From contig CM074857.1 of NCBI GenBank assembly GCA_037501455.1, forward strand, positions 103,883,501 through 103,947,500: 64,000 nt of DNA. Reading direction: 5' to 3'. Every line of letters starts with the position of its first letter. Position 1 is the stretch's first letter. Shown here in pieces: positions 1-64,000 of this stretch. A program made the position numbers and the translations under genes. The notes below the pieces were generated by a model that saw nothing but the letters and a program-made list of their open reading frames with translations, had not been told where the DNA came from and ran no database searches. The DNA is from Lantana camara. Its lineage: Eukaryota; Streptophyta; Magnoliopsida; Lamiales; Verbenaceae.

Positions 1-2383
1 GCAAAACAAAACAAATCATCATCCATCCCCAATACCGGTTGATAGAAGGGTTGATCGGCCCTAACTATCCATACACAGAAACGAGACAAGGTTTAATTAC
101 TACCTTGAAACCTTCGGCGGTTTCCTCCGCCGGCTCAAGAGAAACACCCTTCCTCAACCTCCTAAGGTTGGGTGAGACTCTCAAATGGAGGTGTTGATGG
201 AAGAGCTCGGCGACCCCTCGGCCGTCCCGAGATTACCATACCACACTCCGGGGCCCAAGCATATCACGAAAGTCACACAAACATATCTCAAAGCTTATCT
301 TTCAAAGCCAAATCTCGCTTACCCACACCCACACTTGCATAAAACTAAACTTTTCAAACGAAAGCAAAATAGTCTATATACTTATACAAAACGTTTTCCA
401 ATTCTTATAACAAAGGGGACAACCCCATAACATATGTATTAAACACATATTTACCATATATAATACGTATTCGCATGCGAGGTTTGAAACCAATTAGGGT
501 CGTAGGTCAAATAACTAAAAGAACAAAACCTCACCTTATCAACGGACGTAGTGGAGACCAAATGTATGATAACCGGACACTTACGGAGCAAGCTCGTCCT
601 CAACCGGAAGATCTTCTGAACAAGACAAACAACAAGGGACACTCTTAGACTCAATATGAACCACATTGATGCTCGGTACATGCGTGTGTATGCTTATGAT
701 GCCAATGATATGAAATGAATTCACATTAAGGCCATTTACGAGCAAAATAATTTATATAAGAGCATATATCATAAACGAGGATGTAAATCAAAGCACAAAT
801 TCATAACATAAGGCTTAGCACATCATATGACAAGTTAGTCATGCATACATACAAAAAACGAGGCAAGAAGGACCAATAAGAAGCAACGAAAAGGCGAAAG
901 AAATCTCCCCGGATGCCACCCTTCTTGACACGGCCGTGTCAGAAAACAAAGGGGAACGGACACAGCCGTGTCAGGCGAAATAATTCGAAAAAAAACATTT
1001 CCGAGGGCTTCACACGGCCGTGTCCATTTTCCTTTGTAAACTGACGTGGCCGTGTCAGGCGGAAAAATTCAGAAAAACAATGTCGAGGGCTCAACACGGC
1101 CGTGTCCATTTTCCTTTGAAACTTGACGCGGCCGTGTCAGGCCTTCGGCCTGGAAAAATTTTGGCCAAAAAATGGCCGAAAAAGGAAGCAAAAACAGGGC
1201 ATTTCGGTTGGGGGCTTCAAGGGGACTCTTATGCCTTTCAAAACACAAACATCATGCATCAAAATAACAACCATTCACCAAAGTTTCATGCCCAACAAGT
1301 AGCCACAATTTCAACTCCAAAATGCAAGCAATACAAGACAAGAATGAGAGGAAGAAATGCATCAAGTTATATCATCAAAGCTCCAAAACTCATTTATGGC
1401 AAATGATCATATCTCAACTAACAAGAGAGGAGAAGAAATAAATGGCAAGAATCATATCATATAAGTCATATATCATCACCATATCTCAAGAAAACAAGGA
1501 AGAAGCAAGAATCAACAATTTCTCCCAACAACAACTACATACTTGCTATATCTCTTCAATCAACCAAGGAATTGAACTCAAAAGCATATAAAAGAGAGAA
1601 GAGAGAGTGAAGATTGAAACCATGGACTTACCTTTCAAATTGGAGAAGCTAAGGTGAAGATTTGAGCTCAAGATCACAAGGTTGGCAAAAGGGGTTTCTT
1701 CTTCCTTCTCCTTTGCTTGGTTGATCGATATTGAGGGAGAGAGGGGGAGAGTGGATCGGTTTAGGAGGGTTTAGGGGCTGAGGTTGGTTAGTTAACTCAA
1801 GCATAATCCAAGGTTAAGGGCTTGGTTGGGTTAAGGTGGGGTCCACAACTCAAAGCTAGGTCAAAAGGTAGCTTCCAAGCGTAAGGGGCTCGTTACGGGT
1901 GAAATTCGAAGGTCTTAATGAACTTAGAAAAATGTGGGGCTTGTCCCATCGAACCCGAATCGTCGAAACGAGTTCAATGGAGGTGACGGAATTCGAATCC
2001 GAATTCCCGAGCTCAAAATATGCGTCCCGGAACCCAAGGTGCGCTAAATGCTCTTTAGCCTCCTTTAGGTCCCGACTCCAATACGAACCCACAAAGGCAA
2101 GCAAAACAAACACCAAAACATGTAACGAGCACATAATCGAGTTCATAAAGTATATAATTAACACATCACAAATTCACGAAAATCAGAATTAAATACGGAT
2201 CCAAAACGAACAAATACAAAGCAAGGAAAAATTAAACGTTCAAAGGTAACCAAATTCATATTAAAGCAAATAAGTTCAGATAACTTCAATAATTCACGTT
2301 AGCAATGAAATATCACATAAGGAAATAATTGAATATCGCACATAATAGTTTACCTGAAAAGTCCGATCAGTCGGGATGTTACA
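1..2383 (-). mobile_element. LTR-type retroelement end, truncated by window start
   Basis: Read on the minus strand, the right edge starts TGTAACATCCCGACTGATCG, a terminus often seen in plant Ty3/gypsy LTRs, so the repeat probably ends at 2383 and runs off the left edge. Positions 929-1137 carry six copies or near-copies of the palindrome CACGGCCGTG, and an approximately 81-bp unit starting near 1002 and 1083 is tandemly duplicated. No gag or pol coding is readable. A partner LTR is not in the window, so whether 1-2383 is all LTR or LTR plus internal DNA is unknown. Confidence 0.5.
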
Positions 2384-2548
2384 ACACCTCTAGTTTTATA
2401 GTGTTTATTGGAAAAATTACAAAATCAGGATACTAATTTACCTAACTAATAATTTTAGGACACTTTTTGATTCGATGACAAACCAGCCTATTAACTCTAA
2501 AAATCGGACGGGATCTTCTGCTCCATTTTATGCTTCATCTTCTGCTCT

Positions 2549-3422
2549 ACCCATCAGATGTGTGACATGTGTCCAATTTTTAGATTTTATTAAAATGCAC
2601 AATTAATATGGGTCCCTAAGAAAATTAACGATGTGTTAACATCGTTGGTCATAAAATTAGCAACAAACAAGTCCTCCAAATTCCATACAAATCTGATTTC
2701 GTATAAAGGGGAAATTGACTAACGATTTATTCAAGAAATCAAAATTAAAAAAAAAAAAAAACGCAATTTTCATAAAAAGGGAAATCTATAATTGAGTTCA
2801 AAAAGGCATAAATCAATTAATCCAAACAAAAAACTACTGTGATTTCTCCAGACTTCAGAAAATCTTCTTTGGAAAAGGACGCAAAAATATCTTAATACTT
2901 CAGAAATTGTCAGCTTCAACCTTCTTAGGCACGGTCAGTTTTCTTCAATCTCAATTTAGATTAACTAGTTTTTTGATTTTATTCAGATTTTCAGTTGCAA
3001 TTTGTCATTAATTAGGAAAAGAAGGATGGATGCAAATAAAACGACACATAGAAAGCTAAACTTTTCTTCTGATGATAATAACAAAGAAAAAGAAGCTATG
3101 ATTGATACTGGGAAAAGTCCGAAAATTGGTATGAAATTTGATACTCAGGAAGAGGCATATAATTTTTATAATCAGTATGCAAAGTCAGTCGGTTTTAGTG
3201 TTCGGAATGGGGATGGGTGTTGTAAGGGCTTTGAGGAGAAGAAATTAATCGATTAATTGAGATTTTTGGAAGACATCAGATTTGTATGGAATTTGGAGGA
3301 TTTATTTGTTGCTAATTTTATGACTAACGATGTTAACACACCGTTAATTTTTTTAGGACTCACATTAATTGTGCATTTTAATAAAATCTAAAAATTGAAC
3401 ACATGTCACATATTTGATGGGT
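2549..3422. mobile_element. Non-autonomous MULE-like element with 148-bp TIRs
   Basis: The segment 2549-2697 is an imperfect inverted copy of 3275-3422; the match covers about 148 bp at roughly 90 percent by eye. The core between them holds a FAR1-like coding fragment. Long TIRs around a captured or relic coding fragment suit a Mutator-like element. I could not find a 9-bp target duplication at the ends (flanks ttctgctct and gtcactcgt), so the class assignment is inferred from structure and from the FAR1/MULE kinship. Confidence 0.6.
3026..3256 (+). pseudogene. FAR1-type DNA-binding domain fragment
   Basis: The frame from the ATG at 3026 gives about 76 residues. Its second half ([20 protein letters not shown], then GFSVRNGDG) matches the start of the FAR1/FHY3 DNA-binding domain, a zinc-binding WRKY-GCM1-like domain found in plant transcription factors derived from MULE transposases. 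The frame ends after [10 protein letters not shown], before most zinc ligands, and no transposase core or SWIM finger follows. It lies wholly between the two inverted repeats of the surrounding element. It is either the 5' end of a deleted FAR1-type transposase or a captured host fragment; function is unlikely. Confidence 0.6.
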
Positions 3423-3735
3423 GTCACTCGTATGTTTCTACATGATTTTACCAAGGGTGGACCGTTAAAAACCGTTTCTACACGATCTTTGAAGACTCCC
3501 CCACGTCTTGGTAATAGAGTTTATCTTGGGGTATGGGAGAGAACTTTCTCTCAACTGCTCCACCATCCCAAAAAACGAGTGAGAGTCTCAAAGATTTCAC
3601 ATCTATATTTAAAAGGGAAAAAATAAGACTTGTATTCAGGTATTAGAATCCCAACAACTATGGTGGTACAAATTTTCGTATCCATCAGTAAAATTTCATA
3701 AACAAATTATATAATACTAATAATTGTGACACACT
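3423..3735. other. Non-coding spacer
   Basis: No gene seen. Positions 3430-3640 contain a 70-residue open frame without recognisable similarity, which I treat as chance. Confidence 0.4.
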
Positions 3736-4320
3736 CATTACTTGTGCAGAATAAAAAAATTTATTATTTAAATATATTAAAATTAATTTTTATGTTAATA
3801 TATATTTATAATTATTAAATTATATAAAAAGCAAAAAAAAAAGAATTGAGGTGACGTGAGGTGAGAGAAAAGATAATTTTAAAAAAATATTATTAGAGTA
3901 ATAGAATAAATATATTTTTAAAAAAAGATAAATTATATAAGAAAGGAAAAATAATTGAAGTGAGTTTAGAAAAAAGATAAATTTAAAAAATATCGGATAA
4001 TGTGAATAAATCCCCAATTGGGCATCATATTTTTACTTAACTCCCCATTTTGGCAAAATGTCGTATAATTTTCACATAATTTAGTACTTAAAATACCTCT
4101 CATAATATGTTGTATAATTTTCACAGTAGTACTAAAACGTTCTAATGCAGTATTTATATCCTATTATGTTGTATAATTTTATGAGCAATGGAGTAAAAAT
4201 ATTCCAAACTGATAGGGAGTTATTTCAAACTGCCTCAAAAAATATTGTTAGAGTAATAGAATAAATAAATAAAAAGAAAAGAAGAGAGAATAACATAAGA
4301 GAAGAAAACGAAGAAGAAAA
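3736..4320 (+). repeat. AT-rich dispersed repeat, copy A (interrupted)
   Basis: A/T-rich sequence with the string of motifs: short Cys-like start, tatatttataattattaaat, then gtgagagaaaa and attagagtaatagaataaat. The same order of motifs recurs at 4370-4745 and 11620-11928. In this copy the tail (from about 4240) is separated from the body by a different repeat at 3990-4239, so one repeat is nested in another. Class unknown. Confidence 0.5.
3990..4239 (+). repeat. Nested dispersed repeat, copy 1
   Basis: About 250 bp starting near tcggataatgtg and ending near ttatttcaaactgcc. The segment 9940-10195 is the same sequence in opposite orientation at roughly 85-90 percent identity by eye. Shared landmarks are the gtgaaaattatacgatattt and ccaaaatggagagttaa type blocks (given here in the 9.9-kb orientation). 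It sits inside dispersed repeat copy A, so it arrived later. Confidence 0.55.
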
Positions 4321-4369
4321 GAGGACACTAAGAGACCAAAGCATTTATTACTGGGGTCTCTCGCTAATA

Positions 4370-4745
4370 TATAGTACTAGCAACTCTGTATATTCTATGC
4401 ATGTGTAAATAAAAAATAATTATTATATAAATATATTAAAATTAATTTTTTTTATTAAATATATTTTCTGTAATTATATCTTGATATAATTACTAAATTA
4501 TGATAATAAATAAATATGTAGCATGAGATAATATCATAGTAGTAATTATAAAAATTTAAATTATAAGTTGAAAATAATAAAATTCATAAAAATAAATTAA
4601 AAGAAAAAGAATGCAAGTGATGAGAGAAAAAAAAAAAAAAGAAGAGTTAAGAAGAGAAATGATTAGAGAGAAAAGAGAAGTTAAGAAAATGTGCAAGAGA
4701 ATAAAGTTGGATAAAATCAATTAATAAATAAATAGAAAAGAAAAT
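4370..4745 (+). repeat. AT-rich dispersed repeat, copy B
   Basis: Shares the motif order of copies A and C: an entry near ctagcaactctgtatattct, the aaaattaatttt block, the block rich in aataaataaat, and a gatgagagaaaa purine-rich tail. Copies are diverged and without clear ends. Confidence 0.45.
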
Positions 4746-4839
4746 ATTTGTAGAGACGAGAGTAATAATCCTGGGAGATTTGTTTTTCAGACTGTGCATG
4801 ATTACTTTTTCCCTGATTTCCCGATTGGCTGAGAGAACT

Positions 4840-5207
4840 ATTTTGGAACCATTGAAAGAAGGAAACCTTCTTTTGGGGTATGTCTAATTTTGTATATAGC
4901 TAGTTCAGAACTACATACTGATTCTTGATGTGGTACTCTGACTTGAAGGGATGTCGATACCATGATTAATGAGCCATTAGGTGCTGATTTTATGCCACAT
5001 GGCTTGGGACACATTCTGGGTATCGATACTCATGATTTCTGTATTTTTGTTGACATTGCTTGTAACGTGATTTTACTTAATAATGACCTGCTTGTTATCT
5101 AGTTTTAAGTTTTAACTTGAAATTAATAACCTGCTGCAGGGGCAGGGAGACCAAAAGAACCTCGTCTGAAATCTTTGCGCATGAATAGAGAATTCTTGGA
5201 GGGAATG
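4840..5207 (+). pseudogene. Prolidase (Xaa-Pro dipeptidase) pseudogene, three exon relics
   Basis: Three blocks in the right order match plant prolidase (PEPD-type, M24 metallopeptidase that splits X-Pro dipeptides in the cytosol). Block 1 (about 4822-4877) reads RLAERTILEPLKEGNLLLG and ends at a GT donor. Block 2 (4949-5025) reads [20 protein letters not shown] then HILGIDTHD, which includes the conserved HGLGH segment with a metal-binding histidine. Block 3 (5140-5207) follows a CAG acceptor, reads RPKEPRLKSLRMNREFLEGM and ends at GTATGT. The normal GGYP linker between blocks 2 and 3 is absent, block 2 runs into non-homologous codons, and the rest of the roughly 490-residue enzyme is missing on both sides. 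Intron borders survive, so this is a decayed gene copy and not a retrocopy. Confidence 0.8.
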
Positions 5208-5694
5208 GTATGTAACCAAAAACTTAAACTCTGTCTTCGGATATACTCAGAGGAAGTGATATATGGTTCTATTTATGTCACTGCATCTACAAGTCCATTA
5301 GCATTCTCTCTGCAGAAAACCTACAAACGAAAAATTACTATATATTATACTTTTTTGGCATTGCAAAAATTTGACGGGGCTTAAAGTTCAGTTAATTATC
5401 TAGTTGCTAGAAAAGTTTGGATAAAGTGATTTCTTATTGTTGAATTGTGTCTTGATGGTGCTGAGGGCTTTCCTTATATCCGGTTTGTAATAGAAATTTT
5501 TGATTAATTAGGCAATCATCACTTTATCACTCTAGTGCTATCATTTGACCTAAACTAGCTATTTAATTTAATGGCTACAATATTGTTTAAAATATGAGCG
5601 CTAATTCAAACATCACTAATTTAAAAGAAGGGAGAATCTTTAATTACTTGTATCATCGTACTAATACAAATACAATATAAGGGGAAATGTGTGC
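5208..5694. other. Spacer downstream of the helicase gene
   Basis: No gene seen. From about 5470 onward the sequence is shared with 53510-53755, where a rearranged copy of the helicase locus lies. Confidence 0.5.
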
Positions 5695-5700
5695 TTTATT
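5695..5700 (-). promoter_or_regulatory. AATAAA polyadenylation signal of the helicase gene
   Basis: TTTATT on the plus strand reads AATAAA on the minus strand, five bases past the helicase stop codon. The same motif is kept in the partial copy at 53757-53762. Confidence 0.5.
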
Positions 5701-5704
5701 AGTC

Positions 5705-7912
<2,208 letters not shown>

Positions 7913-7985
7913 TCAAGCTTTCTCCAGAAGAAAGACTTTGAAAGATTAATTAAGAGATCGAATTATAATTGTAATACTTCAAAAC

Positions 7986-7996
7986 TCTTTTTATAG
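7986..7996 (-). promoter_or_regulatory. TATA box of the helicase gene
   Basis: The minus strand reads CTATAAAAAG about 85 bases upstream of the helicase ATG. The position and sequence fit a plant TATA box; no other evidence. Confidence 0.45.
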
Positions 7997-8721
7997 AGGT
8001 TAGATTGGAGTTATCCTAATTCTACTAAATCTCTAACTTTGTGTAAATATGAGTTATTCTAATCCTAATGTAAGTAGGAAAAGTGAATTTTCAAGGAAAT
8101 AAACTCTCAATCAAATTTCTAATTGTATTAAATATTAACCATTGGTTATTCTTGTTATAGTTTTATGCATCAACTCGAGAATAAATTATTTATCAATATC
8201 CTGTGCTGTTCACGGGCTTCAAGTTTTAAATTAAATTCAAAAAAGAAAAAAAAAAAAAGATTAAATTCAATAGTTTCTAAATTAATTAATCTAACATTTC
8301 TTCATATGGTAAGTTGTAACAATTCGAGACCAAATTGTTTTTTTCTTTTTTCTTTTTACTTATTATTTTATTCTTTTATTATGGGTTGAATTCGTATGAA
8401 ATTGTTAAAATATAAAACTCAGTTTAAGTATTGTACTGTATACGGCCTTAAATTATAAACTCGGTTTAGTTTTTACTTTCTTGTTTTCTAATCCAGAGGA
8501 TCTCGGCTAGGAACAGTAAATAACAATGGCCTCTTTACTATTCAATATTAGGATCCATCGGTTAAAGTGCAACTTTTACCGTTATGCCATCAAAAACCCC
8601 ATCCCAATAAAGTAAACCCGCCCAGAAAAGAGTTTACCTCAAACCTCAAAGGAAAGGGGGTTAGTAATTTAACACCTCTTAAATACCTTGGAAAACTTGA
8701 AAAAATTCCATGCTGTATGAC
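7997..8721. other. Upstream region of the helicase gene
   Basis: AT-rich, no gene seen. The stretch 8116-8158 recurs at 54018-54050 at the end of the rearranged helicase copy. Confidence 0.4.
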
Positions 8722-9523
8722 TAGGGCTGTAAATGGATATTCGAAAATTCGAGATCCGTCCGCATTCGAATTCGTTTACAGAGAATATTATCTGAATCTG
8801 TTTCAAGAGAATATTATCTGTATCCAATTATAGACATCCGAATTATAAACGGATAAGGATATGATAATAAGACATCCGATCCTTTTCATTATCCGTTAGA
8901 TATATCCGTTATCCGATTTATCCATAATCCGTATCCGATAAATAATATGTTTTATTAAAATATATACACAGAACTATGTACGTACGTATGATAGATTATT
9001 AGTTTAAGTAAATATTTTAGAGCATTTATTAAGAAAAAACCTTAGGTTTTATTAGTAACCATATATTTACTTGAACATTTATATAGAGATAATATAAGTA
9101 ACATATATTACGTTATTAGTAAAAGTATTATATTTTAAATTAATTATATGATAAAATTTATAATTCCATCATATTTGTACATTCACTAAAAAATGAAAAT
9201 GATATATATAGATATAGTTATTTCTCTCTTTGTCTAAAATATATATATATATATATATTCAAATTTATATAATTATTAAATAATTTATCTATAAATGAAT
9301 AGTTGATAATCTGATTAAAAATTCGAAATTATATAGTTAAATGATTTATGTCAAAATAAATAGTTGAAAATCCGATTAAAATCCGAATCCGTCGCCTTGT
9401 ATCCGTATAAAAAGGATATTATCCGAATTCGATTAAAAAGGATATTATCCGTATCTGTCCGAATCATAAACAGATAAGGATATGGTAATCAGACGATCTG
9501 TATAACATCCGTTTACACCCCTA
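8722..9523. mobile_element. hAT-like non-autonomous element (TAGGGSTGTAAAYGGAT ends)
   Basis: The ends are inverted: TAGGGCTGTAAATGGAT at 8722 and the complement of TAGGGGTGTAAACGGAT ending at 9523. Flanking 8-mers tgtatgac (8714-8721) and tatatgac (9524-9531) match at 7 of 8 bases, as expected for the 8-bp target duplication of hAT elements. The inside is full of short repeats of TATCCGTATCCG type on both strands, and has a TA microsatellite near 9238-9260. No transposase frame is present. Confidence 0.65.
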
Positions 9524-9614
9524 TATATGACCCAGATTCTTTGTTTTGAAATAAACACAAGTTTTTGCGGTAAATAACTAAAAAAATTACTGTTCCTTTT
9601 CTATTGACATTGGA

Positions 9615-9793
9615 TAGGTGTATGGGAAATTCTTGTATGCATAATTTGTGAGCCCCGGTGCATACACATTTCAATTTTTTAATACTAAAAAAAAAATATA
9701 TTTTTTTTATTATTTTTTATCTGTTATTTATTTATTTTATTGGAATAAAAAATTGGGCTCATACCCCGTGCCTACAAGAATTTTCCATAGGTA
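9615..9793. mobile_element. Small MITE-like inverted-repeat element
   Basis: About 40 bp at 9615-9662 is an imperfect inverted copy of 9746-9793 (shared GGAAATTCTTGTA block and a GAGCCC block). The core is A/T homopolymer. Class and target duplication unclear. Confidence 0.45.
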
Positions 9794-9939
9794 TATTGTT
9801 AAGTAAACACTCTCCCGTTTGGGGGAGTATTTAGGCGCAAAACGCATGTTAAGCCAAGGACTTGTTCAAGAGACTTTTTACCATTTGTATTTTCAATCGT
9901 CATGTTCTAAATGAAGTGTTTTTCTGATTTTAGAAGGGG

Positions 9940-10195
9940 TAGTTTGAAATAACTTTCCATCAATTTGAAATATTTTTAGTTTACTCCCCATAAAATTATA
10001 CAACAAAATATGATATAAATACTGTATTAGAACGTTTTATTACTATATTTTGTGAAAAATATACAACATATTTTGAGAGGTATTTTAAGTACTAAATTAT
10101 GTGAAAATTATACGATATTTTGCCAAAATGGAGAGTTAAATAAAAATAAAAATATGATGCCTAATTGGAGATTTATCCCACATTACCCGATTTTA
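9940..10195 (-). repeat. Nested dispersed repeat, copy 2 (inverted relative to 3990-4239)
   Basis: Reverse-oriented copy of the 250-bp repeat at 3990-4239, matched along its full length. Copies in opposite orientation and different surroundings point to a mobile element. Confidence 0.55.
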
Positions 10196-10292
10196 GAACT
10201 TATTATTATTATTATTATATTAAAAGTATTTAAAGAAAAATCTTTTATTAAATAAGCGAGAATCTAAAACTACGTAGATACACTTTTGGCTA

Positions 10293-10886
10293 TGATGCTT
10301 GTCAAAAAATTGACAATCACCAATTAATTTATTTTTCAGGAATTTGACTGTACCAAGCTGCAAAATGTCGGAAAACGAATCTGAATGTTAACGTACAAAG
10401 AGAAAAATGATAATAATGAGACAGAAATAAAAAGAGAAATAAAGTGGATAAATCTGCATCGTTTCGTCGGGTAGAATTGGATAACTCTGAAATACAATAA
10501 ACAATGAACAAATTGTGACTTCTGGCTATGAATATTCTCTAAGATCTTCGGACTAGTTTCTACGGATAAAAAGAGTAAAGTTTGTGTAATGGGGTTGGGA
10601 GGAGTCTTCTAAGAGAGAGAGAAAAAAAGAGATTTATGTGAAAGTGACATATATCGTGACTCCTGCTCTTCCTTTTCTCCTTTATATATTTTCTAATTGT
10701 TCGTTGTAAAACCCTCCTTTTTTCTCAGATGTAAAACCCTACTTTTTTCTCAGACACATGCATATTTGAACTTCAATTTTTTATTTTTTTCTCTACATGT
10801 AGAGAGTTGTTGACTTCTTCTCTCCATCTTTTTCTCAACTAACATAACTCTTTAATTAATTAAATAAAATAATGTGGCCCACATTA
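10293..10886 (-). mobile_element. Solo LTR related to the 13.8-27.4 kb gypsy element
   Basis: The left end (tgatgcttgtcaaaaaattg, then acaatcaccaattaattta) matches the LTR start at 13855, and the right end (ttaattaaataaaataatgtgg type, ending cccacatta) matches the LTR end at 14421. The middle shares length and purine-rich composition but is diverged. Flanking 5-mers ggcta (10288-10292) and ggctt (10887-10891) differ at one base. No internal retroelement sequence adjoins it, so this is an old solo LTR of the same or a sister family. Confidence 0.65.
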
Positions 10887-10891
10887 GGCTT

Positions 10892-11619
10892 CATGTTCTA
10901 ATTTTTAGGTTATTTTCATAAATAATTAAAATTTATATAAGTTTGATAAAGTGGTAAACAACTTTTTTTTTTTTTTTTTTCCAACCTTCATAATCTTTTT
11001 TATACCTTCAAATACTCATCAATTTATTTTCAACATTTTTTAAATATTTAGTCAACAGAGATTGATCCAAGTGGTTAATAGATTTATTCTCAAGGGCAAG
11101 GTTTTGAGTTTGAATCCACTTGGGTGTGCGTGTATAAAAATAAAATAAAAAATTTAAATATTTAGAATATCAACTTCTAAATTCTACGTTCTAGAAATAA
11201 GTCAGAATCTATAACAACAATTCCACATGAATTTCGTTTGATAATTGTACATGCTTTTGTATAGTTATCATAAATTCTACTTAGTTTTGTAATTAATAAT
11301 AACTTTATTTGGACAAGTTATTCTTATTAAAACACTAATAATTCTAGAGATAAATATCTTTAGACAAATATAATTCCAGACTTTTATTGATAAATCCTCG
11401 AGTTAGTTTAAAAATCTTTACTAAAACTTTCATTATTTCTAAATAACTTATAATATAGCTAACAGTGCAACGTAATATATGTCTTTATTTCTAAAGATAG
11501 TTAGTACAGATAAAATAACCTATTAGATTTCAGTGATATTATACCAAGCAATACAAATGGAAAGCGTGGAAAGCGAGCTGATGACAATAAACTTAAGGAT
11601 TGATAATGCAATAGTAAAG
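10892..11619. other. AT-rich non-coding DNA
   Basis: No gene, repeat boundary or motif that I can support. Contains a poly(T) run at 10964-10980. Confidence 0.4.
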
Positions 11620-11928
11620 AGAACTAGTAATTGCGTGTGCAGATTAAAAAATTTATATTATTTAAACATATTAAAAATAATTTTTATATTAATATATATT
11701 TTATAATTATTTTTAATATAGTTATTAAATAATGACAAATAAATAAATAACATAAAAGAATAAAATAAAAACAATAAATTATATTAAAAAAAAAGAAAAA
11801 AAATCAATGTGGTGAGAGAAAAAATAACTTCAAAAAAATATTATTAGAGCAATAGAATAAATAAATAAAAAGAAAATAAGAGAAAAGAACGCAAGAGAAG
11901 AAAACAGATAAAACAGAAATAAATAAAA
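11620..11928 (+). repeat. AT-rich dispersed repeat, copy C
   Basis: Same motif order as copies A and B: gtaattgcgtgtgcag start, tatatattttataattattt block, and attagagcaatagaataaat followed by an A/G-rich tail. It directly abuts the long-TIR element at 11929. Confidence 0.45.
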
Positions 11929-13328
11929 GAGCAAATGTCATATTTAGTCCCTAAAGTTTCAGTTTTGTATCACTTTAGTCCTCATTGTTCTAAAAGTGAC
12001 ACTTAAGTCCCTAAAGTTAATAATTCGTCTCACTTAAGTCCTTTTAACCAAATCCTAATGAAGTTTTTACCTTACTCAAGGGTATTTCGGTCATTTTACT
12101 TTTTATTGTTCTAAAATGGTCCCTAAAATTTCAACTTTGTATCACTTTAGTCCTTAATGTTTTGAAATGTCATTTGAGTCCCTAAAATCAATAATAAGTC
12201 TCGTTTTGGTTTTTTTACCAAAATTAATACTTTTAGTTATTTTATTTAGTTCACTTGAAAAAAGAAATAAATAATATTTTCGGAAAGATCTGAGCTTGTG
12301 AGTTTAAAAAAAAAATAGAGTTGTTGTCACTATACAATATTAGTTTTTAATACGAATTTCCCACTACTATATTTATTCAGTTTAATTTAATAATTTTTAA
12401 TTTAGAGAGTGTTTTTATTTCAAATAATTACCTTAAATTATTATTTTTTTAAAAAAATTATAACATGGAATTCCTGCTTATGAAATTAAATTCAATAAAA
12501 TAATCATAATTTTAACTTGGTGTGTTAATATATTTATATTTTACTATCACATTGCAATATACATATTATGTTGGTTGAGATAATTATTTAAAATCCAAAC
12601 ATTCTCTGAATTAATAAATTATCATTAAAGTTTAAAAACATTAAATAAATAGATTAAATTTTATTTATAATGAAAATTATAATTCTTTTCGATTTTATAT
12701 TATACTAAACTGAATAACAAATATATTTTTTTTGGTGAACATATTGAAAACAAATATGATATAATGACAACAACTCTATTTTTTTTTTGAACTCATAGGT
12801 TCAGATCTTTGCAAAAATAGTATTATTTTTTTTTTTTGTAAAATAAATAAAATAATTAAAATCATTGATTTTGTAAACTGAATAAATATAATTGGTGGGA
12901 AATTCGTATTGAAAACAAATATGGTATAATACAACAACTTTATTTTTTTGAACTCAAAGGTTCAGATCTTTTCAAACATATTATTTGTTTCTTTTTTTTT
13001 ATGTGAAATAAATAAAATAACTAAAAATATTATTTTGGTCAAAAGAACCAAAATGAGACTTATTATTAATTTTAGAGATTTAAATGATATTTTGAAAATA
13101 TTGAGGATTAAAGTGGTACAAAGTTGAAACTTTAGGGACCATTTTAGAACTACAAATAGTAAAATGACCGAAATACCCTTGAGTAAGGTAAAAAATTTAT
13201 TAGAATTTGGTTAGAAGGACTTAAGGGAGATGAATTATTAACTTTAGGGACTTAGTGTCACTTTTAGAACTTTGAGGACTAAAATGATACAAAACTGAAA
13301 CTTTAGGGACCAAATGTGACATTTGCTC
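11929..13328. mobile_element. 1.4-kb fold-back element with about 450-bp TIRs
   Basis: The left arm from GAGCAAATGTCA at 11929 to about 12375 is an inverted copy of the right arm from about 12885 to 13328 (ending GACATTTGCTC). Landmarks such as ccctaaagtttcagtt, gggtatttcggtcatttta and acgaatttcccac occur in both arms in reverse order. The right arm side also has a direct repeat: 12745-12870 and 12910-13040 share the gaactcataggttcagatct-type block. No coding. Long TIRs with no transposase suit a non-autonomous MULE or fold-back element, but I see no clear target duplication. Confidence 0.65.
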
Positions 13329-13849
13329 AAACTTTTAATATCCTATCTCGAAAGAAGAATAATATTAATGTTGTTGTGGGATTTATATTCATCCCATGAA
13401 TCCATTATGTTTTTATAGTTCGAGCCTCATGTTCATAATTTATATTTCGAGCTTCATGTTCATAATTTATCTGCTTTATCTGCTACAATAAAAAATGATG
13501 GACTCCATGAACTCCGACAACGTTAAGTATACTTTTGAAATTTATATCGAACGAGATACAGATCCCCCCTGCTCCAAAACAGTTCTCATCACAATAAGCA
13601 GTTGTGTATTTGTCAAATCATCATCCTCCGATGAATCATCCTCAGGCCGCGAAGCATTCTCCTCCCGAAAATCGCCCTCAGGTCACATGTCACGGGAAAC
13701 CAGAACGGGGGAATATGGGAGTTGAGACACCTGAAATTCGGGCTTTGGATGCTGGGTATGACATGGTGGTGGTATTGCTCAGCCGACATCAGAAGGCAGA
13801 ATCTTCTGAATTCCTGGTTGATGGTGATATTGCTCGACATGAGAGGATA
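13329..13849. other. Left flank of the gypsy insertion
   Basis: No gene recognised. Two short direct repeats are visible: a 28-bp unit (cgagcytcatgttcataatt) at 13421 and 13450. Overlapping open frames at 13495-13940 run into the LTR and have no recognisable domain. Confidence 0.4.
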
Positions 13850-13854
13850 GAATC

Positions 13855-14421
13855 TGATGTTTGTCAAAAATTCGACAAACACCAATTAATTTATTTATGT
13901 AGGAAAGAAATCCAATCAATCTGTAAAAAGAGGAAATAAATAAAGAAAATGAGTATTGACGTAAATTGCAGAAAAAATAAGTGAGAAATATGAATAATGG
14001 TAAATGAGAATAAAATATGAAATTGCTGATAATTCGTCTGTCTCTTGGATCTTCTGTGTACAAAAGAATTCTGAATAATATAATCTCTATGCTAGCACAA
14101 CGATGGAAATTGCAGTCAAAGAATGGTGGAAAGAGGATGCTAAAAATATGATTGCTGGAGTTTTCTGTAGAAGTTGCAGAATGACGATGAATCTCCGTGA
14201 CTAATTTTTCAGAGAAGTATATCAAGTTTAGGGTTTCTTCCAGGTTCAATGTATCTGGTCCTCCTCCCTTCTCTCTCCTCCAAGATTAGTTGTAGCCTCT
14301 CCTAAAGTCTTGGCACGTTCAAAAATCTCAAACCACGTCATCTTCCTTTTTCTTCCATGATCTTCTCCTCTTTATAATTAATATTCTTTAATTAAATAAT
14401 GTGGAAATTAGGTCCACATCA
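13855..14421 (-). repeat. 3' LTR of the gypsy element
   Basis: 567 bp, direct repeat of 26808-27374. Ends TGATGTGG and AACATCA on the minus strand. Adjoins the polypurine tract on its inner side. Confidence 0.95.
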
Positions 14422-14440
14422 TCACTCCCCCCTACTCTTA
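14422..14440 (-). other. Polypurine tract of the gypsy element
   Basis: The minus strand reads GTAGGGGGGAGTGA directly before the 3' LTR, the expected place for the plus-strand primer of reverse transcription. Confidence 0.8.
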
Positions 14441-16856
14441 CAGTCGAACAGTGTGGACGACTGTGAGAGTAGTGAATTTTGGAGAACAACTCTGGCGGCT
14501 GAATGTGTTAAACTGGCTGAACTCCCTTCCTGGATACGGTGATTGCCTCGTTAAAAACCTCACTCGGGAAAACCACGTGGGACAAAATCCTCATGAGTAA
14601 AAAGAGTACCACCGTTGCGTCCCGTACCCAGGGTTTGTTTGTGATTCTGCTTTCGTAATTGGCTCAACACTCTGCTTCTTGGGATCCTCCTGACTTCCTA
14701 CTTAGGATCTCGTTGCTCCTTCCAGCTTGCTAATCTGACTTTTACATGCTCCTTTCTGCTCATGTATTTCTTTCTGCTTTTCTCCTCCTGACCACTTGGT
14801 CCCCTTCTGCTCTTTCTTTCCCGTCAGCTTAATTATAACTGTTTCTTTTCCTCCAAACCTTGGCGGGAGTTCCTGTAATGCATATTTCTCAAAATGTAAT
14901 GCATTTCTAGATATGATCATATCTTAAGTCACGAACACGATAATTCCAAATTTCTAAGATGAATCAACAAATCCAATAAGATAAATTCTCAAGCATCAAG
15001 GTACCGAAGATAATTTGCTAAAAATTATTAAAATTGATTCTCTTGGGTTTGAATATCTCGCGAGGATAACTCTGAATCTTCTATGATCAATTAATCAACT
15101 TAGAGTTATCATATAATAATTAGACACTTTCATGAAAAAGGGGTAAATTAAAGAAAAGAAAGGATGTCACCGGGAGTTGAAGAACTCTAGTCAAATAGGG
15201 TCTCCTTGTCTTGAATTAATTCAAAACCCCTCTCTACTTCCCTTACTCTTCATACGAGATTAGCAGTAAAAGGGGACATTGCAACCATCAGATGTCTTCT
15301 TCCTTTCCTTGGGTGAGAAAAACAGGACTTCTACCTCCCTCTTCTGTATATATATATATATATTTTAATTTTTCGGACGAAGTGGAGCTGACATCCTTTG
15401 CTCCTTTCTCTTGCAGCGCCGTTGTTCCCCCGTCGCCGCGCCGCCGCTGTTCAGTTAAGGAGCCGCCGTTCTCGGCGTTTTCTCCCCTTTTTCTTTTCTT
15501 TTTCGGTGATCTTTTGAGAGGATCGGGGCCCACGGGCTGTAGATTTGAGCTTCTCTCCCGAAATCGGGGCTCAAACTTGAAGAATCCCTTGATTTCTCGC
15601 AGTGCCGCCACGTCGCCGTCATCCGCCGCCTACATAGGTAAACCTCCATCTCTTTCACTTTCCTCTCCTATATATATATATTTTTTTCTTTTTTCGATTT
15701 TCCCCCGAAATTGGGGCTTGAACCTCCAGGATCTGAGCGTTTTCTTGCGGTTTTATGCAGCGCGCCGTCCGGGAGTCGCGCCAGCACCACCTCACCAACG
15801 TGCTGCCGCCTCTGAGCCCTCTTTCTCCATTTTTTTTTTCTTTTGGACAACAGGAGCTGATGCTCTTCTCTTCTTTGCAGATCTAGGCTCGTCTCGCCGC
15901 TACTTGTCCGCCAGCTCACCGCCGCGAGCCACCATCCCATCGCTGGTCTTCTTCCGCACAGGTGCGGCTTTCGCCTTCTCTTTTTTCTTCCCTTTTTTTT
16001 TTTCTTTTTTTTTTGGGACGGACGAAGAGTTTGTGGCTCAGATCTACTTGCTTTGCTTCATGTCCGGCATCTCTTGCCGCCGTGTTGTGGGCCGCGCCAC
16101 CGCCGCGCCGCCGACATTCAGCCGCTGCTGCCTTTCTTCTCTCTCTTATTACTTTTTTTTTCTTCAGCCTTCCTTAAATCCATTTTACTAAAGAGATCCC
16201 CTTTTGTTCGCAGATCTGGAGCGAGGAAAACCGACTCATTGTCTCCTATTTTAATCATCATCTCCTCTGTTGATAAGATCTCCTGCCTCGGTAAGCTTTC
16301 TTTGGAATTTTGTGTCTTGGAATGGGCTGGATTTGCTGATAATTGTTAGGGATATCCCTTGTTGAGAAAAGATAATTGATATTATGAATTCTTGTTGCTT
16401 TATTGGCATGTTGTTCGATGTTGGATGGGTACTTGTTGCCGAATTGATGGTGTCCTCTCGTGGGTACTGCTCCAGCTTCTAAAGGTGAAGATTGTGATTT
16501 ATCCCTTTGAAAATTTATTGGGTTGTTGCTCGGTTGTAATAAAGACAATGGATTATCTTGTAATGAATGTTGAAAGTGATTCTTGTAATAAAAGTGTATT
16601 GAAACAGCTTTTATAATGCATGTCTTGTTGGGTTGTTGTCGGGGAAATTGTCTCCTTCTCTTTGTCTTGTTTTGGGAGATTACATTTGCACCCCCCTCTT
16701 TATTTCTTTACTTCATAGTTGTTGTTGAGTACGTGTTATGGGAGGTTGCTGTTTGCCACGTGTATGACATGCTCTTCCCTTCTGTTTTGTTCCCTTGCTT
16801 GTATTTTTTTTTCTTTTTCATCCCTACTGCTGGGGGGATTACAGGAACCTTCAGGT
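14441..16856 (+). other. Element 3' non-coding part and leader of the antisense gene
   Basis: No protein domain. Between 15300 and 16200 there are several diverged units, each with a pyrimidine-rich tract, a CAG-type acceptor-like end, then GC-rich coding-like sequence; a block reading gaaatcggggctcaaac (near 15560) recurs as gaaattggggcttgaac (near 15706). This may be the promoter and 5' untranslated exons of the antisense gene, but no transcript evidence exists here. Confidence 0.4.
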
Positions 16857-19558
16857 ATGGATTCCCAAGACAAGGAGCTGGAAGAGTATCCTATAGCCTG
16901 CCCAGCACCTCTTCTGCTCATGGACCCTCCTACTGAGCCCCGAACTATTACGGACCAGGGTCTCCCCGCTGATCTACCAACTTCTGATTACGTTCTTGAT
17001 ATCTCTACTAGCAGCCCTGCTGATCCGCCAGCTATCGGTTCTGCTCCTGGTCTTGCTACTAGTAGCCCCGCTGATCAGTCAGCTACCGGTTCTGCTCCTC
17101 CACCTCCTGCAGATCTTCCAGCGGATCCTACAGGGGCCCTTGAGGTTGATTCGGACGATATGACGGATTCGGATCCCGGAGATGGGGGGGAGTATGATTA
17201 TAAATCTTGTGACATGACGGAGGAGCAGTTACAGAGGGTTGTCAGGCGATTAGAGCTTCCTGCTGGCTGGGAGGTGTTCCTTCCAGGTCCAGGCGAGGGG
17301 CCCGACCATGCACCTGAGGGGGCGGCCTGCTTTTTCGTGGCCCAGGTGGATGCCGGCCTACGCTTCCCGGTCCCTTCATTTCTGGCTGAGGTATCCGACA
17401 CCTTTCGCATGAGCCTGGGCCAGTTGTGTCCCAACGCCGTGACTCTACTCCTCAGCTATGCCGTCCTTACGAGCTATACAGGGTACCGACGGGGCCTATG
17501 GAGTTTCGAGATGATTTCATTTTGCGAATGAGCAACTATGGGTTCTACTACATCACCCCTCGGGTGAAGCCCGCCTTCCTGCGACTTCGTGATTCCCCGC
17601 GGGATTGGGATACCCGGTATTTCTTCGTGCGCCCTTCTAGCGAGGGATGGGGCAGGCAGATGTATACCGCCTGGCGGTCTTGTCCTTCCTCTATTACGCA
17701 GACCCAGTTGACGGATATTTTTTCAGAGTCTAAGGCTCGCCGGAAGATTTTGCAAAGATATTTATGTACCGCCGTAGAGCTATGCTCTAGTTCCCTCCTT
17801 TCGTATTTTGGTTTGATCCCCCAGCACGTACCTCTTGAGAGGTCGATTGGTAGCCTGTTTATTCTTATCTTTTACATGATCTTATCTACTTTATGTGATA
17901 ACTTGCATCATACGCCTCCTGCTTTCTTCCTAATATTTGGCTTTCTCCTTATTTTGTAGACAAAATTATGAGGCAATATCGCGTGACCCGTCGGCCCCCT
18001 CTTGCTCAAGCTGAAGAGAATTCTCCAGAGAGACGCACACCTCCACGCAGGCGTCGCAAGCCACGCTCCGGCACTGCTGCGGGCTATCACCAGGCAGGGG
18101 GTAGATCCTCCTGGGGGCATCCCCTCCTGCTTATCGGGCAGACCGCCAGCTTGACCTTCCTGCTCGTGCATCCCGCAAGCGTTCTCCTCACCGCTTTGAC
18201 GAGCCCCACAAGAGGCACCGAGAAGTGCGTAGGTCTCTCAGCCCTCCAGTCGATGAGTAGACCGTTCATGCCTCTAAAGGAAAAGGGCCTCTTCACCCTC
18301 CTGCCGGGTGATAGGACCAGGGTTGGAGGAGCAGAGAGAGAGATTCGTCCCTCCTGCTACTGGCACATCATCTGCAGTTCCTACTTTTGATCGTCCCACT
18401 GCTTCCTCTCAGCGTCTGCCTGATCAGGATGATTGTATCTTCTTCGATTCCCAGGGTGATTTGGGATTGAGGCTTTTGAAGGGTTTACCTACAGCGACAG
18501 ACAGGGATTTCATGGTTGGGCTCTCCCGAGAGGTCTTTCCTGCCAGAGCTGCACTCCACCTCGCGCAGGTACATCCAGCTTTTCACCTCCTCTTTTCCCT
18601 TCCACTATAATGCCGTTCTTATCCTTTTTCTTAACCTATTTCTCCTTTCGCAGGCGGGGATGCTCCTTGGCTGCTGGCATGATCAGGAGGCTGTCGTCCC
18701 TCCTACTATTGTCGAGGAGCTGACCAATCTCCAGCAGGAGACGGATACTCTCCGCCATGAGCTAGTGGCGGCCCATGTTTTGAAGAATGCCGCAGAAGGG
18801 AAAGTCGCATCTCTGGATGTGAAGCTGAAGGACTTACAGGCCTCTTATGACCAGAAGCGGAGGGAGCGCCTCGCAGCGGCTGCCCCACAGCCCATTTCCC
18901 TCCAGGTGGTCAACCAGTTCCTGGGGACGACAGCAGGGAAGACTCTTTTGGAGGGGCGCTTGATGCTCCGTCAGGCTGAGTACTTGACTTCCCCCGCATT
19001 CCAGCAGGCCGTTGATGAGGCCTCCATGCAGAAAGTTGCAGCAGCTTCCGCTTCTGCTTTCGAGCAGGGTTTTCGTGCGGGTTATGCCCGTCTAGTATCC
19101 TTGGGTCTCCTTACTCCTGGTACAACTCCTTCTACCACCGATATCCATCATGTTCAGTCTTCCCCTTCAGGTGCGTGTGCCCGTTAGTCTTCATACTTCA
19201 TTGTATTATTTCCTTCTTCTTGTTTTTCACGGTTTTCCTTCAACTTCTGTTAGTGATGGACTCTTTTGTTTTTGCTGCAGGCGAGGTCTCTGCTCCCCCT
19301 CCAGCTAGCAGCATCCATCCTACGGAGGGCAGTCATACCGTCCTGCCAGAACAGGCGGTTACTGCTGGTTCGCATTCTGGCCTGGGCGAGGCTTCCATTT
19401 CTGCTATTGGCCCTTCTGCTTCCACACCTTCTGCTAGTGTCCCACCAGCTCACGTTCCTACTGCCAGCTATCCTCCAGACATTACCCTTGCTGCTTCCAC
19501 CGTTCCTGCTGCTGCCCCTTCTGCCGGGCAGGTAGACCCGCCGGGGCCACAGACTTAG
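16857..19558 (+). pseudogene. Antisense accessory gene of the Tat element (gypsy-type 'Transposase_28'-like protein), spliced, with a frameshift
   Basis: This gene lies on the strand opposite gag-pol. It starts at an ATG (16857; MDSQDKELEEYP). A Pro/Ser/Asp-rich N-terminus leads into a segment with PVPSFLAEVSDTFRMSLGQL, then GFYYITPRVK and RDTRYFFV-like sequence, the pattern of the plant family called putative gypsy-type transposon. Around 17470-17485 the frame shifts by one, so this copy is broken. Downstream parts: an Arg-rich exon from 17960; an exon ending 18568 (HLAQ) joined in phase to 18654 (AGMLLGCW) across an 85-bp GT-AG intron; a coiled-coil-like exon to 19170; and a final Pro/Ala/Ser-rich exon 19281-19558. 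The last junction also keeps phase (g+gc). The donor before 17960 is not resolved. The protein's role is unknown; extra antisense genes at this place are known from Tat elements. Confidence 0.7.
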
Positions 19559-20777
19559 CTTTCTTTATGCTTCTCTTTGGACTTCTTTCTTTCTTTATTG
19601 CTTTATCTTTTGCGAGCCGTTGATTTTTCCGGTTCCAGACTTAGCATTTTGGGATTTAGACTCGTTGGATTCTGGTTTTCTTTGGTATGCCTTTTGTTTG
19701 GATGACTATGTTTTGACTCGTTTTCCTCGAGTGTGCACATGAACTTTCTCTTTCCTTGTTGCCCAGAACATTTTAGGGCTTTTTGAATGGAATAAACGGT
19801 TGAACACTTGGTTTTCTGTTTTGGCACATGCTTGTTACATTGTATGGGCATCTGGCTGCGTTAGTCTTTCTTTTCTTTTCAATCTACTAGTAGGAAGTAG
19901 ACAGTCCAAGGAGGAGGTTCTGATGCGGTTCTGGTGAGGACCTTCTCCTTGTTCTGCCTGCTGCTTTCCTGATCATTTGAGAGCCTGTCCTTCCTACCAG
20001 GTTTTCATGGTATAAGACTGCCAGAGCCGTTTGTGCTGAGGGCATTCTCTCCGACCCTAGCAATAGCTGCTTCCTTCTAGCTAGGTGGCCAACCCGACTG
20101 GTGGTAGCAGGTGGAGAATCACTCCCAAGAGCCTTTCTTCCAGCTCTTCCCAAGGCGTATGCGTAATCAACGCGCCTTCCTAAGAGGGACTTATTTGTGT
20201 GCCCCCTTCACCCCGGGTAATCATTCATTGAAAATGTTCAGATTTTCAGTAATATAGCCTCGGAGGCCTTGCATGTGCCTGTCTCAAGTGTCAAATTAAT
20301 AATAATGCGGTGCACTCAGAGCGTAACCCAGCATAAGTCATTTTTTCCTTATCACAATGCGTATGTGTCGAGGGCATAGCACGAGCTGGTTCTTTTTCTC
20401 ATCATCATGCATTCTTACAAATCCCATGAAGTTAGTTATTCAAATAAAACATAAACATGAAACATAATCTTCTTCATTCGCATGAATCAAAATGTCAAAA
20501 ATTCTATGTAAACAACTATCGAAAGTGCGAACAACAACTTTGGAACCTGGAAATTCTGATAATACGTTTCTCCTCCTGCTCTCCTTCCAGGTGTACGGGT
20601 CGCGAGCCTGCTTAGCGGGAAAACCCCCTCAGGTTTTGGTGGGAACCTGGAAGTTCTGGTAATGCATCCCTCCTCTGGCTCTCCTTCCAGGTGTGCGCCC
20701 CTGCTTAGTAGAAGAACCTTTTCAGGTTTTGCACGTTCCAGGGTCGGGATAGCTTCTTTCCGTTAGCATCATCCAGC
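19559..20777. other. Spacer between antisense gene and integrase, with tandem repeat
   Basis: No gene. A roughly 115-bp unit, marked by gaacctggaarttctgrtaa and ctctccttccaggtgt, occurs twice at about 20546-20745. Confidence 0.45.
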
Positions 20778-22014
20778 TCATAAGCTCCTCGATCCACGAT
20801 CCACGATCTTTACGACTTTGTAAGGCCCTTCCCAGCTGGGGCCCAGTTTGCCAACAGGTTTCAAGGCATCTGCCCTCCTAAGCACCAGGTCTCCCACCTG
20901 GAAGTCACGTACTTTCACCTTCCTATTGTAAGCCGCCACCATTTGGTTCTTATACTTTGCCATTCGTATAAGTGCTCGATCCCTTGCCTCTTCTATAGTA
21001 TCCAAGCTCTCCTTCATTATTGCTTCGTTCTTTTCTTCATTGTAGGCTTCCACTCGTGGCGAGGGCATGGCTATTTCAGCAGGAATGACCGCTTCAGCGC
21101 CGTATACCAGGTTGAAAGGTGTCTCTCCCGTGGTCACACTAGGAGTGGTTCGGTGAGTCCACAAGATTGCGGGCAGTTCGGTGGCCCATTTTCCTCTAGC
21201 TCCTTCCACTCTAGTCTTGAGGCCATGTAAGATGAGTCGATTCATTACTTTTACCTGCCCGTTTGCCTGCGGGTGATAAACGGCCGAGAAGCATTGTCGG
21301 ATCCCTAGCTGCTGGCACCATTCCTTCAGCTGAGCTCCTATGAATTGCCTTTCATTGTCCGAGACCAGCTCTCTCGGGACACCAAATCGGCACACTACAT
21401 TTCCTTTAAGAACTTTATTATTTCTTTCTCCGTGATCTTTACTAAAGCTTCCGCTTCCACCAATTTGCTGAAGTAATCTACGGCTACAATCATGAACCGT
21501 GTTTGCCCTTTTCCAGGGGGAAGGGGGCCAACTATATCGATGCCCCATTTGGCGAAGGGGCATGGTGAATACATTGCTATGAGAGGTTCAGCTGGCTGGT
21601 GCAGGTGGGGAACGTATTTCTGACATTGCTCGCACTTTGCAACGAACTCCCTAGCATCCGCTTTGATGGTTGGCCAAAAATATCCTGCCCTCAACACCTT
21701 TCCCGCTAGCGCGGTCCAGCCGGAATGACTTCCACAACTCCCTTCGTGTATTTCTCGCAGCAGGTAGTGGCTTTCCTTCGATGGCAAGCATTTGAGCAGG
21801 GGCATTGTCATTGATCTTCTATATAGGAAACCTCGCATCACCACAAATCGGGCAGCTTTTCGCTGCACTCTCAGCGCCTCCTTTCTGTCAGCTGGAAGTA
21901 TATCATGCAGTAGGTAGTCCAGGATCTCGTCCCTCCAGTCCTGCTCTTCCTGCCCCATCAGCACTTCCTGGTCTGCATTCGCGTCCTGCTCTAGCGCCCC
22001 AGCAGGAAGTGTCA
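20778..22014 (-). pseudogene. Tat-type integrase, frameshifted, catalytic Glu replaced
   Basis: The N-terminal HHCC zinc finger is seen as REIHEGSCGSHSG then CEQC. The catalytic core has the first aspartate in GIDIVGPLP and the second in LVSDNERQF. The third catalytic residue is expected at the E of a YHPQANGQVE-type motif, but the sequence reads NGQVKVMNR, so Glu is replaced by Lys (codon aaa). The C-terminal part continues to a GPYKVVKIVDRG motif. The domain is split over two frames that overlap at 21395-21563, so at least one frameshift is present. Integrase inserts the cDNA into the host chromosome; this copy should be inactive. Confidence 0.88.
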
Positions 22015-24045
22015 GAACTGTAATCTTCCTGGTATGGACACCCTCCAACGAACTAGCCATCTTGGCTAGTCGATCTGCTTTCTTGTTTTCGTCGCGTGGT
22101 ATCTGCTCCAGCTGGAAGGTAACAAATTCTGTCTTCATTTCATTCACTTTAGTTAAGTAGACCCTCATCCTTTCTTCATGAGCTTCATACTTTCCCTCCA
22201 CCTGGTAGGATACCAGCTGCGAGTCTGAATACACCACCAGGTGCTGCGCTCCAACTTCTTTGGCTAGCTTCAGTCCCATGATCAATACCTCATACTCCGC
22301 TTCGTTATTGGATGCTTTGAAATCGAATCTGATAGCAAATTTGAATTCGTCTCCCTCGGGACTAGTTATCACCACTCCAGCTCCACTTCCTGAGCTAGTG
22401 GATGAACCATCAACGTGCAACAACCACCTGCGCCCTTTCTGCTCGGGCGCCGTGGTCATCTCTGATATGAAGTCCGCCAGGGCTTGTGCTTTGATCGATG
22501 TCCTTGGGGAATATGATATATCAAATTCCCCCAGCTCCATGGCCCATTCGATCAGCCTTCCTGATGTCTCCGGCTTCCCGAGCACTTGCCTCATGGGATA
22601 ATTCGTACGGACCACTATCGCATGCGATAGAAAGTATGGTCACAATCTTCGAGTTGTAACCATGAGTGCCAACGCCAGCTTTTCCATATCCGGGTAGCGC
22701 TGTTCTGCTCCTTTGAGCACTTTGCTAACATAATACACCGGCTTCTGGGTTCCTCCTTCCTCCCGGAGCAGAACGGAGCTGACGGCTTGGCCTGATACTG
22801 CCAGGTATACGTATAAAGGCTCTCCTGGTACGGGCTTAACCAAGAGGGGTATTCCTTCCAGGTACGCCTTCAGGTCTTCGAAAGCCTTCTGGTATTCCGG
22901 ACTCCATGCAAACTTGCACGCATTTCTCAATACTCCAAAGAAAGGGAGGCTTTTTTTCTGCCAGCCTCGAGATGAAACGGCTCAGAGCTGCCATCCTCTC
23001 CGTCAGGCATTGCACTTCATTCGGTGTTGTTGGGGCCTTCATGTCCCGTATTGCTTGAATTTTTACAGGATTTGCTTGGATCCCCCTTTCCGTGACAATG
23101 TAACCGAGGAATTTTCCTCCCTTCACCCCAAAAGAGCACTTCAACGGGTTCAGCTTCATGTTGTATGTGCGCAGGACCTGGAAGGCTTCTTCCAGATCTG
23201 CCAGGTGAGTGTCTGACTTCCTGCTTTTCACCAGCATGTCATCTACGTAAACTTCCACGTTCCTCCCTATCTGATCTTTGAACATTCTATCTACCAGGCG
23301 CTGGTAGGTCGCTCCTGCGTTTTTCAGCCCGAAGGGCATGACCACGTAGCAATATGTCCCTCCAGCTGTGATGAAGCTCACTCTTTTCTGATTTGCCGGA
23401 TCCAAAGGGATTTGATGATAGCCTTGCGAGGCGTCCATCATATTGAGGAGTTCACACCCGGAGGTGGAATCCACCAGCTGATCTATGTTAGGCAATGGGT
23501 AGAAATCCTTGGGGGCATGCGTTATTCAAATTTCTGAAATCGACACACATGCGCCATTTGTTTTCCTTCTTGGGGACCAGGACCACATTGGACAACCATT
23601 CAGGAAACTGAATCTCCTTGATGTGACCGGCAGCTAGTAGCATGTCCACCTGGTCTTGTATGATTTTGTCCCTTTTAGGTCCGTGCGTCCTCTTCTTTTG
23701 CTTCACCGGCCGAATCTTCGGATCTACATTCAGCCGGTGAACTGCCACGGAAGGGTCAATCCCCTCCAGTTGATCATCTGTCCATGCGAAAACATCCACA
23801 TTCCTTCTGAGGAAACCTGTCAGCTCCTCTTTCAAGTTGGGGTCCAGCTGCGATCCTATCCTTGTTGTCTTTTCGGGATCTCCGGGGATCAGCTCGATGC
23901 TCAATAGCTCTTCAGCGGGTTCTATTTTAGGGTGAGGTCCGTCCTGCTTGGTTTCTTCCAGCTTTCTTTTTTTTATCACTTCGACCTCTTTTCTCTCCCT
24001 CCTACTTAGCTTCCTTCCTGTCTGCTTGTTGGACAGTTTTGACAT
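22015..24045 (-). pseudogene. Reverse transcriptase and RNase H of the Tat element
   Basis: RT copies the element RNA into DNA. The fingers region is in 23488-24045 (VFAWTDDQLEGIDPSVAVHR, then a KWRMCVDFRNLN motif). The catalytic YVDD motif is in 22836-23495 (EVYVDDMLVKSR). The thumb and connection follow at 22640-22930, and the RNase H domain is in the first third of the 21395-22615 frame (HVDGSS with the first Asp, NNEAEY with Glu, YSDSQLV with Asp). Frame changes near 23490, 22880 and 22630 break the polyprotein into at least four pieces. Confidence 0.9.
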
Positions 24046-24607
24046 AGCACTTCCTGGAGGAATGCTGGTCTGCCGACACCTCTCCAGCTCCCTCTTGCGT
24101 GGGGAACTTGATCTTCATATGATAAGTGGAGATAACTGCCTGGAAAGAGTTCATAGCTGGTCTCCCGAGTATGGCATTGTAAGCTGAAGGTTTGTCCACC
24201 ACCAGGAACCTCACCATCCGGGTCCTCATCCTAGGCTTGGCTCCTAACGTAACAGGAAGGGAAATCATCCCCATAGGTCTGACAACCTCTCCGCCGAACC
24301 AGAACAGGGCAGTCTTCACAGGTTCGAGTTCAATTTTTCCCAAATCCATATGCTCGTATGCCTCTCGGAAGAGGATATCCACTGAACTCCCGCTGTCTAT
24401 GAAGACTCTTCCCATGCTGTAGCTGGAAATGCTGGCTGTTATGACCAGAGCGTCATTATGAGGAGCCTGAATTCCCTCCAGGTCTTCTGGTCCAAACTGC
24501 AGCATGGGCTGGTCCTGCCTGGTCGACCTCCATGATGAACGATCCTGCCTGCGTGTGAAAGGCAGCCTCCTGCGTGTGTGCTCTCCTAGCCCGATGGGAG
24601 TCCCCAT
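24002..24607 (-). pseudogene. Aspartic protease of the Tat element
   Basis: The retroviral-type protease motif is VFIDSGSSVDIL, with the catalytic DSG. A later ILGRPAMNSF block is typical of the domain's second half. The frame overlaps the RT frame at 24002-24045. Confidence 0.85.
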
Positions 24608-24922
24608 CTGCCGGTCATCCCATTATCATGTGGATGAACCCTTTCTGCTGCGGAGCTTCCTCCTGCTCGCGCCTTCCTGCTCTTTCTGCTCCTGTTGGGG
24701 GTGCCTCAATCAAAGGCCTATGCGGTGAGAGGTGCCTTCTTTTATCACCCCTCTTGATTGGTGATCCCTTCTGCCGTAGTTCTGTTTGGGAGGAACCCCT
24801 CCTGGTGTCCTCCGTCCTGGTGCACCCCTTCCAGGTGCATTTCTTGCAGGTAAATTCCCTCCTGCTGAGTTCCTCATTGGGAACATCTCCCAGCCTTTCG
24901 GCCGATCTCGGCATATCAGTTC

Positions 24923-26622
24923 CTATAAGTAGCCATCCTGAATTAATCTCTCGATTTCATTGCGCAGGTGACGACATTCATCCGTGTCATGTCCATAGTC
25001 GTTGTGAAACCGACAAAACCTCTCTGAGGGAGGCATGTGGGGCCCATTCTCCGCATTCCGGGGCCAATTCAAGAGCCCCGTTCCTTGAATTTGCATGAGA
25101 GTTTGAGCGGGTGTTGTACGTAGCGGCGTATACCGGTCATACCGAGGCCCAAGGCTCAAGAGGTGCTCCCTCCTTTCAGGTATTCTGATCCTTTTAGCCG
25201 GGGCGGGCAACCGCCCGTCCTCCTTTCTTTCCCTCCTCCTATCCGCTGTTGATTCGTCCTTTCCCGCTTCTGCTTCCTCTGAATTAATATACTTTTCTGC
25301 TCTGGTTAAGAGGTCATCCCAACTGGTAGGAGGCTTCTTGGAGAGTGAAGTGAAGAATGCTCCTTTCCTCAAGCCCTCTTCGAAGGCACTAGCGCACACT
25401 TCCGCAGTAGCAGAAGGGACTTCCAACACAGCTTTGGTGAACCTGTTGATGTAACTCCTCAAAGACTCCCCCTCTCTCTGCCTTACTGCGAAAAGAGTAT
25501 TTGAGTTTTCTGGTAGCCCCTGCTGCTAGTGAACTGATGTAAGAACAGTGCAGTAAACTGGTCGAAGGAATGTATAGATCCAGGCTCAAGCTACCGGGCC
25601 CACTCTTGCGCATTGTCCGTAAACGTGGTCAAGAACACTCTGCATTTCACCCCTTCACTGTACTGATATAGAAGAGCTAAATTCTCGAATCGATCCAGGT
25701 GCTTTTGGGGGTCCGTTGCCCCATTGTACTCCGGCAGCCCGGATGTCTTGCAACTTGGGAGGAGTTCATCAGCTAGGATCCTCTGGCTAAAAGGGCCACC
25801 CCTCCTGGTTACTCTGGCAGGTCATGCTCTCATTTACCTCTCCATCTCTTCCAACCTCTGCTGTAACCTGGCAGCCCAATCGGGCTGCTCGGGAAGGCCT
25901 GGTTCTCTTCTTCCCATCTGGTAATCCACGGGTAGCGGTGGCGCCATTGGCTGCCATGCAGCCCTGCCTGCTGCCCCGTTTCTGATCCCGCCTGCTCCTG
26001 GCAACACCAAGGGGTCCCCAACTGGAGGTAAGCCTTCTCCAGCTGAAGGGGGTATCATTCTTCTCATGGTCGGTTCTCTTTCATGCGGGGGCGGGGCTGT
26101 TTCGCGCCCCTGGGCCAATGGCTGGTCTCGCTGCACCGTAGCAGCAGCTACAGCGGCGTTAATCCATTGTTGGAACTCCCTAGCTGTAAGGTGAATGGGC
26201 ACGTCTGGCGATAAAAAGCTACTTCCTGATCCACCAGACCCGTCAGCTGCTCGCTTAGCCTGAAACTGCATAGCAGCGGCGCTGCTCCCCAACAACACCC
26301 CCCCAGGTATATCTGCCACCCTGGTAGTCTGCTGGTGGTTGAAGTTATGGTTCAGCAATGCCTCCAGCTCTTCCGTAGATGGCTGGTAGCCCGCCTGCCT
26401 GCCTGCTCCTACGGGCAGGTTCAATCTTTCAAGGAGGGACGTCCTTCCAGGTGAGGAGCCTCCTGCACTTGGAGGGGTCGGCAGGCCTGCACCTCCAACT
26501 TCGAGGTTCTCGCTTCGCGGATTCTTCAAACCTCCCATCAAGCTGGATTCCGGGAGATCCGCGTGGTCCTTAGTTAGTGGTGTGACTTCCGTAACCGTAA
26601 TGACGGTGGAGTCAGTTAACAC
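24923..26622 (-). pseudogene. Gag polyprotein of the Tat element
   Basis: The frame 25834-26622 starts at an ATG 185 bp inside the PBS and encodes a Gly/Pro-rich N-terminal part. Position 24923-25462 encodes the C-terminal capsid part and a zinc-knuckle-like segment (CRFHNDYGHDTDEC, then HLRNEIERLI) characteristic of Tat gag. The central capsid region at 25463-25833 is out of frame, so gag is broken. Gag packages the element RNA. Confidence 0.85.
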
Positions 26623-26790
26623 GGGAATACTTCCGATGAATAGCGGATTTGAAGCACTCCCATAGCTTTTTCAGCACCTGTCGTTGCTGGAGCAGATGGG
26701 TTGGCTGAAGTTGATACACCGCTAGATCCGGTCTTGGAAGCCATGAGAAATCGCAAAAACTCACGCCTTTTGCTCGATTTAATCGCCTTC

Positions 26791-26805
26791 CCACAGACGG
26801 CGCCA
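26791..26805 (-). other. Primer binding site of the gypsy element
   Basis: Two bases inside the 5' LTR the minus strand reads TGGCGCCGTCTGTGG. The first nine bases fit the 3' end of a tRNA ending in ACGGCGCCA, which suggests a tRNA-Asp-type primer; the rest does not extend that match. Confidence 0.7.
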
Positions 26806-26807
26806 GA

Positions 26808-27374
26808 TGATGTTTATCAAAAATTCGACAAACACCAATTAATTTATTTATGTAGGAAAGAAATCCAATCAAGCTGTAAAAAAAGGAAATAAATAAAGAA
26901 AATGAGTATTGACGTAAATTGCAGAAAAAATAAGTGAGAAATATGAATAATGGTAAATGAGAATAAAATATGAAATTGCTGATAATTTGTCTGTCTCTTG
27001 GATCTTCTGTGTACAAAAGAATTCTGAATAATATAATCTCTATGCTAGCACAACGATGGAAATTGCAGTCAAAGAATGGTGGAAAGAGGATGCTAAAAAT
27101 ATGATTGCTGGAGTTTTCTGTAGAAATTGCAGAATGACGATGAATCTCTGTGACTAATTTTTCAGAGAAGTATATCAAGTCTAGGGTTTCTTCCAAGTTC
27201 AATGTATCTGGTCCTCCTCCCTTCTCTCTCCTCCAAGATTAGTTGTAGCCTCTCCTAAAGTCTTGACACGTTCAAAAATCTCAAACCACGTCATCTTCCT
27301 TTTTCTTCCACGATCTTCTCCTCTTTATAATTAATGTTCCTTAATTAAATAATGTGAAAATTAGGTCCACATCA
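26808..27374 (-). repeat. 5' LTR of the gypsy element
   Basis: 567 bp, direct repeat of 13855-14421. Followed by target duplication GAATC. Confidence 0.95.
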
Positions 27375-27379
27375 GAATC

Positions 27380-28161
27380 CATTGTTAATTATTTACCATC
27401 TCAATCTACAATATATCTCTTGGACATTAGATTCTCACTACCTATGATACATACGTGTGTGATGGTGATTTTGCTAATCTATATATATTTTTTTCATATA
27501 ATAATTGTTTCTCCTTTCTAATACCATCTCAATATAAGTGTACGTGTATATGTGGATAAGATGTATGTGAATCCTTTTATTGATTAGATTTGGAGCTGTT
27601 CATATTGCTAGATCTTTCTAATTTGTATCTATTGGAATCCTGTTTGTTGTGATTTCATCTTGATTCTTCAATAATATTCTCCATGTGATTGCGGCGGTAG
27701 ACATTAGAATTTGCAGGTGTGTGGAATTTCAGTCAGAGTTTGAGCTGATAAGTTGCAGCGTGTTTGTGTTGGAATCTGAATCGGCAAAATGATGTCCTGG
27801 GAGATGAGCAATCGGAAAAATAAGTTAATTCCAATCCACTTACATTAATTTTCTTCAGTTAATTGTTGACAATCTTATTATTGTTTTTAGCATGTTTGTG
27901 GGCGAGTATATATCTATGAAGACTGTTTAGAATTGAGCCATTACAGAATTATTTATGAGTGCAATATGAATGTTGCTTGTGGCAATGGCTTTTACTCGAT
28001 CAGATCCTCGTCGTCTCAGGGGTGATATTAACCACTGGAATCAAGTATTCATTGCAGTTGTTTATGAAGCCTTCTAATCTACAGGTTTCTTTTGCTTGTA
28101 GTACCCCGTCAGCATTTTCTGGTCCGATTGCTACTTCTCTTCTAAGTTATATGTTTGTCGT
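27380..28161. other. Non-coding DNA right of the gypsy element
   Basis: No gene recognised. It may hold decayed upstream parts of the DnaJ pseudogene, but no J-domain start is readable. Confidence 0.4.
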
Positions 28162-28965
28162 CTTGCTCATGCATATGAGGTTTTGAGTGATCCTGAGAAA
28201 CATGAAATCTATGATCAGTATGGTTAGGATGCACTTAAGGAAGGAATGGGTGGTGTCGGTGGCATGAATGACCCATTTGACATTTTCTCGTCTTTCTTTG
28301 GTGGGAGCCCATTTGGAGGTACTTACCCGAATTGAAACAAATATCATACTGATAAATAAAATCACAATTATGAAATACAACTAGAACATCTTTCTTCATG
28401 CAAGTTATAATGAGAAATCAGTTCATGTAAACAGGTGGCGGTAGCAGCAGGGTACGAAGACAAAGACGTGGAAAGGATGTAGGCATCCATTGAAGGTCTC
28501 TCTTGAGGATCTTTACCTTGGGACCACCAAGAAGCTCTCTTGAAGGTCTCTCTACAGCCTGATACTATCACGGGAGACATAGTAGTTGTGCTCCAAACAG
28601 AAGGAGCACCCTAAATTCAAGAGAAAAGGTGATGACCTATCTGTCGAGCACTCTTTGAAGTTTGACCCTCACAGAGGCATTAGGTGGATTCCAGTTTATA
28701 TTGTCTCATTTGGATGGAAGGCCTCTCCTTTTCAAATCCCACCCCGGAGAACTTGTGAAGCCTAGTATGTGTCTTTTATCTCTTCGATATATCATTAATA
28801 TTATTTGTTGGTTTTAGTTGTTTTCAGTGTGTGAATATCATTGTGTTCTTGTCCACAGATTCTTATAAGGCGATCAACGACCAAGGAATGCCCATGTACC
28901 AGAGGCCATTCATGAAATGTAGTAACTATTAATATGCTTGGATGCAGTTTTACATTCACCGATCG
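28162..28965 (+). pseudogene. Type I DnaJ (HSP40) pseudogene with introns
   Basis: Matches plant DnaJ proteins of the ATJ2/ATJ3 type, farnesylated cytosolic co-chaperones of HSP70. Exon relic 1 (28162-28318) reads LAHAYEVLSDPEKHEIYDQY, then an in-frame stop in place of a Glu codon, then NDPFDIFSSFFGG. Relic 2 (28435-28764) covers the G/F region end, a GKDVGIH segment, an LEDLYLGTTKK-like stretch with a duplicated 20-bp piece and frameshifts, then HPKFKRKGDDLSVEHSL and FQFILSHLDGRPLLFKSHPG. The whole zinc-finger (CxxCxGxG) region is missing. Relic 3 (28859-28917) reads NSYKAINDQGMPMYQRPFMK, and relic 4 begins near 28948 (FYIHR). GT/AG borders are in part kept, so it is a decayed gene and not a retrocopy. 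Most of the J domain is absent. Confidence 0.85.
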
Positions 28966-29959
28966 TATGTGTTTTTGGCTCTGTAGCGCCCGTTTACACA
29001 AGGCAAAAACTTTTTGACATTTACTCTTCAGACTATGGAAGAGGCATTATTAATGACTTTTTATCGAAACACCCTCCATTGATATCGATGTTCCCTCATC
29101 GCCTTTCAATTCTAGGGCACACATTGGCTTCACTCTCATCTGCACCGTTGGAACTTACAGCAAGAATAAACAAGTGATAGTGCATCGATTACCCATCCCA
29201 CGTTAACCATGTTCATAGTTGTCAAATTCCCTTCCTTTCATTTTTTCGCATCACGCGTCCTCCCTAGTCATGTTTAGAGATGAACAAAGTAACAAATCGT
29301 TGAAAATGAAAAGAGGACTTCACTTTTGAGTGCGAGGGAGGAAGAAAGAGAAATATGGCCCATGTTTTTGGTTGAAGGGAAAAATGTTCGATTCATTCAG
29401 TAGATTAGTCCGAAACTCCGACTTGAAATCTCTGGACACCATTTTGGGAATTTGCAAACGTGAACCTATAATTTTGGAGATCATGAAATTAAAGGACACT
29501 CATCCATCGGAAATCCTTGCTGGCCGACTGAGTTTTCCATGTGGCAACCGGCTGTACACGTTGGCGGATACATAGGATTACACGTAAGAAATTTTGGACA
29601 CTTGGATTTTATTTTTTTTAATTACATAAAGCACACAAGTGCTCGGTGTGCGTGTATTTTCATTTTTTTTTCTTGTTTTTTAATTTTCAATTTTCAATTT
29701 TTTTTTGGATTTTTTAATAACAAAAATTATATCTAATTATCCTATATTTTGGTCTAATTACAACACAATCCATCATTATCGAAAAATTACAATATAATTC
29801 CTAACTTTCATGTTTCGTTTGAGGTCCCTTAATAAAATTTATTAATTATGTATAATCATATTTTCTCAAAAAATTCAAAATATATATCATATAAAACACT
29901 TGTATATTCTCAATTAATTATTAAATACAAATATTTTATTTGGACTTAAAAAAAAATAA
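28966..29959. other. Non-coding DNA
   Basis: No gene recognised. An 81-residue open frame at 29330-29575 has no recognisable domain. AT-rich from 29600. Confidence 0.4.
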
Positions 29960-31054
29960 GGGTAAATTACAGATCCCCCGTCCTGCCCCTTGGGGCGGAT
30001 TGCCCCCTGTACTTAATTTGATTTTGGGCGATTTCCCCCCTAACCTTTTATAATTGTTATACTTCCCCCCTTTACAACGTTTTTGGCCGTATCTTTTTGG
30101 AATATTCCGTTCATGAAAGAACACATGTTACAGATCCTCCCCCCGCCCCTGTCCTTTGGCCCTTACGGCGGATTGCCCCCTATACTTTGATTTTTGGGCG
30201 ACTAAAGGCTCTCGTAGCGGATTTCAGCTCAAAAAAGGTGAACACGCGTAGATCACTGGCCCGACCCTGAGTTAAAAAAATCTTGAAACAACTCGGACGA
30301 GTCGACCCAAGCCGAGTATGGAAACACTTCATTAATCTTTAACAATATAATACAACTACTACTTCTCCTCAGCTATTTCGTGCGGAAAGACATAGATGCA
30401 TGTATGCGTAAATACTCGGATTAGGTTGAGGAGATCGAGAAACGAAGCTTGGAAAATTCGAGCAACATTTGACTGTTGTGTAATTGTTTGAAAAACAAAA
30501 CCTTTTTTTGTTGCTTTATTATTTAATCCCCTTTGTTTACGAAGACGAGATTCTATCGGACGTGTCGTAATATATAATTAGGTGGTGTGTTTTGACAAAC
30601 AAGTTAGGTTGTGGAGTTGTACAAATGAGAATTGAGAGGGGTTGGAGATTAAGCCGTTTCGCTGTTGCGTCCATGAACCTCGACTCGCGGTGCTCGGCTT
30701 GGGTCGACTCATCCGAGTTGTTTCAGGATTTTGTAACTTAGGGTCGGGCCAATGATCTGCCGCATGTTCACCTTTTCTGAGCTGAAATCCGCTACGAGGA
30801 CGTTTAGTCACCCAAAAATCAAAGTATAGGGGGGCAACCCGCCCCAAGGGACAAAGGACGGGGTGTGGGGAGGGGGGGGTTCTGTAACACGTATTCTTTC
30901 ATGAACGGAATATTCCAAAAAGATGCCGTCGGAAACGTTGTAAAGGGGGAAAGTGTAACAATTATGAAATGTTAGGGGGGAAATCGCCCAAAATGAAAGT
31001 ATAGGGGGCAATCCGCCCCAAAAGGCAAAGGACGGTGGGATATGTAATTTACCC
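29960..31054. mobile_element. 1.1-kb fold-back element with about 360-bp TIRs and 9-bp target duplication
   Basis: The left arm 29960-30316 starts GGGTAAATTACAGATC and is an inverted copy of 30692-31054, which ends in the complementary GTAATTTACCC. Both arms have C-rich blocks (cggattgccccct) and a ggaatattccgttcatgaaa landmark. Flanking 9-mers aaaaaataa (29951-29959) and aaataataa (31055-31063) match at 8 of 9 bases, which suits a Mutator-like insertion. No coding capacity. Confidence 0.7.
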
Positions 31055-31843
31055 AAATAATAAATACAAATCATCTAAAGATAAAAATTCAATCTTTCTG
31101 CACCTAAGCCACCACCATCCGCATACCATCAACGCCAAGACCACCATTAGCCGCCACCGCCGATATGTCATTGCTGTCTATTCTTCACAACTGCCACCAT
31201 CAATTCCGCTCACCTTCACCCAGCACGATTACTTTCGGCCAACCATCACCACCATCAGATCCGATAAATCGGATCACCATTATATTCACCACCCTTCCCC
31301 AAGTCTATGGCGACATCTTCCTCCCCGCCGGCGCCGCTATTAATCGGCCACCTTTCCTCTTCCCCAGGTCCATCACCTCGCTTTCCCCCATGTCTCCATC
31401 ACCATCAACAACCACAACCAACACACCACCACTTCTTCTTCTCCACACACACGGTCACACAATAACACACACGCACGCATGCTTTCACACATAAACACTT
31501 AGATCCAGACCGGATTTGGATCTGACGAATAGATCTGTCGAAGAGAGAAATTCATGACTGAAATGGGGAGAAATAGGATAGAGGTGGACTCGAGAGGCGG
31601 CGATTTGGGACGGGCAGCGGCGGCGGCAGCAGATTTGGATTTTGGATGGACGAAGGTGGTGGCTGATTTGGCGAGGGAGGCAGTGGCTTGGTGGGATGGG
31701 GCCAGGACGATGATGGTTGTACCGTGTGATGGCGGCAAATTTGGTCATCGACGACCCCAGGGCAGATTTGGTTGCCTACGGTCCCCAAATTTTGTTTAGG
31801 GATGGCAGTAGGGGAAAGGATATACATATATATATATATATAT
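31055..31843. other. Spacer between fold-back element and second gypsy element
   Basis: Positions 31090-31500 are rich in ccaccatc-type triplets and give overlapping low-complexity Pro/His/Thr frames on several strands. No real gene supported. A TA microsatellite at 31827-31843 is the insertion point of the next element. Confidence 0.45.
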
Positions 31844-32835
31844 TGATGGTGCAGGATTGGGATATCCTAAAAACAACCAATCACTTTAGAATTTGTGTGA
31901 GGAAGGGAAGACCATCACAGCCAGTGAGCCTCAGGAACTGGGTTTCTAAGAGAGCGTGGGTTCTTCCAACTAGGATAACACCAGGAAATATAATGAAGAT
32001 GCAGTGAGAATGGTGAAATGCAGGGAGCATGAGGAAGACAAAGATCAGAGGAAATGTCCAGTTTTTGTGTGTGTTCTCTCTGAGGAAGATGACTTGGGGA
32101 AGTGTGTACGTGAATCCCATATTTATAAGTTGAGGGTGTGGGCAATTTGGTAAAAGCGACCATATGGTTCCAAACCTGTGTTACCCTAGACACGTGGCAT
32201 TAGGTGATGGTGTGAGAATGACAACCCTGAAATATACCTTTGTACGGAGGATAGTGGGTGTCAGAGGTTGGTGTAGCACTACCTGTATGTCAGTGGCTGT
32301 TGCAGAGCAGCAACATGAGCGCTAGGAGGTTCTAAGACCGCCCTATGAGCACTGGGAGGCTTGGAAGCGTGTCCCTAGGATGACCCTCCTCGAGCGTTAG
32401 CGACGCTCGACGGGGATGGAGTTGGCGTGGCCAGGAATCCCGACGCTCGGGTTGATCCTCGACCGCTAGGTGGGAGGTACCCTCGAGGAGCCTTTCGACC
32501 CGCTGGGGCGGGCCCAAGTGGGTGACCAAGTGAGCGCTACGAGGGACTTGAGCGTCAGGATGCCATTGAATGTGTGAGCAAGTAAGGGAGTAGCCCGAGC
32601 GGGTGATATGAGTTGGGTTGGCTTGACCCTGCGAGGCAAAACTATGAGCGTCGGATGGGTCCTCGAAGGATACGGTATGTGTGTTAGTGGCTAAGCCGAT
32701 GGGCCGGATCTGCCGTCTCGAGCCCATCATCTCGGGCGTCTAAGCCCAAGCCCAAGTGTTGCCAATGGATCTGAATGAGCCATCGTGATCCAGACACGTG
32801 AATGGGTAGGATCCGAACGTGATTTAGCCCTATCA
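31844..32835 (-). repeat. 3' LTR of the integrase-less gypsy element
   Basis: 992 bp, direct repeat of 37956-38945. GC-rich inner half with several gagcgyyrg-type short repeats. Confidence 0.93.
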
Positions 32836-32852
32836 TTTTGCCCCCCAAATCT
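32836..32852 (-). other. Polypurine tract of the integrase-less element
   Basis: The minus strand reads GATTTGGGGGGCAAAA right before the 3' LTR. Confidence 0.75.
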
Positions 32853-33401
32853 TCCGTGCTTCTATGTCGCTCGGGCAGGTCCCATCCCTTAGGAATGTGA
32901 TGATGTTGTCAAGCCAACAAGGCTCAGATGGGTCAATCATGTTCACTTCACCCGAGGGTTTACCCTCACTTATCAGCGGTTCCTCCGTTCTGAAGAATGT
33001 GACTGAACGCTCGCAGGAGCCCTCCAGAGCAGATGCAAATTTAGAGAGGGCAACAACACGCTCATTTTCCTCTCGTGGAACCTGTAATAGATGGAATTCC
33101 TTGAATTTGGAAATTATTTCCTTGGCTTTTTCCAAGTACTGTACCATAGTGGTTTCTCGAGCCTCATAAGTGTCGTCAATCTAACTTGCGATTAGTTGAG
33201 AGTCCACGTAGGCAGTGACCCGAGACGCTACACTCTGAAGGGCGATCCTGAGTCCTTGGATGAGAGCCTTATATTCAGCCTCGTTGTTGGTTACCTGAAA
33301 GGTTAGTTTGATAGCGTATCAATTTCGAGTCCTCGGGGATCTCTGAGGGTCACCCCGGCTCCTCTCCCTTGTGCGGTCGAGGAACCGTCTGTGTGCAAAA
33401 G
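32853..33401 (-). pseudogene. RNase H domain remnant, element truncated here
   Basis: The frame 32833-33147 reads YLEKAKEIISKFKEFHLLQV, then PREENERVVALSKFASAL, the C-terminal half of a Tat RNase H. The N-terminal half (33148-33401) is out of frame or stopped. The frame carries on past SDIEARKIWGAK into the polypurine tract, which shows that everything from the integrase onward is deleted. Confidence 0.8.
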
Positions 33402-34997
33402 CTACAACCCCTCTTCCATCAAGGGTACTGGATCCAGTCTGAAGCGCTCGACAAACAGATTCGCTACTGCTTGAGCCTGTATAGTTGTACGAGGCTCGAA
33501 GCCGATGTCAAACTGGCTGAGTTCAATTGACCATTTTATTAGCCTGCCTGAGAGGTCCGGTTTCGAGAGGACTTGCTTGAGTGGCTGATCCGTAAGCACA
33601 GTGATGGAATGAGCTTGAAAATAAGGCCTCAACCTCCTGGAGGCGTTGACGAGGGCGAAAGCGAATTTCTCTATCTCCATATATCTCTTTTCCGCTCCCT
33701 GTAAAGTTTTGCTCAAATAATATATTGGCAAGTGTTTGCGCTCACGGACTGCAACGAGGACTGCGCTCGTGGCCTCTGCAGAAACGGAAAGGTAGATGAA
33801 CAGGTTCTCTCCGGGGACCGACTTCGTTAGTAAGGGTGCACTCGAGAGGTATTGTTCCATATCCTGTAATGCTTTCTCACATTCTTCGGTCCAGGCAAAA
33901 TTACGAGCGTTGCGTAAAATCTTGAAGAAAGGTAGGTTCCTGTCTGCTGAGCGCGAAATAAACCTGTTCAAGGAGATGATTTTGCCCACTAGCACCTGGA
34001 CCTTCCTGACATTCCAAGGGGAAGGAATGTCTACAATCGCCTTGATTTTCTCCGGGTTGGCCTCAATGCCTCTCTGACTGGCCACGTACCCCAAGAACTT
34101 TCCCCCTCGAACGCCAAAAGTACACTTGGAAGGGTTTAGTTTCATACCATAGTGGCGTAGGATGTTGAGGGCCCGCCAGAGATCGTCCCGGTGGCAATGC
34201 TGGCGCTCGCTCTTGACGATCATGTCGTCCACGTACACTTCCATGGACTTCCCAATTTCTCGCTCGAACATTCTGTTGATGCGACCCTGATATGTTGCTC
34301 CAGCGTTCTTGAGCCGAAACGACATAACTTTGAAGCAGTAAATGCCCACATGGACCACGAAGGAAGTTTTAGGGCGATCCTCGGGCGCCATGAAAATCTG
34401 ATAATACCCCTGAAATACATCCATCATGCTCATGAGCTCACAACCAGCCGTCGAATCCACTAGCTGGTCGATCCTCGATAGAGGGTAAGAGTCTTTGGGG
34501 CATGCCTTGTTGAGATCTGTAAAGTCATTACACATGCACCATTTGTTAGCGCTCTTGGGCACGAAAACTACGTTGCAGAGCCATTCAGGATATAAGATCT
34601 CTTCAATGTATTGAGCCTCGAGGAGTTTGTTGACTTTCTCCTCGATGACTTGCCTTCTAAAGCCATGAACGCCCCTCTTCTTCTGTTTGATTGGCTTAAA
34701 CGCAGGGTCGATATTAAGCCTGTGGACTATAACGCTCGGGTCTATCCCAACCAGATCCGAGGCTTTCCAAGCAAAAACATCCAAGTTCTCTCGCAAGAAA
34801 TCGATCATCATGATCTGGGCTGGTCCGTCGAGGTTCGAGCCTATCTGTGTGGTTTTATCTGGATTTTCGGGCTCCAATTCGATGGTCAAAATTTTTTCAG
34901 TGGGCTCAATCCGTACTTCTGGCCTCGGGGCTTCGAGCGTCCCGTTTCTTAATGGTAAGGCGGTCGGTTGTTGCCTCTGAGGGCCCATCCCTCTCAC
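33402..34997 (-). pseudogene. Reverse transcriptase of the integrase-less gypsy element
   Basis: A single open frame of 531 residues that covers the whole RT: a VFAWKASDLVGIDPSVIVHR entry, KWCMCNDFTDLNKACP, CELMSMMDVFQGYYQI (first catalytic Asp), VYVDDMIVKSE (YVDD), the thumb, and the connection up to DLSGRLIKWSIELSQFDIGF. It ends shortly before the first RNase H motif. RT copies element RNA into DNA. Best-preserved coding piece of this element. Confidence 0.9.
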
Positions 34998-35511
34998 TGT
35001 CCGAGGAAGACATTCCTACGGCGCCCGGGGGATTGTTTTCTATACCCTGGACGGCACTCGTCTCGCGCCTCTTGTTCTTCTTCTTGTAAAGCTTGGCCCT
35101 CTTGCGCTCGGGTCCATCTTCATCAAGCTTGGGAAAATCCACAGACTTTTTAGTGGATCCAGCTTGGATGGTCTGCTTGGGTTTATGACTTTGGAGTGAG
35201 AGGATGTAGCATTCCCAGGCTTCCTTAACATTGCAAAGTACTTCTCCTGTGCCCTCGGGGGTGGGGAACTTGACTTTCTGATAATAGGTAGAGATGATTG
35301 CCCTAAAGTTTACGAGGTCCGGACGCCCAATGATGATGTTGTAAGGCAGATCCACCTCAGCGACGGTATATAGGACGCTCAAAATTTTTCGCTGCAGGGC
35401 ACGACCAAAAGAGGTGGCCAAGTGAATTTGTCCGCGAGGGATAATCTCGGAACCCCCAAAGCCCACGAGGGCTGTCCGGAGGGGTTCGAGGGGAGTGTTA
35501 GTGATATTCAT
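34906..35511 (-). pseudogene. Protease C-terminal part
   Basis: Continues the protease started at the end of the gag frame. A PYNIIIGRPDLVNFRAIIST block matches the second half of Tat proteases. Separated from the catalytic DSG by a frame break near 35513, and overlaps the RT frame. Confidence 0.8.
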
Positions 35512-35514
35512 TTT

Positions 35515-37263
35515 TTAGAATGTAGAGTAAGGGAGAACATTCACAGAGCTTCCACTATCAATTAAGACCCTCTTTATAACATGATTGTGAACGTCTAAAC
35601 TAACCACCATGGGGCAATCAGAGGTTACACCAACCCCGTGGGGCGTTACAATGTGCTCTAGGTCTTTCTTAGGGAATCCTACAACTTCGTTCTCCTTCGA
35701 GCACGAGGATTCTTCCAGAGCATACACTGGCTTGGGCTTTGAGGATCTCTGATCATAGTTGCGGACGTGGCGACGCCGAGAGGAATTGGAATCTCCCCCC
35801 GAGTGTCCGCCGGTGATCATGTGGATGACGGCGAATGGTTGGTTCTCCAGATCAGTGACTTGTTTACCGCGATCGCTCGTCTCAGTGTGATGGTGGCGAG
35901 GACTCCTCGAACGCGAGCGGCTTCTCCCTCTGGTCCTGGCCCGCTCGGCGCAATGCTCATCGTACCTCTCCAGCACCTTCATAAATTCTTTGAGATGCCC
36001 CCCGACAATGAGCCTCTGGATCTCGCTCTCCAGCTGACGACATTTATTGGTGTCATGCCCTTTTTGCTTGTGGAAAGCACAGTGTTTTCCCGAGCACTTC
36101 TGAGCCTCGGTTTCTTTTATCTTGGGCGGTCTCTTGAATAGCTTTTTATCCGCCATAGAATAGACCTCCGTAATAGGTCTATTGAGGGGAATGCGCTCGT
36201 ACCGGCGAGGGGGTGAGTTTCTTCGAACGGGCATTGGACTGCGACGGCAGTTCTTGGACTCTCCTCTGTCCTCCGTGCCCTTATTGGTTCGAGGGGCGTT
36301 TGCAAGTTTCTGTTCCCTCGCGATGTACATGTCCTCGAGGGTGAAGAAGGAGTCAGCTATATCTCTGATTTCCATCAGCGAGCGTGGCTTTTTCTTTTCT
36401 ACCTCCTCCACAAACTCCTTGCTGACGTAATTCTTCATATTAATCGCCCCAAAGAGTACGTGCATCAAGAAATCCATCGAGGGCTTTTCCACCAACAGGA
36501 TCTCTTTATTGAACCTGCTCATGAAGGACCTGAGGGTCTCGCTCGGTCCTTGCACCAAGCTGTAGAGAGCTGTGGCAGCAGGTGCTGGTGCCTTCAAAGA
36601 ATTAAAGTGGCTCATGAAGGCTTCTGTCAGATCTCCGTATCCTCGGATGGAGCGAGGGGACAGCTTTTTGTACCACTCTTGTGCCATTCCCACGAGGGAA
36701 GTGACAAAAACTTTTGTCCAGTAATGACTGGAATGCTTGTACAAGTGCATCAAGTGCACAAAGTGATCCAGGTGCTCGGCTGGATCGGTGGTTTCGTCGT
36801 AGCGGTTGACGGAGGTAGGGATTTTGTCCTTCCCCGCGCGGGCCATCAGAACCTCATCGATGAGGGGAGAACCGCCTGTCAGAGGCCTGTGGTTCCCGCC
36901 CTCGTAGTCATACTCCTTATAGTTTTCTTCCCTCCAGCAACGAGAGACTGAGTTGCGTGGTTTTCGAGCGTCTCCGGCCTTGGACCTCTCGTCCCCCTCG
37001 TGGGGGATTTGAGTCTGCCCTCGAGATAGCTGTTCCACGATGTGCTGCAAGTCCTCCAGTTGATCTTGGACCGCAGCTATCCGAGGGTCGTTCCCTTCCC
37101 TCCTGTTCGTTCTTCCAGTGGCCCTGGATTGGACCTCCTCTTCTGCATTTCCCCTCGGGGGAGGGGCTTTCTCCTTTCCCATTGGACGCAGCTCTTGATC
37201 AGCCCTCGGGGGTGCATCTTTTCCTTGTGCTGGAGGTGGCGGCGGTGGCTGGGCCCTTAGCAC
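35515..37263 (-). pseudogene. Gag polyprotein and protease active site
   Basis: A 582-residue frame. Capsid-type segment KIPTSVNRYDETTDPAEHLD through EWYKKLSPRSIRGYGDLTEA and FMSRFNKEILLVEKPSMDFL; zinc-knuckle-like CAFHKQKGHDTNKCRQLESE; an Arg/Ser-rich patch; and the protease start VLIDSGSSVNVLPYSTF with the catalytic DSG. Upstream, 37294-37863 holds the Gly/Pro/Met-rich gag N-terminus in other frames. Gag packages element RNA. Confidence 0.88.
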
Positions 37264-37935
37264 ATTCTGGGCAGCAGCTAAGGGGTGAGTCTGCTATCCA
37301 CCCATTAACGGAGCTACCTGGGCATCTGCTCTCGAAGGGAAATAGACGGCGGTGAAGTGATTCCAGGCATTTTGTGCGGCCTGCACTTCGCATTGAGCGT
37401 ATAACGCTTGAAGTTGCTGCGGTGTCATCTGTGGCATTTCCACTCCTTGGATTTCCCTAGGAATGGAAACTGGGAGCCGTAACATGCCCACTTGATAGGG
37501 CTATACCATGGGCGCCATTCCTGGCATCATTCCAGGCATCGCCCCTGGCTGCATGTAAGCATACCCTGGCGGCGGCATAACTATGGAGTAGGCAGAAGGG
37601 TTGGTAACAGTGGTAGGGGGGACGAGCACCGCTGGTGGAGGAACGAAACTAGATCCTCCTGCACCATTTCCTCCGTCGAGGTGAGATCCCGGCACGGTCT
37701 CTTTCCCCTTTCCCCCATCTGCGACTAGAGGAGTACTCCCACCTACGGGAGTGTTGCCGTTTTGCACAGCGGTGGCGTTGGCCCCACCATCTGGGTTCTC
37801 CTCATTCACTGGTGGAAGAACGCTTCTGTTGTCGACCAAACCTGACCTTGTAGCTGTTACCATGATTGGTGTTGTTGGTGTTACTTTTCACTAGCTCAAA
37901 GAGAAAGAAAATGATGAAGATGAAGATGATGGCTT

Positions 37936-37952
37936 CCCACAGACGGCACCAA
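37936..37952 (-). other. Primer binding site of the integrase-less element
   Basis: Just inside the 5' LTR the minus strand reads TTGGTGCCGTCTGTGGG. Apart from one base (T for C) it equals the PBS of the 13.8-27.4 kb element, including the part beyond any obvious tRNA match. Confidence 0.7.
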
Positions 37953-37955
37953 GAA

Positions 37956-38945
37956 TGATGGTGCAGGATTGGGATATCCTAAAAATAACCAATCACTTTA
38001 GAATTTGTGTGAGGAAGGGAAGACCATCATAGGCAGTGAGCCTCAGGAACTGGGTTTCCAAGAGAGCGTGGGTTCTTCCAGCTAGGATAACACCAGGAAA
38101 TACAATGAAGATGCAGTGAGAATGGTGAAATGCAGGGAGCTTGAGGAAGACGAAGATCAGAGAAAATGCCCAGTTTTTGTGTGTGTTCTCTGTGAGGAAG
38201 ATGACTTGGGGAAGTGTGTAGTGAATCCCATATTTATAAGTTAAGGGTGTGGGCAATTTGGTAAAAGCGACCATGTAGCCCCAAACCTGTGTTGCCCTAG
38301 ACACGTGGCATCAGGTGATGGTATGAGAATGACTGCCCTGAAATATACCTTTGTACGGAGGGTAGTGGTGTCAGAGGTTGGTGTACGCACTACCTGTGTG
38401 TCAGTGGCAGTTGCAGAGCAGCAGCATGAGCGCTAGGAGGTTCTAAGACCGCCCTGTGGGCGCTGGGAGGCTTCGAAGCATGTCCCTGGGATGACCCTCC
38501 TCGAGCGGTAGCGACGCTCGACAGGGATGGAGTTGGCGTGGCCAGGAATCGCGACGCTCGGGTTGATCCTCGACTGCTAGGTGGGAGGTACCCTCGAGGA
38601 GCCTTTAGACCCGCTGGGGCGGGCCCAAGTGGGTGACCAAGTGAGCGCTGCGAGGGACTTGAGCGTCAGGACGCCATTGAATGTGTGAGCAAGTAAGGGA
38701 GCAGCCCGAGTGGGTGATATGAGTTGGGTTGGCTTGACCCTGCGAGGCGAAACTACGAGCGTCGGATGGGTCCCCGAAGGATACGCTATGTGTGTTAGTG
38801 GCTAAGCCGATGGGCCGGATCTGCCATCTCGAGCCCATCATCTCGGGCGTCTAAGCCCAAGCCAAGTGTTGTCAATGGATCTGAATGAGCCGTCGTGATC
38901 CAGACACGTGTATGGGTAGGATCCGAGCGTGATTTAGCCCTATCA
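37956..38945 (-). repeat. 5' LTR of the integrase-less gypsy element
   Basis: 990 bp, direct repeat of 31844-32835. Confidence 0.93.
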
Positions 38946-39405
38946 TATATATATAAAGTGAAATTAAATCTAAGTGGACATAATTTTTTCTTTTCAATAT
39001 GCCACGTGGCAAAATTAAATCTAAGTGGCCGTCAGCGTGTCATTCCGGCGGCCACGTGTAAGCTCCAACGTCCAACAAAGAATTTCGGTGGTGAAAAGTC
39101 CTATAATTTCATCAAATCCAAAATTGAAGGATGAAATTCGCCAAATTCCAAAACTACGTCCAGAGATTTCAAATCGGACTAATCGACCGGATGAATCGAA
39201 TATTTTTCCCTTTGTTGAATGAAACTCGAATCCCCAGCATCTTACAGACGTGCAATAACAAGGATGATACTACGAGAGATGATGGTCATAGTGTACTCAA
39301 ATTGAATGAAACTTGAATCCCCCAATTTCTTGTTGATTATATTATATTTCAAACTAAACACTCGGCAATATTTAATTTACAAAGCACAAATCTATGACAA
39401 CATTC
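38946..39405. other. Non-coding spacer
   Basis: No gene. Short repeats of aaattaaatctaagtgg occur at 38961 and 39013. Confidence 0.4.
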
Positions 39406-39707
39406 TTTTTTTTTTTTTGGTTCGACTGAGAGGCAACCAAACAAACCACCTAACTATTCTCCATGGCGAGATCAGCTGGATAGTGGAGCCAAGTTTTCTC
39501 CATCTCCATCATGCGCTGTCCATATTTAGCCAGACTATCCGCAAGGCTGTTGCACTCCCTTCTTCCATGTTGGAGCTTGCCGCAGCTCCAGCCTCCAAGG
39601 ACTGTGCAGCAACACACGACAATGAGTCCCAAGGGGTGGTCTTTAATGTTCCCCTCTTTAACCAACTCCACCACCATTTGCGAGTCACATTCCATGCATG
39701 ACTTCAA
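39406..39707 (-). pseudogene. LINE-derived RNase H fragment with poly(A)
   Basis: On the minus strand the frame reads MECDSQMVVELVKEG, then LGGWSCGKLQHGRRECNSLA and DSLAKYGQRM. This is the C-terminal half of the RNase H-like domain found at the 3' end of plant LINEs (the final Asp lies in NSLADSLA). A run of T at 39408-39418 on the plus strand, beyond the stop, equals a short poly(A) tail on the minus strand. A 5'-truncated LINE insertion explains this. Confidence 0.7.
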
Positions 39708-39811
39708 TTTAAAGTTCTTTTTTCTCTTTTTCAGTTTTGCGTTTTTAATTTAAAGTCCTTATGAAATTATGTTTTAATTGACATGGCTTTCTTTTGCTTA
39801 TGTGGCCCAGA

Positions 39812-40395
39812 CTGTTTTTCCATGCATGACTTCAATCGATTCCAAGCAATCACGTATGGTTTTCCGGTGCAGAATTAGGTTTTCGGTTGAAATTTGACTG
39901 AAATTACGAAATTTTTAGAGTTATTGTCTCTGAAATCGGAAATGTCAAATTAAAGTCCAAAATGAAAATTGGGTATACTACTATCCCAAATTTGCAAGTT
40001 TCCCGATAGGTTGTTTTGCCACGCATGACTTCAACTGGTTTCAGGCGATCACATGGGGTTTTCCGGTGCAGAGTTAGGTTTCCGGTTGAGATTTGGCTGA
40101 AATTGCGAAATTTTTAGAGTTATTGTCTCTGAAATCGAAAATGCCAAATTAATAGTCTAAAAATGCAAATTGAGGTATGTTCTATGATACACGGACACTT
40201 CTAAAAATATCATTTTGCCGTATCGTGTCATGCTGTGTCGTGTCGGACACCGTGTCGGACACTCCTTACGTGGGAAATTCAAGAAAAAATCCGTATCGCC
40301 ATATCCGTGTCGTGTCGTGTCCGTGTCGCCATGTCCGTGTCCGTGCATCATAGGGTATGTTGCTATCCCAAATTTGCAATTTTCCCTAAATTATA
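39812..40395 (+). repeat. Tandem duplication of about 195 bp, second copy split by a MITE
   Basis: Copy 1 (about 39812-40005) and copy 2 (about 40006-40181 plus 40354-40395) share the order catgcatgacttcaa, gttttccggtgcagarttag, gaaatttttagagttattgt, and tatcccaaatttgcaa. Copy 2 is continuous once the element at 40182-40353 is set aside. Confidence 0.75.
40182..40353. mobile_element. 172-bp hAT-type MITE with 8-bp target duplication
   Basis: Ends CTATGATACACGGACAC and its inverted counterpart GTGTCCGTGCATCATAG. Flanked by a perfect 8-bp duplication GGTATGTT (40174-40181 and 40354-40361). The inside is rich in cgtgtc and gtgtcg repeats. No coding. Confidence 0.85.
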
Positions 40396-40779
40396 ACAAT
40401 TAGTTGACTCATGTCATGCATTCAGTTATTTTGAAAATAAAACAATAATTGATTTATCTAATTTTAGTCGTCCTCATTAATCTAGATTTAATTATCTATT
40501 TTCTGCATAAAATTAATTGCTCCACTTTCATGTAATTACACATATCGTGCGCAAGAGCCAAGACTCTTATGTGATCCCAATTCCTAGCTAGTTCAATTGG
40601 ACTTCTTATATATATATATATATATAACGGTAACATTACATGCAAACCATAGACCATAGTTATATATACATGCACATGCATACGCTTGAAACTCAACACA
40701 CATTCAAGAATTCGAATTCAGAAATCAAATATACACTTTCTAGAAACCCAAAAATCAAATATACACTTTACTCTGGAAG
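40396..40779. other. Upstream region of the G-patch-like gene
   Basis: No gene. A TA run at 40609-40625 lies about 155 bp before the ATG and could supply a TATA element; not specific enough to call. Confidence 0.35.
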
Positions 40780-41544
40780 ATGGCAGATGAATCTGAAGAA
40801 AGCTTGTCGTCGTCGATGGGCAGTGAAGTGACCGACTCCGACTCCGACAGCTCCAAGGAGGAGGAATACGGCGGCGGGATTCAGAAACTTGCGGAAAGCA
40901 AAGGGTTCAAGATTCTAGTCAAGATGGGCTGGCAACCTGGTCAGCCTCTCGGCATTAATGGCTCTCACGACAAACAGAAGAAACCTTCGATTGGGCCTGG
41001 TTGGTTGGAAAAACCGGTAACCCACCGGCGGCATGGTTTGGGCTACGGCCGTACTGCTGAAGGTGATATGGAATTTGAGGCCGTCGAAAATCAAGAAAAA
41101 AACAAAATCGACATTTCGGATTGGGAAAAGATGGTGAATAGCCGCGCTGATAAGAGCAGAGAAAAATCAAGAAATAATGGCATAAAAATTTCAAGAATGG
41201 ATGATGAAGAAGAGACGTTGAACAAGGGCACTAATAAGCGCAGAAAAACTTCAAGAATCGTCGATATTTTGAACAAGGGCACTCAAAATTCAAGAATCGA
41301 CAATGCAGAAGAGATGGGCGCTGGCGGAGAAAATTCAACCATCAACGATGAAGAAGAGATGGGCGCTGGTAAGAGCAGAGACAATTCAAGGATCGCCGAT
41401 GAAGAAAGCAGCAGAGACAGAGAAAATAATTCAAGAATCGACAATGCAGAAGAGATGGGCGCTGGCAGAGAAAATGCAACCATCAACGATGTTTTCGGGA
41501 CTTCGCCGGCGCCGGCAGGACAAGGCTTTGATGCTCCCAAGTGA
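40780..41544 (+). CDS. G-patch-like, Asp/Ser/Glu-rich protein with internal repeats
   Basis: A single-exon frame of 254 residues. The acidic Ser-rich start (1-30) is followed by a G-patch-like segment at about 36-95: a KGFKILVKMGWQPGQPLGIN core and a later RRHGLGYG block. G-patch domains (hhxxxGaxxGxGLGxxxxG) bind and activate DEAH-box RNA helicases or bind RNA. This one fits loosely. The C-terminal half is charged and low complexity, with a unit of the type NSRIDNAEEMGAG repeated (about 167-180 and 223-236) and TIND twice. Start choice is the first ATG after an in-frame stop-rich region. No intron needed, no close neighbour on the same strand. A related, longer N-terminus occurs at 61768. 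The product could be a functional small nuclear protein or a recent truncated copy. Confidence 0.6.
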   Translation: MADESEESLSSSMGSEVTDSDSDSSKEEEYGGGIQKLAESKGFKILVKMGWQPGQPLGINGSHDKQKKPSIGPGWLEKPVTHRRHGLGYGRTAEGDMEFEAVENQEKNKIDISDWEKMVNSRADKSREKSRNNGIKISRMDDEEETLNKGTNKRRKTSRIVDILNKGTQNSRIDNAEEMGAGGENSTINDEEEMGAGKSRDNSRIADEESSRDRENNSRIDNAEEMGAGRENATINDVFGTSPAPAGQGFDAPK

Positions 41545-42299
41545 AAGAAGAAAGTGTCTGCCCATTGCTTGGTATGCTAACTCAAAACTACACCACGTAT
41601 AGTCTAACTTACCATTCATTGATGTTTGATGTATTCTCCTTGAAAGCTATTTTTCTCATTGATGTTTGATGTACTATTGTTTGATATTTGATGTACTATT
41701 GTTTGATGTTTGATGGAACTCTAGCTTCTTGTAAGGAATCATTTGAACTCTAGCTTCTTGTAAGGAATCATTTCTGAATGCAACATTTTCTTTTGTCTTA
41801 CTGAAATGATTTTTTTTTTTGTCTTACTGAAATGAAAATTGAGTCCATCATCATCTTCAAAAAGATTACAGTCAATTGCAGCACCAAAGATTAGCTAGCT
41901 AGGTCCAAGTTTGCAGCACCAAAAGATTAGATATATAGCTAGGTCCAAGTTGGTACATACTTCCATTAGCAAAAATTAGCTAGGTCCACCCACCTTGGTA
42001 AAACTTAAAAAAATATATATATATATATATGTGCACTATAAGGGGGAATCAAAAAGACCAAGTTAGCATCACAGTATATGTAAAAGCAGGCTTTCATAAT
42101 TGGAGCAGAATGAGCTCAAATTTGAGTCAAATAAGACAGTGTATAGCTAGTTTGCAAGCATTCCAATAGGAGCTTCCTTTTCTAACTTCAAAACATCTAG
42201 CTGGGAACTCATCTTTCTATAAAGCATTAAATTCTTTTCTACACAATTTATAGGAGCTTCCTCATTTGAGACAGTAGTTATTTAAGTCCCACTATGAGT
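41545..42299. repeat. Tandem short repeats downstream of the G-patch-like gene
   Basis: Several short units follow each other: gatgtttgatgtactattgt (about 41620-41720, several copies), gaactctagcttcttgtaag with aatcattt (41716 and 41745), gtcttactgaaatga (41794 and 41821), and gctaggtccaagttt-type units (about 41880-41990). A TA run lies at 42012-42030. Probably 3' UTR plus spacer. Confidence 0.5.
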
Positions 42300-43640
42300 A
42301 TCAGACCCAAACCGAGTATTATGTTTAAGCATCCGTAGACACAATACTTTTTTTTTTTTTTTTGGTGTGCAGACATCCGTAGCTCCTTCGACAGATGCTC
42401 AAGCATCAATATGAGACTTGTCACCAGCAACAAATATGTGTGAATGACTCCATCGACCTCGATTGAACTGATTCCGGGCTGGCCTTTTTTCCAGCCCACG
42501 GGCCTTCATTTTCCTCTTGACGTTACTCGCCCCTCTCCAATTTCCCATTGCTGCGTAAATATTCACTAGCAGCATGTAATTGAAGTCCCCAATCCCCATT
42601 AGGGTCTAAACGGTATATATAGCTCATCAGCTTTTCGGCTTATTCGACATCTGCTGAGTTTCTACAAGCTGCCAGTAGAGAACTGAGCACCACTTCATTT
42701 GGCTTCATAGGCATGTTTTCTATGACTAGAAGTGCCTCTTTCAATATCCCGGCCCAACTGTATAGATCAACTATGCATCCATAATGTTTGATTCTTGGAG
42801 TAATTTTGTGTACTCTGTTCATGGCTTCAAATAATTTTAACCCCTCGTTTACTAAACCGGCGTGGCTGCGTGCAGTAAGAGCTCCAGTGAAGCTCACACC
42901 ATCAGGCTTAAACCCGTCGGATGGTTCATCCCACTATTATTGAGTTCCAGGAAACCAAGCTTCAGCTAGGCATTTGTTGAACACTTGGCAAGTTAATTCA
43001 ACACAACCGCACCTGCAATACATGTCTATTAATGAATTGTTCACGCGTATGTTATCTACAAACTTGTGCACTAAGACGAAGCGATGCAGCCACAGGTCCA
43101 AACCAAAGGTTCCCAGATTAGCAACTGCAGAGAGAACCGATATAATTGTCACGAAATCGGGCGGCATTCCCAACAATTGCATTACTTGGAACCACTCCAA
43201 AGCTTCCTCATACTTTCCCTTGTTCACGAAACCATCAATCAAGGCGGTCCAAGACACGGCGTCTCTTTCAGGCATTCTATCGAACAGCTTGATCGCTTCT
43301 TCGAACTCACCATTCCTCGTGAACCCGTTGATTATAGTGTTCCAAAAGACCTTATTACTGACACCCATATGCTCAAAACTCAATCTGAACAAACCCATCT
43401 CACCAAATTTCGAATACATATTGATTACAGCCGTTCCCACCATCACATTTCCAGCATCCAACCCCGATTTTCGCGCATACCCATGAATCGAAGGCCCAAG
43501 CAGCAAATGAATTTTTGGGGAGCTATTGAAGAAAAAATGATTTTGCTCTTGAGAACTACTTCTGATGGTTGTTGGGTTCAATGGCGGCGGCGGTTGTGGT
43601 GACGGCGGCGGTCGAGGTGGAGAATTCAGTTGTAGAGTAA
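42300..43640 (-). pseudogene. CLB19-like PPR protein pseudogene
   Basis: Close similarity to the plant PLS-class pentatricopeptide protein CLB19/PDE247, a chloroplast RNA-editing factor. The frame 42937-43581 has IHGYARKSGLDAGNVMVGTA, FWNTIINGFTRNGEFEEAIK, MPERDAVSWTALIDGF and SLIDMYCRCGCVELTCQVF, each a PPR helix pair in the expected order. It then goes out of frame and a segment is missing. A second frame (42640-42897) has TGALTARSHAGLVNEGLKLF and MPMKPNEVVLSSLLAACRN. A third (42399-42599) and a fourth (42278-42499) share the E-motif end KKGQPGISSIEVDG. At least three breaks and no transit peptide at the N-terminus: non-functional. A MULE is inserted 40-60 bp beyond its 5' side. Confidence 0.88.
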
Positions 43641-43689
43641 CATAGGGCGGCTCTTCAAATTACATTTGGCGTTGTTTGGATAGAATTTA

Positions 43690-43904
43690 GGGAAAATATC
43701 ACTTTTGGTCCCCCAGATTAACCCTTTTTTACTTTTGGTCCCATGCATTACAAGATTCTCACTTTTGGTCCCAAACAATACAAAAAGTCTCAGAGTTAGT
43801 CCCGCGTTAACCCTTCCGTCCCTTGACTAACGTTAGACCTTAAACTCCGTCTAATACACGTTAGGGCTGAAATAAAACACGAATTTGGGGCAAAAATTCA
43901 CCAT
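43690..43904 (+). repeat. Left TIR of the MULE
   Basis: 215 bp, inverted copy of 48336-48550. Contains three cacttttggtccc or acttttggtccc motifs. The transposase ATG lies 105 bp inside it, so promoter elements are expected in or next to the TIR. Confidence 0.95.
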
Positions 43905-44008
43905 ATTCTGCAATTGGGTTAAAAATTCCCTCTCTTTCAATTCAAGCAATTGCAACTGAAGTTATAGAGAAACAAGAGCATTGGAACGCGTAGGAGAAGG
44001 TCAGAGGC

Positions 44009-47000
44009 ATGGCGCTACGAGATTCGAGCAAAAACAAGGATCCCCCTCCATATTACCGTAAGTATGCCGATGCTTTTGCCTGGTTTACTGTGGAGAATAT
44101 TCTCTTGGTTGGTCCCAATTTGAGTACTTTGATGTTGTTGCTTTGTGCGTGGCGGTCCCCTCATGTCTGATTTTGTGATGTTGCTTTGTACTGGGTGGTC
44201 CTCCATGTCTGATTTTGTAATGTTGCTTTGTAGTGGGTGGTCCTCCATGTCTGCAATTTTCTAATCTTGGTTTGTTCTTAGTGGCCCACCTTGTCTGCGT
44301 TGTATACTGGTTGTGTGGGTGCATGGTCGGGGGGAATTTTTTATGTTTGCAAATTGAGTGGATATGTGGTCCAGCTTCTTAAATTTCCATTTTTTTATGT
44401 CTCAGATCCGGATGATCCAGCTGTGACTATGGTTATTCATCATGGGGGGAAATTTAGTGATCCAAAAAAAAAACCTAGGTATATTGGTGGAAAGATTGCT
44501 GTTTTTGACCACATTGAACTCAACCGGATGGGGTTTGAATACATGGATAAATTGTGTGAAGAAATTGGTTATACAGGGGGCTTCAAGAGATATTTTAGGT
44601 TAGAGACTCATGGGTTTGTCATTTTTTCTGAAGGGCACCATATTCTTCATGAATGTTTGATGCATGATGTAGATAGAGAGGTTCATATTTACTTGGAAGT
44701 GGCACAAAGTGAGTCATCTTCTTCTGACAGTGAAAACTTTGAAGATAGTGATTATGAAGAGTTAGATGATGATGAGACAGATGACACAAGAGATAAGTTG
44801 TTGTTTAATGATTGTGTTGACAAGGATGCAGAATGGGGGGGTCATAAAGCAACTGAAATAAATGAAAATGAGCTTAACCTGTCTGATCAGAGTGGTGATG
44901 AGAGCATGGGTCCCTTATCTGATTCTTCTAACTTTGACAGTAGCAAGGATTCTGATGATGAAAATGGTGGTAAGTCTAGTGTATTTAGTGTTGCAGACAC
45001 ATATGATCCCATATTTAAGTTAGAAATGGAGTTTGCAAACAAACATGAGTTCAAAGATGCAGTATATTCACATGCAATTAAGAGTAGAAGGTCAGTTAGG
45101 ATTGCAAAAAATGATAAGAGAAGGATATATGCAAAATGTAGAGAGAAAGGTTGTCTATGGAGGATACATGCTCTTGCAACTGGGGTTAAAGAATGTGTGC
45201 AAATCAGAGAGTATCAACCAAAACACACTTGTGAGGAATCATATCATGTTAAAAACATGACTTCTACTTGGATTGGGAAAAGATTTGAATATAAGTTTAG
45301 GTCAGATGCTACTAGAAAAGTGAAGGGTTTTAGGAGAGATGTTTCTAGACAGATGAACATACATGTTTCCAGAAATCAAGGATATAGAGCTAAGTGGAAG
45401 GCTTTGGAAGCTATTGAAGGTAGTTCTGAAGATCAATATGAACAATTATGGGATTATGCTGAGGAGCTAAGAAATTCTAATCCAGGAAGCACTTGCATTG
45501 TAACTGTTAAGCCTGTAATTGGAAGTGAGAGGCCCATGTTTGACAGGTTTTACATATGTTTTAAAGGACTTAAGGATGGTTTTTTAGCTGGATGTAGACC
45601 AGTAATTGGGTTAGATGGATGTCATTTGAAAGGGCCCCATGGTGGTGTTCTACTAACGGCTGTTGGAATTGATGCTAATAATTGTTCTTTTCCTATTTGT
45701 TGGGCTGTTGTTAGTGTGGAGAACAAGGAAAATTGGGAATGGTTTCTTAGTTTGTTGAAATCAGACCTGGAAATTGAACTTCCCCATGAATGGACATTTA
45801 TGTCTGATAAACAAAAAGGTCTTGTTCCAGCCTTTGAAACAGTTCTTCCCACAAGTCAGAACAGGTTTTGTGCAAGACATCTGTTATCTAACATGCAAAG
45901 CAATGGTGGTTTCAAGGGGTTACCATACAAGAAGGCCTTCTGGAAGTTAGCAAGAGCAGGAACTGTACCTGAATTTGAGGCAAGGTGGCTCAAATTAAAG
46001 GAGTTAGATGAGAAAGCAACTGAATGGCTCAATGACAAACATCCAAGCCAATGGAGCAGGTCACATTTCTCTACTTTTCCTAAATGTGACCTTCTCTTAA
46101 ATAACTTGTGTGAGTCATTTAATGCTCAAATACTTGAGGCCAGAGAAAAACAGATACTTAGTATGTTAGAGAAGATTAGGGAAGATGTTATGGAAAGACT
46201 TCAAACAAATAGAGAAAGAGCAAGAAAATGGAGAGGCAAAGTTTGTCCTAGGATCATGAAAATTCTCAGGTATGAGAGTTCTAAAACTGGCACATGTAGA
46301 GCACTAAAATCCACTGATATGCACTATGAAATTGCCTGTTTTGATGGGACAAGATGTGTGGTTGATCTTGAAAACCGTAGTTGCTCTTGTAGAAAATGGG
46401 ATATATCAGGCATACCATGTAAACATGCAGTAAGTGCAATTAATTGTCAAAAACTGAATCCAATTGAGTTTGTTGATGAGGTTTATTGGGTAGAGACATA
46501 CTTACAAGCTTATGAGCATTGCATACTGCCTGTGAATGGGTGTGAGAAGTGGAAAAAGACAGGTTGTATTCCTCCAGTTCCACCCAACAATGGTAGGGGC
46601 CCTGGCAGACCACAAAAGGCAAGGAGGCTTGAAATTGGTGAGAAGGCCAGAAAAACTAAAAGAAAAGTTCCAGGAAGACATGAAGGAATAAAGCTGAAAA
46701 AGAGATCAACCGAATACAAATGCAAGTATTGTGGGGAATCTGGTCACAACAAGAAGGGGTGCAGTAGAAGAAAGGAAAATGAGGCTGCTAGAAATGATCA
46801 ACATATGGAAGTTGGTGAAGACTTGGGTGGTGGAGCAGATTGGGGTGATGGAGCAGATTGGGAGCAGATTAGTCAGGTTGTCAGCAACATAGAAGCTACA
46901 CAAGGCAACCAAGCAAGCCAGGAGCAATTAAACCCTAGTTGCACTACTCAGATTCAAGATAACACTCCTCATGAACCATCACATATAGCTGTAAGTAATA

Positions 47001-47587
47001 GTATACCATTAATTGTAAATATCTAAACTTTATAACTGTTTCTCAACTGACATTAATTGTTGCTCCTTAGAAGGGAAGAAAAAGAAGGCAACAACAACTT
47101 AAAACAGGAGCCACACAAGTACAAGTCAACCTCCAACCTCAGACAACCAAGTTGACTGTAAGTAACTGCATTGGATTATGGACAATGATTGGTAATATTA
47201 TCAATTGTTTCTCATTTGTTATTTTTAATTATTAAGGCAAGAAAAAGAACCCTACGAAGTGTAAAGAATAACAATGGAAAACAAAGTCTGGGGGAAAGCT
47301 CAACAACTGACAAAGGCAAAGGAAAAATTGCAGCCACACAGTTTCAACCCCCAAGGCCAATCACTGCAGGAAGTGTGAAGTTCAGGAATCCTGTTCCATT
47401 TTCTCCAGATCATCCAAGAGTTCCAGTCTCACTCACAACTCAACCAAACATTCCTTTGAAACACAAAGCAAAAACAATTGACAAAGATGGGAAAAAGTAT
47501 GTGACATGGAACAGCCTAGAGAGTGCACTGAATCAGAGAAAATTGGAAATTGAGAAGAGAAAGGCAGCAGGATCATCAAACCTTTAG
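44009..47587 (+). CDS. MURA-type MULE transposase, four exons
   Basis: Cut-and-paste transposase of the MULE. Inferred exons: 44009-44057, 44406-46990, 47071-47157, 47237-47587; all borders are GT-AG, phases agree, and the sum is 3072 nt (1023 residues). Without the first intron an alternative start at 44291 gives a 911-residue frame for exon 2. Domains: N-terminal PB1-like part (DPAVTMVIHHGGKF, PRYIGGKIAVFDHIELNRMG); acidic linker; MuDR domain with the CREKGCLWR and KHTC zinc ligands; DDE core with D in PVIGLDGCHLKG (about 420), D in FMSDKQKGL (about 484), and E in NLCESFNAQ (about 586); SWIM zinc finger CSCRKWDISGIPCKHA (about 674-690); AT-hook-like GRGPGRPQKAR; CCHC knuckle CKYCGESGHNKKGC (about 790). 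The C-terminal exons add basic, repeat-poor sequence. No catalytic residue is missing. Confidence 0.92.
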
Positions 47588-47920
47588 TGTTTAGTCTATG
47601 TTTAGTAATTTGGTGTTTATTGTATCTATGTTGGATTGAACTTTTGTTGTTGCATCTTTTGTTTTTTGGTGTTGGTGGTTTGAACAATGTACAAATAATG
47701 CTACTTGGTATCTTTTGGGCTGGAATGAATGAAGCAACAACCATTTTGCTTGGAAATTGTGTGTTCAAGTACTACTGCAAAAAAAAGAAATCACACAGAT
47801 GCATAACAGTAGAATTTGCAAACATTATGAAATTACATATAGCCCCAATGGAGCTTACAAAACATTACATTGCATAGCCCTAAAGTAGGCATATTCCATA
47901 CCATGGACCACATTTACAAC

Positions 47921-48274
47921 TTACATAAAGCCCCTGACAGAGCTGGAAATTTTCAGAAGCAACATTATGACAACAAGAGAAACCAAAAACAACATGACAT
48001 AACAACAAATCTTCAGTCTCCAGCGCAGCAGTTCGAGCTCTTCATGCACCTGTCTCAGCTCCGAACGGTAGGAAGATAGCAGTGTTGTAGCTCTCCTATT
48101 CATGGGAGGATCCTTCCACACAAAAAACCCACAACCCCCAACAATGGTAAAGCAATTATAGAACCTTCTCCCATAGTTTATTTCAGTCCAAGAAGTGCGG
48201 AATGCAGCCCTTCGCCCACAAAAGCAGTAGACATCTTCATTAATCCCCGTCGCAGAGCTGTGTGCGGTTGACAT
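47921..48274 (-). CDS. GRF zinc-finger membrane protein encoded by the MULE
   Basis: A second gene of the MULE, convergent with the transposase. The preferred start is the ATG at 48274 (117 residues: MSTAHSSATGINEDVYCFCG); the frame is open to an ATG at 48355, but that lies inside the TIR. The GRF-type zinc finger is at about 16-55 (YCFCGRRAAFRTSWTEINYG, RRFYNCF, CGFFVWKDPP), with Cys-x-Cys and later Cys spaced as in the family. A heptad-like segment (SSYRSELRQVHEELELLRWR) follows, then a hydrophobic C-terminal helix (ICCYVMLFLVSLVVIMLLL). GRF fingers bind single-stranded nucleic acid in proteins such as APE2 and TOP3A. Small plant proteins with GRF plus coiled coil plus membrane segment are common. 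A role in transposition is not proven: it could be an accessory factor like mudrB of maize MuDR, or a captured host gene. There is no intron and no frame damage. Confidence 0.8.
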   Translation of the reverse strand: MSTAHSSATGINEDVYCFCGRRAAFRTSWTEINYGRRFYNCFTIVGGCGFFVWKDPPMNRRATTLLSSYRSELRQVHEELELLRWRLKICCYVMLFLVSLVVIMLLLKISSSVRGFM

Positions 48275-48335
48275 CTCCACTCCTTTCTTCTCCGCAATTG
48301 AAAAGGGATGAGAGAATTGCTTGAGGCAGATGAAA

Positions 48336-48550
48336 ATGGTGAATTTTTGCCCCAAATTCGTGTTTTATTTCAGCCCTAACGTGTATTAGACGGAGTTTAA
48401 GGTCTAACGTTAGTCAAGGGACGGAAGGGTTAACGCGGGACTAACTCTGAGACTTTTTGTATTGTTTGGGACCAAAAGTGAGAATCTTGTAATGCATGGG
48501 ACCAAAAGTAAAAAAGGGTTAATCTGTGGGACCAAAAGTGATATTTTCCC
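48336..48550 (-). repeat. Right TIR of the MULE
   Basis: 215 bp, inverted copy of 43690-43904 with one mismatch. The GRF gene starts 62 bp inside it. Confidence 0.95.
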
Positions 48551-48559
48551 TAGAATTTA

Positions 48560-50347
48560 TTATTCTTTACGGCCAAAATTCCATTTTGGCCCCTCTAATA
48601 CGGTGTATTTATAATTGAACCTTTTCTGATTTGACGAATTACATCGGCACCTCTAACCCTTTGCTATATGTTACAAATAGAAACTCGTTTTTCCAAAAAG
48701 TTTCTTAGCATATGGATCTTTGATCTTTCTTATCCATATTCTCTCATGTTAATATTTTTCACGTTATAATCAATGAACCAACCACTACACTTGTTAGTTC
48801 AGCATTTTGTTAGTTTAATTTGAAGTTTTATGTAGAGTCATTTCATATGTAGCTATGAGTTTGTGCAAAATTATCGAATGAACATATGATTTAAAAAATA
48901 TATATATTCCCATGCAATCATGCATTACAGATTATAATTCACGATCTTTACTAAATGCAGATACAAAATTAAAAAACTGAAAATTATAAAACACAACACT
49001 ATGCAACAAAAGAAGATTCATATTGAGCACCAAGAAAAAAAAAAAGAAAAAAAGAAAAAAACAACAAAAAAAGAAGATTCATATTCTTGACTTATATATA
49101 TGTTAAAAAGAATCATCAATAACTCCATATTTCTTCACACCACCACCATTAATCAACCTCATTTTCCCCTAAATTAATTAAATAAATAACCAACTATTTT
49201 CTCACTGCGCATCCTTGCTATCGTGGCTCGCATTGCTCGTAAATTCCTGTGTATCTCCCTTCAATAGGTCTTGTACATAACTTAGCTATGATGAATGTGG
49301 TCTCGTAAATGTCTTTCGTGGCATTGATGGCCAGGTCCATGGCAGCTATCAGCAAGTCCCTGTTGGAATTCAATTATATTACCTTTTCGATATAATTCTT
49401 TTTGAGAAATCTCCGGCCTAATCCTCTTATTATTGCATGCCGATCAAGTCCACCTCATAAAAAATCCAATATGAGATCGCTTCTAGTGAAACTGATAGAG
49501 CTTACCTACAATATTCCCAGTCTAATTCTCGAAATGTCACACCAAAAGTACTTCTCCAAATATAAGAAAGAATGAACTTTAGACCAAAAAACTCTTTTCC
49601 TAAGGCTAAATTCTCTAATTAAGTTCTTTATATATTAATTATATAAATAAATAATTATAATTAATTTCAAATTAATTAGGAACTAATTAGGAAGGAAAGG
49701 AACTTATTTTTTAGTGAAAAATAACCAAAAATTTGATGTGAAAATAACTGCCGCAAAAGCCACAAATTACAGGCAAAATTCCCGAGCAACAAATAGCTTT
49801 AGAATGACCAAGTGATTTGATGTCCCCCTCTTCCATCTCCAGATGATTTGAGATCTCAACAAATATTTTAATATGATCATTATAAGTCATAAGGAGTTTG
49901 AAAAATTTTCAATGATTAGGTTCGTTTTGAAGTGCGCGAATCACATTTAGAATTTGAGCATTTTTAAAAATGTCAATTCAAACAGCCTAATTAAATCACG
50001 AAACATAACATTCATCGTGCACAAATACTGACTTGTGGTTCACCTGAATTCTATGGAATACTGCATCTATTTCAAATTCAAGATAAATAACTTTATCACG
50101 GATATTGGATCATATTTGATGTTAAGTTGACTCTGCATTTCTTTAGACGTGGAACAACATTCAGACTCTCCAATAGTGTATATTACTCAACATACCATAA
50201 CGTGTACCACGATAATTTTTTAGCCATCCCTCATATACAACCAAATTAGTCTTATAGTCACTGATTTGTTGCTAGAGGCATCTCTTTTGGGTTTCAATTG
50301 ATGTGACCTTATTAGTAGTAGTTAGGGATCCACTACTTCACAGTTAT
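48560..50347. other. Non-coding DNA, one possible exon
   Basis: Mostly AT-rich with no gene. On the minus strand, 49230-49365 after a CAG reads RDLLIAAMDLAINATKDIYE then an IYEQC segment, faintly like the pectin methylesterase/invertase inhibitor fold (a helix, then a Cys-containing helix). The match is weak and no flanking exon was found, so I do not call a gene. Confidence 0.3.
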
Positions 50348-51465
50348 TAGGGATGTAAACAAGCTGAGCTGGTTCGCGAGCTCTATGAGCCGGCTCGGGA
50401 AAAGCTTGGGTTCAAGTTCGGTATTGGCGAGCCGAACCGAGCCAAGGTTCGGCTTATGCTTCTTTCGAACCAAGCCCGAGCCTTCTCTAGATTTGTTCGA
50501 AGCTCGCGAGCCGGCTCACGAACTAAATATAAATAATTATAAAATATAATATATATATTATATACTATATATATATGTATACGTATATATATCATATACA
50601 TTTTATATATATATATTATATATAAACCGTAAAAATATAATATATATTATATATTTTCATATATAATTTAATAATTCATATATAATTTCAATAAAAAACT
50701 AATACATTATTATAAACCAACCCTAATTTTCCCTTCCATCCAAATCACAATACACACAGTCACTTCTTCCTTCTCTTTCTAAACACCGCCGCCTGCTTTC
50801 ACCTTCAAGAATTAAGACGCCAATCGCCATAACCACCGCCTGCTTCCAAGGTCACCATCACAACCTACTTGAAGACATCTCCAAGCGCCGCCACCATCTT
50901 CCTCACCTCCAAGACACCACCACCGTCGCCTGCTTCAAGAGATCTCCAGGAGCCGCCACATCATCCTCTGCTCCTTCAAAAGATGCCACCGCCATCTGCC
51001 GCGTCTGCGAATGGTGACCACCCGGTGTCTGCGAACGGTGACCACCCGGTGAAGTGAAGCGAATTTTATTTATTTTTTCTCTTCTCTTTTCTCAAAATCC
51101 AGATATGATTAGATCTCCATTTTTGGGTTGTTTGTTCTTTGTTCAATTTTTTTTTTTGACTTTAAATCTCCTCCAACAGCTTATGTGGTTGATGAATTTA
51201 GATCATTTTCTTAAGTTTTCTGGTTGATGTGTTTAGATCACGTTCTTAAGCTTTCTGGGGTGTGGACAATGTGTTGATGGTTTTCTGCTGCTGATTTCAT
51301 GGGTTCGTAAGGCTCACGAGCCGAGCCGAACTTCAGTGCGAGCCAAACCCAATTTTTTAGGGTCGCAGGCTCGCAAGCCAAGCCCGAGCTAGAAGTTTGG
51401 GGTGCGAGCCCGAGCTCGAACCAAGACAAAAGGGTCTGACTCGGCTCGGCTCGTTTGCATGCCTA
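50348..51465. mobile_element. hAT-like non-autonomous element with GAGCCGAGCC subterminal repeats
   Basis: Left end TAGGGATGTAAACAAGCTGAGC; right end, read on the minus strand, TAGGCATGCAAACGAGCCGAGC. Both sides carry many gagccgagcc and cgcgagcc motifs, the usual subterminal binding-site arrays of these plant elements. The flanking 8-mers (acagttat and tccgaggg) do not match, so a rearrangement or loss of one flank is likely. The core is AT-rich with a low-complexity Pro/Ser frame (50869-51057) that I do not call a gene. Confidence 0.55.
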
Positions 51466-51511
51466 TTCCGAGGGATTTTTTCCCTCGGAATTCGTCTGTT
51501 TTCTTATAGTG
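51466..51511 (-). mobile_element. CACTA-like element end
   Basis: On the minus strand from 51511 the sequence reads CACTATAAGAAAACAGACG and is followed by a perfect 9-bp hairpin (ttccgaggg, loop, ccctcggaa). CACTAYAAGAAAA is the usual end of plant CACTA elements and their MITEs. No partner end was found; the rest was probably lost next to the hAT-like element. Confidence 0.5.
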
Positions 51512-51870
51512 CGGGGGCCTCCTTAGAGATGTGAATGGTGGTTATGCCATGTGTTTGGGTTATGGTTCGATTGATATGGCTAAGCTCCTTGGGCTTAAAA
51601 AGGAACTTATGCTTGCATGGGAAAGACTTGTTCCCTAGATAGAGATTGAATTTGACTCCGAAAATGTAGTTAAGTGGGTGATGGATGGAGATATTAAGGA
51701 TCACGAGTTCAAGGATATCATCATGGATTGTCGGCGGCTCTTGCATATGCCATGGGAAGCCAAGATAAAACATATCTATAGAGAACGGAATGTGTGTGCT
51801 GACAACTTAGCAAGAAAAGGGTATGACATTGGGGTGGAATGCTTGATCTAGGATGCTCCTCCAGACAACC
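51512..51870 (+). pseudogene. LINE RNase H fragment
   Basis: The plus strand reads GGLLRDVNGGYAMCLGYGS, IDMAKLLGLKKELMLAWERL, then a stop, IEIEFDSENVVKWVMDGD and HIYRERNVCADNLARKGYD. This is the RNase H-like domain at the 3' end of plant LINE ORF2 (Asp in FDSENVV and in CADNLA). Stops at 51636 and 51847 and no RT upstream: a dead fragment. A second, different fragment of the same domain lies at 39406-39707. Confidence 0.75.
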
Positions 51871-51878
51871 TGTTTTTT

Positions 51879-53111
51879 AAAACCCCGACAAAAAAAAAGT
51901 ACTTTAAAAAATCTTGTATTTTTTAACGTATGCAAATAAAACCCTGAAACCAGGCGGTGCAGTTCACGTGCGTTGACTGTAAGTATGATAGCGTTCTCTG
52001 CCGCTTTTGGGGTGTAAAATGACTTATATGCCCCTCTTGAGGAATCTTTCAATATAGTTGGCTAAAGTTTTACCAAATACCCTATGTTTTCATAATCTGT
52101 CATGGAAAACCCTGTGTTCATAAAATGAATCCCTACAAACCCTATCAGACAACATATATATATAATCATCATCACCATCATCATCATCATCGTCGTCGTC
52201 CCCAACCTCCAGCGGCCATCCCCTTCACCTCCACCGCCACCTACCATACACCACCGCAACAACGACGACCACCACGAACAATCACCCAAAATCGAATTCA
52301 GATCTACGCCACACATCAACTCAAATTGAAACTCAGATCTACACATACATACTCGAATTTAGGGGCGAACCTGAGGGAGGAAAGATAAGGCGGCGTTTGG
52401 GTGCTCATCGGGGATGGAGGGGCGACGGATCTGCTTGTCCGGACGCGGAAGAGGAGGTAGCCGCGCAAATGGGCATTGGGCGGCGATGGATTTGCGTGTG
52501 GGTTGGAGCGAGGACGAAGAAGAAGTACTCAACGGCGGCGGCGTAGTTTGGGTGATGTTGGCGTGAGGCTAACCCAGGGTGGCGGCGGCTACGATGGCGG
52601 TGGCGTGAAGGCCCGTGAAGCTGAGTGTTGGGGAAGAAGGAAAAGCTTGCTGCCGGCCATGGAACTTTGGAACGAGTGGGGTGAACTGGGGTGGGCTTTG
52701 CTAGTGGATTGGGATTTTTTTTTTAAAAAAATTTTGGTTTAGATTATTCATTATTCTATATGTATATATATTTATATTACATATATATATATAATATATT
52801 TACAAATATATATATATATTAATTATTATAATAGTGTATAATATATACATATATATAATTTTCATGTTAATTATATATATATTAGTTTATTAATATTTTA
52901 AGTAAATATAATAATATATATATATAATTATTTATTAATACGTATCATTAATATATATAATTATAAGATAATAATTATTTATTATAAGTATTAATATTTA
53001 TTATTTTTATAAATTTTTTAATTTATTAATATTTATTTTTATATATTAAATAAGTTTATATATACATATAATGTATATATATACATATATAATATCTTTA
53101 TAAATTTGTTA

Positions 53112-53201
<90 letters not shown>

Positions 53202-53275
53202 TTATTTAATATATACATATATATTATTTTTATAATTTGTTAATTTATTAATATGTATTTTTAGATATTAAATAA

Positions 53276-53321
<46 letters not shown>

Positions 53322-53466
53322 TATATATTTATATAATGCTACAGTATATAAGGGTATTATGGGGTTTTCACACTTTTCATTGACCAAATGGGATTAGGGG
53401 GCGGTGAGTTTATTTTTAAAAACATAGGGTTTTATAAAGTACTTTTTTTTTTGTCAGGGTTTTTTG
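51879..53466. mobile_element. Candidate TIR element with a microsatellite core
   Basis: 51879-51913 (aaaaccccgac then A-run then agtacttta) is an inverted copy of 53432-53466. Outside of these about 35 bp, aaaccctatgtttt-type blocks also appear in both halves. Inside are a (CAT)n/(CGT)n patch near 52152-52200 and about 600 bp of TA-rich repeats. No transposase. Class unresolved, and homopolymer-rich ends limit confidence. Confidence 0.4.
52741..53335. repeat. TA-rich microsatellite cluster
   Basis: Long runs of (TA)n, the longest being 53115-53200 (about 43 units) and 53276-53312, separated by short AT-rich spacers. No gene. Confidence 0.9.
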
Positions 53467-53509
53467 TGATCATTTCGAATAACACAGGGTTTTTGGGGTT
53501 GTTGGCTCG

Positions 53510-54050
53510 ATTTCCTTATATCCAGTTTGTAATAGGGTTTAGGGTTTAGGGTTAATATATCGAGTCGAGTGCTATCATTTGCATGAACTAGCTATTTAAT
53601 TTAATGGCTACATTGTTTAAAATATGACTATATGAGCGTTAATTCAAACATCTGTAATTTAAAAGAAGTGAAAATCTTTACTTGTATCATCCATGCTTAC
53701 TGCCATATAATACAAATACAATATAAAGGGAGGCGCGTAGACCAAAAAAATGTGTGCTTTATTAGTCTCACTTGTTCCTGCTTGCATTCTCCCGCTTTCT
53801 AAACTTCTCTAGTTGAGGTACTATTTTAACTGGTCCAACTTGATCTCCTGCATTAGCTATTTCCTTTGCCAATTTTTTACATGCATCTTCGATTTTCTCT
53901 TCACCAGTAAAGAAGACAAGTATATCACCAGGTGGCTCACTTGCATGTATCCAATATGCAGTCTAAGCAGCTTCGAGATAGTTCCTTTCAGGCTCCTGGG
54001 TATAGAAAATTTCTAATTGTATTAACTATTAACGATTGGTTATTCTTCTT
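53510..54050 (-). pseudogene. Rearranged partial copy of the helicase locus
   Basis: Three pieces of the helicase locus are joined in order: 53510-53815 matches about 5470-5755 (3' flank and last codons), 53816-54017 matches about 6935-7138 (middle of the helicase, including the GEIEDACKK region), and 54018-54050 matches about 8116-8158 (upstream flank). About 1.2 kb and 1.0 kb are deleted between the pieces. The second junction shares the bases aaat, a possible microhomology. The protein is non-functional. Confidence 0.88.
53533..53553 (+). repeat. Interstitial plant telomere repeat (TTTAGGG, about 3 units)
   Basis: Reads TAGGG TTTAGGG TTTAGGG TT. It replaces about 40 bp that are present at the corresponding place (near 5490-5530) of the original helicase flank, so it looks like filler at a repaired break. 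Confidence 0.75.
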
Positions 54051-55222
54051 ATTAACAATTCGATTTCTCCTTTTGAATTGCCAACGATAGAACTTTTTGA
54101 TGTTAGACTAAGAGTTTTCATTTATATGCACGGAAAAGACCCGGCTCGGTCGAACTCAACCAATTGAAAGGGCAAGTGTATTATACCTGTAATCACTCTC
54201 CCAAAATTTTTCACCACACGGCAACTGTAAAACACTCACTCCCTCGTTACACCAGCTTGGTCGAGTTAGGTTCATGGTAGAATTCTCCTATTTATAGGGC
54301 TTAACATAGAAAATAACCGCTAAGATCTATTCCATCTAACCGTTGAGATTATCCCTCTACACTATTTATGCTAGAATATTATATTCAATTCCAAGACTTA
54401 ATGCTCCTAGGAAGTTCTAACGAATATTGTTAAAGAATATGTACAAATATAAGTTTAAAATGAATCTAGATATCGAGGTTCGTCCAAAATGCAAAATAAG
54501 CTTAGATGTTGGATTATTTGTTTCATATACTTTTTAAATGGAAATGCAACAAAAATTAGCTTAATAAACGGAAAAAATTCGTGTTTTTTGCATGTGACTT
54601 TTTCTTGTTCGAGTCAGTTGCTATGAACGACTCTCGTTGAAAACTAATAAATTGTGCTAATTGTTAAATGATGGCCAATGGCCTAATGCACCCTGCCATC
54701 TTGACATCAGGTGTGCCACCCGCATGTTTTTGCTTTTTTATGTGTCTCAAAATTTGCACCACCCTATTTGTACAGGAATATCGAGATTGAGACCTTTGTT
54801 TCCTACAAAGGTGGTTAGTATGAAGAAAATAAAGCCTGCAAACGAAAGATTAAATTATCGTGGTGTAGAACTAAGTAATATTAACGGAAAGCAAAAGTGT
54901 ATATAAAAATAAAGAATGACGATATAATAAAGAAGATAACCGACTAATCACGCGAATAAATTAAGTAAAGCAAGAAAGTAAGCTTATCGTTTTCCCAAGC
55001 GAATTTGAGAGAAGAAAACAGATTTCTGCCAATTCTCAAAGAATAAGAGAGAATGAGAGAATATCTTCGTATTTTTCTGATGTGAATGAATGTCCTTGAG
55101 TACAAAGAGTATCTTCTTATTTAAAGATATGTATAAGGTTTTTTTTAATTAGTTAGGGCTTCCCCCTATCTTCCAGGGAAGTTAAAAAGTGGGAGAGGAA
55201 AAAGGGGAATAGTTGGGGGATA
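54051..55222. other. Non-coding DNA
   Basis: No gene recognised. The flanks of the copia insertion (tcttccagggaagttaaaaa on the left, ctccaactaccattacat on the right) belong to one pre-existing sequence. Confidence 0.4.
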
Positions 55223-55227
55223 CCTAT

Positions 55228-55547
55228 TGTTAGTTTGTGGCCAATTTATATCCCATATTGAAAGACTAGTTTTGGATAAGAGTGTTTTTGTCCCACATTG
55301 GTTTTTTAGAATAGCTTGGGGAGGAGCTAACATTATAAATAGCCTCATCCCCCTTCTAGCTTAGAGCATCAAACAAAGTCTCTCTCTACTTTGTAATATT
55401 TCTTAAGTGAAATATAATTTGAGTAGTGCCCGATGACGTAGGCTAAATTGGCCGAACCTCGTTAAATTTGGTATTCTTTTCATTACGCCTTTCAATAGCC
55501 TTATTTTAGGCATTATAGTTCAATATTTGTTCACCGCTTCCGCAACA
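55228..55547 (+). repeat. 5' LTR of the copia element
   Basis: 320 bp, direct repeat of 60066-60377. Contains ctataaat-like sequence (attataaatagcc) as a possible TATA box near 55333. Confidence 0.93.
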
Positions 55548-55549
55548 AG

Positions 55550-55564
55550 TGGTATCAAGAGCCA
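55550..55564 (+). other. Primer binding site, initiator tRNA-Met type
   Basis: TGGTATCAAGAGCCA two bases after the 5' LTR, the standard plant copia primer site. Confidence 0.88.
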
Positions 55565-55654
55565 AAAGTGTCGGAGTATGCTCTGTGGTTACAGCTTAGT
55601 ATGATTTTCCACATCAGAAACGGACGAAGAGGGCTCGGTGGGCATCGACGGGCA

Positions 55655-55905
55655 TCGACGGGCTCTACAGGCATCGCGCATCGGCGGGTTCAGTAGGCAC
55701 CTTGCATCGGCGGACTCAGCGATTACCTTGCATCGGCGGGCTCAGCAGGCATCACACGTCGGCGGGCTCAATAAGCACCGTACATCGACGGGCTCAACAG
55801 GCATCACGCATCAGCAAGCTCAGCAGGCATCGTGCATCGGTGGGCTCAGCAGACATCGTGCATCGGTGGGCTCAGTAGGCATCGCGCATCGGCGAGCTCG
55901 GTTAT
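55655..55905 (+). repeat. 26-bp minisatellite in the copia leader
   Basis: About nine diverged 26-bp units of catcggcgggctcagcaggc plus six bases, in the untranslated leader before gag. An open frame across it is low complexity and I do not treat it as coding. Confidence 0.8.
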
Positions 55906-55927
55906 TGAAAGAAAGGTGTAGCAGAAA

Positions 55928-56797
55928 TGACAAAAGATGAGATCACGCCGGAAGAAGCAAAGGCAGCTTCCACCTCGGATTCCAGCTCATTCAACTTGGC
56001 AAGGACTGGAATGGCAAATACGAGAATCGCGGTGGAGACCTTCGATGGATCAGGTCATTTCGGCATGTGGCAAAGCGAAGTTCTAGACGCTCTGTTCCAG
56101 TAAGGTTTAGATCTGGCCATTGAAGAGAAGAAACCAGAAGAGGTTGATGACAAAGATTGGAAGACCATCAACCGTTTGGCATGTGGTACAATTCGATCAT
56201 GTCTCTCCCGAGAACAGAAGTATACTTTCTGCAATGAGACTTTTGCAAGCAAGCTGTGGAAGACATTAGAGGAGTTCTTGAAGAAAAACAGTCAGAACAA
56301 GCTGCATATGAAGAAATGACTATTTCGCTTCACGTATGTTCCCGGTACCACGATGAATGAGCACATCACTCAATTTAATCAGTTGGCAGCTGATTTATTG
56401 AATTTAGATGTGGCTTTTGAAAACGAGGACCTCGCGTTATTGGGATGCTTTAGGAGGAGTTCGAGTTTCTCGAGACAAACCTACTCTATGGAAAGGTTGA
56501 TATTTCGCTTAGCAAAGTGTGTACAGCCCTATACAGTTATGAACTGAGGAGGAAGGATAAGAAAGGAAGCGCTAGTGGAGTAACAGAAGCCCTAGTAGTG
56601 AGAGGTCATCAGAAAAGCCAATCAAAAGGGAGAAGAGGGAGATCAAAGTCGAAGAGCAGAGATGTCAAAAATGAGTGTGCCTTTTGTCACGATAAAGGAC
56701 ACTGGAAGAAAGACTGTCCAAAGTTGAAGAAAGGAAAGACTTCAGAAGACGCCAATGTAGCCGAATGCAAAAGCGACACAGAGTCAGATGTTTCTTA
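55928..56797 (+). pseudogene. Copia gag
   Basis: Starts MTKDEITPEEAKAAST and contains VETFDGSGHFGMWQSEVLDA, NETFASKLWKTLEEF and, in other frames, MNEHITQFNQLAADLLNLDV. The CCHC knuckle is CAFCHDKGHWKKDC (about 56675-56716). Stops at 56101 and 56318 and two frame changes break it. Gag packages the RNA. Confidence 0.85.
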
Positions 56798-57674
56798 GTG
56801 GCTTCACATTCAACGCCAAGTTCAGACGAGTGGATATTTGATTCGGGTTGCACCTATCATATGTCTCTCGTTCGGGTGGTTCTTCGACCTTGAAGAATTC
56901 GATGGAGGAGCTGTTGATATGGGAAATGATCAGACATGTAAAATAGCTGGGATAGGTTCAATCAAGCTACGGAATCACGATGGATCCACCAGAATTCTGA
57001 AAGATGTTCGGTTATTGCCAAGCTTGAAGAAGAATCTCATCTCATTGGGGGTCTTGGAGTCAAAAGGCCTAGTTGTGACGATACGAGATGGAGTTCTTAA
57101 AGCAACTTCGGGGGTACTCGTGATGTTGAAGGGTGAGAGGAAGAACAACTTGTATTTCTACCAAGGTAATACAGTTGTTGGGACAGTAGCAGCAACAACG
57201 ACTTCTAGCAGCAAGAAGGATGCTGAGGCAACAAAGCTATGGCATATGCGTTTGGGTCACGCTGGACAAAAATCCTTGCAAATTCTTGCAAAGCAAGGTT
57301 TGTTGAAAGGTACAAAGACTTGCAAATTGGAGTTTTGCGAGCATTGCGCTCTGGGAAAGCAAAGGAGGGTGAAATTCGGCACAGCTATTCACAATACCGA
57401 GGTTATTTTGGACTATGTGCACTCTGATGTGTGGGGACCTTCCAAGACGGCGTCACTTGGAGGAAGACACTACTTTGTCACCTTTATCGATGATTTTTCC
57501 AGAAGAGTTTGGGTGTTTCCTATGAAGCACAAAGGCGAAGTGCTTGGAGTTTTTCTAAAGTGGAAAACTCAAGTTGAAAACAGACTGGAAGAAAGATCAA
57601 AGTTCTCCGATCAGACAACGGCGGAGAATACAAGAGCGATCCATTCCAGAAGGTATGCCAAGAATACGGCATAG
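56798..57674 (+). pseudogene. Copia protease and integrase N-terminal half
   Basis: The protease motif is EWIFDSGCTYHMS (near 56828), followed by frame 56838-57674. Integrase: zinc finger with KLWHMRLGHAGQKSLQILAK and CEHCALGKQ, then the core with the first Asp in YVHSDVWGP and the second region HYFVTFIDDFSRRVWVF. A frameshift near 57590 follows. Confidence 0.87.
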
Positions 57675-58380
57675 TTCGTCACTTCAACGTAAGAGAAACA
57701 CCGTAGCAGAATGGGGTATCAGAGCGTATGAACAGGACATTAGTGGAGAAAGTTCGCTGTATGTTGTCTAATGCTGGATTAGACAAAAAGTTTTGGGCTG
57801 AGGTAGTGGCATACGCTCAACATCTCGTCAATCGTTTGCCATCATCTGCAATAGGTGGTAAAACTCCATTGGAGGTTTGGTCCGGGAAGCCTGCAACAGA
57901 TTATGACTCATTGCGTGTGTTTGGTTCTACCGTGTACTATCATGTGAACGAATCAAAGTTGGATCCTCGAGCAAGGAATGCGCTCTTTATAGGCTTCAGC
58001 GTTGGGGTTAAGGGATATCGTGTCTTGTTTCTGGAGGCAAAGAAGACGATAAATAAACAAAGATGTTACCTTCGACGAATCTGCCATTTTGAATAAGGTA
58101 ACTCAAGAAGGGACCGATGGTACTCCGAAGCAGGTGGAGCGTGTACCGAAGCAAGTGGAGTATACACCAGAGCACCAGAGCAGGTGGAGTTTAAGAAGAT
58201 AGTGGTGAGTCCAGCGAAAGACACTATCAATGATTCTTCTACGAAAGAAGAAGAGTTGGATGAAGAAGAGGTTACTACCCAAGAACCTCAACAACAACTA
58301 GAGCCAATTGCGATTAGAAGGATGAGACGAGAAATTCAGAAACCAGCTCGTTTTGTCGACATGGTAGCCTATGCACTTCC
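57675..58380 (+). pseudogene. Copia integrase C-terminal half and linker
   Basis: Frame 57728-58096 has MLSNAGLDKKFWAEVVAYAQ, HLVNRLPSSAIGGKTPLEVW and SKLDPRARNALFIGFSVGVK. The region around the integrase catalytic Glu (YTPQQNGVAER-type) is scrambled by a frame change near 57690-57725. The linker to RT is Glu/Gln-rich. Confidence 0.83.
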
Positions 58381-59897
58381 GTAGTTGATGATGTTCTATC
58401 CACATTTTCAGAAGCTATCCGAAGCTCAGAAAATAATAGATGGAAAGACACAATGGAGGAAGAGATGCAATCTCTTTAGAAGAATAAGACGTAGAAGTTG
58501 GCACAACTACCTAAGGGTAAGAAGACAATTGGATGCAAATGGGTATTTGCAAAGAAAGAAGGATTTCCTAACAAAGATGATGTTCACTACAAGGCAAGGT
58601 TGGTAGCTAAAGGCTATGCTCAAAAGGAGGGAGTTGATTACAATGAAGTGTTTTCTCCAGTTGTTAAGCACTCCTCCATTAGAATTTTGTTGGCTTTGGT
58701 AGCGCAGTTGAATTTGGAGTTAGCTCAACTCGATATGAAAACCACGGTCCTGCACGGTGATTTGGAAGAGAAAATCTATATGTCTCAGCCAGATGGATAC
58801 AAAGTTGCTGGTAAAGAAAATTGGGTTTGCAAACTAGAGAAATCATTGTACGGATTGAAGCAATCGCCGAGATAATGGTACAAACGATTTGATAAGTTTA
58901 TGTTGGGCCAAAGGTACACAAGGAGCAAATACGACCACTGTGTGTATTTGCGCGGGCTACAAGATGGAACTTACATCTACCTACTCTTATATGTTGATGA
59001 TATATTGATAGCATCAAAGAGCCAGGACGAAATTGACAAGTTGAAGGGTCAATTGAATAAAGAGTTTGAGATGAAGGATTTGGGAGAAGCCAAGAAGATT
59101 CTTGGAATGGAGATAAGCAGGGATCGGCAGAGAGACAAGGTTTGGCTGACTCAGAAGCAATATTTGAACAAAATACTACAGCGGTTTGGTATATGTCAAA
59201 ATACAAAACCTGTAGGCACTCCTCTCACCCTTCATTTGAAGCCTAGCAGCCAGTTATCTCTGAAGACGGAAGAAGAACAAGAATACATGGCAAAAGTCTC
59301 ATATGCAAATGCAGTTGGTAGCCTGATGTATGCAATGGTGTGTACCAGACCCTATATTTCACAAGTTGTTGGCGTAGTGAGCAGATATATGCATGGCCCT
59401 GGAAAGGCTCACTGGCAAGCTGTGAAATGGATTATGCGGTATATTCAAGATACCACAGATGTTGGCTTATTGTTTGAGCGGGATGAAACACTTGGCCAAA
59501 TCATAGTTGGGTACTGTGATTCTGACTATGCTGGATATTTGGATAAGCGAAGGTCTACAACTGGCTACTTGTTCACTTTAGCTAAGGCGCCAGTTAGTTG
59601 AAAGTCGACCTTACAGTCAACGGTGGCATGTCTACGACAGATGCAGAGTATATGGCCATTACAGAAGCTGTAAAGGAAGCAATTTGGCTTCAAGGACTGC
59701 CTGAAGATTTGGGAGTTGGTCAAAAACACCTCACGGTGTATTGTGACAGTCAGAGTGCTATTCATCTAGCGAAGAACCAAACTTTTCATGCAAGGACGAA
59801 GCATATTGATGTTCGCTATCACTTTGTGCAGGAATTCTCGAAGAAGAGAATGTTGTTCTTCAGAAGATTCGGACTACAGAGAATCCTGCAGATATGA
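58381..59897 (+). pseudogene. Copia reverse transcriptase and RNase H
   Basis: RT: IGCKWVFAKKEGFPNKDDV, ARLVAKGYAQKEGVDYNEVF and QLDMKTTVLHGDLEEKIYMS (first Asp; the usual NAFLHG is TTVLHG), then a stop at 58873. Next frame: YVDDILIASK (YVDD). RNase H: GYCDSDYAGYLDKRRSTTGY, then a stop, TDAEYMAITEAVKEAIWLQG and YCDSQSAIHLAKN. Two or more stops. Confidence 0.88.
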
Positions 59898-60065
59898 TGA
59901 CCAAGGTAGTGACAAAGGCCAAGTTTAAACATTGTTTAGACTTGGTCAATATCCTACACTTTTGAGTTGGCGCCTGCAGGCGCATTTGGAGGTACTACAT
60001 TTTGTTTGGAGAGATGAAGTTCGTTTGTGTTTGGTGGGATCAGAAATTGTATCAAGATGGAGATT

Positions 60066-60377
60066 TGTTAGTTTGTGGCTAATTTGTATCCCACATTGAA
60101 AGACTAGTTTTGGACAAGAGTGTTTTTGTCCCATATTGGTTTTTTAGAATAACTTGGGGATGAGCTAACACTATAAATAGCTTCCTCCCCCTTCTAGCTT
60201 AGAGTATTAAACAAAGTCTCTCTCTACTTTGTAATATTTCTTAAGTGAAATATAATTTGAGTAGTGCCCAAGGACGTAGGCTAAATTGGCCGAACCTCGT
60301 TAAATTTGGTATTCTTTTCATTACGCCTTTCAATAGCCTTATTTTAGGTTCAATATTTGTTCACCGCTTCCGCAACA
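60066..60377 (+). repeat. 3' LTR of the copia element
   Basis: 312 bp, direct repeat of 55228-55547, lacking an 8-bp piece. Confidence 0.93.
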
Positions 60378-60382
60378 CCTAT

Positions 60383-61767
60383 CTCCAACTACCATTACAT
60401 GGGATAGGGTTTTTATTTCAAATATATGCTTGGAAAGACTCCTAAAAAGGTTTACAACTACTCTATTTGAATTTTAGGGGACTGATCCTTAGAAAAGTCC
60501 TTTCTTACTTGGACTCTTCTATCCTTGTAGGAGTCCATCCGAGGTGGCTTCCTTCCTCCAGGAGTCCGTTTGAGGTGGCTTCCTTCCTCCAGGAGTCCAT
60601 CTGAGGCGCCTTCCTCCTGAGGAAACCGCTCACCGTATGTTCCTGCTGATATTAGTACGTGTGCGAGTCTCCTTGGTGAGCTTTGAGCTTGAGGATAAGC
60701 CCAATCTTCCTTTAGTCGTGATTCCCCCAGTTGTCCGGTGTGCTTATTCGTAAATGGGCCGAGATCCCGATGTGCTAGAAATAGGGTGCATCACTTTTAA
60801 ATCCAGTTTCATGTGACTTCTCCTAAGTTGAAATAAAAATATATTTTGTGTTAACTGATATATATCTTACAAATGTCCAAAGCCTATTACTACTTGTTGC
60901 AAATGCTAAAATGTCTAATGCCTCACCAGGAGTATTTTTGTAACTATTTCATCTATGGGGTCGAAATTTTCCATTATGTCGACGACCTAGTCGGGGGCTT
61001 GGTCAGATAAGTATGACGACTCGCTCGAGAAAGAACTTGTGGCACCTGGACTCGGGTTAGTTGCTGCACCCGAGCCTCAACTAGAAGCCCCAGAACTTGA
61101 CGAGCTTGAAGAAGCCATTGGGAGTCGAATGAAAGTCAAAATGGATCCAACCTCAAGTCCCTCAGTTTTGCCTTTTGAACTCATGTTTGTTCATCCACTG
61201 TTGAAATATCTAAATCTTCTCTACTCAACAAATACTTGGGTGATTAGATATCCATGTCTACATCCAATACATTAGCCGAATTAAAATCCATCAATATTTA
61301 AATAATAAATTTTTATTTACACAAGGGTTAATTTTTAAATGATTGTTATTAAAAAAAAAGGATGAGGGCTAGAGAGTTTAAAATTTAACCAGTTCGGATT
61401 TTATGTAATATAAAATTTTTAATTAATCTAAAGAGAATCTGGAATCCCAAATTCGTCAATTAATTTATTTTAGACCAACAAATTAATTTCTTTTCTTATT
61501 TTCCCGCCTAATTTATTCTTATCATGAATTAACTGATAAAAACAAATAAGAATTTAACACTGATAATATAATAAATACAGACGTTTTCGCCTCAAAGATG
61601 GATAAACGGATTCCATTTATTCTTCACACTTGTTAGTTTGTTTCAGAAAAAGTTCTTCACACTTCTTTTTTTTTTGGATTAATCTTCACACTTCTTAGTA
61701 GTATACAAAATTTGGATTAAGGAAAAATAGGGTTTTTCGAAAAAATTAGGTCTTGTGTGAAGACAAA
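60383..61767. other. Non-coding DNA with a 31-bp tandem repeat
   Basis: A 31-bp unit, aggagtccatccgaggtggc plus eleven bases, occurs almost three times at 60530-60620. The remainder has no gene that I can support; the frame at 61039-61275 has no domain. The last 150 bp are the upstream region of the next gene. Confidence 0.45.
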
Positions 61768-64000
61768 ATGGAATCTGAATCTGCCAGCGATACGTCGTAT
61801 GAGTCTTCTTCGTCTGCCGGCGGCGTCAGCGACCAGTCCTCTTCGTCCGATGGCCGTGCCTTGAGCGAATCTGCCAGCGATACGTCGTATGAGTCTTCTT
61901 CGTCTGCCGGCGGCGTCAGCGACCAGTCCTCTTCGTCCGATGGCCGTGCCTTGAGCGAATCTGCCAGCGATACGTCGTATGAGTCTTCTTCGTCTGCCGG
62001 CGGCGTCAGCGACCAGTCCTCTTCGTCCGATGGCCGTGCCTTGAGCGAATCTGCCAGCGATACGTCGTATGAGTCTTCTTCGTCTGCCGGCGGCGTCAGC
62101 GACCAGTCCTCTTCGTCCGATGGCCGTGCCTTGAGCGATAGATCTTCTTCCTCGGCTGCAAGCAACGTCACCGTCGACGAACGCGTGCAGAAATTTGACG
62201 GCAAATTTGACTACAAAAAGAAGTACGGAAAAGGGTTTGATATTTTTGTGAAGATGGGTGGGAACCCGGACCAAGAAAGCTACCGAGAAGCCGAACGTTC
62301 TATGCAAGAACGTTGGCGAACAGCGGTGCAAAATCGTGCAATCGGACGTCAGGGAATCGGATTTGGCCTTACAGATATTGGGGAGATTGAATTTGAGTCT
62401 GAGTTCGAGGAGGCCAATGCGAGAATTGGGGCCAACCTGAACGGCGATGAAGAAGAGTTCGAACAAGCAGAGAATTTCGATCAAGAAGAGGGCCATCAAG
62501 AAGAGAATTTCGATCAAGAAGAGGGCGATCAAGAAGTAGAGAATTTCATACAGACCAAGGAAACCAAAGATCAAGATCAAGAAGGGGTGAAGGCTGAAGA
62601 AAACATCACAAGGAGGGAGATGTGCATCTCCGAGATCAATGGGAATCGGATGTTGACTGGCATACTCACCACCGCTCAAGTTGAGGTGGTCTCAGATATT
62701 ATGACTGTACATCGGATAACCCAAGAAGAGTTCCATATACTATTGAGATCTCTTCCACAGATATCTTCGATAGCTCACGAGGTAATGGAAAATCTTTTTG
62801 GGAAGAATGAAGTTGTGAGTGATCTTTCTGTAGCTGGACGAGCAATCCCGTTGTATCAGCAGGACGCGAGTGAGGAAGCTCTTGAAACCATTACTGCTGA
62901 GGTACCTTTGACCACTTGATTCTTACTTCCTAATTTTACGGTGAAATCGAATCTTTTTTAAATTATCTTTAATACTTCAGCTTAAGATGTTTGGGAAGAG
63001 GAGCGTGCACAAGGATACAAAACTGCGAGATGAGGGAGGGCAGATTCTTGAGAAGGATGGGCTTCTATACAACTGTGCTTTTGCCCTTTGCGATCGGGGC
63101 CGGGGATTGAACCAATATGTGGTTGTGAATTCTTTTTGTCCCCAATATATGGTTTTTCTAATAAATTGTTGATGGACAATTTCTTTGGAAATTCAACAGC
63201 TACTGCATTATTCAACTGATTACAATGCCCGATGGCCGCCTCTACATGTACTATAAGAAGGGCAAGATTGGTGATGAGACAGGAGCTGATGAGAGTCTCA
63301 ATGAGTGGGACAATATGGGCAATGCAATCAGAGAATTTGCCAAACATTTCCAAGATTTGACAGGGAATGAGTTTGAACCATGGGATAGAGAGAAGAAAAT
63401 CCAGAAGCAGGAGCAAAAGTTTTTCCCTGTTGACATGGTGCGTATCCTCTCTTTTGATCCACACGATGAATAAATGTTATTAATCAACACTAATGATACT
63501 TCTGTTGTAGGATGATGGAGTCGAGGTTCGACATGGTGGTTTAGGCCTTAGACAACTTGGTGTGGCAGTGGCTCACTGTAAGCTTGAGCCGAAGGTGGCA
63601 AATTTCATGAAGGTTTTATGTAGCCAGGAGATATACAGGTGGGGTCCACATATACCGTCTGAATTATTTTTGATTGATTGATCAGATTACTGATGTATTA
63701 TTGGTTCCTGTTGCAGGTATGCTTTAATGGAAATAGGTCTGGATTTTCCGGATTTGCCGATCGGTATGGTAACCGATATCCATCTGAAAAGATGTAAGAG
63801 GCTTCATGCACTCCTAATTTTGTTGCTATATAATTATGATTAATAATGATAATATAATAATAACAATAATGCAGGTGAAGAAGTTATATTGGAGCTTGTG
63901 CATTCTCTCCGGACGACGAAAGAAAAAGGATCGAAGCTGGACGCTATGTGGTCTGATTTCAGCCAAAGAGTATTCACACTAATGCCTAAAACGAGGCCTT
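61768..64000 (+). CDS. PARP3-like protein with Ser-rich repeats and a G-patch-like N-terminus (3' end beyond window)
   Basis: Inferred exons: 61768-62901, 62981-63118, 63200-63437, 63511-63638, 63717-63793, 63875 onward. Exon 1 encodes four identical 30-residue Ser/Asp-rich units, a G-patch-like KGFDIFVKMGGNPDQ ... RQGIGFG segment, an acidic region and a part without recognised homology. Exons 2-3 encode a WGR domain (GLLYNCAFALCDRGRGLNQY, DGRLYMYYKKGKIGDETGAD, TGNEFEPWDREKK). Exons 4-6 begin the PARP helical regulatory domain (DDGVEVRHGGLGLRQLGVAV, NFMKVLCSQEIYRYALMEIG). This resembles plant PARP3, but its PADR1 and BRCT parts are absent upstream. PARPs add ADP-ribose to proteins in DNA-damage signalling. 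Five splice junctions keep phase, but exon 2 to exon 3 does not for any GT donor I could test, so the gene is either mutated here, misassembled, or two genes. The catalytic domain, if any, is beyond 64000. Confidence 0.72.
61777..62136 (+). repeat. Four perfect 90-bp tandem repeats in coding sequence
   Basis: Units at 61777, 61867, 61957 and 62047 are identical over all 90 bases as printed. The length is a multiple of three and encodes ESASDTSYESSSSAGGVSDQ plus ten residues per unit. The perfect match implies recent expansion or gene conversion. Confidence 0.95.

Follow-up and report, generated by a model that had tools for sequence, protein, structure and literature searches.

A recently transposed Mutator-like element of Lantana camara with a recurrent GRF zinc-ribbon gene

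The question raised by this locus is whether the 4,861 bp at positions 43690-48550 of the window (the stretch of 64,000 nucleotides of the Lantana camara genome that was analysed) are a complete transposable element that has moved recently, and what its second gene contributes. In all probability it is a Mutator-like (MULE) DNA transposon that is structurally complete, carries two genes, and has moved recently, with a constrained and recurrent GRF zinc-ribbon gene as the second (Table 1). The features of the Mutator-like superfamily are all present, including a MULE domain with DDE acids, a 9-bp target-site duplication (range 8-11), long terminal inverted repeats (TIRs), and dispersed copies. 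The original prediction of a perfect 9-bp duplication holds at 9/9 positions with exact coordinates, and its 215-bp TIRs with one mismatch are also exact, the ungapped alignment extending to 219 bp (99.1% identity). A Pack-MULE, which would contain captured host fragments and no transposase, is excluded by the complete transposase. Elsewhere in the window, the best match to the TIR is at chance level (E 0.35) and no other transposase- or GRF-related stretch is present; the earlier statement that MULEs of the region are mostly short or dead is thus unconfirmed.

Table 1. Features of the element (positions are those of the window)
Feature	Position	Strand	Evidence or remark
Left target-site duplication, TAGAATTTA	43681..43689	.	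identical to 48551-48559, 9/9
Left TIR, 219 bp	43690..43908	+	differs from right TIR at 2 positions
Three TTTTGGTCC boxes at TIR positions 14, 44, 74 (30-bp phase)	43703..43771	+	putative transposase sites
Transposase exon 1 (inferred)	44009..44057	+	GT donor at 44058; alignments of P0001 and P0003 begin at residue 1
Intron 1 (inferred)	44058..44405	+	splice model; contains tandem repeat
Exon 2: DNA-binding domain, DDE domain, SWIM finger, CCHC knuckle	44406..46990	+	Pfam, alignment, splice model
Transposase exon 3 (inferred)	47071..47157	+	splice signals
Exon 4 and stop codon (inferred)	47237..47587	+	P0009 aligns to residues 900-1012
GRF zinc-ribbon gene, 117 aa	47921..48274	-	Pfam, codon use, alignment, structure model
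Right TIR, 219 bp	48332..48550	-	ungapped alignment to left TIR
Mirror array of three TTTTGGTCC boxes	48469..48537	-	box scan of right TIR
Right target-site duplication, TAGAATTTA	48551..48559	.	identical to left duplication

The two genes are convergent, with the transposase running rightward and the GRF gene leftward, and each starts just inside a TIR. The four-exon transposase model, with GT/AG signals at all three introns, encodes 1,023 aa, a length for which the chance of an open given frame is ~2e-33 from base composition, and the frame of exon 4 tops all six by codon use. Intron 1 holds a tandem repeat of four 42-44 bp copies (44119-44289). Pfam recognizes a DNA-binding domain (DBD_Tnp_Mut, 1.2e-13), the MULE domain (PF10551, 2.3e-15), and a SWIM finger (2.3e-9) in the main open reading frame. 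In an alignment with the 120 relatives listed, 109 of the 110 columns that are at least 90% conserved are kept, residue 544 being the sole departure. The DDE residues, SWIM finger, and CCHC knuckle of the original prediction all fall among these columns, as D420, D484, and E586; C676, C678, C688, and H690; and C789, C792, H797, and C802 (C-X2-C-X4-H-X4-C), respectively. The three acids, which we take to be the catalytic triad from the MULE signature, fit the structural match of the transposase fold to the ISCth4 transposase (Foldseek E 1.6e-6); the DNA-binding part resembles AFT2 (E 1.3e-3). Comparison of the window transposase with those of four older copies gives dN/dS values of 0.19-0.31.

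The TIR arrays reach a box count (three) seen in none of 5000 shuffles, and the TTTTGGTCC boxes are proposed transposase binding sites. A scan of L061, L062, L066, and L068 recovered boxes at the same three positions in L061 and at two of these positions in L066 and L062, and no array in L068, so the array is ruled out as a hallmark of every GRF-bearing MULE. Neither the transposase nor the TIR boxes had a match in a scan of viral contigs.

Searching the 1.27-Gb host assembly with the TIR, as had been proposed along with the original prediction, yielded 40 scored matches out of 171 candidates (an element being counted once for each of its TIRs), among them two further copies of exactly 4,861 bp that differ from the window copy at 9 and 11 positions and from each other at 8. 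The 500-bp flanks of these sister copies are dissimilar to those around the window copy, and each sister is bounded by its own direct duplication (TCTGGTTTA for the C6 copy; at least 9 bp, of ambiguous exact length within a TA run, for the C7 copy), a pattern of transposition and not of segmental duplication. At 7e-9 substitutions per site per year the pairwise distances correspond to ages of ~0.12-0.16 My, and at 2e-9 to ages of 0.41-0.57 My. The identity of the TIRs was not taken as a clock, because a DNA transposon may insert with TIRs that already differ. Recent transposition is well supported, in line with the original prediction, and the element may also be active at present.

There is a nearly even chance that the element is instead a silent relic, whose transposition dates from the past few hundred thousand years and which the host has since silenced completely. 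The 40 scored TIR matches include only three near-identical copies of full length, one of them (C6) has a stop in its transposase, and the four older long copies that were aligned have broken transposases, all of which would suit a relic. However, nothing in the sequence is a sign of silencing, and both genes are open in two of the three near-identical copies, the transposase of the C7 sister being open.

The second intact gene of the original prediction proved to be an open 117-aa frame, in which Pfam finds only a GRF zinc ribbon (PF06839, 4.5e-8, 33.5 bits versus a cut-off of 25.9). An open given frame of 117 codons has a chance probability of ~2e-4 from base composition, and judged by the codon use of the transposase this frame is narrowly the best of six, with a score that is nevertheless below zero (-0.087 versus -0.098). 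The protein consists of a zinc ribbon (C17, C19, C41, C48) and a long helix (60-116) with a hydrophobic stretch (88-108) that is predicted to be a C-terminal tail anchor. Across 45 sequences C17 and C19 are invariant and C41 and C48 are at least 90% conserved, making them putative zinc ligands, and the window protein has Asn at column 59, where Cys is nearly invariant. The structure model (pLDDT 89) matches best, among solved structures, the GRF domains of NEIL3, although weakly (Foldseek E 0.019 at best). A plain database search with the protein returned nothing at E 0.01 (11 candidates). An alignment-based search found 214 GRF proteins, of which the 120 listed are 29-56% identical to the window protein; the search alignment contained four invented bait sequences, on which the E-values lean, and the identities are to the window protein itself. 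Amongst the 120 listed proteins, 69 have no stretch above the hydropathy cut-off used. In this genome, at least 150 GRF matches were listed from 1,512 candidates.

The pairing of the two genes extends well beyond the window. Among the 52 listed related transposase loci (condensed from 65 transposase rows, the other 13 being further pieces of these loci), at least 32 lie within 8 kb of a listed GRF gene, against 0.095 on average and never more than 2 in 2,000 random shifts, and in all 32 the GRF gene is convergent and on the 3' side of the transposase. These loci are not independent, as six belong to the window's own family and others fall into groups of alike copies; in 26, the GRF protein is just 37-49% identical to that of the window. 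GRF copies 33-48% identical to the window protein sit in further MULEs: convergent transposase pieces lie beside the GRF gene in seven of the ten divergent GRF loci read (no transposase was present in the stretch examined for L059, L060, and L064), TIRs with 9- or 10-bp duplications enclose L061, L062, L066, and L068, and the arrangement of the present element, in which the convergent second gene starts inside the opposite TIR, recurs in L066, L068, and L069. For the remaining 20 transposase loci no GRF gene is listed within 8 kb, and one of them (L067) contains neither a GRF gene nor a TIR in the 7 kb read, so the GRF gene is not universal. An association of GRF genes with any kind of MULE was rejected, since all of the PF10551 matches compared (the first 110 of 150 rows) lie more than 15 kb from any of the 150 listed GRF matches. 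In a locus-tag comparison of four species, restricted to GRF matches from species with a listed transposase, adjacent transposase and GRF tags occur in Sesamum and Buddleja (Sradi_3719900/3720000 and Bualt18G0011800/0011900, respectively); the chance of adjacency is ~0.001 for the Sradi tags and ~0.009 for the Bualt tags, given assumed totals of 50,000 and 35,000 genes. The observations point to a GRF-bearing MULE lineage with a recurrent GRF second gene, and no link between GRF genes and MULEs was found in the open-licence papers searched.

Selection on the GRF gene was estimated from ten pairs, of which five non-overlapping pairs were pooled, giving a dN/dS of 0.36 (P 5e-12). Most of the pooled significance comes from L068-L069 (dN/dS 0.12, P 1e-14), for which dS is near saturation (1.46), and two pooled pairs are non-significant alone (L063-L064, 1.32; L059-L060, 0.67). 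The unpooled pairs have values of 0.62 (window-L059), 0.31 (L062-L063), 0.78 (L066-L065), 0.52 (window-L066), and 0.22 (L066-L068), and within the window's own family the test is weak (simulation P 0.03-0.11). The occurrence of intact GRF frames beside dead transposases was dropped as proof of selection because the GRF frame is 9 times shorter.

We envisage that the transposase would bind the TTTTNGTCC boxes that recur at 30-bp phase in each TIR and synapse the element ends, and that the element would be moved by DDE chemistry, the cut being staggered by 9 bp, while promoters in the TIRs would drive both genes. The GRF protein may be a helper that binds nucleic acids and acts where the DNA of the transposition intermediate is single-stranded or gapped, while its predicted tail anchor would keep it at the nuclear envelope or ER. 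It could be needed for efficient reinsertion or repair by analogy with mudrB, which is reportedly needed for integration in MuDR. We offer this role of an anchored helper tentatively. It is conceivable, if rather doubtful, that a large plant MULE lineage carries an old, selected, GRF gene whose tail-anchored product tethers element DNA or the transposition intermediate at these membranes, and that much of the very large plant 'GRF-type' family is encoded by transposons and not by the host.

Rather unlikely is the alternative that the GRF protein is an anti-silencing factor, comparable to VANC of the Arabidopsis VANDAL elements, which would bind non-coding DNA of the element and remove repressive marks, leaving the chemistry to the transposase alone. 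The gene occupies the same place as VANC, as an extra gene beside the transposase, and the phased TIR boxes and the tandem repeat of intron 1 recall the targets of VANC, which are described as tandem repeats in non-coding regions (PMC5735166, PMC10398659). Yet a chromatin factor would hardly be expected to have a membrane anchor, transposase sites would account for the boxes equally well, and L068 has the GRF gene without boxes. A further reading, already disfavoured and improbable, is that of a captured host gene, a passenger in the manner of Pack-MULEs that does nothing for the element. Capture of host genes is common in MULEs, GRF constraint is marginal in the window's family, and two of the five pooled pairs have none alone. 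However, the constant side and orientation in all 32 paired loci, 26 of them with such divergent GRF proteins, the low dN/dS of L068-L069, and the adjacent locus tags in two other genera speak against a passenger. Lastly, a segmental or assembly duplication as the source of the near-identical copies, while compatible with their near-identity taken alone, can be set aside almost with certainty given the dissimilar 500-bp flanks, the direct repeats around each copy, and their location on three contigs.

With the GRF gene read as a constrained second gene of the element, GRF becomes a further recurrent type of accessory gene in plant MULEs, beside mudrB, PMD, ULP1, and VANC, and GRF-bearing MULEs offer an explanation for the abundance, among annotated plant proteins, of short 'GRF-type domain-containing' ones. 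Given the predicted membrane anchor, one may ask whether transposition or its control includes a step linked to membranes, and a young family having two copies with both genes open is a natural start for tests of GRF function.

Among known systems, MuDR has a convergent gene layout and TIRs of ~200 bp, and the present element resembles it (mudrA, mudrB) in having a transposase and a second gene within long TIRs and a 9-bp duplication; it differs in that its second gene encodes a GRF zinc ribbon, the sole Pfam match, with a predicted tail anchor. NEIL3 and other GRF zinc-ribbon proteins, including plant 'GRF-type domain-containing' proteins, share the zinc-ribbon fold and conserved cysteines; in NEIL3, however, GRF is a domain of a repair enzyme, whereas here it forms a 117-aa transposon-encoded protein with a predicted tail anchor. 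A MULE survey gives MuDR two open reading frames and long TIRs (PMC6446971). VANDAL elements with VANC, as described in the VANC papers cited above, are also MULEs with an extra gene and repeated non-coding motifs, and differ in that the second gene here is GRF; they are termed non-TIR in one source (PMC13317346) and are listed with TIRs of 46-174 bp in table 1 of the survey (PMC6446971). MULEs with PMD or ULP1 (KIU) likewise carry an accessory gene, of a domain different from GRF: the PMD gene is often antisense (table 1 of PMC6446971) and ULP1 is strongly conserved in eudicots (PMC13317346), and no MULE group in that survey table is listed with a GRF gene (PMC6446971), which is the accessory gene of the element described here.

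The MULE in the window is young and belongs to a GRF-bearing lineage of MULEs, and its recent transposition is well supported. The original prediction of a structurally complete element was right with regard to the 9/9 duplication, the terminal inverted repeats (TIRs), the domains, and the open transposase. The TIRs are alignable over 219 bp with two mismatches, one of them within the first 215 bp. The main frame contains a MuDR DNA-binding domain, a MULE domain, and a SWIM finger, and a transposase model with three introns (GT/AG at each) encodes 1,023 aa, with exon 1 starting 100 bp inward of the left TIR. Exon 1 is supported because alignments of two database relatives (P0001 and P0003) start at residue 1, and the last exons because a third relative (P0009) aligns to residues 900-1012. 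The window protein was aligned with the 120 relatives listed, of 604 in the database. Conservation reaches 90% or more in 110 columns, and the window protein departs at just one of these, residue 544. Lamiales (Buddleja, Sesamum) supply the top relatives among those listed, P0001 reaching 53% over 98%. An AlphaFold model of the transposase (mean pLDDT 79.9) matches the structure of transposase ISCth4 (E 1.6e-6), of the IS256 family, and its DNA-binding part matches AFT2 (E 1.3e-3). The neighboring PPR-repeat frame, presumably CLB19-like, looks like a truncated gene because its first ATG lies well inside the frame.

Features of the window
Feature	Coordinates	Strand	Description
MULE	43690-48550		4,861 bp; flanked on both sides by TAGAATTTA, 9/9 match
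Intron 1 tandem repeat	44119-44289		four copies of 42-44 bp; GGTCC in 3/4 units
GRF gene	47921-48274	minus	117 aa; start 57 bp inward of right TIR
PPR-repeat frame	42937-43659	minus	begins 22 bp left of MULE insertion; first ATG at 43443
Open frame	61750-62919	plus	serine-rich repeat, four-fold, ~30 residues each; no match in Pfam search
Retrotransposon pieces	20778-26670, 33402-37293, 56799-59601		three frames tested gave Pfam matches to reverse transcriptase, integrase or gag-related domains

A search of the host assembly (1.27 Gb) with the TIR as query scored 40 matches among 171 candidates. The recent movement originally proposed is well supported by two near-identical copies with different flanks, the kind of outcome named beforehand as support: both are 4,861 bp long, their 500-bp flanks are unrelated, and they differ from the window copy at 9 (C7:8229775-8234635) and 11 sites (C6:100006595-100011455) and from each other at 8. 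The C6 copy is flanked by TCTGGTTTA and the C7 copy by a run of TA in which the exact length of the duplication is ambiguous; both genes are open in the C7 copy, and the C6 transposase carries a stop. At substitution rates of 7e-9 and 2e-9 per site per year, the distances correspond to 0.12-0.16 and 0.41-0.57 My, respectively. Four older long copies (L042-L045) are ~88-94% alike in aligned pieces, and all four have broken transposases; transposase dN/dS between the window and these copies is 0.19-0.31. Two chimeric copies (L041, L053/L054), one of 3,147 bp on C10 and one on C6 with TIRs 14.6 kb apart, have a left part that is 99.2-99.9% window-like and a right part at 94-95%, a pattern suggestive of template switching or of recombination between subfamilies. 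Seven short elements picked up via their TIRs (L046-L052, 1.3-1.6 kb) have neither a GRF nor a transposase match and are probable non-autonomous derivatives; a scripted check found a perfect 8-10 bp duplication in six.

The second frame encodes a GRF zinc ribbon, modeled (pLDDT 89) as a beta ribbon followed by a single long helix (residues 60-116). At the end of this helix, residues 88-108 make up a predicted tail anchor, a strongly hydrophobic stretch with a mean of 3.06 in its best 19 residues. The closest solved structures are NEIL3 GRF domains, with weak E-values (0.019-0.1) and probability 0.99-1.00. The frame is intact in eight of the ten window-family copies compared (window, L039, L040, L041, L042, L043, L053, L056) and damaged in L044 (start lost) and L045 (stop); an eleventh copy (L058) is truncated. 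Scored by transposase codon use, the GRF frame ranked top of six by only a narrow margin.

Genome searches listed 150 matches to the GRF protein (among 1,329 candidates) and 150 to the GRF Pfam model (among 1,512), and scored 52 loci with the window transposase (among 5,787). A listed GRF gene lies within 8 kb of 32 of these 52 loci, compared with a mean of 0.095 and a maximum of 2 under random shifts; the 32 are non-independent, six being the window's own family and the others including groups of alike copies. All 32 paired GRF genes lie 3' of the transposase and point towards it, and those of the other 26 loci are 37-49% identical to the window GRF. Three of the 20 unpaired loci have a GRF ~12 kb off (C11:76446388, C6:18757040, C11:74717246), which fits nested insertion; the remaining 17 comprise 14 more distant transposases (41-49%) and three at 50-52%. 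Two specificity controls were run: at one transposase locus without a listed GRF (L067), the 7 kb read contained no GRF and no TIR, and among 110 loci matching the MULE transposase model PF10551 (the first 110 of 150), none has a listed GRF within 15 kb.

Individual reading covered ten divergent loci whose GRF shares 33-69% identity with the window GRF; eight were picked by hand, and the 131-aa and 192-aa groups supplied the other two. Transposase pieces convergent to GRF occur in seven (L061, L062, L063, L065, L066, L068, L069; GRF identity 33-48%), and no transposase was found in the stretch read at L059, L060, and L064. TIRs were found at L066 (170 bp, 99.4% alike), L068 (127 bp, 98.4%), L069 (~237 bp, 97%), L065 (136 bp, 93%), and L061 and L062 (~202 bp, 89-90%). 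Duplications of 9 or 10 bp are present at L061, L062, L066, and L068, and none was found at L065. L066 and many 155-aa GRF frames, 38-40% identical to the window GRF, form a second GRF-MULE family, which may be young too because the TIRs of the copy read are so alike. The window family and L061 have boxes of TTTTNGTCC at TIR positions 14, 44, and 74, and L066 has them at 14, 44, and 105; the boxes are shared despite different outermost TIR bases (GGGAAAATATCA versus GAGGAAATTGCTA). Each TIR of L062 carries two of the three boxes, the older relatives L045 and L051 retain one and two, respectively, in the TIR that was read, and L068 has none. Thirty bp is about three helical turns, a phase that would suit a multimeric transposase with putative binding to the boxes.

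Pairwise GRF dN/dS is 0.38 (window-L042), 0.40 (L061-L062), 1.32 (L063-L064, 11 changes), 0.67 (L059-L060), and 0.12 (L068-L069, dS 1.46). The pooled value is 0.36 (Fisher P 5e-12, driven mostly by L068-L069); neutral simulation within the window family was only marginal (P 0.03-0.11). Amongst 13 GRF and 39 transposase locus tags compared in the public annotation of four species, two adjacent pairs were observed (Sesamum radiatum 3719900/3720000; Buddleja alternifolia 18G0011800/0011900). In a tree of 77 transposases, built by a quick method and with no bearing on single origin, GRF-linked transposases lie in both main branches of a 60-row clade (SH-aLRT 86 each), and the association may therefore be old, with losses.

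Position, orientation, and substitution pattern support GRF as a constrained second gene. Among the open-licence papers listed, judged by title and opening of the abstract, nothing relevant was found linking GRF to MULE, transposon, or transposase. In the table of a MULE diversity survey, GRF is absent from the extra domains given, which include PMD, FAR1, SET, and an ovarian-tumour gene; according to the survey, integration apparently requires mudrB (PMC6446971).
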